The position numbers and the translations under genes were made by a program. Below, in pieces: positions 1 through 64,000 of a stretch of 64,000 nt of DNA. The stretch is taken from assembly GCA_948099385.1 (NCBI GenBank), contig CANUEZ040000208.1, positions 2,356,001-2,420,000 on the forward strand, given 5' to 3'. This DNA comes from Fasciola hepatica. Lineage: Eukaryota > Platyhelminthes > Trematoda > Plagiorchiida > Fasciolidae. Position 1 is the first letter of the stretch. Every line of letters starts with the position of its first letter. The notes beneath the pieces were generated by a model, which was not told the origin of the DNA, did not search any database, and worked only from the letters and a program-made list of their open reading frames with translations.

Positions 1-1301
1 TAGTGTAGATGTTGAACAAAGCGTTGAGAGCCATCCCGGATAGCCTTGTTTTGGTAAGTTGTTCGATTCACAATGGTTCACCGGTTGTTGGAGTGCCCGT
101 GGGGGCTCGGTCGATGTGCACTCCTAATGAGTCGAGTCCCAAAAATGATCAAACAGCTGTAGAGTGCTTCCATGGATTGCAATGCTCAGTTGAGCGTTCA
201 AGCTGCATGATCAATCATATTATACAAATCTAATCTGATCTGATCTAATCTCGTACTACTAATCAATTGCATGCATAGTAAGGAAGCTGTGTAGGTTGTT
301 CATTTGTGAATGCGTTGGTTGTACTTAGGCCCCTACAGAGAAGTCATCCATCATAGGAGTCGATCGGTGTGCGCGAAGCTGGTTCTTACCATTCAAATTT
401 GAAGCGAGTTTGGGAAGGGTGCTATATCATGTAGTGTAGATGTTGAACAAAGCGTTGAGAGCCATCCCGGATAGCCTTGTGTTGTTAATTTGTTCGATTC
501 ACAATGGTTCACCGGTTGTTGGAGTGCCCGTGGGGGCTCGGTCGATGTGCACTCCTAATGAGTCGAGTCCCAAAAATGATCAAACAGCTGTACAGTGCTT
601 CCATGGATTTCAATGCTCAGTTGAGCGTTCAAGCTGCATGATCAATCATATTATACAAATCTAATCTAATCTGATCTAATCTCGTACTACTAATCAATTG
701 CATGCATAGTAAGGAAGCTGTGTAGGTTGTTCATTTGGGAATGCGTTGGTTGTACTTAGGCCCCTACAGAGAAGTCATCCATCATAGGAGTCGATCGGTG
801 TGCGCGAAGCTGGTTTATACCATTCAAATTTGAAGCGAGTTTGGGAAGGGTGCTATATCATGTAGTGTAGATGTTGAACAAAGCGTTGAGAGCCATCCCG
901 GATAGCCTTGTTTTGTTAAGTTGTTCGATTCACAATGGTTCACCGGTTGTTGGAGTGCCCGTGGTTGCTCGGTCGATGTGCACTCCTAATGAGTCGAGTC
1001 CCAAAAATGATCAAACAGCTGTACAGTGCTTCCATGGATTTCAATGCTCAGTTGAGCGTTCAAGCTGCATGATCAATCATATTATACAAATCTAATCTAA
1101 TCTGATCTAATCTCGTACTACTAATCAATTGCATGCATAGTAAGGAAGCTGTGTAGGTTGTTCATTTGTGAATGCGTTGGTTGTACTTAGGCCCCTACAG
1201 AGAAGTCATCCATCATAGGAGTCGATCGGTGTGCGCGAAGCTGGTTGTTACCATTCAAATTTGAAGCGAGTTTGGGAAGGGTGCTATATCATGTAGTGTA
1301 G
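1..1301 (+). repeat. Divergent monomer subtype at left edge (3 copies)
   Basis: The monomers starting at 9, 440 and 871 share a variant block reading TCCTAATGAG, then CCCAAAAATGATCAAAC, where all later copies have TGCTGATGAG and CCCTTAGAGGATGAAAC or derivatives. The block is absent from the rest of the window, so the subtype probably continues to the left of it. Outside the block these monomers match the common version. Confidence 0.9.
113..173 (+). ncRNA. Decayed hammerhead, left-edge subtype
   Basis: Core box 1 reads CTAATGA (124-130; G5 changed to A) and box 2 reads CAAA in place of GAAA (G12 changed to C at 150), so the ribozyme should be inactive. Helix I is nevertheless fully paired in this copy: GCACTC (118-123) with GAGTGC (162-167), a double change relative to GCACTG/CAGTGC. 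The two following monomers have GCACTC but CAGTGC, which leaves one C-C mismatch. Confidence 0.75.
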
Positions 1302-4300
1302 ATGTTGAACAAAGCGTTGAGAGCCATCCCGGATAGCCTTGTGTTGTTAAGTTGTTCGATTCACAATGGTTCACCGGTTGTTGGAGTGCCCGTGGTTGCT
1401 CGGTCGATGTGCACTGCTGATGAGTCGAGTCCCTTAGAGGATGAAACAGCTGTACAGTGCTTCCATGGATTTCAATGCTCAGTTGAGCGTTCAAGCTGCA
1501 TGATCAATCATATTATACAAATCTAATCTGATCTGATCTAATCTCGTACTACTAATCAATTGCATGCATAGTAAGGAAGCAGTGTAGGTTGTTCATTTGT
1601 GAATGCGTTGGTTGTACTTAGGCCCCTACAGAGAAGTCATCCATCATAGGAGTCGATCGGTGTGCGCGAAGCTGGTTCTTACCATTCAAATTTGAAGCGA
1701 GTTTGGGAAGGGTGCTATATCATGTAGTGTAGATGTTGAACAAAGCGTTGAGAGCCATCCCGGATAGCCTTGTGTTGTTAATTTGTTCGATTCACAATGG
1801 TTCACCGGTTGTTGGAGTGCCCGTGGGGGCTCGGTCGATGTGCACTGCTGATGAGTCGAGTCCCTTAGAGGACGAAACAGCTGTACAGTGCTTCCATGGA
1901 TTTCAATGCTCAGTTGAGCGTTCAAGCTACATTGATCAATCATATTATACAAATCTAATCTGGTCTAATCTAATCTCGTACTACTAATCAATTGCATGCA
2001 TAGTAAGGAAGCTGTGTAGGTTGTTCATTTGGGAATGCGTTCGTTGTACTTAGGCCCCTACAGAGAAGTCATCCATCATAGGAGTCGATCGGTGTGCGCG
2101 AAGCTGGTTCTTACCATTCAAATTTGAAGCGAGTTTGGGAAGGGTGCTATATCATGTAGTGTCGATGTTGAACAAAGCGTTGAGAGCCATCCCGGATAGT
2201 CTTGTGTTGTTAAGTTGTTCGATTCACAATGGTTCACCGGTTGTTGGAGTGCCCGTGGTTGCTCGGTCGATGTTCACTGCTAATGAGTCGAGTTCCTTAG
2301 AGGATGAAACAGCTGTACAGTGCTTCCATGGATTTCAATGCTCAGTTGAACGTTCAAGCTGCATGAACAATCATATTATACAAATCTAATCTAATCTAAT
2401 CTAATCTCGTACTACTATTCAATTGCATGCATAGTAAGGAAGCTGTGTAGGTTGTTCATTTGTGAATGCGTTGGTTGTACTTAGGCCCCTACAGAGAAGT
2501 CATCCATCATAGGAGTCGATCGGTGTGCGTGCAGCTGGTTCTTACCATTCAGATTTGAAGCGAGTTTGGGAAGGGTGCTATATCATGTAGTGTAGATGTT
2601 GAACAAAGCGTTGATAGACAGCCCGGATAAGCTTGTGTTGTTAAGTCGTTCGATTCACAATGGTTCACCGGTTGTTCGAGTGCCCGTGTGGGCTCGGTCG
2701 ATGTGCACTGCTGATGCGTCGAGTCCCTTAGAGGATGAAACAGCTGTGCAGTGCTTCCATCCATTTCAATGCTCAGTTGAGCGTTCAAGCTGCATGATCA
2801 ATCATATTATACAAATCTAATCTGAACTCATCTCGTACTAATAATCAATTGCATGCATAGTAAGGAAGCTGTGTAGGTTGTTCATTTGGGAATGCGTTGG
2901 TTGTACTTAGGCCCCTACAGAGAAGTCATCCATCATAGGAGTCGATCGGTGTGCGCGAAGCTGGTTCTTACCATTCAAATTTGAAGCGATTTTGGGAAGG
3001 GTGCTATATCATGTAGTGTAGATGTTGAACAAAGCGTTGATAGCCATCCCGGATAGCCTTGTGTTGTTAAGTTGTTCGATTAACAATGGTTCACCGGTTG
3101 TTGGAGTGCCCGTGGGGGCTCGGTCGATGTGCACTGCTGATGAGTCGAGTCCCTTAGAGGATGAAACAGCTGTGCAGTGCTTCCATGGATTTCAATGCTC
3201 AGTTGAGCGTTCAAGCTGCATGATCAATCATATTATACAAATCTAATCTAATCTAATCTAATCTCGTACTACTAATCAATTGCATGCATAGTAAGGAAGC
3301 TGTGTAGGTTGTTCATTTGGGAATGCGTTGGTTGTAATTAGGCCCCTACAGAGAAGTCATCCATCATGGGAGTCGATCGGTGTGCGCGAAGCTGATTCTT
3401 ACCATTCAAATTTGAAGCGAGTTTGGGAAGGGTGCTATATATGATGTAGTGTAGATGTTGAACAAAGCGTTGATAGCCATCCCGGATAGCCTTGTGTTGT
3501 TAAGTTGTTCGATTCACAATGGTTCACCGGTTGTTGGAGTGCCCGTGGGGGCTCGGTCGATGTGCACTGCTGATGAGTCGAGTCCCTTAGAGGATGAAAC
3601 AGCTGTACAGTGCTTCCATGGATTTCAATGCTCAGTTGAGCGTTCAAGCTGCATGATCAATCATATTATACAAATCTAATCTAATCTAATCTAATCTCGT
3701 ACTACTAATCAATTGCATGCATAGTAAGGAAGCAGTGTAGGTTGTTCATTTGTGAATGCGTTGGTTGTACTTAGGCCCCTACAGAGAAGTCATCCATCAT
3801 AGGAGTCGATCGGTGTGCGCGAAGCTGGTTCTTACCATTCAAATTTGAAGCGAGTTTGGGAAGGGTGCTATATCATGTAGTGTAGATGTTGAACAAAGCG
3901 TTGAGAGCCATCCCGGATAGCCTTGTTTTGTTAAGTTGTTCGATTCACAATGGTTCACCGGTTGTTGGAGTGCCCGTGGGGGCTCGGTCGATGTGCACTG
4001 CTGATGAGTCGAGTCCCGTAGAGGATGAAACAGCTGTACAGTGCTTCCATGGATTTCAATGCTCAGTTGAGTGTTCAAGCTGCATGATCAATCATGTTAT
4101 ACAAATCTAATCTAATCTGATCTAATCTCGTACTACTAATCAATTGCATGCATAGTAAGGAAGCTGTGTAGGTTGTTCATTTGTGAATGCGTTGGTTGTA
4201 CTTAGGCCCCTACAGAGAAGTCATCCATCATAGGAGTCGATCGGTGTGCGCGAAGCTGGTTCTTACCATTCAAATTTGAAGCGATTTTGTGAAGGGTGCT

Positions 4301-5609
4301 ATATCATGTAGTGTAGATGTTGAACAAAGCGTTGAGAGCCATCCCGGATAGCCTTGTGTTGTTAAGTTGTTCGATTCACAATGGTTCACCGGTTGTTGGA
4401 GTGCCCGTGGTTGCTCGGTCGATGTGCACTGCTGATGAGTCGAGTCCCTTAGAGGATGAAACAGCTGTACAGTGCTTCCATGGATTTCAATGCTCAGTTG
4501 AGCGTTCAAGAGGCATGATCAATCATATTATACAAATCTAATCTAATCTGATCTAATCTCGTTCTACTAATCAATTGCATGCATAGTAAGGAAGCTGTGT
4601 AGGTTGTTCATTTGGGAATGCGTTGGTTGTACTTAGGCCCCTACAGAGAAGTCATCCATCATAGGAGTCGATCGGTGTGCGCGAAGCTGGTTCTTACCAT
4701 TCAAATTTAAAGCGAGTTTGGGAAGGGTGCTATATCATGTAGTGTAGATGTTGAACAAAGCGTTGAGAGCCATCCCGGATAGCCTTGTGTTGTTAAGTTG
4801 TTCGATTCACAATGGTTCACCGGTTGTTGGAGTGCCCGTGAGGGCTCGGTCGATGTGCACTGCTGATGAGTCGAGTCCTTTAGAGGATGAAACAGCTGTA
4901 CAGTGCTTCCATGGATTTCAATGCTCAGTTGAGCGTTCAAGCTGCATGATCAATCATGTTATACAAATCTAATCTAATCTGATCTAATCTCGTACTACTA
5001 ATCAATTGCATGCATAGTAAGGAAGCTGTGTAGGTTGTTCATTTGGGAATGCGTTGGTTGTACTTAGGCCCCTACAGAGAAGTCATCCATCATAGGAGTG
5101 GATCGGTGTGCGTGAAGCTGGTTCTTACCATTCAAATTGGAAGCGAGTTTGGGAAGGGTGCTATATCATGAAGTGTAGATGTTGAACAAAGCGTTGAGAG
5201 CCATCCCGGATAGCCTTGTTTTGTTAAGTTGTTCGATTCACAATGGTTCACCGGTTGTTGGAGTGCCCGTGGGGGCTCGGTCGATGTGCACTGCTGATGA
5301 GTCGAGTCCGTTAGAGGATGAAACAGCTGTACAGTGCTTCCATTTATTTCAATGCTCAGTTGAGTGTTCAAGCTGCATGATCAATCATGTTATACAAATC
5401 TAATCTAATCTGATCTAATCTCGTACTACTAATCAATTGCATGCATAGTAAGGAAGCTGTGTAGGTTGTTCATTTGGGAATGCGTTGGTTGTACTTAGGC
5501 CCCTACAGAGAAGTCATCCATCATAGGAGTCGATCGGTGTGCGCGAAGCTGGTTCTTACCATTCAAATTTGAAGCGAGTTTGGGAAGGGTGCTATATCAT
5601 GTAGTGTAG
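1302..5609 (+). repeat. Mixed monomers, no clear higher-order period
   Basis: About ten monomers of mixed subtype. The copy at 2596-3021 is a D-type monomer (GATAGACAGCCCGGATAAGC left part) and is short (426 bp) because of a contracted pentamer tract (about 2815-2834). The copies at 3886, 4748 and 5179 share CATGTTATAC in place of CATATTATAC. No repeated block order is evident. Confidence 0.75.
1837..1897 (+). ncRNA. Hammerhead ribozyme with G-C closed helix II
   Basis: Core CTGATGA 1848-1854, GAC at 1871-1873 closing helix II with a Watson-Crick pair, GAA 1874-1876, predicted cleavage between 1885 and 1886. Helix I GCACTG/CAGTGC is intact and the distal part is the CAT/ATG version. Further downstream this monomer carries a private 1-bp insertion that creates the palindrome ATTGATCAAT. 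Other copies with the C closing base lie in the monomers starting near 28459, 34490 and 46983. Confidence 0.82.
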
Positions 5610-7341
5610 ATGTTGAACAAAGCGTTGATATCCATCCCGGATACACATGTGTTGTTATGTTGTTCGATTCACAATGGTTCACCGGTTGTTGGAGTGCCCG
5701 TGAGGGCTCGATCGATGTGCACTGCTGATGAGTCGAGTCCTTTAGAGGATGAAACAGCTGTAGAGTGCTTCCATGGATTTCAATGCTCAGTTGAGCGTTC
5801 AAGCTGCATGATCAATCATATTATACAAATCTAATCTAATCTGATCTAATCTCGTACTACTAATCAATTGCATGCATAGTAAGGAAGCTGTGTAGGTTGT
5901 TCATTTGGGAATGCGTTGGTTGTACTTAGGCCCCTACAGAGAAGTCATCCATCATACGAGTCGATCGGTGTGCGCGAAGCTGGTTCTTACCATTCAAATT
6001 TAAAGCGATTTTGGGAAGGGTACTATTTCATGTAGTGAAGATGTTGAACAAACGTTGAGAGCCATCCCGGATAGCCCTGTGTTGTTAAGTTGTTCGATTC
6101 ACAATGGTTCAGCGGTTGTTGGAGTGCCCGTGGTTGCTCGGTCGATGTGCACTGCTGATGAGTCGAGTCCCTTAGAGGATGAAACAGCTGTACAGTGCTT
6201 CCATGGATTTCAATGCTCAGTTGAGCGTTCAAGCTGCATGATCAATCATATTATACAAATCTAATCTAATCTAATCTAATCTAATCTCGTACTACTAATC
6301 AATTGCATGCATAGTAAGGAAGCTGTGTAGGTTGTTCATTTGTGAATGCGTTGGTTGTACTTAGGCCCCTACAGAGAAGTCATCCATAATACGAGTCGAT
6401 CGGTGTGCGCGAAGCTGGTTCTTACCATTCAAATTTGAAGCGAGTTTGGGAAGGGTGCTATATCATGTAGTGTAGATGTTGAACAAAGCGTTGATATCCA
6501 TCCCGCATACACATGTGTTGTTATGTTGTTCGATTCACAATGGTTCACCGGTTGTTGGAGTGCCCGTGAGGGCTCGGTCGATGTGCACTGCTGATGAGTC
6601 GAGTCCTTTAGAGGATGAAACAGCTGTACAGTGCTTCCATGGATTTCAATGCTCAGTGGAGCGTTCAAGCTGCATGATCAATCATGTTATACAAATCTAA
6701 TCTAATCTGATCTAATCTCGTACTACTAATCAATTGCATGCATAGTAAGGAAGCTGTGTAGGTTGTTCATTTGGGAATGCGTTGGTTGTACTTAGGCCCC
6801 TACAGAGAAGTCATCCATCATACGAGTCGATCGGTGTGCGCGAAGCTGGTTCTTACCATTCAAATTTAAAGCGATTTTGGGAAGGGTACTATTTCATGTA
6901 GTGAAGATGTTGAACAAACGTTGAGAGCCATCCCGGATAGCCCTGTGTTGTTAAGTTGTTCGATTCACAATGGTTCACCGGTTGTTGGAGTGCCCGTGGG
7001 GGCTCGGTCGATGTGCACTGCTGATGAGTCGAGTCCCTTAGAGGATGAAACAGCTGTACAGTGCTTCCATGGATTTCAATGCTCAGTTGAGCGTTCAAGC
7101 TGCATGATCAATCATATTATACAAATCTAATCTAATCTAATCTAATCTAATCTCGTACTACTAATCAATTGCATGCATAGTAAGGAAGCTGTGTAGGTTG
7201 TTCATTTGTGAATGCGTTGGTTGTACTTAGGCCCCTACAGAGAAGTCATCCATCATAGGAGTCGATCGGTGTGCGCGAAGCTGGTTGTTACCATTCAAAT
7301 TTGAAGCGAGTTTGGGAACGGTGCTATATCATGTAGTGTAG
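5610..7341 (+). repeat. Dimeric higher-order repeat, 866 bp x 2
   Basis: The pair of monomers at 5610 and 6041 is repeated at 6476 and 6907. The first member carries GATATCCATCCC with ACACATGTGTTGTTATG. The second carries a shared 1-bp deletion (AACAAACGTTG where others have AACAAAGCGTTG), TACTATTTCATG upstream, and an extra AATCT unit. Such private variants recurring together at one spacing indicate block duplication. Confidence 0.88.
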
Positions 7342-8203
7342 ATGTTGAACAAAGCGTTGAGAGCCATCCCGGATAGCCTTGTGTTGTTAAGTTGTTCGAT
7401 TCACAATGGTTCACCGGTTGTTGGAGTGCCCGTGGTTGCTCGGTCGATGTGCACTGCTGATGAGTCGAGTCCCTTAGAGGATGAAACAGCTGTACAGTGC
7501 TTCCATGGATTTCAATGCTCAGTTGAGCGTTCAAGCTGCATGATCAATCATATTATACAAATCTAATCTAATCTGATCTAATCTCGTACTACTAATCAAT
7601 TGCATGCATAGTAAGGAAGCTGTGTAGGTTGTTCATTTGGGAATGCGTTGGTAGTACTTAGGCCCCTACAGAGAAGTCATCCATCAAAGGAGTCGATCGG
7701 TGTGCGCGAAGCTGGTTGTTACCATTCAAATTTGAAGCGAGTTTGGGAACGGTGCTATATCATGTAGTGTAGATGTTGAACAAAGCGTTGATAGCCATCC
7801 CGGATAGCCTTGTGTTGTTAAGTTGTTCGATTCACAATGGTTCACCGGTTGTTGGAGTGCCCGTGGTTGCTCGGTCGATGTGCACTGCTGATGAGTCGAG
7901 TCCCTTAGAGGATGAAACAGCTGTACAGTGCTTCCATGGATTTCAATGCTCAGTTGAGCGTTCAAGCTGCATGATCAATCATATTATACAAATCTAATCT
8001 AATCTAATCTAATCTCGTACTACTAATCAATTGCATGCATAGTAAGGAAGCTGTGTAGGTTGTTCATTTGGGAATGCGTTGGTTGTACTTAGGCCCCTAC
8101 AGAGAAGTCATCCATCATAGGAGTCGATCGGTGTGCGTGCAGCTGGTTCTTACCATTCAGATTTGAAGCGAGTTTGGGAAGGGTGCTATATCATGTAGTG
8201 TAG
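7342..8203 (+). repeat. Two near-identical adjacent monomers
   Basis: The monomers at 7342 and 7773 are nearly identical. Both are preceded by the rare pair GGTTGTTACC and GGGAACGGTG, and both carry CGTGGTTGCTC. This looks like a recent single-monomer duplication. Confidence 0.7.
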
Positions 8204-10789
8204 ATGTTGAACAAAGCGTTGATAGACAGCCCGGATAAGCTTGTGTTGTTAAGTTGTTCGATTCACAATGGTTCACCGGTTGTTCGAGTGCCCGTGTGGG
8301 CTCGGTCGATGTGCACTGCTGATGCGTCGAGTCCCTTAGAGGATGAAACAGCTGTGCAGTGCTTCCATCCATTTCAATGCTCAGTTGAGCGTTCAAGCTG
8401 CATGATCAATCATATTATACAAATCTAATCTAATCTGATCTAATCTCGTACTACTAATCAATTGCATGCATAGTAAGGAAGCTGTGTAGGTTGTTCATTT
8501 GTGAATGCGTTGGTTGTACTTAGGCCCCTACAGAGAAGTCATCCATCAAAGGATTGGATCAGTGTGCGTGAAGCTGGTTCCTACCATTCAAATTTAAAGC
8601 CAGTTTGGGAAGGGTGCTATATCATGTAGTGAAGTTGTTGAACAAAGCGTTGAGAGCCATACCGGATAGCCTTGTGTTGTTAAGTTGTTCGATTCACAAT
8701 GGTTCACCGGTTGTTGGAGTGCCCGTGGGGGCTCGGTCGATGTGCACTGCTGATGAGTCGAGTCCCTTAGAGGATGAAACAGCTGTGCAGTGCTTCCATG
8801 GATTTCAATGCTCAGTTGAGCGTTCAAGCTGCATGATCAATCATATTATACAAATCTAATCTAATCTGATCTAATCTCGTACTACTAATCAATTGCATGC
8901 ATAGTAAGGAAGCTGTGTAGGTTGTTCATTTAGGAATGCGTTGGTTGTACTTAGGCCCCTACAGAGAAGTCATCCATCAAAGGAGTGGATCTGTGTGCGT
9001 GAAGCTGGTTCCTACCATTCAAATTTAAAGCCAGTTTGGGAAGGGTGCTATATCATGTAGTGAAGTTGTTGAACAAAGCGTTGAGAGCCATCCCGGATAG
9101 CCTTGTGTTGTTAAGTTGTTCGATTCACAATGGTTCACCGGTTGTTGGAGTGCCCGTGGGGGCTCGGTCGATGTGCACTGCTGATGAGTCGAGTCCCTTA
9201 GAGGATGAAACAGCTGTACAGTGCTTCCATGGATTTCAATGCTCAGTTGAGCGTTCAAGCTGCATGATCAATCATATTATACAAATCTAATCTAATCTGA
9301 TCTAATCTCGTACTACTAATCAATTGCATGCATAGTAAGGAAGCTGTGTAGGTTGTTCATTTGTGAATGCGTTGGTTGTACTTAGGCCCCTACAGAGAAG
9401 TCATCCATCATAGGAGTCGATCGGTGTGCGTGCAGCTGGTTCTTACCATTCAGATTTGAAGCGAGTTTGGGAAGGGTGCTATATCATGTAGTGTAGATGT
9501 TGAACAAAGCGTTGATAGACAGCCCGGATAAGCTTGTGTTGTTAAGTCGTTCGATTCACAATGGTTCACCGGTTGTTCGAGTGCCCGTGTGGGCTCGGTC
9601 GATGTGCACTGCTGATGCGTCGAGTCCCTTAGAGGATGAAACAGCTGTGCAGTGCTTCCATCCATTTCAATGCTCAGTTGAGCGTTCAAGCTGCATGATC
9701 AATCATATTATACAAATCTAATCTAATCTGATCTAATCTCGTACTACTAATCAATTGCATGCATAGTAAGGAAGCTGTGTAGGTTGTTCATTTGTGAATG
9801 CGTTGGTTGTACTTAGGCCCCTACAGAGAAGTCATCCATCAAAGGATTGGATCAGTGTGCGTGAAGCTGGTTCTTACCATTCAAATTTAAAGCCAGTTTG
9901 GGAAGGGTGCTATATCATGTAGTGAAGTTGTTGAACAAAGCGTTGAGAGCCATACCGGATAGCCTTGTGTTGTTAAGTTGTTCGATTCACAATGGTTCAC
10001 CGGTTGTTGGAGTGCCCGTGGGGGCTCGGTCGATGTGCACTGCTGATGAGTCGAGTCCCTTAGAGGATGAAACAGCTGTGCAGTGCTTCCATGGATTTCA
10101 ATGCTCAGTTGAGCGTTCAAGCTGCATGATCAATCATATTATACAAATCTAATCTAATCTGATCTAATCTCGTACTACTAATCAATTGCATGCATAGTAA
10201 GGAAGCTGTGTAGGTTGTTCATTTAGGAATGCGTTGGTTGTACTTAGGCCCCTACAGAGAAGTCATCCATCAAAGGAGTGGATCTGTGTGCGTGAAGCTG
10301 GTTCCTACCATTCAAATTTAAAGCCAGTTTGGGAAGGGTGCTATATCATGTAGTGAAGTTGTTGAACAAAGCGTTGAGAGCCATCCCGGATAGCCTTGTG
10401 TTGTTAAGTTGTTCGATTCACAATGGTTCACCGGTTGTTGGAGTGCCCGTGGGGGCTCGGTCGATGTGCACTGCTGATGAGTCGAGTCCCTTAGAGGATG
10501 AAACAGCTGTACAGTGCTTCCATGGATTTCAATGCTCAGTTGAGCGTTCAAGCTGCATGATCAATCATATTATACAAATCTAATCTAATCTGATCTAATC
10601 TCGTACTACTAATCAATTGCATGCATAGTAAGGAAGCTGTGTAGGTTGTTCATTTGTGAATGCGTTGGTTGTACTTAGGCCCCTACAGAGAAGTCATCCA
10701 TCATAGGAGTCGATCGGTGTGCGCGAAGCTGGTTCTTACCATTCAGATTTGAAGCGAGTTTGGGAAGGGTGCTATATCATGTAGTGTAG
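8204..10789 (+). repeat. Trimeric higher-order repeat, 1,293 bp x 2
   Basis: The monomer order D-E-E' (8204, 8635, 9066) is repeated at 9497, 9928 and 10359, exactly 1,293 bp on. D carries GATAGACAGCCCGGATAAGC and TGATGCGTCG. E carries GTGAAGTTGTTG with CCATACCGG. E' carries GTGAAGTTGTTG and TTTAGGAATG. The two 1.3-kb blocks differ at only a few positions I can see, for example AAGTTGTTCG against AAGTCGTTCG and GGTTCCTACC against GGTTCTTACC. Confidence 0.93.
8308..8369 (+). ncRNA. Decayed hammerhead, D-type monomer
   Basis: Core box 1 reads CTGATGC (A9 changed to C) and the cleavage-site residue 17 is G (CTGTGCAGTGC), which hammerheads do not cleave. Helix I is fully paired, including the distal GATG/CATC segment. 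The same double lesion occurs in the D copies at 2596 and 9497. Monomers with D-like left halves after 50.4 kb have CTGATGA and mostly A17 again, so they are probably recombinants with a different right half. Confidence 0.78.
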
Positions 10790-12946
10790 ATGTTGAACAA
10801 AGCGTTGAGCTATATCCGGGAGAGCATTGTGTTGTTAAGTTGTTCGAATCACAATGGTTCACCGGTTGTTGGAGTGCCCGTGGGGGCTCGGTCGATGTGC
10901 ACTGCTGATGAGTCGAGTCCCTTAGAGGATGAAACAGCTGTGCAGTGCTTCCATGGATTTCAATGCTCAGTTGAGCGTTCAAGCTGCATGATCAATCATA
11001 TTATACAAATCTAATCTAATCTGATCTAATCTCGTACTACTAATCAATTGCATGCATAGTAAGGAAGCTGTGTAGGTTGTTCATTTGGGAATGCGTTGGT
11101 TGTACTTTGGCCCCTACAGAGAAGTCATCCATCAAAGGAGTGGATCGGTGTGCGCGAAGCTGGTTCTTACCATTCAAATTTAAAGCGAGTTTGGGAAGAA
11201 TGCTATATATGATGTAGTGTAGATGTTGAACAAAGCCTTGAGAGCCATCCCGGATAGCCTTGTGTTGTTAAGTTGTTCGATTCACAATGGTTCACCGGTT
11301 GTTGGAGTGCCCGTGGGGGCTCGGTCGATGTGCACTGCTGATGAGTCGAGTCCCTTAGAGGATGAAACAGCTGTACAGTGCTTCCATGGATTTCAATGCT
11401 CAGTTGAGCGTTCAAGCTGCATGATCAATCATGTTATACAAATCTAATCTAATCTAATCTAATCTCGTACTACTAATCAATTGCATGCATAGTAAGGAAG
11501 CTGTGTAGGTTGTTCATTTGGGAATGCGTTGGTTGTACTTAGGCCCCTACAGAGAAGTCATCCATCAAAGGAGTGGATCTGAGTGCGTGAAGCTGGTTCC
11601 TACCATTCACATTTAAAGAGAGTTTGGGAAGGGTGCTATATCATGTAGTGTAGATGTTGAACAAAGCGTTGATATCCATCCCGGATAGTCTTGTGCTGTT
11701 AAGTTGTTCGATTCACAATGGTTCACCGGTTGTTGGAGTGCCCGTGGTTGCTCGGTCGATGTGCACTGCTGATGAGTCGGGTCCCTTAGAGGATGAAACA
11801 GCTGTACAGTGCTTCCATGGATTTCAATGCTCAGTTGAGCGTTCAAGCTGCATGATCAATCATATTATACAAATCTAATCTAATCTGATCTAATCTCGTA
11901 CTACTAATCAATTGCATGCATAGTAAGGAAGCTGTGTAGATTGTTCATTTGGGAATGCGTTGGTTGTACTTAGGCCCCTACAGAGAAGTCATCCATCATA
12001 GGAGTCGATCGGTGTGCGCGAAGCTGGTTCTTACCATTCAAATTTGAAGCGAGTTTGGGAAGGGTGCTATATCATGTAGTGTAGATGTTGAACAAAGCGT
12101 TGAGAGCCATCCCGGATAGTCTTGTGTTGTTAAGTTTTTCGATTCACAATGGTTCACCGGTTGTTGGAGTGCCCGTGGTTGCTCGGTCGATGTGCACTGC
12201 TGATGAGTCGAGTCCCTTAGAGGATGAAACAGCTGTACAGTGCTTCCATGGATTTCAATGCTCAGTTGAGCGTTCAAGCTGCATGATCAATCATATTATA
12301 CAAATCTAATCTAATCTGATCTAATCTCGTACTACTAATCAATTGCATGCATAGTAAGGAAGCTGTGTAGGTTGTTCATTTGGGAATGCGTTGGTTGTAC
12401 TTAGGCCCCTACAGAGAAGTCATCCATCATAGGATTCGATCGGTGTGCGTGCAGCTGGTTCTTACCATTCAGATTTGAAGCGAGTTTGGGAAGGGTGCTA
12501 TATCATGTAGTGTAGATGTTGAACAAAGCGTTGAGCTATATCCGGGAGAGCATTGTGTTGTTAAGTTGTTCGAATCACAATGGTTCACCGGTTGTTGGAG
12601 TGCTCGTGGGGGCTCGGTCGATGTGCACTGCTGATGAGTCGAGTCCCGTAGAGGATGAAACAGCTGTACAGTGCTTCCATCCATTTCAATACTCAGTTGA
12701 GTGTTCAAGCTGCATGATCAATCATGTTATACAAATCAAATCTAATCTGATATAATCTCGTACTACTAATCAATTGCATGCATAGTAAGGAAGCTGTGTA
12801 GGTTGTTCATTTGGGAATGCGTTGGTTGTACTTAGGCCCCTACAGAGAAGTCATCCATCAAAGGAGTGGATCTGTGTGCGTGAAGCTGGTTCCTACCATT
12901 CACATTTAAAGAGAGTTTGGGAAGGGTGCTATATCATGTAGTGTAG
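10790..12946 (+). repeat. Mixed monomers with a recurring GAGCTATATCC variant
   Basis: The monomers at 10790 and 12516 share GAGCTATATCCGGGAGAGC and TTCGAATCAC, unlike other copies, four monomers apart. The copies between them (11223, 11654, 12085) are ordinary; 11654 carries GATATCCATC and GAGTCGGGTCCC. Confidence 0.75.
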
Positions 12947-15532
12947 ATGTTGAACAAAGCGTTGAGAGCCATCCCGGATAGCCTTGTGTTGTTAAGTTGT
13001 TCGATTCACAATGGTTCACCGGTTGTTGGAGTGCCCGTGGGGGCTCGGTCGATGTGCACTGCTGATGAGTCGGGTCCCGTAGAGGATGAAACAGCTGTAC
13101 AGTGCTTCCATGGATTTCAATACTCAGTTGAGTGTTCAAGCTGCATGATCAATCATGTTATACAAATCTAATCTAATCTGATCTAATCTCGTACTACTAA
13201 TCAATTGCATGCATAGTAAGGAAGCTGTGTAGGTTGTTCATTTAGGAATGCGTTGGTTGTACTTAGGCCCCTACAGAGAAGTCATCCATCAAAGGAGTGG
13301 ATCTGTGTGCGTGAAGCTGGTTCCTACCATTCAAATTTAAAGCCAGTTTGGGAAGGGTGCTATATCATGTAGTGAAGTTGTTGAACAAAGCGTTGAGAGC
13401 CATCCCGGATAGCCTTGTGTTGTTAAGTTGTTCGATTCACAATGGTTCACCGGTTGTTGGAGTGCCCGTGGGGGCTCGGTCGATGTGCACTGCTGATGAG
13501 TCGAGTCCCTTAGAGGATGAAACAGCTGTACAGTGCTTCCATGGATTTCAATGCTCAGTTGAGCGTTCAAGCTGCATGATCAATCATATTATACAAATCT
13601 AATCTAATCTGATCTAATCTCGTACTACTAATCAATTACATGCATAGTAAGGAAGCTGTGTAGGTTGTTCATTTGGGAATGCGTTGGTTGTACTTAGGCC
13701 CCTACAGAGAAGTCATCCATCATAGGAGTCGATCGGTGTGCGCGAAGCTGGTTGTTACCATTCAAATTTGAAGCGAGTTTGGGAAGGGTGCTATATCATG
13801 TAGTGTAGATGTTGAACAAAGCGTTGAGAGCCATCCCGGATAGCCTTGTGTTGTTAAGTTGTTCGATTCACAATGGTTCACCGGTTGTTGGAGTGCCCGT
13901 GGGGGCTCGGTCGATGTGCACTGCTGATGAGTCGAGTCCCTTAGAGGATGAAACAGCTGTACAGTGCTTCCATGGATTTCAATGCTCAGTTGAGCGTTCA
14001 AGCTGCATGATCAATCATATTATACAAATCGAATCTAATCTAATCTAATCTCGTACTACTAATCAATTGCATGCATATTAAGGAAGCTGTGTAGGTTGTT
14101 CATTTGGGAATGCGTTGGTTGTACTTAGGCCCCTACAGAGAAGTCATCCATCAAAGGAGTCGATCGGTGTGCGCGAAGCTGGTTCTTACCATTCAAATTT
14201 GAAGCGAGTTTGGGAAGGGTGCTATATCATGTAGTGTAGATGTTGAACAAAGCGTTGAGAGCCATCCCGGATAGTCTTGTGTTGTTAAGTTGTTCGATTC
14301 ACAATGGTTCACCGGTTGTTGGAGTGCCCGTGGGGGCTCGGTCGATGTGCACTGCTGATGAGTCGGGTCCCGTAGAGGATGAAACAGCTGTACAGTGCTT
14401 CCATGGATTTCAATACTCAGTTGAGTGTTCAAGCTGCATGATCAATCATGTTATACAAATCTAATCTAATCTGATCTAATCTCGTACTACTAATCAATTG
14501 CATGCATAGTAAGGAAGCTGTGTAGGTTGTTCATTTAGGAATGCGTTGGTTGTACTTAGGCCCCTACAGAGAAGTCATCCATCAAAGGAGTGGATCTGTG
14601 TGCGTGAAGCTGGTTCCTACCATTCAAATTTAAAGCCAGTTTGGGAAGGGTGCTATATCATGTAGTGAAGTTGTTGAACAAAGCGTTGAGAGCCATCCCG
14701 GATAGCCTTGTGTTGTTAAGTTGTTCGATTCACAATGGTTCACCGGTTGTTGGAGTGCCCGTGGTTGCTCGGTCGATGTGCACTGCTGATGAGTCGAGTC
14801 CCTTAGAGGATGAAACAGCTGTACAGTGCTTCCATGGATTTCAATGCTCAGTTGAGCGTTCAAGCTGCATGATCAATCATATTATACAAATCTAATCTAA
14901 TCTGATCTAATCTCGTACTACTAATCAATTACATGCATAGTAAGGAAGCTGTGTAGGTTGTTCATTTGGGAATGCGTTGGTTGTACTTAGGCCCCTACAG
15001 AGAAGTCATCCATCATAGGAGTCGATCGGTGTGCGCGAAGCTGGTTGTTACCATTCAAATTTGAAGCGAGTTTGGGAAGGGTGCTATATCATGTAGTGTA
15101 GATGTTGAACAAAGCGTCGAGAGCCATCCCGGATAGCCTTGTGTTGTGAAGTTGTTCGATTCACAATGGTTCACCGGTTGTTGGAGTGCCCGTGGGGGCT
15201 CGGTCGATGTGCACTGCTGATGAGTCGAGTCCCTTAGAGGATGAAACAGCTGTACAGTGCTTCCATGGATTTCAATGCTCAGTTGAGCGTTCAAGCTGCA
15301 TGATCAATCATATTATACAAATCGAATCTAATCTAATCTAATCTCGTACTACTAATCAATTGCATGCATAATAAGGAAGCTGTGTAGGTTGTTCATTTGG
15401 GAATGCGTTGGTTGTACTTAGGCCCCTACAGAGAAGTCATCCATCAAAGGAGTCGATCGGTGTGCGCGAAGCTGGTTCTTACCATTCAAATTTGAAGCGA
15501 GTTTGGGAAGGGTGCTATATCATGTAGTGTAG
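12947..15532 (+). repeat. Trimeric higher-order repeat, second family
   Basis: Monomers 12947, 13378 and 13809 correspond to 14240, 14671 and 15102 at 1,293-bp spacing. Shared private markers: GAGTCGGGTCCCGTAG and AATACTC in the first member; GTGAAGTTGTTG and CAATTACATGC (13635 and 14928) in the second; ACAAATCGAATC in the third. The second members differ at CGTGGGGGCTC against CGTGGTTGCTC, which suggests later exchange or conversion. A related first member may begin again at 15533. Confidence 0.88.
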
Positions 15533-16824
15533 ATGTTGAACAAAGCGTTGAGAGCCATCCCGGATAGTCTTGTGTTGTTAAGTTGTTCGATTCACAATGG
15601 TTCACCGGTTGTTGGAGTGCCCGTGGTTGCTCGGTCGATGTGCACTGCTGATGAGTCGAGTCCCTTAGAGGATGAAACAGCTGTACAGTGCTTCCATGGA
15701 TTTCAATGCTCAGTTGAGCGTTCAAGCTGCATGATCAATCATGTTATACAAATCTAATCTAATCTGATCTAATCTCGTACTACTAATCAATTGCATGCAT
15801 AGTAAGGAAGCTGTGTAGGTTGTTCATTTGTGAATGCGTTGGATGTACTTAGGCCCCTACAGAGAAGTCATCCATCATAGGAGTCGATCGGTGTGCGCGA
15901 AGCTGGTTCTTACCATTCAAATTTGAAGCGAGTTTGGGAAGGGTGCTATATCATGTAGTGTAGATGTTGAACAAAGCGTTGATAGCCATCCCGGATAGCC
16001 TTGTGTTGTTGAGTTGTTCGATTCACAATGGTTCACCGGTTGTTGGAGTGCCCGTGGTTGCTCGGTCGATGTGCACTGCTGATGAGTCGAGTCCCTTAGA
16101 GGATGAAACAGCTGTACAGTGCTTCCATGGATTTCAATGCTCAGTTGAGCGTTCAAGCTGCATGATCAATCATATTATACAAATATAATCTAATCTAATC
16201 TAATCTCGTACTACTAATCAATTGCATGCATAGTAAGGAAGCTGTGTAGGTTGTTCATTTGGGAATGCGTTGGTTGTACTCAGGCCCCTACAGAGAAGTC
16301 ATCCATCATAGGAGTCGATCGGTGTGCGCGAAGCTGGTTGTTACCATTCAAATTGGAAGCCAGTTTGGGAAGGGTGCTATATCATGTAGTGTAGATGTTG
16401 AACAAAGCGTTGAGAGCCATCCCGGATAGCCTGGTGTCGTTAAGTTGTTCGATTCACAATGGTTCAACGGTTGTTGGAGTGCCGTGAGGGCTCGATCGAT
16501 GTGCACTGCTGATGAGTCGAGTTTCTTAGAGGATGAAACAGCTGTACAGTGCTTCCATGGATTTCAATGCTCAGTTGAGCGTTCAAGCTGCATGATCAAT
16601 CATATTATACAAATCTAATCTAATCTGATCTAATCTCGTACTACTAATCAATTGCATGCATAGTAAGGAAGCTGTGTAGGTTGTTCATTTGGGAATGCGT
16701 TGGTTGTACTTAGGCCCCTACAGAGAAGTCATCCATCATAGGAGTGGATCGGTGTGCGCGAAGCTGGTTCTTACCATTCAAATTTGAAGCGAGTTTGGGA
16801 AGGGTGCTATATCATGTAGTGTAG
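15533..16824 (+). repeat. Transitional monomers, one with a 1-bp deletion
   Basis: Three monomers (15533, 15964, about 16395). The third carries GAGTGCCGTGAGGGCTCGATCG, listed here only by its parts: a missing C after GAGTGCC, GTGAGGG, and CTCGATCG. It also has GTCGTTAAG and GAGTTTCTTAG. The same deletion and flanking variants occur again near 52.67 kb. Confidence 0.7.
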
Positions 16825-19078
16825 ATGTTGAACAAAGCGTTGAGAGCCATCCCGGATAGCCTTGTGTTGTTAAGTTGTTCGATTCACAATGGTTCATTGG
16901 TTGTTGGAGTGACCGTGGGGGCTCGGTCGATGTGCACTGCTCATAAGTCGAGTCGAATAGAGGACGAAACAGCTTTACACTGGTTCCATGGATTTCAATG
17001 CTCAGTTGAGCGATCAAGCTGCATGATCAATCATGTTATACAAATCTAATCTAATCTGATCTAATCTCGTACTACTAATCAATTGCATGCATAGTAAGGA
17101 AGCTGTGTAGGTTTTTCATTTGGGAATGCGTTGGTTGTACTTAGGCCCCTACAGAGAAATCATCCATCATAGGAGTGGATCGGTGTGCGCGAAGCTGGTT
17201 CATACCATTCAAATTTGAAGCGAGTTTGGGAAGGGTGCTATATCATGTAGTGTAGATGTTGAACAAAGCGTTGAGAGCCATCCCGGATAGCCTTGTGTTG
17301 TTAAGTTGTTCGATTCACAATGGTTCACCGGTTGTTGGAGTGCCCGTGGGGGCTCGGTCGATGTGCACTGCTGATGATTCGAGTTTCTTAGAGGATGAAA
17401 CAGCTGTACAGTGCTTCCATGGATTTCAATGCTCAGTTGAGCGTTCAAGCTGCATGATCAATCGTATTATACAAATCTGATCTGATCTAATCTCGTACTA
17501 CTAATCAATTGCATGCATAGTAAGGAAGCTGTGTAGGTTGTTCATTTGTGAATGCGTTGGTTGTACTTAGGCCCCTACAGAGAAGTCATCCATCATAGGA
17601 GTCGATCGGTGTGCGCGAAGCTGGTTGTTACCATTCAAATTTGAAGCGAGTTTGGGAAGGGTGCTATATCATGTAGTGTAGATGTTGAACAAAGCGTTGA
17701 GAGCCATCCCGGATAGCCTTGTGTTGTTGAGTTGTTCGATTCACAATGGTTCATCGGTTGTTGGAGTGACCGTGGGGGCTCGGTCGATGTGCACTGCTCA
17801 TAAGTCGAGTCGAATAGAGGACGAAACAGCTTTACACTGGTTCCAAGGAATCCAATGCTCAGTTGAGCGATCAAGCTGCATGATCAATCATATTATACAA
17901 ATCTAATCTAATCTGAACTTATCTCGTACTACTAATCAATTGCATGCATAGTAAGGAAGCTGTGTAGGTTGTTCATTTGGGAATGCGTTGGTTGTACTTA
18001 GGCCCCTACAGAGAAATCATCCATCATAGGAGTCGATCGGTGTGCGCGAAGCTGGTTCTTACCATTCAAATTTGAAGCGAGTTTGGGAAGGGTGCTATAT
18101 CATGTAGTGTAGATGTTGAACAAAGCGTTGAGAGCCATCCCGGATAGCCTTGTGTTGTTAAGTTGTTCGATTCACAATGGTTCACCGGTTGTTGGAGTGC
18201 CCGTGGGGGCTCGGTCGATGTGCACTGCTGATGAGTCGAGTTTCTTAGAGGATGAAACAGCAGTACAGTGCTTCCATGGATTTCAATGCTCAGTTGAGCG
18301 TTCAAGCTGCATGATCAATCATATTATACAAATCTAATCTAATCTAATCTAATCTCGTACTACTAATCAATTGCATGCATAGTAAGGAAGCTGTGTAGGT
18401 TGTTCATTTGGGAATGCGTTGGTTGTACTTAGGCCCCTACAGAGAAGTCATCCATCATAGGAGTCGATCGGTGTGCGCGAAGCTGGTTGTTACCATTCAA
18501 ATTTGAAGCGAGTTTGGGAACGGTGCTATATCATGTAGTGTAGATGTTGAACAAAGCGTTGAGAGCCATCCCGGATAGCCTTGTGTTGTTAAGTTGTTCG
18601 ATTCACAATGGTTCACCGGTTGTTGGAGTGCCCGTGGGGGCTCGGTCGATGTGCACTGCTCATAAGTCGAGTCGAATAGAGGACGAAACAGCAGTACAGT
18701 GCTTCCATGGATTTCAATGCTCAGTTGAGCGTTCAAGCTGCATGATCAATCATATTATACAAATCTAATCTAATCTAATCTAATCTCGTACTACTAATCA
18801 ATTGCATGCATAGTAAGGAAGCTGTGTAGGTTGTTCATTTGGGAATGCGTTGGTTGTATTTAGGCCCCTACAGAGAAGTCATCCATCATAGGAGTCGATC
18901 GGTGTGCGCGAAGCTGGTTCTTACCATTCAAATTTGAAGCGAGTTTGGGAACGGTGCTATATCATGTAGTGTAGATGTTGAACAAAGCGTTGATAGCCAT
19001 CCCGGATAGTCTTGTGTTGTTAAGTTGTTCGATTCACAATGGTTCACCGGTTGTTGGAGTGCCCGTGGGGGCTCGGTC

Positions 19079-19139
19079 GATGTGCACTGCTCATAAGTCG
19101 AGTCGAATAGAGGACGAAACAGCAGTACAGTGCTTCCAT
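19079..19139 (+). ncRNA. Decayed hammerhead, class A
   Basis: Core box 1 reads CTCATAA (G5 to C and G8 to A), which should abolish catalysis. Helix I (GCACTG/CAGTGC) and the G-C closing pair of helix II are intact, and A17 is retained. Helix III reads ACAGCAGT, so its palindrome is broken at one position. Class C has the same core lesion and additionally loses helix I (CACTGG) and helix III (CTTT). Confidence 0.78.
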
Positions 19140-20698
19140 GGATTTCAATGCTCAGTTGAGCGATCAAGCTGCATGATCAATCATATTATACAAATCTAAT
19201 CTAATCTGATCTAATCTCGAACTACTAATCAATTGCATGCATAGTAAGGAAGCTGTGTAGGTTGTTCATTTGGGAATGCGTTGGTTGTACTTAGGCCCCT
19301 ACAGAGAAGTCATCCATCATACGAGTCGATCGGTGTGCGCGAAGCTGGTTCTTACCATTCAAATTTGAAGCGAGTTTGGGAAGGGTGCTATATCATGTAG
19401 TGTAGATGTTGAACAAAGCGTTGAGAGCTATCCCGGATGGCCTTGTGTTGTTAAGTTGTTCGATTCACAATGGTTCACCGGTTGTTGGAGTGCCCGTGGG
19501 GGCTCGGTCGATGTGCACTGCTGATGAGTCGAGTCCCGTAGAGGATGAAACAGCTGTACAGTGCTTCCATGGATTTCAATGCTCAGTTGAGCGTTCAAGC
19601 TGCATGATCAATCATATTATACAAATCTAATCTAATCTAATCTAATCTCGTACTACTAATCAATTGCATGCATAGTAAGGAAGCTGTGTAGGTTGTTCAT
19701 TTGGGAATGCGTTGGTTGTATTTAGGCCCCTACAGAGAAGTCATCCATCATAGGAGTCGATCGGTGTGCGCGAAGCTGGTTGTTACCATTCAAATTTGAA
19801 GCGAGTTTGGGAACGGTGCTATATCATGTAGTGTAGATGTTGAACAAAGCGTTGAGAGCCATCCCGGATAGCCTTGTGTTGTTAAGTTGTTCGATTCACA
19901 ATGGTTCACCGGTTGTTGGAGTGACCGTGGGGGCTCGGTCGATGTGCACTGCTCATAAGTCGAGTCGAATAGAGGACGAAACAGCTTTACACTGGTTCCA
20001 TGGATTTCAATGCTCAGTTGAGCGTTCAAGCTGCATGATCAATCATATTATACAAATCTAATCTAATCTAATCTAATCTCGTACTACTAATCAATTGCAT
20101 GCATAGTAAGGAAGCTGTGTAGGTTGTTCATTTGGGAATGCGTTGGTTGTATTTAGGCCCCTACAGAGAAGTCATCCATCATAGGAGTCGATCGGTGTGC
20201 GCGAAGCTGGTTCTTACCATTCAAATTTGAAGCGAGTTTGGGAACGGTGCTATATCATGTAGTGTAGATGTTGAACAAAGCGTTGATAGCCATCCCGGAT
20301 AGTCTTGTGTTGTTAAGTTGTTCGATTCACAATGGTTCACCGGTTGTTGGAGTGCCCGTGGGGGCTCGGTCGATGTGCACTGCTCATAAGTCGAGTCGAA
20401 TAGAGGACGAAACAGCAGTACAGTGCTTCCATGGATTTCAATGCTCAGTTGTGCGATCAAGCTGCATGATCAATCATATTATACAAATCTAATCTAATCT
20501 GATCTAATCTCGAACTACTAATCAATTGCATGCATAGTAAGGAAGCTGTGTAGGTTGTTCATTTGGGAATGCGTTGGTTGTACTTAGGCCCCTACAGAGA
20601 AGACATCCATCATACGAGTCGATCGGTGTGCGCGAAGCTGGTTCTTACCATTCAAATTTGAAGCGAGTTTGGGAAGGGTGCTATATCATGTAGTGTAG

Positions 20699-21129
20699 AT
20701 GTTGAACAAAGCGTTGAGAGCTATCCCGGATGGCCTTGTGTTGTTAAGTTGTTCGATTCACAATGGTTCACCGGTTGCTGGAGTGCCCGTGGGGGCTCGG
20801 TCGATGTGCACTGCTGATGAGTCGAGTCCCTTAGAGGACGAAACAGCTTTACACTGGTTCCATGGATTTCAATGCTCAGTTGAGCGTTCAAGCTGCATGA
20901 TCAATCATATTATACAAATCTAATCTAATCTAATCTAATCTCGTACTACTAATCAATTGCATGCATAGTAAGGAAGCTGTGTAGGTTGTTCATTTGGGAA
21001 TGCGTTGGTTGTATTTAGGCCCCTACAGAGAAGTCATCCATCATAGGAGTCGATCGGTGTGCGCGAAGCTGGTTCTTACCATTCAAATTTGAAGCGAGTT
21101 TGGGAACGGTGCTATATCATGTAGTGTAG
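20699..21129 (+). repeat. Hybrid B/C monomer
   Basis: The left part is class B (GAGAGCTATCCCGGATGGCC; TGATGAGTCGAGTCCCT) and the right part is class C (CGAAACAGCTTTACACTGG). The switch falls in the shared heptamer TAGAGGA at 20832-20838, inside hammerhead helix II. It is followed directly by a class-A monomer, as expected if unequal crossing over removed one monomer length. Confidence 0.88.
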
Positions 21130-24100
21130 ATGTTGAACAAAGCGTTGATAGCCATCCCGGATAGTCTTGTGTTGTTAAGTTGTTCGATTCACAATGGTTC
21201 ACCGGTTGTTGGAGTGCCCGTGGGGGCTCGGTCGATGTGCACTGCTCATAAGTCGAGTCGAATAGAGGACGAAACAGCAGTACAGTGCTTCCATGGATTT
21301 CAATGCTCAGTTGAGCGATCAAGCTGCATGATCAATCATATTATACAAATCTAATCTAATCTGATCTAATCTCGAACTACTAATCAATTGCATGCATAGT
21401 AAGGAAGCTGTGTAGGTTGTTCATTTGGGAATGCGTTGGTTGTACTTAGGCCCCTACAGAGAAGTCATCCATCATAGGAGTCGATCGGTGTGCGCGAAGC
21501 TGGTTCTTACCATTCAAATTTGAAGCGAGTTTGGGAAGGGTGCTATATCATGTAGTGTAGATGTTGAACAAAGCGTTGAGAGCCATCCCGGATAGCCTTG
21601 TGTTGTTAAGTTGTTCGATTCACAATGGTTCACCGGTTGTTGGAGTGACCGTGGGGGCTCGGTCGATGTGCACTGCTCATAAGTCGAGTCGAATAGAGGA
21701 CGAAACAGCTTTACACTGGTTCCATGGATTTCAATGCTCAGTTGAGCGTTCAAGCTGCATGATCAATCATATTATACAAATCTATTCTAATCTGATCTAA
21801 TCTCGTACTACTAATCAATTGCATGCATAGTAAGGAAGCTGTGTAGGTTGTTCATTTGGGAATGCGTTGGTTGTATTTAGGCCCCTACAGAGAAGTCATC
21901 CATCATAGGAGTCGATCGGTGTGCGCGAAGCTGGTTCTTACCATTCAAATTTGAAGCGAGTTTGGGAACGGTGCTATATCATGTAGTGTAGATGTTGAAC
22001 AAAGCGTTGATAGCCATCCCGGATAGTCTTGTGTTGTTAAGTTGTTCGATTCACAATGGTTCACCGGTTGTTGGAGTGCCCGTGGGGGCTCGGTCGATGT
22101 GCACTGCTCATAAGTCGAGTCGAATAGAGGACGAAACAGCAGTACAGTGCTTCCATGGATTTCAATGCTCAGTTGAGCGATCAAGCTGCATGATCAATCA
22201 TATTATACAAATCTAATCTAATCTAATCTAATCTCGTACTACTAATCAATTGCATGCATAGTAAGGAAGCTGTGTAGGTTGTTCATTTGGGAATGCGTTG
22301 GTTGTACTTAGGCCCCTACAGAGAAGTCATCCATCATAGGAGTCGATCGGTGTGCGCGAAGCTGGTTCTTACCATTCAAATTTGAAGCGAGTTTGGGAAG
22401 GGTGCTATATCATGTAGTGTAGATGTTGAACAAAGCGTTGAGAGCTATCCCGGATGGCCTTGTGTTGTTAAGTTGTTCGATTCACAATGGTTCACCGGTT
22501 GTTGGAGTGCCCGTGGGGGCTCGGTCGATGTGCACTGCTGATGAGTCGAGTCCCTTAGAGGATGAAACAGCTGTACAGTGCTTCCATGGATTTCAATGCT
22601 CAGTTGAGCGTTCAAGCTGCATGATCAATCATATTATACAAATCTAATCTAATCTAATCTAATCTCGTACTACTAATCAATTGCATGCATAGTAAGGAAG
22701 CTGTGTAGGTTGTTCATTTGGGAATGCGTTGGTTGTATTTAGGCCCCTACAGAGAAGTCATCCATCATAGGAGTCGATCGGTGTGCGCGAAGCTGGTTGT
22801 TACCATTCAAATTTGAAGCGAGTTTGGGAACGGTGCTATATCATGTAGTGTAGATGTTGAACAAAGCGTTGAGAGCCATCCCGGATAGCCTTGTGTTGTT
22901 AAGTTGTTCGATTCACAATGGTTCACCGGTTGTTGGAGTGCCCGTGGGGGCTCGGTCGATGTGCACTGCTCATAAGTCGAGTCGAATAGAGGACGAAACA
23001 GCTTTACACTGGTTCCATGGATTTCAATGCTCAGTTGAGCGTTCAAGCTGCATGATCAATCATATTATACAAATCTAATCTAATCTAATCTAATCTCGTA
23101 CTACTAATCAATTGCATGCATAGTAAGGAAGCTGTGTAGGTTGTTCATTTGGGAATGCGTTGGTTGTATTTAGGCCCCTACAGAGAAGTCATCCATCATA
23201 GGAGTCGATCGGTGTGCGCGAAGCTGGTTCTTACCATTCAAATTTGAAGCGAGTTTGGGAAGGGTGCTATATCATGTAGTGTAGATGTTGAACAAAGCGT
23301 TGATAGCCATCCCGGATAGTCTTGTGTTGTTAAGTTGTTCGATTCACAATGGTTCACCGGTTGTTGGAGTGCCCGTGGGGGCTCGGTCGATGTGCACTGC
23401 TCATAAGTCGAGTCGAATAGAGGACGAAACAGCAGTACAGTGCTTCCATGGATTTCAATGCTCAGTTGAGCGATCAAGCTGCATGATCAATCATATTATA
23501 CAAATCTAATCTAATCTGATCTAATCTCGAACTACTAATCAATTGCATGCATAGTAAGGAAGCTGTGTAGGTTGTTCATTTGGGAATGCGTTGGTTGTAC
23601 TTAGGCCCCTACAGAGAAGTCATCCATCATAGGAGTCGATCGGTGTGCGCGAAGCTGGTTCTTACCATTCAAATTTGAAGCGAGTTTGGGAAGGGTGCTA
23701 TATCATGTAGTGTAGATGTTGAACAAAGCGTTGAGAGCTATCCCGGATGGCCTTGTGTTGGTAAGTTGTTCGATTCACAATGGTTCACCGGTTGTTGGAG
23801 TGCCCGTGGGGGCTCGGTCGATGTGCACTGCTGATGAGTCGAGTCCCTTAGAGGATGAAACAGCTGTACAGTGCTTCCATGGATTTCAATGCTCAGTTGA
23901 GCGTTCAAGCTGCATGATCAATCATATTATACAAATCTAATCTAATCTAATCTAATCTCGTACTACTAATCAATTGCATGCATAGTAAGGAAGCTGTGTA
24001 GGTTGTTCATTTGGGAATGCGTTGGTTGTATTTAGGCCCCTACAGAGAAGTCATCCATCATAGGAGTCGATCGGTGTGCGCGAAGCTGGTTCTTACCATT

Positions 24101-25008
24101 CAAATTTGAAGCGAGTTTGGGAACGGTGCTATATCATGTAGTGTAGATGTTGAACAAAGCGTTGAGAGCCATCCCGGATAGCCTTGTGTTGTTAAGTTGT
24201 TCGATTCACAATGGTTCACCGGTTGTTGGAGTGCCCGTGGGGGCTCGGTCGATGTGCACTGCTCATAAGTCGAGTCGAATAGAGGACGAAACAGCTTTAC
24301 ACTGGTTCCATGGATTTCAATGCTCAGTTGAGCGTTCAAGCTGCATGATCAATCATATTATACAAATCTAATCTAATCTAATCTAATCTCGTACTACTAA
24401 TCAATTGCATGCATAGTAAGGAAGCTGTGTAGGTTGTTCATTTGGGAATGCGTTGGTTGTATTTAGGCCCCTACAGAGAAGTCATCCATCATAGGAGTCG
24501 ATCGGTGTGCGCGAAGCTGGTTCTTACCATTCAAATTTGAAGCGAGTTTGGGAACGGTGCTATATCATGTAGTGTAGATGTTGAACAAAGCGTTGAGAGC
24601 CATCCCGGATAGTCTTGTGTTGTTAAGTTGTTCGATTCACAATGGTTCACCGGTTGTTGGAGTGCCCGTGGGGGCTCGGTCGATGTGCACTGCTCATAAG
24701 TCGAGTCGAATAGAGGACGAAACAGCAGTACAGTGCTTCCATGGATTTCAATGCTCAGTTGAGCGATCAAGCTGCATGATCAATCATATTATACAAATCT
24801 AATCTAATCTGATATAATCTCGTACTACTAATCAATTGCATGCATAGTAAGGAAGCTGTGTAGGTTGTTCATTTGGGAATGCGTTGGTTGTACTTAGGCC
24901 CCTACAGAGAAGTCATCCATCATAGGAGTCGATCGGTGTGCGCGAAGCTGGTTCTTACCATTCAAATTTGAAGCGAGTTTGGGAAGAGTGCTATATCATG
25001 TAGTGTAG

Positions 25009-25439
25009 ATGTTGAACAAAGCGTTGAGAGCTATCCCGGATGGCCTTGTGTTGTTAAGTTGTTCGATTCACAATGGTTCACCGGTTGTTGGAGTGCCCGT
25101 GGGGGCTCGGTCGATGTGCACTGCTGATGAGTCGAGTCCCTTAGAGGACGAAACAGCTTTACACTGGTTCCATGGATTTCAATGCTCAGTTGAGCGTTCA
25201 AGCTGCATGATCAATCATATTATACAAATCTAATCTAATCTAATCTAATCTCGTACTACTAATCAATTGCATGCATAGTAAGGAAGCTGTGTAGGTTGTT
25301 CATTTGGGAATGCGTTGGTTGTATTTAGGCCCCTACAGAGAAGTCATCCATCATAGGAGTCGATCGGTGTGCGCGAAGCTGGTTCTTACCATTCAAATTT
25401 GAAGCGAGTTTGGGAAGGGTGCTATATCATGTAGTGTAG
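25009..25439 (+). repeat. Second copy of hybrid B/C monomer
   Basis: Same left and right halves and same switch heptamer (25142-25148) as the monomer at 20699, ten monomers (4,310 bp) away. The preceding B, C and A monomers and the following A monomer also match in order, so the hybrid was probably copied inside a block of about five monomers. Confidence 0.85.
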
Positions 25440-28400
25440 ATGTTGAACAAAGCGTTGATAGCCATCCCGGATAGTCTTGTGTTGTTAAGTTGTTCGATTC
25501 ACAATGGTTCACCGGTTGTTGGAGTGCCCGTGGGGGCTCGGTCGATGTGCACTGCTCATAAGTCGAGTCGAATAGAGGACGAAACAGCAGTACAGTGCTT
25601 CCATGGATTTCAATGCTCAGTTGAGCGATCAAGCTGCATGATCAATCATATTATACAAATCTAATCTAATCTGATCTAATCTCGAACTACTAATCAATTG
25701 CATGCATAGTAAGGAAGCTGTGTAGGTTGTTCATTTGGGAATGCGTTGGTTGTACTTAGGCCCCTACAGAGAAGTCATCCATCATAAGAGTCGATCGGTG
25801 TGCGCGAAGCTGGTTCTTACCATTCAAATTTGAAGCGAGTTTGGGAAGGGTGCTATATCATGTAGTGTAGATGTTGAACAAAGCGTTGAGAGCTATCCCG
25901 GACAGCCTTGTGTTGTTAAGTTGTTCGATTCACAATGGTTCACCGGTTGTTGGAGTGCCCGTGGGGGCTCGGTCGATGTGCACTGCTGATGAGTCGAGTC
26001 CCTTAGAGGATGAAACAGCTGTACAGTGCTTCCATGGATTTCAATGCTCAGTTGAGCGTTCAAGCTGCATGATCAATCATATTATACAAATATAATCTAA
26101 TCTAATCTAATCTCGTACTACTAATCAATTGCATGCATAGTAAGGAAGCTGTGTAGGTTGTTCATTTGGGAATGCGTTGGTTGTACTTAGGCCCCTACAG
26201 AGAAGTCATCCATCATAGGAGTCGATCGGTGTGCGCGAAGCTGGTTCCTACCATTCAAATTGGAAGCGAGTTTGGGAACGATGCTATATCATGTAGTGTA
26301 GATGTTGAACAAAGCGTTGAGAGCCATCCCGGATAGCCCTGTGTTGTTAAGTTGTTCGATTCACAATGGTTCACCGGTTGTTGGAGTGCCCGTGGTTGCT
26401 CGGTCGATGTGCACTGCTGATGAGTCGAGTCCCTTAGAGGATGAAACAGCTGTACAGTGCTTCCATGGATTTCAATGCTCAGTTGAGCGTTCAAGCTGCA
26501 TGATCAATCATATTATACAAATCTAATCTAATCTGATCTAATCTCGTACTACTAATCAATTGCATGCATAGTAAGGAATCTGTGTAGGTTGTTCATTTGG
26601 GAATGCGTTGGTTGAACTTAGGCCCCTACAGAGAAGTCATCCATCAAAGGAGTCGATCGGTGTGCGCCAAGCTGGTTCTTACCATTCAAATTTGAAGCGA
26701 GTTTGGGAAGGGTGCTATATCATGTAGTGTAGATGTTGAACAAAGCGTTGATAGCCATCCCGGATAGCCTTGTGTTGTTAAGTTGTTCGATTCACAATGG
26801 TTCACCGGTTGTTGGAGTGCCCGTGGTTGCGCGGTCGATGTGCACTGCTGATGAGTCGAATCCCTTAGAGGATGAAACAGCTGTACAATGCTTCCATGGA
26901 TTTCAATGCTCAGTTGAGCGTTCAAGCTGCATGATCAATCATATTATACAAATCTAATCTAATCTGATCTAATCTCGTACTACTATTCAATTGCATGCAT
27001 AGTAAGGAAGCTGTGTAGGTTGTTCATTTGGGAATGCGTTGGTTGTACTTAGGCCCCTACAGAGAAGTCATCCATCATAGGAGTCGATCGGTGTGCGCGA
27101 AGCTGGTTCTTACCATTCAAATTTAAAGCGAGTTTGGGAAGGGTGCTATATGATGCAGTGTAGATGTTGAACAAAGCGTTGATAGCCATCCCGGATAGCC
27201 TTGGTTTGTTAAGTTGTTCGATTCACAATGGTTCACCGGTTGTTGGAGTGCTCGTGAGGGCTCGGTCGATGTGCACTGCTGATGAGTCGAGTCCCTTAGA
27301 GGATGAAACAGCTGTACAGTGCTTCCATGGATTTCAATGCTCAGTTGAGCGTTCAAGCGGCATGATCACTCATGTTATACAAATCAAATCTAATCTGATC
27401 TAATCTCGTACTACTAATCAATTGCATGCATAGTAAGGAAGCTGTGTAGGTTAATCATTTGGGAATGCGTTGGTTGTACTTAGGCCCCTACAGAGAAGTC
27501 ATCCATCATAGGAGTGGATCGGTGTGCGCGAAGCTGGTTCTTACCATTCAAATTTAAAGCGAGTTTGGGAATTTTGCTATATATGATGTAGTGTAGATGT
27601 TGAACAAAGCGTTGAGAGCCATCCCGGATAGCCTTGTGTTGTTAAGTTGTTCGATTCACAATGGTTCACCGGTTGTTGGAGTGCCCGTGTGGGCTCGGTC
27701 GATGTGCACTGCTGATGAGTCGAGTCCCTTAGAGGATGAAACAGCTGTACAGTGCTTCCATGGATTTCAATGCTCAGTTGACCGTTCAAGCTGCATGACC
27801 AATCATATTATACAAATCTAATGTAATCTGATCTAATCTCGTACTATTAATCAATTGCATGCATAGTAAGGAAGCTGTGTAGGTTGTTCATTTGGGAATG
27901 CGTTGGTTGTACTTAGGCCCCTACAGAGAAGTCATCCATCATAGGAGTCGATCGGTGTGCGCGAAGCTGGTTCTTACCATTCAAATTTGAAGCGAGTTTG
28001 GGAACGTCGCTATATCATGTAGTGTAGATGTTGAACAAAGCGTTGATAGCCATCCCGGATAGCCTTGTTTTGTTAAGTTGTTCGATTCACAATGGTTCAC
28101 CGGTTGTTGGAGTGCCCGTGTGGGCTCGGTCGATGTGCACTGCTGATGAGTCGAGTCCCTTAGAGGATGAAACAGCTGTACAGTGCTTCCATGGATTTCA
28201 ATGCTCAGTTGAGCGTTCAAGCTGCATGACCAATCATATTATACAAATCTAATCTAATCTGAACTTATCTCGTACTACTAATCAATTGCATGCATAGTAA
28301 GGAAGCTGTGTAGGTTGTTCATTTGGGAATGCGTTGGTTGTACTTAGGCCCCTACAGAGAAGTCATCCATCATAGGAGTGGATCGGTGTGCGCGAAGCTG

Positions 28401-30998
28401 GTTGTTACCATTCAAATTTGAAGCGAGTTTGGGAAGGGTGCTATATCATGTAGTGTATGTGTTGAACAAAGCGTTGATAGCCATCCCGGATAGCCTTGTG
28501 TTGTTAAGTTGTTCGATTCACAATGGTTCACCGGTTGTTGGAGTGCCCGTGGGGGCTCGGTCGATGTGCACTGCTGATGAGTCGAGTCCCTTAGAGGACG
28601 AAACAGCTGTACAGTGCTTCCATGGATTTCAATGCTCAGTTGAGCGTTCAAGCTGCAAGATCAATCATACTAAACAAATCTAATCTAATCTCATTTAATC
28701 TCGTACTACTAATCAATTGCATGCATAGTAAGGAAGCTGTGTAGATTGTTCATTTGGGAATGCGTTGGTTGTACTTAGGCCCCTACAGAGAAGTCATCCA
28801 TCAAAGGAGTGGATCGGTGTGCGCGAAGCTGGTTCTTACCATTCAAATTTGAAGCGAGTTTGGGAAGGGTGCTATATCATGTAGTGTAGATGTTGAACAA
28901 AGCGTTGAGAGCCATCCCGGATAGCCTTGTGTTGTTAAGTTGTTCGATTCACAATGGTTCACCGGTTGTTGGAGTGCCCGTGGTTGCTCGGTCGATGTGC
29001 ACTGCTGATGAGTCGAGTCCCTTAGAGGATGAAACAGCTGTACAGTGCTTCCATGGATTTCAATGCTCAGTTGAGCGTTCAAGCTGCATGACCAATCATA
29101 TTATACAAATCTAGTCTAATCTAACTTAATCTCGTACTACTAATCAATTGCATGCATAGTAAGGAAGCTGTGTAGGTTGTTCATTTGTGAATGCGTTGGT
29201 TGTACTTAGGCCCCTACAGAGAAGTCATCCATCATAGGAGTCGATCGGTGTGCGCGAAGCTGGTTCTTACCATTCAAATTTGAAGCGAGTTTGGGAACGT
29301 CGCTATATCATGTAGTGTAGGTGTTGAACAAAACGTTGAGAGCCATCCCGGATAGCCTTGTGTTGTTAAGTTGTTCGATTCACAATGGTTCACCGGTTGT
29401 TGGAGTGCCCGTGTGGGCTCGGTCGATGTGCACTGCTGATGAGTCGAGTCCCTTAGAGGATGAAACAGCTGTACAGTGCGTCCATGGATTTCAATGCTCA
29501 GTTGAGCGTTCAAGCTGCATGATCAATCATACTATACAAATCTAATCTAATCTGATCTAATCTCGTACTACTAATCAATTGCATGCATAGTAAGGAAGCT
29601 GTGTAGGTTGTTCATTTGGGAATGCGTTGGTTGTACTTAGGCCCCTACAGAGAAGTCATCCATCATAGGAGTCGATCGGTGTGCGCGAAGCTGGTTCTTA
29701 CCATTCAAATTTGAAGCGAGTTTGGGAACGGTGCTATATCATGTAGTGTAGATGTTGAACAAAGCGTTGAGAGCCATCCCGGATAGCCCTGTGTTGGTAA
29801 GTTGTTCGATTCACAATGGTTCACCGGTTGTTGGAGTGCCCGTGGTTGCTCGGTCGATGTGCACTGCTGATGAGTCGAGTCCCTTAGAGGATGAAACAGC
29901 TGTACAGTGCTTCCATGGATTTCAATGCTCAGTTGAGCGTTCAAGCTGCATGATCAATCATATTATACAAATCTAATCTAATCTGATCTAATCTCGTACT
30001 ACTAATCAATTGCATGCACAGTAAGGAAGCTGTGTAGGTTGTTCATTTGTGAATGCGTTGGTTGAACTTAGGCCCCTACAGAGAAGTCATCCATCATAGG
30101 AGTCGATCGGTGTGCGCGAAGCTGGTTCCTACCATTCAAATTTAAAGAGAGTTTGGGAATTTTGCTACATATGATGTAGTGTAGACGTTGAACAAAGCGT
30201 TGAGAGCCATCCCGGATAGCCTTGTGTTGTTAAGTTGTTCGATTCACAATGGTTCACCGGTTGTTGGAGTGCCCGTGGTTGCTCGGTCGATGTGCACTGC
30301 TGATGAGTCGAGTCCCTTAGAGGATGAAACAGCTGTACAGTGCTTCCATGGATTTCAATGCTCAGTTGAGCGTTCAAGCTGCATGATCAATCATATTATA
30401 CAAATCTAATCTAATCTGATCTAATCTCGTACTACTAATCAATTGCATGCATAGTAAGGAAGCTGTGTAGGTTGTTCATTTGGGAATGCGTTGGTTGTAC
30501 TTAGGCCCCTACAGAGAAGTCATCCATCATAGGAGTGGATCGGTGTGCGCGAAGCTGGTTCTTACCATTCAAATTTGAAGCGAGTTTGGGAAGGGTGCTA
30601 TATCATGTAGTGTAGACGTTGAACAAAGCGTTGAGAGCCATCCCGGATAGCCTTGTGTTGTTAAGTTGTTCGATTCACAATGGTTCACCGGTTGTTGGAG
30701 TGCCCGTGGGGGCTCGGTCGATGTGCACTGCTGATGAGTCGAGTCCCTTAGAGGATGAAACAGCTGTACAGTGCTTCCATGGATTTCAATGCTCAGTTGA
30801 GCGTTCAAGCTGCATGATCAATCATATTATACAAATATAATCTAATCTGAACTTATCTCGTACTACTAATCAATTGCATGCATAGTAAGGAAGCTGTGTA
30901 GGTTGTTCATTTGTGAATGCGTTGGTTGTACTTAGGCCCCTACAGAGAAGTCATCCATCATAGGAGTCGATCGGTGTGCGCGAAGCTGGTTCTTACCA

Positions 30999-31010
30999 TT
31001 CAAATTTGAA
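30999..31010. repeat. 12-bp perfect palindrome TTCAAATTTGAA
   Basis: Perfect inverted repeat in the conserved spacer of many monomers. A common subtype reads TTCAAATTTAAA instead, which breaks it; this form is frequent after about 48 kb and in the E and E' monomers. No function can be assigned; it could be a protein-binding site or chance. Confidence 0.7.
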
Positions 31011-31098
31011 GCGAGTTTGGGAAGGGTGCTATATCATGTAGTGTAGGTGTTGAACAAAGCGTTGAGAGCCATCCCGGATAGCCTTGTGTTGTTAAGTT

Positions 31099-31107
31099 GT
31101 TCGATTC
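31099..31107 (+). promoter_or_regulatory. B-box-like motif (candidate Pol III element)
   Basis: GTTCGATTC matches the RNA polymerase III B-box (TPsiC arm) core and recurs in most monomers, about 92 bp upstream of the predicted cleavage site here. An A-box is weak: TAGTGTAGATGT, about 60 bp upstream of the B-box in most copies, is only a partial match to TRGCNNAGYNGG. Variants TTATTCGATTC and GTCGTTCGATTC occur in some subtypes; both keep most of the core. Function is inferred only. Confidence 0.4.
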
Positions 31108-31150
31108 ACAATGGTTCACCGGTTGTTGGAGTGCCCGTGGGGGCTCGGTC

Positions 31151-31211
31151 GATGTGCACTGCTGATGAGTCGAGTCCCTTAGAGGATGAAACAGCTGTAC
31201 AGTGCTTCCAT
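31151..31211 (+). ncRNA. Type I hammerhead ribozyme, common monomer version
   Basis: Self-cleaving RNA motif. Helix I: GCACTG (31156-31161) pairs 6/6 with CAGTGC (31200-31205). Core box 1: CTGATGA (31162-31168). Helix II: GTC (31169-31171) pairs with GAT (31185-31187), the closing pair being G-U. Core box 2: GAA (31188-31190) followed by A15.1 (31191). Helix III: ACAG/CTGT (31191-31198), self-complementary with almost no loop. U16.1 is 31198 and A17 is 31199, so cleavage is predicted after 31199. An internal loop (TTC versus T) then leads to a distal helix I segment CAT/ATG. All invariant hammerhead core residues are present. Every monomer has this element at the same offset, though many carry lesions. 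The weak points are the short helix II and the G-U closing pair; activity is inferred. Confidence 0.85.
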
Positions 31212-31264
31212 GGATTTCAATGCTCAGTTGAGCGTTCAAGCTGCATGATCAATCATATTATACA

Positions 31265-31289
31265 AATCTAATCTAATCTAATCTAATCT
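31265..31289 (+). repeat. AATCT pentamer microsatellite inside the monomer
   Basis: Five AATCT units in this copy. Across the array the tract holds roughly three to seven units, often with one TCTGA, GAACT or TATAA variant unit. It is the main source of monomer length change and lies about 65 bp downstream of the predicted ribozyme cleavage site. On the minus strand it reads TTAGA, which is not a telomere repeat I know. Confidence 0.9.
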
Positions 31290-31305
31290 CGTACTACTAA
31301 TCAAT

Positions 31306-31313
31306 TGCATGCA
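31306..31313. repeat. 8-bp palindrome TGCATGCA
   Basis: Present at the same offset in nearly all monomers, directly after CAAT and next to the pentamer tract. It is strongly conserved across subtypes, with few exceptions (for example TACATGCA near 13636 and 14929, and GCATACAT near 35612). Confidence 0.7.
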
Positions 31314-34300
31314 TAGTAAGGAAGCTGTGTAGGTTGTTCATTTGGGAATGCGTTGGTCGTACTTAGGCCCCTACAGAGAAGTCATCCATCATAGGAGTGG
31401 ATCGGTGTGCGCGAAGCTGGTTCTTACCGTTCAAATTTAAAGCGAGTTTAGGAAGGGAACTATATCATGTAGAGTAGATGTTGAACAAAGCGTTGATAGC
31501 CATCCCGGATAGCCTTGTGTTGTTAAGTTGTTCGATTCACAATGGTTCACCGAATGTTGGAGTGCCCGTGGGGGCTCGGTCGATGTGCACTGCTGATGAG
31601 TCGAGTCCCTTAGAGGATGAAACAGCTGTACAGTGCTTCCATGGATTTCAATGCTCAGTTGAGCGTTCAAGCCGCATGATCAATCATATTATACAAATCT
31701 GATCTGATCTAATCTCGTACTACTAATCAATTGCATGCATAGTAAGGAAGCTGTGTAGGTTGTTCATTTGTGAATGCGTTGGTCGTACTTAGGCCCCTAC
31801 AGAGAAGTCATCCATCATGGGAGTGGATCGGTGTGCGCGAAGCTGGTTCTTACCATTCAAATTTGAAGCGAGTTTGGGAATTTTGCTATATATGATGTAG
31901 TGTAGATGTTGAACAAAGCGTTGAGAGCCATCCCGGATAGCCCTGTGTTGTTAAGTTGTTCGATTCACAATGGTTCACCGGTTGTTGGAGTGCCCGTGGG
32001 GGCTCGGTCGATGTGCACTGCTGATGAGTCGAGTCCCTTAGAGGATGAAACAGCTGTACAGTGCTTCCATGGATTTCAATGCTCAGTTGAGCGTTCAAGC
32101 TGCATGATCAATCATATTATACAAATCTAATCTGAACTTATCTCGTACTACTAATCAATTGCATGCATAGTAAGGAAGCTGTGTAGGTTGTTCATTTGTG
32201 AATGCGTTGGTTGTACTTAGGCCCCTACAGAGAAGTCATCCATCATAGGAGTCGATCGGTGTGCGCGAAGCTGGTTCTTACCATTCAAATTTGAAGCGAG
32301 TTTGGGAAGGGTGCTATATCATGTAGTGTAGGTGTTGAACAAAGCGTTGATAGCCATCCCGGACAGCCTTGTGTTGTTAAGTTGTTCGATTCACAATGGT
32401 TCACCGGTTGTTGGAGTGCCCGTGTGGGCTCGGTCGATGTGCACTGCTGATGAGTCGAGTCCCTTAGAGGATGAAACAGCTGTACAGTGCTTCCATGGAT
32501 GTCAATGCTCAGTTGAGCGTTCAAGCTGCATGATCAATCATATTATACAAATCTAATCTAATCTGATCTAATCTCGTACTACTAATCAATTGCATGCATA
32601 GTAAGGAAGCTGCGTAGGTTGTTCATTTGGGAATGCGTTGGTTGTACTTAGGCCCCTACAGAGAAGTCATCCATCATACGAGTCGATCGGTGTGCGCGGA
32701 GCTGGTTCTTACCATTCAAATTTGAAGCGAGTTTGGGAAGGGAACTATATAATGTAGTGTAGATGTTCAACAAAGCGTTGATAGCCATCCGGGATAGCCT
32801 TGTGTTGTTAAGTTGTTCGATTCACAATGGTTCACCGGTTGTTGGAGTGCCCGTGGGGGCTCGGTCGATGTGCACTGCTGATGAGTCGAGTCCCTTAGAG
32901 GATGAAACAGCTGTACAGTGCTTCCATGGATTTCAATGCTCAGTTGAGCGTTCAAGCTGCATGATCAATCATATTATACAAATCTAATCTAATCTAATCT
33001 AATCTCGTACTACTAATCAATTGCATGCATAGTAAGGAAGCTGTGTAGGTTGTTCATTTGTGAATGCGTTGGTTGTACTTAGGCCCCTACAGAGAAGTCA
33101 TCCATCATAGGAGTCGATCGGTGTGCGCGAAGCTGGTTCTTACCATTCAAATTTAAAGCGAGTTTGGGAACGGTGCTATATCATGTAGTGTAGATGTTGA
33201 ACAAAGCGTTGAGAGCCATCCCGGATAGCCTTGTGTTGTTAAGTTGTTCGATTCACAATGGTTCACCGGTTGTTGGAGTGCCCGTGGTTGCCCGGTCGAT
33301 GTGCACTGCTGATGAGTCGAGTCCCTTAGAGGATGAAACAGCTGTACAGTGCTTCCATGGATTTCAATGCTCAGTTGAGCGTTCAAGCTGCATGATCAAT
33401 CATATTATACAAATCTAATCTAATCTAATCTAATCTCGTACTACTAATCAATTGCATGCATAGTAAGGAAGCTGTGTAGGTTGTTCATTTGTGAATGCGT
33501 TGGTTGAACTTGGGCCCCTACAGAGAAGTCATCCATCATGGGAGTGGATCGGTGTGCGCGAAGCTGGTTCTTACCATTCAAATTTGAAGCGAGTTTGGGA
33601 AGGGTGCTATATCATGTAGTGTAGATGTTGAACAAAGCGTTGAGAGCCATCCCGGATAGCCTTGTGTTGTTAAGTTGTTCGATTCACAATGGTTCACCGG
33701 TTGTTGGAGTGCCCGTGGGGGCTCGGTCGATGTGCACTGCTGATGAGTCGAGTCCCTTAGAGGATGAAACAGCTGTGCAGTGCTTCCATCCATTTCAATG
33801 CTCAGTTGAGCGTTCAAGCTGCATGATCAATCATATTATACAAATCTAATCTAATCTGATCTTATCTCGTACTACTAATCAATTGCATGCATAGTAAGGA
33901 AGCTGTGTAGGTTGTTCATTTGTGAATGCGTTGGTTGTACTTAGGCCCCTACAGAGAAGTCATCCATCATACGAGTCGATCGGTGTGCGCGAAGCTGGTT
34001 CTTACCATTCAAATTTGAAGCGAGTTTGGGAACGGTGCTATATCATGTAGTGTAGATGTTGAACAAAACGTTGAGAGCCATCCCGGATAGCCTTGTGTTG
34101 TTAAGTTGTTCGATTCACAATGGTTCACCGGTTGTTGGAGTGCCCGTGGTTGCTCGGTCGATGTGCACTGCTGATGAGTCGAGTCCCTTAGAGGATGAAA
34201 CAGCTGTACAGTGCTTCCATGGATTTCAATGCTCAGTTGAGCGTTCAAGCTGCATGATCAATCATATTATACAAATCTAATCTGATCTAATCTAATCTCG

Positions 34301-36215
34301 TACTACTAATCAATTGCATGCATAGTAAGGAAGCTGTGTAGGTTGTTCATTTGTGAATGCGTTGGTTGAACTTAGGCCCCTACAGAGAAGTCATCCATCA
34401 TAGGAGTCGATCGGTGTGCGCGAAGCTGGTTCTTACCATTCAAATTTAAAGCGAGTTTGGGAATTTTGCTACATATGATGTAGTGTAGACGTTGAACAAA
34501 GCGTTGAGAGCCATCCCGGATAGCCTTGTGTTGTTAAGTTGTTCGATTCACAATGGTTCACCGAATGTTGGAGTGCCCGTGGGGGCTCGGTCGATGTGCA
34601 CTGCTGATGAGTCGAGTCCCTTAGAGGACGAAACAGCTGTACAGTGCTTCCATGGATGTCAATGCTCAGTTGAGCGTTCAAGCTGCATGATCAATCATAT
34701 TATACAAATCTAATCTAATCTGAACTTATCTCGTACTACTAATCAATTGCATGCATAGTAAGGAAGCTGTGTAGGTTATACATTTGGGAATGCGTTGGTT
34801 GTACTTAGGCCCCTACAGAGAAGTCATCCATCATAGGAGTCGATCGGTGTGCGCGAAGCTGGTTCTTACCATTCAAATTGGAAGCGAGTTTGGGAAGGGT
34901 GCTATATCATGTAGTGTAGATGTTGAACAAAGCGTTGAGAGCCATCCCGGATAGCCTTGTGTTGTTAAGTTGTTCGATTCACAATGGTTCACCGGTTGTT
35001 GGAGTGCCCGTGGGGGCTCGGTCGATGTGCACTGCTGATGAGTCGAGTCCCTTAGAGGATGAAACAGCTGTACAGTGCTTCCATGGATGTCAATGCTCAG
35101 TTGAGCGTTCAAGCTGCATGATCAATCATATAATACAAATCTAATCTAATCTAATCTAATCTCGTACTACTAATCAATTGCATGCATAGTAAGGAAGCTG
35201 TGTCGGTTATTCATTTGTGAATGCGTTGGTTGTACTTAGGCCCCTACAGAGAAGTCATCCATCATAGGAGTCGATCGGTGTGCGCGAAGCTGGTTCTTAC
35301 CATTCAAATTTAAATCGAGTTTGGGAAGGGTACTATATCATGTAGTGTAGATGTTGAACAAAGCGTTGAGAGCCATCCCGGATAGCCTTGTGTTGTTAAG
35401 TTGTTCGATTCACAATGGTTCACCGAATGTTGGAGTGCCCGTGGGGGCTCGGTCGATGTGCACTGCTGATGAGTCGAGTCCCTTAGAGGATGAAACAGCT
35501 GTACAGTGCTTCCATGGATTTCAATGCTCAGTTGAGCGTTCAAGCTGCATGATCAATCATATTATACAAATCTAATCTAATCTGATCTAATCTCGTACTA
35601 CTAATCAATTGCATACATAGTAAGGAAGCTGTGTAGGTTGTTCATTTGGGAATGCGTTGGTTGTACTTAGGCCCCTACAGAGAAGTCATCCATCATAGGA
35701 GTCGATCGGTGTGCGCGAAGCTGGTTCTTACCATTCAAATTTGAAGCGAGTTTGGGAACGGTGCTATATCATGTGGTGTAGGTGTTCAACAAAGCGTTGA
35801 TAGCCATCCCGGATAGCCTTGTGTTGTTAAGTTGTTCGATTCACAATGGTTCACCGGTTGTTGGAGTGCCCGTGGGGGCTCGGTCGATGTGCACTGCTGA
35901 TGAGTCGAGTCCCTTAGAGGATGAAACAGCTGTACAGTGCTTCCATGGATTTCAATGCTCAGTTGAGCGTTCAAGCTGCATGACCAATCATATTATACAA
36001 ATCTAATCTAATCTGATCTAATCTCGTACTACTAATCAATTGCATGCATAGTAAGGAAGCTGTGTAGGTTGTTCATTTGGGAATGCGTTGGTTGTACTTA
36101 GGCCCCTACAGAGAAGTCATCCATCATAGGAGTCGATCGGTGTGCGCGAAGCTGGTTGTTACCATTCAAATTTAAAGCGAGTTTGGGAAGGGTGCTCTAT
36201 CATGTAGTGTAGACG

Positions 36216-37939
36216 TTGAACAAAGCGTTGAGAGCCATCCCGGATAGCCTTGTGTTGTTAAGTTGTTCGATTCACAATGGTTCAGCGGTTGTTGGAGTGC
36301 CCGTGGTTGCTCGGTCGATGTGCACTGCTGATGAGTCGAGTCCCTTAGAGGATAAAACAGCTGTACAGTGCTTTCATCCATTTCAATGCTCAGTTGAGCG
36401 TTCAAGCTGCATGATCAATCATATTATACAAATCTAATCTAATCTGATCTAATCTCGTACTACTAATCAATTGCATGCATAGTAAGGAAGCTGTGTAGGT
36501 TGTTCATTTGTGAATGCGTTGGTTGTACTTAGGCCCTTACAGAGAAGTCATCCATCATAGGAGTGGATCGGTGTGCGCGAAGCTGGTTCTTACCATTCAA
36601 ATTTGAAGCGAGTTTGGGAAGGGTGCTATATCATGTAGTGTAGACGTTGAACAAAGCGTTGAGAGCCATCCCGGATAGCCTTGTTTTGTTAAGTTGTTCG
36701 ATTCACAATGGTTCACCGGTTGTTGGAGTGCCCGTGGGGGCTCGGTCGATGTGCACTGCTGATGAGTCGAGTCCCTTAGAGGATGAAACAGCTGTACAGT
36801 GCTTCCATGGATTTCAATGCTCAGTTGAGCGTTCAAGCTGCATGACCAATCATATTATACAAATCTAATCTAATCTGATCTAATCTCGTACTACTAATCA
36901 ATTGCATGCATAGTAAGGAAGCTGTGTAGGTTGTTCATTTGGGAATGCGTTGGTTGTACTTAGGCCCCTACAGAGAAGTCATCCATCATAGGAGTCGATC
37001 GGTGTGCGCGAAGCTGGTTGTTACCATTCAAATTTAAAGCGAGTTTGGGAAGGGTGCTCTATCATGTAGTGTAGACGTTGAACAAAGCGTTGAGAGCCAT
37101 CCCGGATAGCCTTGTGTTGTTAAGTTGTTCGATTCACAATGGTTCAGCGGTTGTTGGAGTGCCCGTGGTTGCTCGGTCGATGTGCACTGCTGATGAGTCG
37201 AGTCCCTTAGAGGATAAAACAGCTGTACAGTGCTTTCATCCATTTCAATGCTCAGTTGAGCGTTCAAGCTGCATGATCAATCATATTATACAAATCTAAT
37301 CTAATCTGATCTAATCTCGTACTACTAATCAATTGCATGCATAGTAAGGAAGCTGTGTAGGTTGTTCATTTGTGAATGCGTTGGTTGTACTTAGGCCCTT
37401 ACAGAGAAGTCATCCATCATAGGAGTGGATCGGTGTGCGCGAAGCTGGTTCTTACCATTCAAATTTGAAGCGAGTTTGGGAAGGGTGCTATATCATGTAG
37501 TGTAGACGTTGAACAAAGCGTTGAGAGCCATCCCGGATAGCCTTGTTTTGTTAAGTTGTTCGATTCACAATGGTTCAGCGGTTGTTGGAGTGCCCGTGGT
37601 TGCTCGGTCGATGTGCACTGCTGATGAGTCGAGTCCCTTAGAGGATGAAACATCTGTACAGTGCTTCCATGGATTTCAATGCTCAGTTGAGCGTTCAAGC
37701 TGCATGATCAATCATATTATACAAGTCTAATCTAATCTAATCTAATCTCGTACTACTAATCAATTGCATGCATAGTAAGGAAGCTGTGTAGGTTGTTCAT
37801 TTGTGAATGCGTTGGTTGTACTTAGGCCCCTACAGAGAAGTCATCCATCATAGGAGTCGATCGGTGTGCGCGAAGCTGGTTCTTACCATTCAAATTTGAA
37901 GCGAGTTTGGGAACGGTGCTATATCATGTAGTGTAGATG
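36216..37939 (+). repeat. Dimeric higher-order repeat, 862 bp x 2
   Basis: The monomers at 36216 and 36647 are repeated at 37078 and 37509. The first member shares GTGCTCTATCATG, GAGGATAAAACAG and CTTTCATCC; the spacer before the second member shares AGGCCCTTACAG. The fourth monomer switches to GTTCAGCGG and CGTGGTTGCTC and has AAACATCTG, so the second copy of the dimer is partly recombinant. Confidence 0.88.
36317..36378 (+). ncRNA. Decayed hammerhead, G12 lost
   Basis: CTGATGA, helix I and the distal GATG/CATC pairing are intact, but the second core box reads AAAA in place of GAAA (G12 changed to A). The same lesion recurs in the sister monomer at 37078. Loop sequence TTT replaces TTC. Confidence 0.75.
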
Positions 37940-40900
37940 TTGAACAAAGCGTTGAGAGCCATACCGGATAGCCTTGTGTTGTTAAGTTATTCGATTCACA
38001 ATGGTTCACCGGTTGTTGGAGTGCCCGTGGGGGCTCGGTCGATGTGCACTGCTGATGAGTCGAGTTACGTAGAAGATGATACAGTTGTACAGTGCTTCCA
38101 TGGATCTCAATGCTCAGTTGAGCGTTCAAGCTGCATGATCAATCATATTAAACAAATCTAATCTAATCTGATCTAATCTCGTACTACTAATCAATTGCAT
38201 GCATAGTAAGGAAGCTGTGTAGGTTGTTCATTTGGGAATGCGTTGGTTGTACTTAGGCCCCTACAGAGAAGTCATCCATCATAGGAGTCGATCGGTGTGC
38301 GCGAAGCTGGTTCTTACCATTCAAATTTAAATCGAGTTTGGGAAGGGTACTATATCATGTAGTGTAGATGTTGAACAAAGCGTTGATAGCCATCCCGGAT
38401 AGCCTTGTGTTGTTGAGTTGTTCGATTCACAATGGTTCACCGGTTGTTGGAGTGCCCGTGGTTGCTCGGTCGATGTGCACTGCTGATGAGTCGAGTCCCT
38501 TAGAGGATGAAACAGCTGTACAGTGCTTCCATGGATTTCAATGCTCAGTTGAGCGTTCAAGCTGCATGATCAATCATATTATACAAATCTAATCTGATCT
38601 AATCTAATCTCGTACTACTAATCAATTGCATGCATAGTAAGGAAGCTGTGTAGGTTGTTCATTTGGGAATGCGTTGGTTGTACTTAGGCCCCTACAGAGA
38701 AGTCATCCATCATAGGAGTCGATCGGTGTGCGCGAAGCTGGTTCTTACCATTCAAATTTGAAGCGAGTTTGGGAAGGGTGCTATATCATGTAGTGTAGAC
38801 GTTGAACAAAGCGTTGAGAGCCATCCCGGATAGCCTTGTGTTGTTAAGTTGTTCGATTCACAATGGTTCACCGGTTGTTGGAGTGCCCGTGGGGGCTCGG
38901 TCGATGTGCACTGCTGATGAGTCGAGTCCCTTAGAGGATGAAACAGCTGTACAGTGCTTCCATGGATTTCAATGCTCAGTTGAGCGTTCAAGCTGCATGA
39001 TCAATCATATTATACAAATATAATCTAATCTGAACTTATCTCGTACTACTAATCAATTGCATGCATAGTAAGGAAGCTGTGTAGGTTGTTCATTTGTGAA
39101 TGCGTTGGTTGTACTTAGGCCCCTACAGAGAAGTCATCCATCATAGGAGTGGATCGGTGTGCGCGAAGCTGGTTCTTACCATTCAAATTTGAAGCGAGTT
39201 TGGGAAGGGTGCTATATCATGTAGTGTAGGTGTTGAACAAAGCGTTGAGAGCCATCCCGGATAGCCTTGTGTTGTTAAGTTGTTCGATTCACAATGGTTC
39301 ACCGGTTGTTGGAGTGCCCGTGGGGGCTCGGTCGATGTGCACTGCTGATGAGTCGAGTCCCTTAGAGGATGAAACAGCTGTAGAGTGCTTCCATTGATTT
39401 CAATGCTCATATGAGCGTTCAAGCTGCATGATCAATCATATTATACAAATCTAATCTAATCTGATCTAATCTCGTACTACTAATCAATTGCATGCATAGT
39501 AAGGAAGCTGTGTAGGTTGTTCATTTGGGAATGCGTTGGTTGTACTTAGGCCCCTACAGAGAAGTCATTCATCATACGAGTCGATCGGTGTGCGCGAAGC
39601 TGGTTCTTACCATTCAAATTTGAAACAAGTTTGGGAACGGTGCTATATCATGTAGTGTAGGTGTTCAACAAAGCGTTGATAGCCATCCCGGATAGCCTTG
39701 TGTTGTTAAGTTGTTCGATTCACAATGGTTCACCGGTTGTTGGAGTGCCCGTGGGGGCTCGGTCGATGTGCACTGCTGATGAGTCGAGTCCCTTAGAGGA
39801 TGAAACAGCTGTACAGTGCTTCCATGGATTTCAATGCTCAGTTGAGCGTTCAAGCTGCATGATCAATCATATTATACAAATCTAATCTAATCTAATCTAA
39901 TCTCGTACTACTAATCAATTGCATGCATAGTAAGGAAGCTGTGTAGGTTGTTCATTTGGGAATGCGTTGGTCGTACTTAGGCCCCTACAGAGAAGTCATC
40001 CATCATAGGAGTGGATCGGTGTGCGCGAAGCTGGTTCTTACCGTTCAAATTTAAAGCGAGTTTGGGAAGGGAACTATATCATGTAGAGTAGATGTTGAAC
40101 AAAGCGTTGATAGCCATCCCGGATAGCCTTGTGTTGTTAAGTTGTTCGATTCACAATGGTTCACCGAATGTTGGAGTGCCCGTGGTTGCTCGGTCGATGT
40201 GCACTGCTGATGAGTCGAGTCCCTTAGAGGATGAAACAGCTGTACAGTGCTTCCATGGATTTCAATGCTCAGTTGAGCGTTCAAGCTGCATGATCAATCA
40301 TATTATACAAATCTGATCTGATCTAATCTCGTACTACTAATCAATTGCATGCATAGTAAGGAAGCTGTGTAGGTTGTTCATTTGTGAATGCGTTGGTTGA
40401 ACTGAGGCCCCTACAGAGAAGTCATCCATCATGGGAGTCGATCGGTGTGCGCGAAGCTGGTTCTTACCATTCAAATTTGAAGCGAGTTTGGGAACGGTGC
40501 TATATCATGTAGTGTAGATGTTGAACAAAGCGTTGAGAGCCATCCCGGATAGCCTTGTGTTGTTAAGTTGTTCGATTGACAATGGTTCACCGGTTGTTGG
40601 AGTGCCCGTGGGGGCTCGGTCGATGTGCACTGCTGATGAGTCGAGTCCCTTAGAGGATGAAACAGCTGTACAGTGCTTCCATGGATTTCAATGCTCAGTT
40701 GAGCGTTCAAGCTGCATGACCAATCATATTATACAAATCTAATCTAATCTGAACTTATCTCGTACTACTAGTCAATTGCATGCATAGTAAGGAAGCTGTG
40801 TAGGTTGTTCATTTGTGAATGCGTTGGTTGAACCTGGGCCCCTACAGAGAAGTCATCCATCATAGGAGTGGATCGGTGTGCGCGAAGCTGGTTCTTACCA

Positions 40901-43900
40901 TTCAAATTTGAAGCGAGTTTGGGAACGGTGCTATATCATGTAGTGTAGGTGTTGAACAAAGCGTTGATAGCCATCCCGGACAGCCTTGTGTTGTTAAGTT
41001 GTTCGATTCACAATGGTTCACCGGTTGTTGGAGTGCCCGTGTGGGCTCGGTCGATGTGCACTGCTGATGAGTCGAGTCCCTTAGAGGATGAAACAGCTGT
41101 AGAGTGCTTCCATGGATTTCAATGCTCATATGAGCGTTCAAGCTGCATGATCAATCATATTGTACAAATCTAATCTAATCTGATCTAATCTCGTACTACT
41201 AATCAATTGCATGCATAGTAAGGAAGCTGTGTAGGTTGTTCATTTGGGAATGCGTTGGTTGTACTTAGGCCCCTACAGAGAAGTCATCCATCATACGAGT
41301 CGATCGGTGTGCGCGGAGCTGGTTCTTACCATTCAAATTTGAAGCGAGTTTGGGAACGGTGCTATATCATGTAGTGTAGATGTTGAACAAAGCGTTGATA
41401 GCCATCCCGGATAGCCTTGTGTTGTTAAGTTGTTCGATTCACAATGGTTCACCGGTTGTTGGAGTGCCCGTGGTTGCTCGGTCGATGTGCACTGCTGATG
41501 AGTCGAGTCCCTTAGAGGATGAAACAGCTGTACAGTGCTCCCATGGATTTCAATGCTCAGTTGAGCGTTCAAGCTGCATGATCAATCATATTATACAAAT
41601 CTAATCTAATCTGATCTAATCTCGTACTACTAATCAATTGCATGCATAGTAAGGAAGCTGTGTAGGTTGTTCATTTGTGAATGCGTTGGTTGAACTCAGG
41701 CCCCTACAGAGAAGTCATCCATCATGGGAGTGGATCGGTGTGCGCGAAGCTGGTTCTTACCATTCAAATTTGAAGCGAGTTTGGGAAGGGAACTATATCA
41801 TGTAGTGTAGATGTTGAACAAAGCGTTGAGAGCCATCCCGGATAGCCTTGTTTTGTTAAGTTGTTCGATTCACAATGGTTCAGCGGTTGTTGGAGTGCCC
41901 GTGTGGGCTCGGTCGATGTGCACTGCTGATGAGTCGAGTCCCTTAGAGGATGAAACAGCTGTACAGTGCTTCCATGGATTTCAATGCTCAGTTGAGCGTT
42001 CAAGCTGCATGATCAATCATATTATACAAATCTAATCTGATCTGATCTAATCTCGTACTACTAATCAATTGCATGCATCGTAAGGAAGCGGTGTAGGTTT
42101 TTCATTTGTGAATGCGTTGGTTGTACTTAGGCCCCTACAGAGAAGTCATCCATCATAGGAGTCGATCGGTGTGCGCGAAGCTGGTTCTTACCATTCAAAT
42201 TTGAAGCGAGTTTGGGAACGGTGCTATATCATGTAGTGTAGATGTTGAACAAAGCGTTGAGAGCCATCCCGGATAGCCTTGTGTTGTTAAGTTGTTCGAT
42301 TCACAATGGTTCAGCGGTTGTTGGAGTGCCCGTGGTTGCTCGGTCGATGTGCACTGCTGATGAGTCGAGTCCCTTAGAGGATGAAACAGCTGTACAGTGC
42401 TTCCATGGATTTCAATGCTCAGTTGAGCGTTCAAGCTGCATGATCAATCATATTATACTAATCAAATCTAATCTAATCTAATCTCGTACTACTAATCAAT
42501 TGCATGCATAGTAAGGAAGCTGTGTAGGTTGTTCATTTGTGAATGCGTTGGTTGAACTTAGGCCCCTACAGAGAAGTCATCCATCATAGGAGTCGATCGG
42601 TGTGCGCGAAGCTGGTTCTTACCATTCAAATTTAAAGCGAGTTTGGGAAGGGTGCTATATCATGTAGTGTAGACGTTGAACAAAGCGTTGAGAGCCATCC
42701 CGGATAGCCTTGTGTTGTTAAGTTGTTCGATTCACAATGGTTCACCGGTTGTTGGAGTGCCCGTGGTTGCTCGGTCGATGTGCACTGCTGATGAGTCGAG
42801 TCCCTTAGAGGATGAAACAGCTGTACAGTGCTTCCATGGATGTCAATGCTCAGTTGAGCGTTCAAGCTGCATGATCAATCATATTATACAAATCTAATCT
42901 GATCTAATCTAATCTCGTACTACTAATCAATTGCATGCATAGTAAGGAAGCTGTGTAGGTTATTCATTTGGGAATGCGTTGGTTGTACTTAGGCCCCTAC
43001 AGAGAAGTCATCCATCATAGGAGTCGATCGGTGTGCGCGAAGCTGGTTCTTACCATTCAAATTTGAAGCGAGTTTGGGAAGGGTGCTATATCATGTAGTG
43101 TAGGTGTTGAACAAAGCGTTGATAGCCATCCCGGATAGTCTTGTGTTGTTAAGTTGTTCGATTCACAATGGTTCACCGGTTGTTGGAGTGCCCGTGGGGG
43201 CTCGGTCGATGTGCACTGCTGATGAGTCGAGTCCCTTAGAGGATGAAACAGCTGTACAGTGCTTCCATGGATTTCAATGCTCAGTTGAGCGTTCAAGCTG
43301 CATGACCAATCATATTATACAAATCTAATCTAATCTGATCTTATCTCGTACTACTAATCAATTGCATGCATAGTAAGGAAGCTGTGTAGGTTGTTCATTT
43401 GGGAATGCGTTGGTTGTATTTAGGCCCCTACAGAGAAGTCATCCATCATAGGAGTGGATCGGTGTGCGCGAAGCTGGTTCTTACCATTCAAATTGGAAGC
43501 GAGTTTGGGAAGGGTGCTATATCATGTAGTGTAGATGTTGAACAAAGCGTTGAGAGCCATCCCGGATAGCCTTGTGTTGTTAAGTTGTTCGATTCACAAT
43601 GGTTCACCTGTTGTTGGAGTGCCCGTGGGGGCTCGGTCGATGTGCACTGCTGATGAGTCGAGTCCCTTAGAGGATGAAACAGCTGTACAGTGCTTCCATG
43701 GATTTCAATGCTCAGTTGAGCGTTCAAGCTGCATGATCAATCATATTATACAAATCTAATCTAATCTAATCTAATCTCGTACTACTAATCAATTGCATGC
43801 ATAGTAAGGAAGCTGTGTAGGTTGTTCATTTGGGAATGCGTTGGTTGTACTTAGGCCCCTACAGAGAAGTCATCCATCATAGGAGTCGATCGGTGTGCGC

Positions 43901-45258
43901 GAAGCTGGTTCTTACCATTCAAATTTGAAGCGAGTTTGGGAACGGTGCTATATCATGTAGTGTAGACGTTGAACAAAGCGTTGAGAGCCATCCCGGATAG
44001 CCTTGTGTTGTTAAGTTGTTCGATTCACAATGGTTCAGCGGTTGTTGGAGTGCCCGTGGTTGCTCGGTCGATGTGCACTGCTGATGAGTCGAGTCCCTTA
44101 GAGGATGAAACAGCTGTACAGTGCTTCCATGGATGTCAATGCTCAGTTGAGCGTTCAAGCTGCATGATCAATCATATTATACAAATCTAATCTGATCTAA
44201 TCTAATCTCGTACTACTAATCAATTGCATGCATAGTAAGGAAGCTGTGTAGGTTGTTCATTTGTGAATGCGTTGGTTGAACTTAGGCCCCTACAGAGAAG
44301 TCATCCATCATAGGAGTCGATCGGTGTGCGCGAAGCTGGTTCTTACCATTCAAATTTAAAGCGAGTTTGGGAACGGTGCTATATCATGTAGTGTAGACGT
44401 TGAACAAAGCGTTGAGAGCCATCCCGGATAGCCTTGTTTTGTTAAGTTGTTCGATTCACAATGGTTCAGCGGTTGTTGGAGTGCCCGTGGTTGCTCGGTC
44501 GATGTGCACTGCTGATGAGTCGAGTCCCTTAGAGGATGAAACAGCTGTACAGTGCTTCCATGGATGTCAATGCTCAGTTGAGCGTTCAAGCTGCATGATC
44601 AATCATATTATACAAATCTAATCTAATCTGATCTAATCTCGTACTACTAATCAATTGCATGCATAGTAAGGAAGCTGTGTAGGTTATTCATTTGGGAATG
44701 CGTTGGTTGTACTTAGGCCCCTACAGAGAAGTCATCCATCATAGGAGTCGATCGGTGTGCGCGAAGCTGGTTCTTACCATTCAAATTTAAAGCGAGTTTG
44801 GGAAGGGTGCTATATCATGTAGTGTAGATGTTGAACAAAGCGTTGAGAGCCATCCCGGATAGCCTTGTGTTGTTAAGTTGTTCGATTCACAATGGTTCAC
44901 CGGTTGTTGGAGTGCCCGTGGGGGCTCGGTCGATGTGCACTGCTGATGAGTCGAGTCCCTTAGAGGATGAAACAGCTGTACAGTGCTTCCATGGATTTCA
45001 ATGCTCAGTTGAGCGTTCAAGCTGCATGACCAATCATATTATACAAATCTAATCTAATCTGATCTTATCTCGTACTACTAATCAATTGCATGCATAGTAA
45101 GGAAGCTGTGTAGGTTGTTCATTTGGGAATGCGTTGGTTGTACTTAGGCCCCTATAGAGAAGTCATCCATCATAGGAGTCGATCGGTGTGCGCGAAGCTG
45201 GTTCTTACCATTCAAATTTAAAGCGAGTTTGGGAACGGTGCTATATCATGTAGTGTAG
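37937..45258 (+). repeat. Mixed monomers, 37.9-45.3 kb
   Basis: About 17 monomers. Marker monomers: 37937 (GAGTTACGTAGAAGATGATAC), 38368 (TTTAAATCGAG, TTGAGTTG), 39230 and 40949 (CTCATATGAGCG), 39661 (GTGTTCAAC), 40092 (AGAGTAG, CCGAATG), and 43969 with 44400 (CAGCGG together with GGATGTCAATG). Several of these recur elsewhere in the window at distances of many monomers. Confidence 0.75.
38041..38101 (+). ncRNA. Decayed hammerhead, A14 lost
   Basis: Core box 1 CTGATGA is intact, but box 2 reads GATA (A14 changed to U) and helix II is weakened (AGAAGAT, C-A mismatch at the third pair). Helix III ACAGTTGT can still pair using G-U. The copy at 48381-48441 carries the same set of changes. Confidence 0.72.
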
Positions 45259-46982
45259 ATGTTGAACAAAGCGTTGAGAGCCATCCCGGATAGCCTTGTG
45301 TTGTTAAGTTGTTCGATTCACAATGGTTCAGCGGTTGTTGGAGTGCCCGTGGTTGCTCGGTCGATGTGCACTGCTGATGAGTCGAGTCCCTTAGAGGATG
45401 AAACAGCTGTACAGTGCTTCCATCCATTTCAATGCTCAGTTGAGCGTTCAAGCTGCATGATCAATCATATAATACAAATCTAATCTAATCTAATCTAATC
45501 TCGTACTACTAATCAATTGCATGCATAGTAAGGAAGCTGTGTAGGTTATTCATTTGGGAATGCGTTGGTTGTACTTAGGCCCCTACAGAGAAGTCATCCA
45601 TCATAGGAGTCGATCGGTGTGCGCGAAGCTGGTTCTTACCATTCAAATTTGAAGCGAGTTTGGGAACGGTGCTATATCATGTAGTGTAGGTGTTGAACAA
45701 AGCGTTGATAGCCATCCCGGATAGCCTTGTGTTGTTAAGTTGTTCGATTCACAATGGTTCACCGGTTGTTGGAGTGCCCGTGGGGGCTCGGTCGATGTGC
45801 ACTGCTGATGAGTCGAGTCCCTTAGAGGATGAAACAGCTGTACAGTGCTTCCATGGATTTCAATGCTCAGTTGAGCGTTCAAGCTGCATGACCAATCATA
45901 TTATACAAATCTAATCTAATCTGATCTTATCTCGTACTACTAATCAATTGCATGCATAGTAAGGAAGCTGTGTAGGTTGTTCATTTGGGAATGCGTTGGT
46001 TGTACTTAGGCCCCTACAGAGAAGTCATCCATCATAGGAGTGGATCGGTGTGCGCGAAGCTGGTTCTTACCATTCAAATTTGAAGCGAGTTTGGGAACGG
46101 TGCTATATCATGTAGTGTAGATGTTGAACAAAGCGTTGATAGCCATCCCGGATAGCCTTGTGTTGTTAAGTTGTTCGATTCACAATGGTTCAGCGGTTGT
46201 TGGAGTGCCCGTGGTTGCTCGGTCGATGTGCACTGCTGATGAGTCGAGTCCCTTAGAGGATGAAACAGCTGTACAGTGCTTCCATCCATTTCAATGCTCA
46301 GTTGAGCGTTCAAGCTGCATGATCAATCATATAATACAAATCTAATCTAATCTAATCTAATCTCGTACTACTAATCAATTGCATGCATAGTAAGGAAGCT
46401 GTGTAGGTTATTCATTTGGGAATGCGTTGGTTGTACTTAGGCCCCTACAGAGAAGTCATCCATCATAGGAGTCGATCGGTGTGCGCGAAGCTGGTTCTTA
46501 CCATTCAAATTTGAAGCGAGTTTGGGAACGGTGCTATATCATGTAGTGTAGATGTTGAACAAAGCGTTGATAGCCATCCCGGATAGCCTTGTGTTGTTAA
46601 GTTGTTCGATTCACAATGGTTCAGCGGTTGTTGGAGTGCCCGTGGTTGCTCGGTCGATGTGCACTGCTGATGAGTCGAGTCCCTTAGAGGACGAAACAGC
46701 TGTACAGTGCTTCCATCCATTTCAATGCTCAGTTGAGCGTTCAAGCTGCATGATCAATCATATAATACAAATCTAATCTAATCTAATCTAATCTCGTACT
46801 ACTAATCAATTGCATGCATAGTAAGGAAGCTGTGTAGGTTATTCATTTGGGAATGCGTTGGTTGTACTTAGGCCCCTACAGAGAAGTCATCCATCATAGG
46901 AGTCGATCGGTGTGCGCGAAGCTGGTTCTTACCATTCAAATTTAAAGCGAGTTTGGGAACGGTGCTATATCATGTAGTGTAG
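45259..46982 (+). repeat. Monomers sharing CATATAATAC
   Basis: The monomers at 45259, 46121 and 46552 share GTTCAGCGG, CGTGGTTGCTC, TTCCATCCATTTC and CATATAATACAAAT; 45690 lies between them and belongs to another type (CATGACCAATC). The first pair suggests an 862-bp dimer, and 46121 followed by 46552 a single-monomer duplication. Hammerheads in the three marked monomers have the extended GATG/CATC helix I. Confidence 0.78.
46656..46717 (+). ncRNA. Hammerhead ribozyme, best-preserved version
   Basis: Compared with the common version, this copy has C at 46692, so helix II closes with a Watson-Crick G-C pair (GTC 46674-46676 with GAC 46690-46692). It also has CATC (46714-46717), which pairs 4/4 with GATG (46656-46659) in distal helix I. 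Core CTGATGA is 46667-46673, GAA is 46693-46695, A15.1 is 46696 and U16.1 is 46703; cleavage is predicted between 46704 and 46705. With the copies near 49.7 kb and 51.85 kb, this is one of the strongest candidates for activity. Confidence 0.85.
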
Positions 46983-49900
46983 ATGTTGAACAAAGCGTTG
47001 AGAGCCATCCCGGATAGCCTTGTGTTGTTAAGTTGTTCGATTCACAATGGTTCACCTGTTGTTGGAGTGCCCGTGGGGGCTCGGTCGATGTGCACTGCTG
47101 ATGAGTCGAGTCCCTTAGAGGACGAAACAGCTGTACAGTGCTTCCATGGATTTCAATGCTCAGTTGAGCGTTCAAGCTGCATGACCAATCATATTATACA
47201 AATCTAATCTAATCTGATCTAATCTCGTACTACTAATCAATTGCATGCATAGTAAGGAAGCTGTGTAGGTTGTTCATTTGGGAATGCGTTGGTTGTACTT
47301 AGGCCCCTACAGAGAAGTCATCCATCATAGGAGTCGATCGGTGTGCGCGAAGCTGGTTCTTACCATTCAAATTTGAAGCGAGTTTGGGAACGGTGCTATA
47401 TCATGTAGTGTAGGTGTTGAACAAAGCGTTGAGAGCCATCCCGGATAGCCTTGTGTTGTTAAGTTGTTCGATTCACAATGGTTCACCGGTTGTTGGAGTG
47501 CCCGTGGGGGCTCGGTCGATGTGCACTGCTGATGAGTCGAGTCCCTTAGAGGATGAAACAGCTGTACAGTGCTTCCATGGATTTCAATGCTCAGTTGAGC
47601 GTTCAAGCTGCATGATCAATCATATTATACAAATCTAATCTAATCTGATCTAATCTCGTACTACTAATCAATTGCATGCATAGTAAGGAAGCTGTGTAGG
47701 TTGTTCATTTGTGAATGCGTTGGTTGAACTCAGGCCCCCAACAGAGAAGTCATCCATCATAGGAGTCGATCGGTGTGCGCGAAGCTGGTTCTTACCATTC
47801 AAATTTGAAGCGAGTTTGGGAAGGGTGCTATATCATGTAGTGTAGATGTTGAACAAAGCGTTGAGAGCCATCCCGGATAGCCTTGTTTTGTTAAGTTGTT
47901 CGATTCACAATGGTTCACCGGTTGTTGGAGTGCCCGTGGTTGCTCGGTCGATGTGCACTGCTGATGAGTCGAGTCCCTTAGAGGATGAAACAGCTGTACA
48001 GTGCTTCCATCCATTTCAATGCTCAGTTGAGCGTTCAAGCTGCATGATCAATCATATTATACAAATCTAATCTGATCTAATCTAATCTCGTACTACTAAT
48101 CAATTGCATGCATAGTAAGGAAGCTGTGTAGGTTGTTCATTTGTGAATGCGTTGGTTGTACTTAGGCCCCTACAGAGAAGTCATCCATCATAGGAGTCGA
48201 TCGGTGTGCGCGAAGCTGGTTCTTACCATTCAAATTTGAAGCGAGTTTGGGAAGGGTGCTATATCATGTAGTGTAGATGTTGAACAAAGCGTTGAGAGCC
48301 ATACCGGATAGCCTTGTGTTGTTAAGTTATTCGATTCACAATGGTTCACCGGTTGTTGGAGTGCCCGTGGGGGCTCGGTCGATGTGCACTGCTGATGAGT
48401 CGAGTTACGTAGAAGATGATACAGTTGTACAGTGCTTCCATGGATTTCAATGCTCAGTTGAGCGTTCAAGCTGCATGATCAATCATATTATACAAATCTA
48501 ATCTAATCTGATCTAATCTCGTACTACTAATCAATTGCATGCATAGTAAGGAAGCTGTGTAGGTTTTTCATTTGGGAATGCGTTGGTTGTACTTAGGCCC
48601 CTACAGAGAAGTCATCCATCATAGGAGTCGATCGGTGTGCGCGAAGCTGGTTCTTACCATTCAAATTTGAAGCGAGTTTGGGAAGGGTACTATATCATGT
48701 AGTGTAGATGTTGAACAAAGCGTTGATAGCCATCCCGGATAGCCTTGTGTTGTTAAGTTGTTCGATTCACAATGGTTCACCGGTTGTTGGAGTGCCCGTG
48801 GGGGCTCGGTCGATGTGCACTGCTGATGAGTCGAGTCCCGTAGAGGATGAAACAGCTGTACAGTGCTTCCATGGATTTCAATGCTCAGTTGAGTGTTCAA
48901 ACTGCATGATCAATCATATTATACAAATCTAATCTAATCTAATCTAATCTCGTACTACTAATCAATTGCATGCATAGTAAGGAAGCTGTGTAGGTTGTTC
49001 ATTTGGGAATGCGTTGGTTGTACTTAGGCCCCTACAGAGAAGTCATCCATCATAGGAGTGGATCGGTGTGCGCGAAGCTGGTTCTTACCATTCAAATTTA
49101 AAGCGAGTTTGGGAAGGGTGCTATATCATGTAGTGTAGATGTTGAACAAAGCGTTGAGAGCCATCCCGGATAGCCTTGTGTTGTTAAGTTGTTCGATTCA
49201 CAATGGTTCACCGGTTGTTCGAGTGCCCGTGTGGGCTCGGTCGATGTGCACTGCTGATGAGTCGAGTCCCGTGGAGGATGAAACAGCTGTACAGTGCTTC
49301 CATGGATTTCAATGCTCAGTTGAGCGTTCAAGCTGCATGATCAATCATATTATACAAATCTAATCTAATCTGATATAATCTCGTACTACTAATCATTTGC
49401 ATGCATAGTAAGGAAGCTGTGTAGGTTGTTCATTTGTGAATGCGTTGGTTGTACTTAGGCCCCTACAGAGAAGTCATCCATCATAGGAGTCGATCGGTGT
49501 GCGCGAAGCTGGTTCTTACCATTCAAATTTGAAGCGAGTTTGGGAGGGGTGCTATATCATGTAGTGTAGATGTTGAACAAAGCGTTGAGAGCCATCCCGG
49601 ATAGCCTTGTTTTGTTAAGTTGTTCGATTCACAATGGTTCAGCGGTTGTTGGAGTGCCCGTGGTTGCTCGGTCGATGTGCACTGCTGATGAGTCGAGTCC
49701 CTTAGAGGACGAAACAGCTGTACAGTGCTTCCATCCATTTCAATGCTCAGTTGAGCGTTCAAGCTGCATGATCAATCATATTATACAAATCTAATCTAAT
49801 CTGATATAATCTCGTACTACTAATCAATTGCATGCATAGTAAGGAAGCTGTGTGGGTTTTTCATTTGGGAATGCGTTGGTTGTACTTAGGCCCCTACAGA

Positions 49901-50431
49901 GAAGTCATCCATCATAGGAGTCGATCGGTGTGCGCGAAGCTGGTTCTTACCATTCAAATTTAAATCGAGTTTGGGAAGGGTACTATATCATGTAGTGTAG
50001 ATGTTGAACAAAGCGTTGATAGCCATCCCGGATAGCCTTGTGTTGTTGAGTTGTTCGATTCACAATGGTTCACCGGTTGTTGGAGTGCCCGTGGTTGCTC
50101 GGTCGATGTGCACTGCTGATGAGTCGAGTCCCTTAGAGGATGAAACAGCTGTACAGTGCTTCCATGGATTTCAATGCTCAGTTGAGCGTTCAAGCTGCAT
50201 GATCAATCATATTATACAAATCTAATCTAATCTAATCTAATCTCGTACTACTAATCAATTGCATGCATAGTAAGGAAGCTGTGTAGGTTGTTCATTTGGG
50301 AATGCGTTGGTTGTACTTAGGCCCCTACAGAGAAGTCATCCATCATAGGAGTCGATCGGTGTGCGCGAAGCTGGTTCTTACCATTCAAATTTAAATCGAG
50401 TTTGGGAAGGGTACTATATCATGTAGTGTAG
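46983..50431 (+). repeat. Mixed monomers, 47.0-50.4 kb
   Basis: Eight monomers. 47414-47845 has a 1-bp insertion in the conserved spacer (GGCCCCCAACAG, near 47735). 48277 repeats the TTACGTAGAAGATGATAC variant of 37937, and 50001 repeats the TTTAAATCGAG/TTGAGTTG monomer of 38368. 49139 has GTTCGAGTGCCCGTGTGG, a D-like middle section on an otherwise ordinary monomer. Confidence 0.75.
49674..49735 (+). ncRNA. Hammerhead ribozyme, well-preserved version
   Basis: Core CTGATGA 49685-49691; helix II GTC/GAC with a G-C closing pair; GAAA at 49711-49714; helix III ACAG/CTGT; predicted cleavage between 49722 and 49723. Helix I is GCACTG (49679-49684) with CAGTGC (49723-49728), extended by GATG (49674-49677) with CATC (49732-49735) across a TTC/T internal loop. 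Confidence 0.85.
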
Positions 50432-51828
50432 ATGTTGAACAAAGCGTTGATAGACAGCCCGGATAAGCTTGTGTTGTTAAGTTGTTCGATTCACAATGGT
50501 TCACCGGTTGTTCGAGTGCCCGTGTGGGCTCGGTCGATGTGCACTGCTGATGAGTCGAGTCCCTTAGAGGATGAAACAGCTGTACAGTGCTTCCATGGAT
50601 TTCAATGCTCAGTTGAGCGTTCAAGCTGCATGATCAATCATATTATACAAATCTAATCTAATCTGATCTAATCTCGTACTACTAATCAATTGCATGCATA
50701 GTAAGGAAGCTGTGTAGGTTGTTCATTTGTGAATGCGTTGGTTGTACTTAGGCCCCTACAGAGAAGTCATCCATCATAGGAGTGGATCGGTGTGCGCGAA
50801 GCTGGTTCTTACCATTCAAATTTGAAGCGAGTTTGGGAACGGTGCTATATCATGTAGTGTAGATGTTGAACAAAGCGTTGAGAGCCATCCCGGATAGCCT
50901 TGTGTTGTTAAGTTGTTCGATTCACAATGGTTCACCGGTTGTTGGAGTGCCCGTGGGGGCTCGGTCGATGTGCACTGCTGATGAGTCGAGTCCCTTAGAG
51001 GATGAAACAGCTGTACAGTGCTTCCATGGATTTCAATGCTCAGTTGAGCGTTCAAGCTGCATGATCAATCATATTATACAAATCTAATCTAATCTGATCT
51101 TATCTCGTACTACTAATCAATTGCATGCATAGTAAGGAAGCTGTGTAGGTTGTTCATTTGTGAATGCGTTGGTTGTACTTAGGCCCCTACAGAGAAGTCA
51201 TCCATCATAGGAGTCGATCGGTGTGCGCGAAGCTGGTTCTTACCATTCAAATTTAAAGTGAGTTCGGGAAGGGAACTATATCATGTAGTGTAGATGTTGA
51301 ACAAAGCGTTGATAGACAGCCCGGATAAGCTTGTGTTGTTAAGTCGTTCGATTCACAATGGTTCACCGGTTGTTCGAGTGCCCGTGTGGGCTCGGTCGAT
51401 GTGCACTGCTGATGAGTCGAGTCCCTTAGAGGATGAAACAGCTGCACAGTGCTTCCATGGATTTCAATGCTCAGTTGAGCGTTCAAGCTGCATGATCAAT
51501 CATATTATACAAATCTAATCTAATCTGATCTAATCTCGTACTACTAATCAATTGCATGCATAGTAAGGAAGCTGTGTAGGTTGTTCATTTGGGAATGCGT
51601 TGGTTGAACTCAGGCCCCTACAGAGAAGTCATCCATCATAGGAGTGGATCGGTGTGCGCGAAGCTGGTTCTTACCATTCAAATTTAAAGCGAGTTTGGGA
51701 AGGGTGCTATATCATGTGGTGTAGATGTTGAACAAAGCGTTGAGAGCCATCCCGGATAGCCTTGTGTTGTTAAGTTGATCGATTCACAATGGTTCAGCGG
51801 TTGTTGGAGTGCCCGTGGTTGCTCGGTC

Positions 51829-51890
51829 GATGTGCACTGCTGATGAGTCGAGTCCCTTAGAGGACGAAACAGCTGTACAGTGCTTCCATC
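51829..51890 (+). ncRNA. Hammerhead ribozyme, well-preserved version
   Basis: Core CTGATGA 51840-51846; helix II GTC (51847-51849) with GAC (51863-51865); GAA 51866-51868; helix III ACAG/CTGT (51869-51876); predicted cleavage between 51877 and 51878; helix I GCACTG/CAGTGC plus distal GATG/CATC. The downstream flank reads AATACTC where most copies have AATGCTC, outside the motif. Confidence 0.85.
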
Positions 51891-52586
51891 CATTTCAATA
51901 CTCAGTTGAGCGTTCAAGCTGCATGATCAATCATACTATACAAATCTAATCTAATCTGATCCAATCTCGTACTACTAATCAATTGCATGCATAGTAAGGA
52001 AGCTGTGTAGGTTGTTCATTTGGGAATGCGTTGGTTGTACTTAGGCCCCTACAGAGAAGTCATCCATCATAGGAGTCGATCGGTGTGCGCGAAGCTGGTT
52101 CTTACCATTCAAATTTAAAGCGAGTTTGGGAAGGGTGCTATATCATGTAGTGTAGATGTTGAACAAAGCGTTGATAGACAGCCCGGATAAGCTTGTGTTG
52201 TTAAGTCGTTCGATTCACAATGGTTCACCGGTTGTTCGAGTGCCCGTGTGGGCTCGGTCGATGTGCACTGCTGATGAGTCGAGTCCCTTAGAGGATGAAA
52301 CAGCTGTACAGTGCTTCCATCCATTTCAATGCTCAGTTGAGCGTTCAAGCTGCATGATCAATCATATTATACAAATCTAATCTAATCTGATCTTATCTCG
52401 TACTACTAATCAATTGCATGCATAGTAAGGAAGCTGTGTAGGTTGTTCATTTGTGAATGCGTTGGTTGTACTTAGGCCCCTACAGAGAAGTCATCCATCA
52501 TAGGAGTCGATCGGTGTGCGCGAAGCTGGTTCTTACCATTCAAATTTGAAGCGAGTTTGGGAACGGTGCTATATCATGTAGTGTAG

Positions 52587-53016
52587 ATGTTGAACAAAGC
52601 GTTGAGAGCCATCCCGGATAGCCTTGTGTTGTTAAGTTGTTCGATTCACAATGGTTCAGCGGTTGTTGGAGTGCCGTGAGGGCTCGATCGATGTGCACTG
52701 CTGATGAGTCGAGTCCCTTAGAGGATGAAACAGCTGTACAGTGCTTCCATCCATTTCAATACTCAGTTGAGCGTTCAAGCTGCATGATCAATCATATTAT
52801 ACAAATCTAATCTAATCTAATCTAATCTCGTACTACTAATCAATTGCATGCATAGTAAGGAAGCTGTGTAGGTTTTTCATTTGTGAATGCGTTGGTTGTA
52901 CTTAGGCCCCTACAGAGAAGTCATCCATCATAGGAGTGGATCGGTGTGCGCGAAGCTGGTTCCTACCATTCAAATTTAAAGCGAGTTTGGGGAGGGAACT
53001 ATATCATGTAGTGTAG
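52587..53016 (+). repeat. Monomer with 1-bp deletion shared with 16.4 kb
   Basis: Contains GAGTGCCGTGAGGGCTCG followed by ATCG, with one C missing relative to GAGTGCCCGTG, giving a 430-bp unit. The monomer near 16395 has the same deletion with the same GTGAGGGCTCGATCG context, about 84 monomers away. Confidence 0.78.
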
Positions 53017-54526
53017 ATGTTGAACAAAGCGTTGAGAGCCATCCCGGATAGCCTTGTGTTGTTAAGTTGTTCGATTCACAATGGTTCACCGGTTGTTGGA
53101 GTGCCCGTGGGGGCTCGGTCGATGTGCACTGCTGATGAGTCGAGTCCCTTAGAGGATGAAACAGCTGTACAGTGCTTCCATGGATTTCAATGCTCAGTTG
53201 AGCGTTCAAGCTGCATGATCAATCATATTATACAAATCTAATCTAATCTGATATAATCTCGTACTACTAATCAATTGCATGCATAGTAAGGAAGCTGTGT
53301 AGGTTGTTCATTTGTGAATGCGTTGGTTGTACTTAGGCCCCTACAGAGAAGTCATCCATCATAGGAGTCGTTCGGTGTGCGCGAAGCTGGTTCTTACCAT
53401 TCAAATTTAAAGTGAGTTCGGGAAGGGAACTATATCATGTAGTGTAGATGTTGAACAAAGCGTTGATAGACAGCCCGGATAAGCTTGTGTTGTTAAGTCG
53501 TTCGATTCACAATGGTTCACCGGTTGTTCGAGTGCCCGTGTGGGCTCGGTCGATGTGCACTGCTGATGAGTCGAGTCCCTTAGAGGATGAAACAGCTGCA
53601 CAGTGCTTCCATGGATTTCAATGCTCAGTTGAGCGTTCAAGCTGCATGATCAATCATATTATACAAATCTAATCTAATCTGATCTAATCTCGTACTACTA
53701 ATCAATTGCATGCATAGTAAGGAAGCTGTGTAGGTTGTTCATTTGGGAATGCGTTGGTTGAACTCAGGCCCCTACAGAGAAGTCATCCATCATAGGAGTG
53801 GATCGGTGTGCGCGAAGCTGGTTCTTACCATTCAAATTTAAAGCGAGTTTGGGAAGAGTGCTATATCATGTGGTGTAGATGTTGAACAAAGCGTTGAGAG
53901 CCATCCCGGATAGCCTTGTTTTGTTAAGTTGTTCGATTCACAATGGTTCAGCGGTTGTTGGAGTGCCCGTGGTTGCTCGGTCGATGTGCACTGCTGATGA
54001 GTCGAGTCCCTTAGAGGATGAAACAGCTGTACAGTGCTTCCATCCATTTCAATACTCAGTTGAGCGTTCAAGCTGCATGATCAATCATATTATACAAATC
54101 TAATCTAATCTGATCCAATCTCGTACTACTAATCAATTGCATGCATAGTAAGGAAGCTGTGTAGGTTGTTCATTTGGGAATGCGTTGGTTGTACTTAGGC
54201 CCCTACAGAGAAGTCATCCATCATAGGAGTCGATCGGTGTGCGCGAAGCTGGTTCTTACCATTCAAATTTAAACCGAGTTTGGGAAGGGAACTATATCAT
54301 GTAGTTTAGATGTTGAACAAAGCGTTGAGAGCCATCCCGGATAGCCTTGTGTTGTTAAGTCGTTCGATTCATAATGGTTCACCGGTTGTTCGAGTGCCCG
54401 TGTGGGCTCGGTCGATGTGCACTGCTGATGAGTCGAGTCCCTCAGAGGATGAAACAGCTGTACAGTGCTTCCATGGATTTCAATGCTCAGTTGAGCGTTC
54501 AAGCTGCATGATCAATAATATTATAC

Positions 54527-54563
54527 AAATCTAATCTAATCTAATCTAATATAATCTAATCTC
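54527..54563 (+). repeat. Expanded AATCT tract
   Basis: About seven pentamer units including one AATAT variant, the longest tract I noticed. It makes this monomer about 441 bp. Confidence 0.85.
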
Positions 54564-55612
54564 GTACTACTAATCAATTGCATGCATAGTAAGGAAGCTG
54601 TGTAGGTTGTTCATTTGTGAATGCGTTGGTTGTACTTAGGCCCCTACAGAGAAGTCATCCATCATAGGAGTCGATCGGTGTGCGCGAAGCTGGTTCCTAC
54701 CATTCAAATTTAAAGCGAGTTTGGGAAGGGTGCTATATCATGTAGTGTAGATGTTGAACAAAGCGTTGAGAGCCATACCGGATAGCCTTGTGTTGTTAAG
54801 TTGTTCGATTCACAATGGTTCACCGGTTGTTGGAGTGCCCGTGGTTGCTCGGTCGATGTGCACTGCTGATGAGTCGAGTCCCTTAGAGGATGAAACAGCT
54901 GTACAGTGCTTCCATGGATTTCAATGCTCAGTTGAGCGTTCAAGCTGCATGATCAATCATATTATACAAATCTAATCTAATCTGATATAATCTCGTACTA
55001 CTAATCAATTGCATGCATAGTAAGGAAGCTGTGTAGGTTGTTCATTTGTGAATGCATTGGATGTACTTAGGCCCCTACAGAGAAGTCATCCATCATAGGA
55101 GTCGATCGGTGTGCGCGAAGCTGGTTCCTACCATTCAAATTTAAAGCGAGTTTGGGAAGGGTGCTATATCATGTAGTGTAGATGTTGAACAAAGCGTTGA
55201 GAGCCATCCCGGATAGCCTTGTGTTGTTAAGTTATTCGATTCACAATGGTTCACCGGTTGTTGGAGTGCCCGTGTGCGCTCGGTCGATGTGCACTGCTGA
55301 TGAGTCGAGTCCCTTAGAGGATGAAACAGCTGTACAGCGCTTCCATGGATTTCAATGCTCAGTTGAGCGTTCAAGCTGCATGATCAATCATATTATACAA
55401 ATCTAATCTAATCTAATCTAATCTCGTACTACTAATCAATTGCATGCATAGTAAGGAAGCTGTGTAGGTTTTTCATTTGGGAATGCGTTGGTTGTACTTA
55501 GGCCCCTACAGAGAAGTCATTCATCATAGGAGTCGATCGGTGTGCGCGAAGCTGGTTCCTACCATTCAAATTTAAAGCGAGTTTGGGAAGGGAACTATAT
55601 CATGTAGTGTAG

Positions 55613-58600
55613 ATGTTGAACAAAGCGTTGATAGACAGCCCGGATAAGCTTGTGTTGTTAAGTCGTTCGATTCACAATGGTTCACCGGTTGTTCGAGTGC
55701 CCGTGTGGGCTCGGTCGATGTGCACTGCTGATGAGTCGAGTCCCTTAGAGGATGAAACAGCTGTACAGTGCTTCCATGGATTTCAATGCTCAGTTGAGCG
55801 TTCAAGCTGCATGATCAATCATATTATACAAATCTAATCTAATCTGATCTAATCTCGTACTACTAATCAATTGCATGCATAGTAAGGAAGCTGTGTAGGT
55901 TTTTCATTTGGGAATGCGTTGGTTGTACTTAGGCCCCTACAGAGAAGTCATCCATCATAGGAGTCGATCGGTGTGCGCGAAGCTGGTTCTTACCATTCAA
56001 ATTTAAAGCGAGTTTGGGAAGGGTGCTATATCATGTAGTGTAGATGTTGAACAAAGCGTTGAGAGCCATCCCGGATAGCCTTGTTTTGTTAAGTTGTTCG
56101 ATTCACAATGGTTCACCGGTTGTTGGAGTGCCCGTGGGGGCTCGGTCGATGTGCACTGCTGATGAGTCGAGTCCCTTAGAGGATGAAACAGCTGTACAGT
56201 GCTTCCATGGATTTCAATGCTCAGTTGAGCGTTCAAGCTGCATGATCAATCATATTATACAAATCTAATCTAATCTAATCTAATCTCGTACTACTAATCA
56301 ATTGCATGCATAGTAAGGAAGCTGTGTAGGTTTTTCATTTGTGAATGCGTTGGTTGTACTTAGGCCCCTACAGAGAAGTCATCCATCATACGAGTCGATC
56401 GGTGTGCGCGAAGCTGGTTCTTACCATTCAAATTTAAAGCGAGTTTGGGAAGGGTGCTATATCATGTAGTGTAGATGTTGAACAAAGCGTTGAGAGCCAT
56501 CCCGGATAGCCTTGTGTTGTTAAGTTATTCGATTCACAATGGTTCACAGGTTGTTGGAGTGCCCGTGGTTGCTCGGTCGATGTGCACTGCTGATGAGTCG
56601 AGTCCCTTAGAGGATGAAACAGCTGTACAGTGCTTCCATGGATGTCAATGCTCAGTTGAGCGTTCAAGCTGCATGATCAATCATATTATACAAATCTAAT
56701 CTAATCTAATCTAATCTCGTACTACTAATCAATTGCATGCATAGTAAGGAAGCTGTGTAGGTTTTTCATTTGGGAATGCGTTGGTTGTACTTAGGCCCCT
56801 ACAGAGAAGTCATCCATCATAGGAGTCGATCGGTGTGCGCGAAGCTGGTTCCTACCATTCAAATTTAAAGCGAGTTTGGGAAGGGAACTATATCATGTAG
56901 TGTAGATGTTGAACAAAGCGTTGATAGACAGCCCGGATAAGCTTGTGTTGTTAAGTCGTTCGATTCACAATGGTTCACCGGTTGTTCGAGTGCCCGTGTG
57001 GGCTCGGTCGATGTGCACTGCTGATGAGTCGAGTCCCTTAGAGGATGAAACAGCTGTACAGTGCTTCCATGGATTTCAATGCTCAGTTGAGCGTTCAAGC
57101 TGCATGATCAATCATATTATACAAATCTAATCTAATCTGATCTAATCTCGTACTACTAATCAATTGCATGCATAGTAAGGAAGCTGTGTAGGTTGTTCAT
57201 TTGTGAATGCGTTGGTTGTACTTAGGCCCCTACAGAGAAGTCATCCATCATAGGAGTCGATCGGTGTGCGCGAAGCTGGTTCCTACCATTCAAATTTAAA
57301 GCGAGTTTGGGAAGGGTGCTATATCATGTAGTGTAGTTGTTGAACAAAGCGTTGAGAGCCATCCCGGATAGCCTTGTGTTGTTAAGTTGTTCGATTCACA
57401 ATGGTTCACCGGTTGTTGGAGTGCCCGTGGGGGCTCGGTCGATGTGCACTGCTGATGAGTCGAGTCCCTTAGAGGATGAAACAGCTGTACAGTGCTTCCA
57501 TGGATTTCAATGCTCAGTTGAGCGTTCAAGCTGCATGATCAATCATATTATACAAATCTAATCTAATCTAATCTAATCTCGTACTACTAATCAATTGCAT
57601 GCATAGTAAGGAAGCTGTGTAGGTTTTTCATTTGGGAATGCGTTGGTTGTACTTAGGCCCCTACAGAGAAGTCATCCATCATAGGAGTCGATCGGTGTGC
57701 GCGAAGCTGGTTCTTACCATTCAAATTTAAAGCGAGTTTGGGAACGGTGCTATATCATGTAGTGTAGATGTTGAACAAAGCGTTGATAGCCATCCGGGAT
57801 AGCCTTGTGTTGTTAAGTCGTTCGATTCACAATGGTTCACCGGTTGTTCGAGTGCCCGTGTGGGCTCGGTCGATGTGCACTGCTGATGAGTCGAGTCCCT
57901 TAGAGGATGAAACAGCTGTACAGTGCTTCCATGGATTTCAATGCTCAGTTGAGCGTTCAAGCTGCATGATCAATCATATTATACAAATCTAATCTAATCT
58001 GATATAATCTCGTACTACTAATCAATTGCATGCATAGTAAAGAAGCTGTGTAGGTTGTTCATTTGTGAATGCGTTGGTTGTACTTAGGCCCCTACAGAGA
58101 AGTCATCCATCATAGGAGTCGATCGGTGTGCGCGAAGCTGGTTCTTACCATTCAAATTTAAAGCGAGTTTGGGAAGGGTACTATATCATGTAGTGTAGAT
58201 GTTGAACAAAGCGTTGAGAGCCATCCCGGATAGCCTTGTGTTGTTAAGTTATTCGATTCACAATGGTTCACCGGTTGTTGGAGTGCCCGTGGGGGCTCGG
58301 TCGATGTGCACTGCTGATGAGTCGAGTCCCTTAGAGGATGAAACAGCTGTACAGTGCTTCCATGGATTTCAATGCTCAGTTGAGCGTTCAAGCTGCATGA
58401 TCAATCATATTATACAAATCTAATCTAATCTAATCTAATCTCGTACTACTAATCAATTGCATGCATAGTAAGGAAGCTGTGTAGGTTGTTCATTTGTGAA
58501 TGCGTTGGTTGTACTTAGGCCCCTACAGAGAAGTCATCCATCATAGGAGTCGATCGGTGTGCGCGAAGCTGGTTCCTACCATTCAAATTTAAAGCGAGTT

Positions 58601-61600
58601 TGGGAAGGGAACTATATCATGTAGTGTAGATGTTGAACAAAGCGTTGATAGACATCCCGCATAAGCTTGTGTTGTTAAGTCGTTCGATTCACAATGGTTC
58701 ACCGGTTGTTCGAGTGCCCGTGGGGGCTCGGTCGATGTGCACTGCTGATGAGTCGAGTCCCTTAGAGGATGAAACAGCTGTACAGTGCTTCCATGGATTT
58801 CAATGCTCAGTTGAGCGTTCAAGCTGCATGATCAATCATATTATACAAATCTAATCTAATCTGATCTAATCTCGTACTACTAATCAATTGCATGCATAGT
58901 AAGGAAGCTGTGTAGGTTTTTCATTTGGGAATGCGTTGGTTGTACTTAGGCCCCTACAGAGAAGTCATCCATCATAGGAGTCGATCGGTGTGCGCGAAGC
59001 TGGTTCTTACCATTCAAATTTAAAGCGAGTTTGGGAAGGGTGCTATATCATGTAGTGTAGATGTTGAACAAAGCGTTGAGAGCCATCCCGGATAGCCTTG
59101 TTTTGTTAAGTTGTTCGATTCACAATGGTTCACCGGTTGTTGGAGTGCCCGTGGGGGCTCGGTCGATGTGCACTGCTGATGAGTCGAGTCCCTTAGAGGA
59201 TGAAACAGCTGTACAGTGCTTCCATGGATTTCAATGCTCAGTTGAGCGTTCAAGCTGCATGATCAATCATATTATACAAATCTAATCTAATCTAATCTAA
59301 TCTCGTACTACTAATCAATTGCATGCATAGTAAGGAAGCTGTGTAGGTTGTTCATTTGTGAATGCGTTGGTTGTACTTAGGCCCCTACAGAGAAGTCATC
59401 CATCATAGGAGTCGATCGGTGTGCGCGAAGCTGGTTCTTACCATTCAAATTTAAAGCGAGTTTGGGAAGGGAACTATATCATGTAGTGTAGATGTTGAAC
59501 AAAGCGTTGAGAGCCATCCCGGATAGCCTTGTGTTGTTAAGTTATTCGATTCACAATGGTTCACAGGTTGTTGGAGTGCCCGTGGTTGCTCGGTCGATGT
59601 GCACTGCTGATGAGTCGAGTCCCTTAGAGGATGAAACAGCTGTACAGTGCTTCCATGGATGTCAATGCTCAGTTGAGCGTTCAAGCTGCATGATCAATCA
59701 TATTATACAAATCTAATCTAATCTCGTACTACTAATCAATTGCATGCATAGTAAGGAAGCTGTGTAGGTTTTTCATTTGGGAATGCGTTGGTTGTACTTA
59801 GGCCCCTACAGAGAAGTCATCCATCATAGGAGTCGATCGGTGTGCGCGAAGCTGGTTCCTACCATTCAAATTTAAAGCGAGTTTGGGAAGGGAACTATAT
59901 CATGTAGTGTAGATGTTGAACAAAGCGTTGATAGACAGCCCGGATAAGCTTGTGTTGTTAAGTCGTTCGATTCACAATGGTTCACCGGTTGTTCGAGTGC
60001 CCGTGTGGGCTCGGTCGATGTGCACTGCTGATGAGTCGAGTCCCTTAGAGGATGAAACAGCTGTACAGTGCTTCCATGGATTTCAATGCTCAGTTGAGCG
60101 TTCAAGCTGCATGATCAATCATATTATACAAATCTAATCTAATCTGATCTAATCTCGTACTACTAATCAATTGCATGCATAGTAAGGAAGCTGTGTAGGT
60201 TGTTCATTTGTGAATGCGTTGGTTGTACTTAGGCCCCTACAGAGAAGTCATCCATCATAGGAGTCGATCGGTGTGCGCGAAGCTGGTTCTTACCATTCAA
60301 ATTTAAAGCGAGTTTGGGAACGGTGCTATATCATGTAGTGTAGATGTTGAACAAAGCGTTGAGAGCCATCCCGGATAGCCTTGTGTTGTTAAGTTGTTCG
60401 ATTCACAATGGTTCACCGGTTGTTGGAGTGCCCGTGGGGGCTCGGTCGATGTGCACTGCTGATGAGTCGAGTCCCTTAGAGGATGAAACAGCTGTACAGT
60501 GCTTCCATGGATTTCAATGCTCAGTTGAGCGTTCAAGCTGCATGATCAATCATATTATACAAATCTAATCTAATCTAATCTAATCTCGTACTACTAATCA
60601 AATGCATGCATAGTAAGGAAGCTGTGTAGGTTGTTCATTTGGGAATGCGTTGGTTGTACTTAGGCCCCTACAGGGAAGTCATCCATCATAGGAGTCGATC
60701 GGTGTGCGCGAAGCTGGTTCTTACCATTCAAATTTAAAGCGAGTTTGGGAACGGTGCTATATCATGTAGTGTAGATGTTGAACAAAGCGTTGAGAGCCAT
60801 CCCGGATAGCCTTGTGTTGTTAAGTCGTTCGATTCACAATGGTTCACCGGTTGTTCGAGTGCCCGTGTGAGCTCGGTCGATGTGCACTGCTGATGAGTCG
60901 AGTCCCTTAGAGGATGAAACAGCTGTACAGTGCTTCCATGGATTTCAATGCTCAGTTGAGCGTTCAAGCTGCATGATCAATCATATTATACAAATCTAAT
61001 CTAATCTGATATAATCTCGTACTACTAATCAATTGCATGCATAGTAAAGAAGCTGTGTAGGTTGTTCATTTGTGAATGCGTTGGTTGTACTTAGGCCCCT
61101 ACAGAGAAGTCATCCATCATAGGAGTCGATCGGTGTGCGCGAAGCTGGTTCTTACCATTCAAATTTAAAGCGAGTTTGGGAAGGGTACTATATCATGTAG
61201 TGTAGATGTTGAACAAAGCGTTGAGAGCCATCCCGGATAGCCTTGTGTTGTTAAGTTATTCGATTCACAATGGTTCACCGGTTGTTGGAGTGCCCGTGGG
61301 GGCTCGGTCGATGTGCACTGCTGATGAGTCGAGTCCCTTAGAGGATGAAACAGCTGTACAGTGCTTCCATGGATTTCAATGCTCAGTTGAGCGTTCAAGC
61401 TGCATGATCAATCATATTATACAAATCTAATCTAATCTAATCTAATCTCGTACTACTAATCAATTGCATGCATAGTAAGGAAGCTGTGTAGGTTGTTCAT
61501 TTGTGAATGCGTTGGTTGTACTTAGGCCCCTACAGAGAAGTCATCCATCATAGGAGTCGATCGGTGTGCGCGAAGCTGGTTCCTACCATTCAAATTTAAA

Positions 61601-61636
61601 GCGAGTTTGGGAAGGGAACTATATCATGTAGTGTAG
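55613..61636 (+). repeat. Seven-monomer higher-order repeat, ~3.01 kb x 2
   Basis: Monomers 55613, 56044, 56475, 56906, 57337, 57768 and 58199 correspond in order to 58630, 59061, 59492, 59913, 60344, 60775 and 61206. Markers: D left half (1st and 4th), CTTGTTTTG (2nd), TTCACAGG with GGATGTCAATG (3rd), AAGTCGTTCG with CCGTGTG (6th), AAGTTATTCG (7th), and the private TAGTAAAGAAGC in the spacer before the 7th (58036 and 61046). Lengths are 3,017 and 3,007 bp; the difference is a loss of two pentamers at about 59709-59725. The D monomer at 61637 may start a third copy. Confidence 0.92.
59709..59725 (+). repeat. Contracted AATCT tract
   Basis: Only about three pentamer units remain, against five in the corresponding monomer of the sister seven-monomer block. 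This 10-bp loss makes the monomer 421 bp and accounts for the length difference between the two blocks. Confidence 0.85.
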
Positions 61637-64000
61637 ATGTTGAACAAAGCGTTGATAGACAGCCCGGATAAGCTTGTGTTGTTAAGTCGTTCGATTCACA
61701 ATGGTTCACCGGTTGTTGGAGTGCCCGTGGGGGCTCGGTCGATGTGCACTGCTGATGAGTCGAGTCCCTTAGAGGATGAAACAGCTGTACAGTGCTTCCA
61801 TCCATTTCAATGCTCAGTTGAGCGTTCAAGCTGCATGATCAATCATATTATACAAATCTAGTCTAATCTAATCTAATCTCGTTCTACTAATCAATTGCAT
61901 GCATAGTAAGGAAGCTGTGTAGGTTGTTCATTTGTGAATGCGTTGGTTGAACTCAGGCCCCTACAGAGAAGTCATCCATCATAGGAGTCGATCGGTGTGC
62001 GCGAAGCTGGTTCTTACCATTCAAATTTAAAGCGAGTTTGGGAAGGGTGCTATATCATGTAGTGTAGATGTTGAACAAAGCGTTTAGAGCCATCCCGGAT
62101 AGCCTTGTGTTGTTAAGTTGTTCGATTCACAATGGTTCACCGGTTGTTGGAGTGCCCGTGGGGGCTCGGTCGATGTGCACTGCTGATGAGTCGAGTCCCT
62201 TAGAGGATGAAACAGCTGTACAATGCTTCCATGGATTTCAATGCTCAGTTGAGCGTTCAAGCTGCATGATCAATCATATTATACAAATCTAATCTAATCT
62301 AATCTAATCTCGTACTACTAATCAATTGCATGCATAGTAAGGAAGCTGTGTAGGTTTTTCATTTGTGAATGCGTTGGTTGTACTTAGGCCCCTACAGAGA
62401 AGTCATCCATCATAGGAGTGGATCGGTGTGCGCGAAGCTGGTTCTTACCATTCAAATTTGAAGCGAGTTTGGGAAGGGAACTATATCATGTAGTGTAGAT
62501 GTTGAACAAAGCGTTGAGAGCCATCCCGGATAGCCTTGTGTTGTTAAGTTGTTCGATTCACAATGGTTCACCGGTTGTTGGAGTGCCCGTGGGGGCTCGG
62601 TCGATGTGCACTGCTGATGAGTCGAGTCCCTTAGAGGATGAAACAGCTGTACAGTGCTTCCATCCATTTCAATGCTCAGTTGAGCGTTCAAGCTGCATGA
62701 TCAATCATATTAAACAAATCTAATCCAATCTGATCTAATCTCGTACTACTAATCAATTGCATGCATAGTAAGGAAGCTATGTAGGTTTTTCATTTGGGAA
62801 TGCGTTGGTTGTACTTAGGCCCCTACAGAGAAGTCATCCATCATAGGAGTCGATCGGTGTGCGCGAAGCTGGTTCTTACCATTCAAATTTGAAGCGAGTT
62901 TGGGAACGGTGCTATATCATGTAGTGTAGATGTTGAACAAAGCGTTGAGAGCCATCCCGGATAGCCTTGTGTTGTTAAGTTGTTCGATTCACAATGGTTC
63001 ACCGGTTGTTGGAGTGCCCGTGGGGGCTCGGTCGATGTGCACTGCTGATGAGTCGAGTCCCTTAGAGGATGAAACAGCTGTACAGTGCTTCCATCCATTT
63101 CAATGCTCAGTTGAGCGTTCAAGCTGCATGATCAATCATATTAAACAAATCTAATCCAATCTGATCTAATCTCGTACTACTAATCAATTGCATGCATAGT
63201 AAGGAAGCTGTGTAGGTTGTTCATTTGTGAATGCGTTGGTTGTACTTAGGCCCCTACAGAGAAGTCATCCATCATAGGAGTCGATCGGTGTGCGCGAAGC
63301 TGGTTCTTACCATTCAAATTTAAAGCGAGTTTGGGAACGGTGCTATATCATGTAGTGTAGATGTTGAACAAAGCGTTGATAGACAGCCCGGATAGCCTTG
63401 TGTTGTTAAGTTGTTCGATTCACAATGGTTCACCGGTTGTTGGAGTGCCCGTGGGGGCTCGGTCGATGTGCACTGCTGATGAGTCGAGTCCCTTAGAGGA
63501 TGAAACAGCTGTACAGTGCTTCCATGGATTTCAATGCTCAGTTGAGCGTTCAAGCTGCATGATCAATCATATTATACAAATCTAATCTAATCTAATCTAA
63601 TCTCGTACTACTAATCAATTGCATGCATAGTAAGGAAGCTGTGTAGGTTTTTCATTTGTGAATGCGTTGGTTGTACTTAGGCCCCTACAGAGAAGTCATC
63701 CATCATAGGAGTCGATCGGTGTGCGCGAAGCTGGTTCTTACCATTCAAATTTAAAGCGAGTTTGGGAAGGGTGCTATATCATGTAGTGTAGATGTTGAAC
63801 AAAGCGTTTAGAGCCATCCCGGATAGCCTTGTGTTGTTAAGTTGTTCGATTCACAATGGTTCACCGGTTGTTGGAGTGCCCGTGGGGGCTCGGTCGATGT
63901 GCACTGCTGATGAGTCGAGTCCCTTAGAGGATGAAACAGCTGTACAGTGCTTCCATGGATTTCAATGCTCAGTTGAGCGTTCAAGCTGCATGATCAATCA
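61637..64000 (+). repeat. Mixed monomers to the window end
   Basis: Five full monomers and a partial one. 62499 and 62930 are near-identical neighbours sharing CATATTAAAC, AATCCAATC and TTCCATCCATTTC. 62068 and about 63792 share AAGCGTTTAGAGCC, four monomers apart. The array runs off the right edge of the window inside a monomer. Confidence 0.78.

Follow-up and report, generated by a model that had tools for sequence, protein, structure and literature searches.

A 431-bp satellite array of Fasciola hepatica with a hammerhead-derived motif in its monomers, most likely descended by decay from a tRNA-hammerhead retroposon

The 431-bp satellite array

The analysed stretch of DNA (the window, 64,000 nt; positions 2356001-2420000 of contig C208 in the 1.5-Gb Fasciola hepatica assembly) was found to be a single tandem array (1..64000, + strand) with a unit of 431 bp, 148.5 copies, and 96% matches, as an earlier note had described it (one 64-kb satellite of about 148 monomers). 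The array extends past both window ends, and the monomer set used below consists of the 147 full monomers, with the two partial edge blocks left out. The unit is short and non-coding, and has no reverse-transcriptase gene of its own. AATCT repeats at 46770..46794 (+) are an expanded form of the 3′ tail of dispersed elements in the same genome.

C208 was sampled at 17 places. Between 2.15 and 2.48 Mb, nine samples contained the 431-bp satellite in + orientation; a sister satellite of 423 bp, on the - strand, was present in six of six samples taken between 1.8 and 2.1 Mb and at 2.5 Mb (1.8, 1.9, 2.0, 2.05, 2.1, and 2.5 Mb), and samples at 1.0 and 1.5 Mb contained neither. The 423-bp array (L040, L041, L074-L077; L-numbers denote loci read elsewhere in the same genome) flanks the 431-bp array in the opposite orientation, and by the sampled places the two together cover at least 0.7 Mb. 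Among the best 40 of 1393 candidates, which were scored, the 431-bp unit was also present on C194, C196, C197, C203-C206, and C229. A literature search of titles and abstract starts retrieved no prior description of the 431-bp satellite, which is not proof that it is unpublished, and nothing relevant on fluke satellites among the matches listed.

The hammerhead-derived motif

In the monomer described here, the motif spans 50 nt (46661..46710, +) and matches model positions 1-45 of the Rfam type I hammerhead (RF00163, Hammerhead_1) with 29.3 bits, with E-values of 6e-5 in a 1-kb search and 0.0038 in a search of the whole window. It begins with the 5′ strand of helix I, GCACTG (46661..46666), followed by the core residues C3-A9, CTGATGA (46667..46673), and by five surplus bases, GTCGA (46674..46678), which amount to one GAGTC of the tandem GAGTCGAGTC and are absent from the Rfam model and from insert-free relatives. 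Stem-loop II, for which folding gives GTCC-CTTAGA-GGAC as the most stable form, occupies 46679..46692, and the core residues G12-A14, GAA, lie at 46693..46695. The palindrome ACAGCTGT (A15.1 to U16.1; 46696..46703) represents helix III, and A17, after which cleavage is expected, is followed by the 3′ strand of helix I, CAGTGC (46704..46710). All of these elements are on the + strand.

A search of the window at Rfam gathering scores returned no match of any family, and a permissive search returned 84 rows, all of them RF00163 on the + strand, with seven at 29.3 bits, five at 26.9, and most of the others at 24.5. The covariance-model check that the earlier note had set for itself thus yielded no copy at or above the curated RF00163 cut-off of 34 bits. 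The copies singled out there as best (at 46.7, 49.7, and 51.85 kb) are indeed among the seven at 29.3 bits, but they are unrepresentative, belonging to the minority with C at residue 11.1 (C in 23 of the 147 monomers, U in 124).

The same motif is present in 147/147 full monomers, so the type I hammerhead reported for every monomer can be retained as a hammerhead-derived motif; it is not an intact ribozyme, given its insert and sub-cut-off score. The core and helix I, described as standing at a fixed offset throughout, are less uniform. All 12 scored core residues (CUGANGA ... GAA, A15.1-U16.1, H17) are present in 116/147 monomers, the 6-bp helix I is fully paired in 130/147, and helix III is palindromic in 125/147; core, helix I, and palindrome are all intact in only 106/147, seven of which have C11.1. 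As exact strings, GCACTGCTGATGA, CAGTGC, and ACAGCTGT occur 128, 134, and 127 times in the window. Type I hammerhead ancestry of the motif is supported at the level of sequence, because of the Rfam match and because relatives within the same genome score better (see below).

Stem II and helix III

The five-base insert, a duplicated GAGTC, lies between the core and stem II in all 147 monomers, and the distance from helix I to helix I is 50 nt in every one of them, against 45 positions in the Rfam model. Two registers of stem II compete: either three base pairs adjoin the core and close a 13-nt loop, or four pairs form at a distance of five extra bases from the core. Constrained folding favoured the latter by about 6 kcal/mol, and assigned the catalytic fold a probability of 1e-5 in both 431 types, 2e-4 in the motif of a related 400-bp satellite, and 6e-5 in the common dispersed motif. 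This folding argument is weak, because the catalytic fold of insert-free copies receives a low probability too. The possibility that the duplication had lengthened stem II was rejected by eye, the complementary bases being missing on the 3′ side. In natural hammerheads, a stem II of only two pairs and a U10.1-U11.1 start are reported as tolerated, in the available part of the source (PMC3088659); by analogy, three pairs closing a 13-nt loop might be enough for a working stem II.

The earlier proposal of a 4-bp helix III, ACAG/CTGT, was not borne out, since these letters form a loopless 8-nt palindrome that cannot fold as a 4-bp hairpin inside one monomer. Within a single monomer, helix III can form no more than two pairs, closed by a four-base loop, compared with 8 bp between two copies. 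When dimers were folded, the eight bases paired between copies in three of four motifs (both 431 types and the 400-bp motif), and the common dispersed motif favoured a different dimer fold. A dimer fold with a free core and an adjoining stem II was obtained for the 400-bp motif only among the four motifs tried; the commonest 431 type has paired core bases in its dimer fold.

Conservation within the array and core-altered variants

Conservation of the core does not exceed that of the other monomer sequence. Divergence from the consensus was 0.027 for the 50 nt of the motif, against 0.022 for the remainder of the monomer, and when the 12-position core pattern was shifted circularly, an equal or lower value was obtained at 68% of places; by these two tests, no purifying selection on the motif was seen within the array. 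In a stretch of 21 monomers (16673..25718, +), 14 carry the core changes G5C and G8A; this doubly core-altered variant has therefore spread within the array. These 14 monomers interleave with normal ones, which hints at a higher-order repeat. A change of the G8A type (CUGANAA) was inactive in one schistosome copy, according to the available part of PMC8490949.

The consensus of the 423-bp sister satellite (16 units) reads CTCATGA for CTGATGA and CAAA for GAAA, a dead core. Relative to one 400-bp unit, the hammerhead diverges by 11.1% in the 431-bp satellite and by 17.8% in the 423-bp satellite, within the ranges of the other parts of the unit in both cases (4.2-14.2% and 12.5-27.3%, respectively).

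Relatives in the same genome

A genome search with RF00163 reported 38 places, 37 of them at or above the cut-off, with a best score of 40 bits; as 74 of 288504 first-look candidates were scored, 38 is not a copy number. All 38 places were read and grouped in 35 loci. The five-base insert of the window occurs in none of the 38 matches listed, for which picking by score disfavours insert-bearing copies. In loop II of one locus, L009 (- strand), there are two inserted nucleotides.

Two families were distinguished. Family 1 comprises 27 of the 35 loci and is homologous to the 431-bp satellite. Family 2 comprises eight loci (L002, L022, and L028-L033), shows no match to the satellite monomer, and contains about five independent members, since L031 and L032 repeat L002, and L030 repeats L029, with at least 99.8% identity over 1.5-1.6 kb. 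L028, alone in family 2, can be aligned with the 400-bp unit, over 68 bases surrounding the hammerhead. Family 2 looks like a second tRNA-like retroposon family, with helix I GCACCA/TGGTGC and the palindromes ACTCGAGT and ACTGCAGT.

An element search with L004, in which the best 40 of 5002 candidates were scored, revealed a third satellite, with a unit of 400-401 bp; its arrays were present at 28 of 30 fetched loci (L044-L072 except L057) on eight contigs. The hammerhead of this unit is insert-free, has U-U at 10.1-11.1, and scores 28.8 bits, also below the cut-off. Most of the 431-bp monomer can be aligned with the 400-bp satellite, and also with dispersed copies that score at or above the cut-off. 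That the satellite is unrelated and resembles a hammerhead by chance, as its score below the Rfam cut-off might have suggested, was rejected on this ground and is considered next to impossible, since homology to elements with above-threshold hammerheads extends across the monomer as a whole.

Covariation was measured on 18 of the 38 matches, which gave 17 distinct rows, all picked by a model that rewards pairing. The hammerhead structure was paired in 91.6% of cells; cells changed on both sides numbered 22, compared to 8.6 in shuffles and 0-4 in slid versions, and the covariation score was 0.351 compared to 0.206 in shuffles. Pairs with a double change (6 vs. 5.0) and further pair types (17 vs. 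16.2) did not exceed the shuffles. The double changes fall mostly between the two families, with helix I reading GCACTG/CAGTGC or GCACCA/TGGTGC, and helix III taking the forms ACAGCTGT, ACTCGAGT, and ACTGCAGT. The helix III palindrome is perfect in 27 of the 38 matches and not perfect in the other 11.

The tRNA-like head

L003 contains a tRNA match (31.2 bits, Rfam cut-off 29) whose end lies 10 nt upstream of the hammerhead. Matches below the cut-off were obtained in L005 (28.0 bits) and L006 (26.8 bits), and five further loci searched alongside gave no Rfam tRNA match. The 400-bp satellite likewise carries a tRNA-Val-like sequence 10 nt upstream of its hammerhead: L044 contains eight tRNA matches of 33.1-34.6 bits together with eight hammerheads of 28.8 bits, and ARAGORN called eight tRNA-Val genes in it, with no tRNA call in L003, L004, L036, and L041.

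In the window, neither the permissive Rfam search nor ARAGORN found a tRNA. Alignment with the 400-bp unit places a degenerate equivalent of the tRNA-Val-like head at 46577..46649 (+). Counted against the B-box consensus, the 431-bp units have three mismatches in 126 cases, two in 15, and four in five (146 measured of 147), whereas the eight L044 units have none. A tRNA head with Pol III boxes, as in an Sm-alpha-like SINE, is thus found in the 400-bp satellite and, by Rfam, in L003, but not in the window.

Inverted pairs and insertion structure

Head-to-head inverted copies are present in 18 of the 27 family-1 loci, the loci themselves having been found by hammerhead score; L003, L005, L009, L012, L014-L017, and L023-L026 are among them. 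Partner copies, which were picked without the hammerhead score, gave 11 rows with the full region, five of them with core changes, and two of these five are the related L014 pair. With TA runs excluded, and L007 and L035 left out, direct repeats of 10-14 nt flank six of the 27 extents examined, five of which are whole inverted pairs (L012, two in L014, L015, and L026) and one a single copy (L004). As a comparison, 14 of 700 mismatched flank pairs share at least 10 nt, a count made without individual inspection of the 14. Because a repeat of 11-14 nt encloses each of the five pairs in its entirety, every one of them has the look of one insertion event. Dispersed insertions with target-site duplications, as expected of an Sm-alpha-like SINE, were found among the dispersed relatives only. 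Copies inserted in long TA runs were observed in L013, L019, and L057 (and L011/L034).

The arms of these pairs end at similar places. Of 20 pairs compared (counting L057, and L014 twice, and with L011 and L034 related to each other), 18 have one arm ending at unit position 256-267 and the other at 210-242; L001 and L013 do not fit. The pattern looks like twin priming or two-template priming. The arms of L016, L019, and L026 are longer than one unit, and therefore the template would have been longer than one unit or circular. Arm starts showed no clustering, by eye, at the expected cleavage place.

L014 contains two inverted pairs (782-1433 and 7864-8518) 7.1 kb apart that have private mutations in common; their flanking repeats differ (12 and 13 nt), as though the whole pair had been mobilised together. 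Two open reading frames between them (2646-3653, -, and 4721-5254, +) look Penelope-like, and a Pfam search assigned no family to either. A transposon-like open reading frame in L014 had 28 matches, in three of which an organism is named (Dicrocoelium, Paragonimus, and a partial Streptococcus record).

Origin and activity of the motif

Judged from sequence comparison, the window most likely derives, by decay, from a tRNA-hammerhead SINE similar in kind to those of schistosomes (Sm-alpha). The ancestor would have been a non-autonomous retroposon, presumably transcribed by Pol III, in which a tRNA-Val-like Pol III head was followed after about 10 nt by a type I hammerhead and the 3′ end carried an AATCT/AATTGC tail. 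Its hammerhead probably worked in pairs, with neighbouring or separate copies sharing an 8-bp helix III. The element and a spacer of about 134 bp would then have become the unit of tandem satellites, and in the 431-bp lineage the promoter boxes would have decayed and the GAGTC duplication arisen beside stem II. The present array probably spreads and is homogenised by DNA-level processes, such as unequal exchange or conversion, with a ribozyme that would be inactive or very weak in most copies today. The direction of descent is read from shared parts and decay, not from a rooted tree. As a whole, with retroposon ancestry, DNA-level spread, and a ribozyme inactive or very weak in most copies, we consider this account likely.

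The decay reading is favoured because no window copy reaches the cut-off, all 147 monomers carry the insert, the core is unconserved, and core-dead variants have spread, and also because insert-free relatives reach the cut-off in 37 of 38 places and the 400-bp satellite keeps its tRNA head. The compensatory change between families adds to these reasons. Weighing against it are the 106/147 intact monomers, the natural occurrence of short stems II (PMC3088659, available part), and the sub-cut-off score of the 400-bp motif too. The five-base duplication and the unconstrained mutations suggest that the hammerhead in the array is mostly a fossil.

These points bear on whether the satellite hammerhead is still active, with a three-pair stem II and a 13-nt loop, neighbours pairing by the palindrome, and transcripts processed into units of about 431 nt. 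Core, helix I, and palindrome are kept together in 106/147 monomers, dimer folds of both 431 types give an 8-bp helix III, and short stem II and dimer action are both known (available parts of PMC3088659 and PMC7229834). Against this stand the insert in all copies, the absence of any copy at the cut-off, the unconserved core, the spread of core-dead variants, the lack of a recognisable promoter, and the paired core bases in the dimer fold of the commonest type, so that present activity appears improbable, if by some way the best of the alternatives. The earlier suggestion that array transcripts could self-cleave into units of about 431 nt that may circularise is not supported, in view of the sub-cut-off scores, the insert, the unconserved core, the spread of core-dead variants, and the missing tRNA head; for most copies, such cleavage is unlikely. 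That the array is the master copy of a tandem retrozyme still multiplying as a small circular RNA is more doubtful by far. Type I hammerheads in 150-450 bp tandem units are the form described for metazoan retrozymes (PMC7229834, available part), and some dispersed arms (L016, L019, and L026) exceed one unit, which calls for a long or circular template; however, the insert is in none of the 38 dispersed matches, which indicates that those copies did not come from the window array, even if picking by score disfavours insert-bearing ones, and a retrozyme fits the 400-bp satellite and the dispersed copies better than the window array.

The palindromic helix III could be the retroposon's dimerisation device, two RNAs joined by the 8-bp helix being offered together to the reverse transcriptase, an idea that we put forward as a long shot. 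If true, it would explain the head-to-head pairs in 18/27 family-1 loci, five of them flanked by a target-site duplication, and the usual arm ends near unit positions 262 and 235, and the satellites would be a by-product of dimer or multimer templates.

The motif is a real hammerhead derivative, correctly recognised in the earlier note and over-read there as to function; the presence of a hammerhead-like motif throughout the monomers should not be taken as evidence of activity. The dead-core sister array argues that a hammerhead is unneeded to maintain or enlarge an array, and is silent on how arrays begin. One genome would hold a series from mobile tRNA-hammerhead elements, through a 400-bp satellite with intact tRNA head and core, to two large satellites that differ in how promoter and ribozyme decayed, which makes it testable whether a hammerhead helps a repeat to become a satellite or is just carried along.

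Comparison with known systems

The sources cited in this section are drawn on in their available parts. Sm-alpha is a tRNA-derived, SINE-like element of high copy number with a type I hammerhead; its copies resemble tRNA-Gln-TTG, and the Sj pseudogenes are mostly tRNA-Pro-like (PMC2770079). The present elements resemble Sm-alpha and Sj-alpha as tRNA-derived, high-copy carriers of type I hammerheads, with the hammerhead alone compared by sequence. The loop CAAAUA of the Rfam type I consensus is common to L003, L007, and L008, and its helix III, ACGcgCGU, is palindromic too. In contrast to Sm-alpha, the head of the 400-bp unit is tRNA-Val-like and the helix I letters differ, and the window copy carries an insert and lacks a recognised tRNA head.

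The W-element satellites of Schistosoma mansoni also carry type I hammerheads, some core-changed and with autosomal copies too, and in vitro cleavage is reported for three of the schistosome copies assayed (PMC8490949). As hammerhead satellites they and the window satellite are alike, whereas the fixed insert is found only in the latter. Metazoan non-LTR retrozymes (coral, mussel, and axolotl, with newt satellite 2) have type I hammerheads in tandem repeats; amphibian retrozymes have a weak helix III that works as a dimer, and axolotl classes show a palindromic tetraloop or a U-U at the base of helix II (PMC7229834). With its hammerhead-derived motif, the 431-bp unit falls within the retrozyme form of a type I hammerhead in units of about 150-450 bp. 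It differs in the stem II insert of its motif, and a tRNA head is not mentioned for retrozymes in the available part of that source. The hammerheads of Penelope-like elements are minimal and of type I, with a very short helix III and a proposed dimer action (PMC7761336), but the 431-bp unit, short and non-coding, differs from those elements in having no reverse-transcriptase gene of its own.
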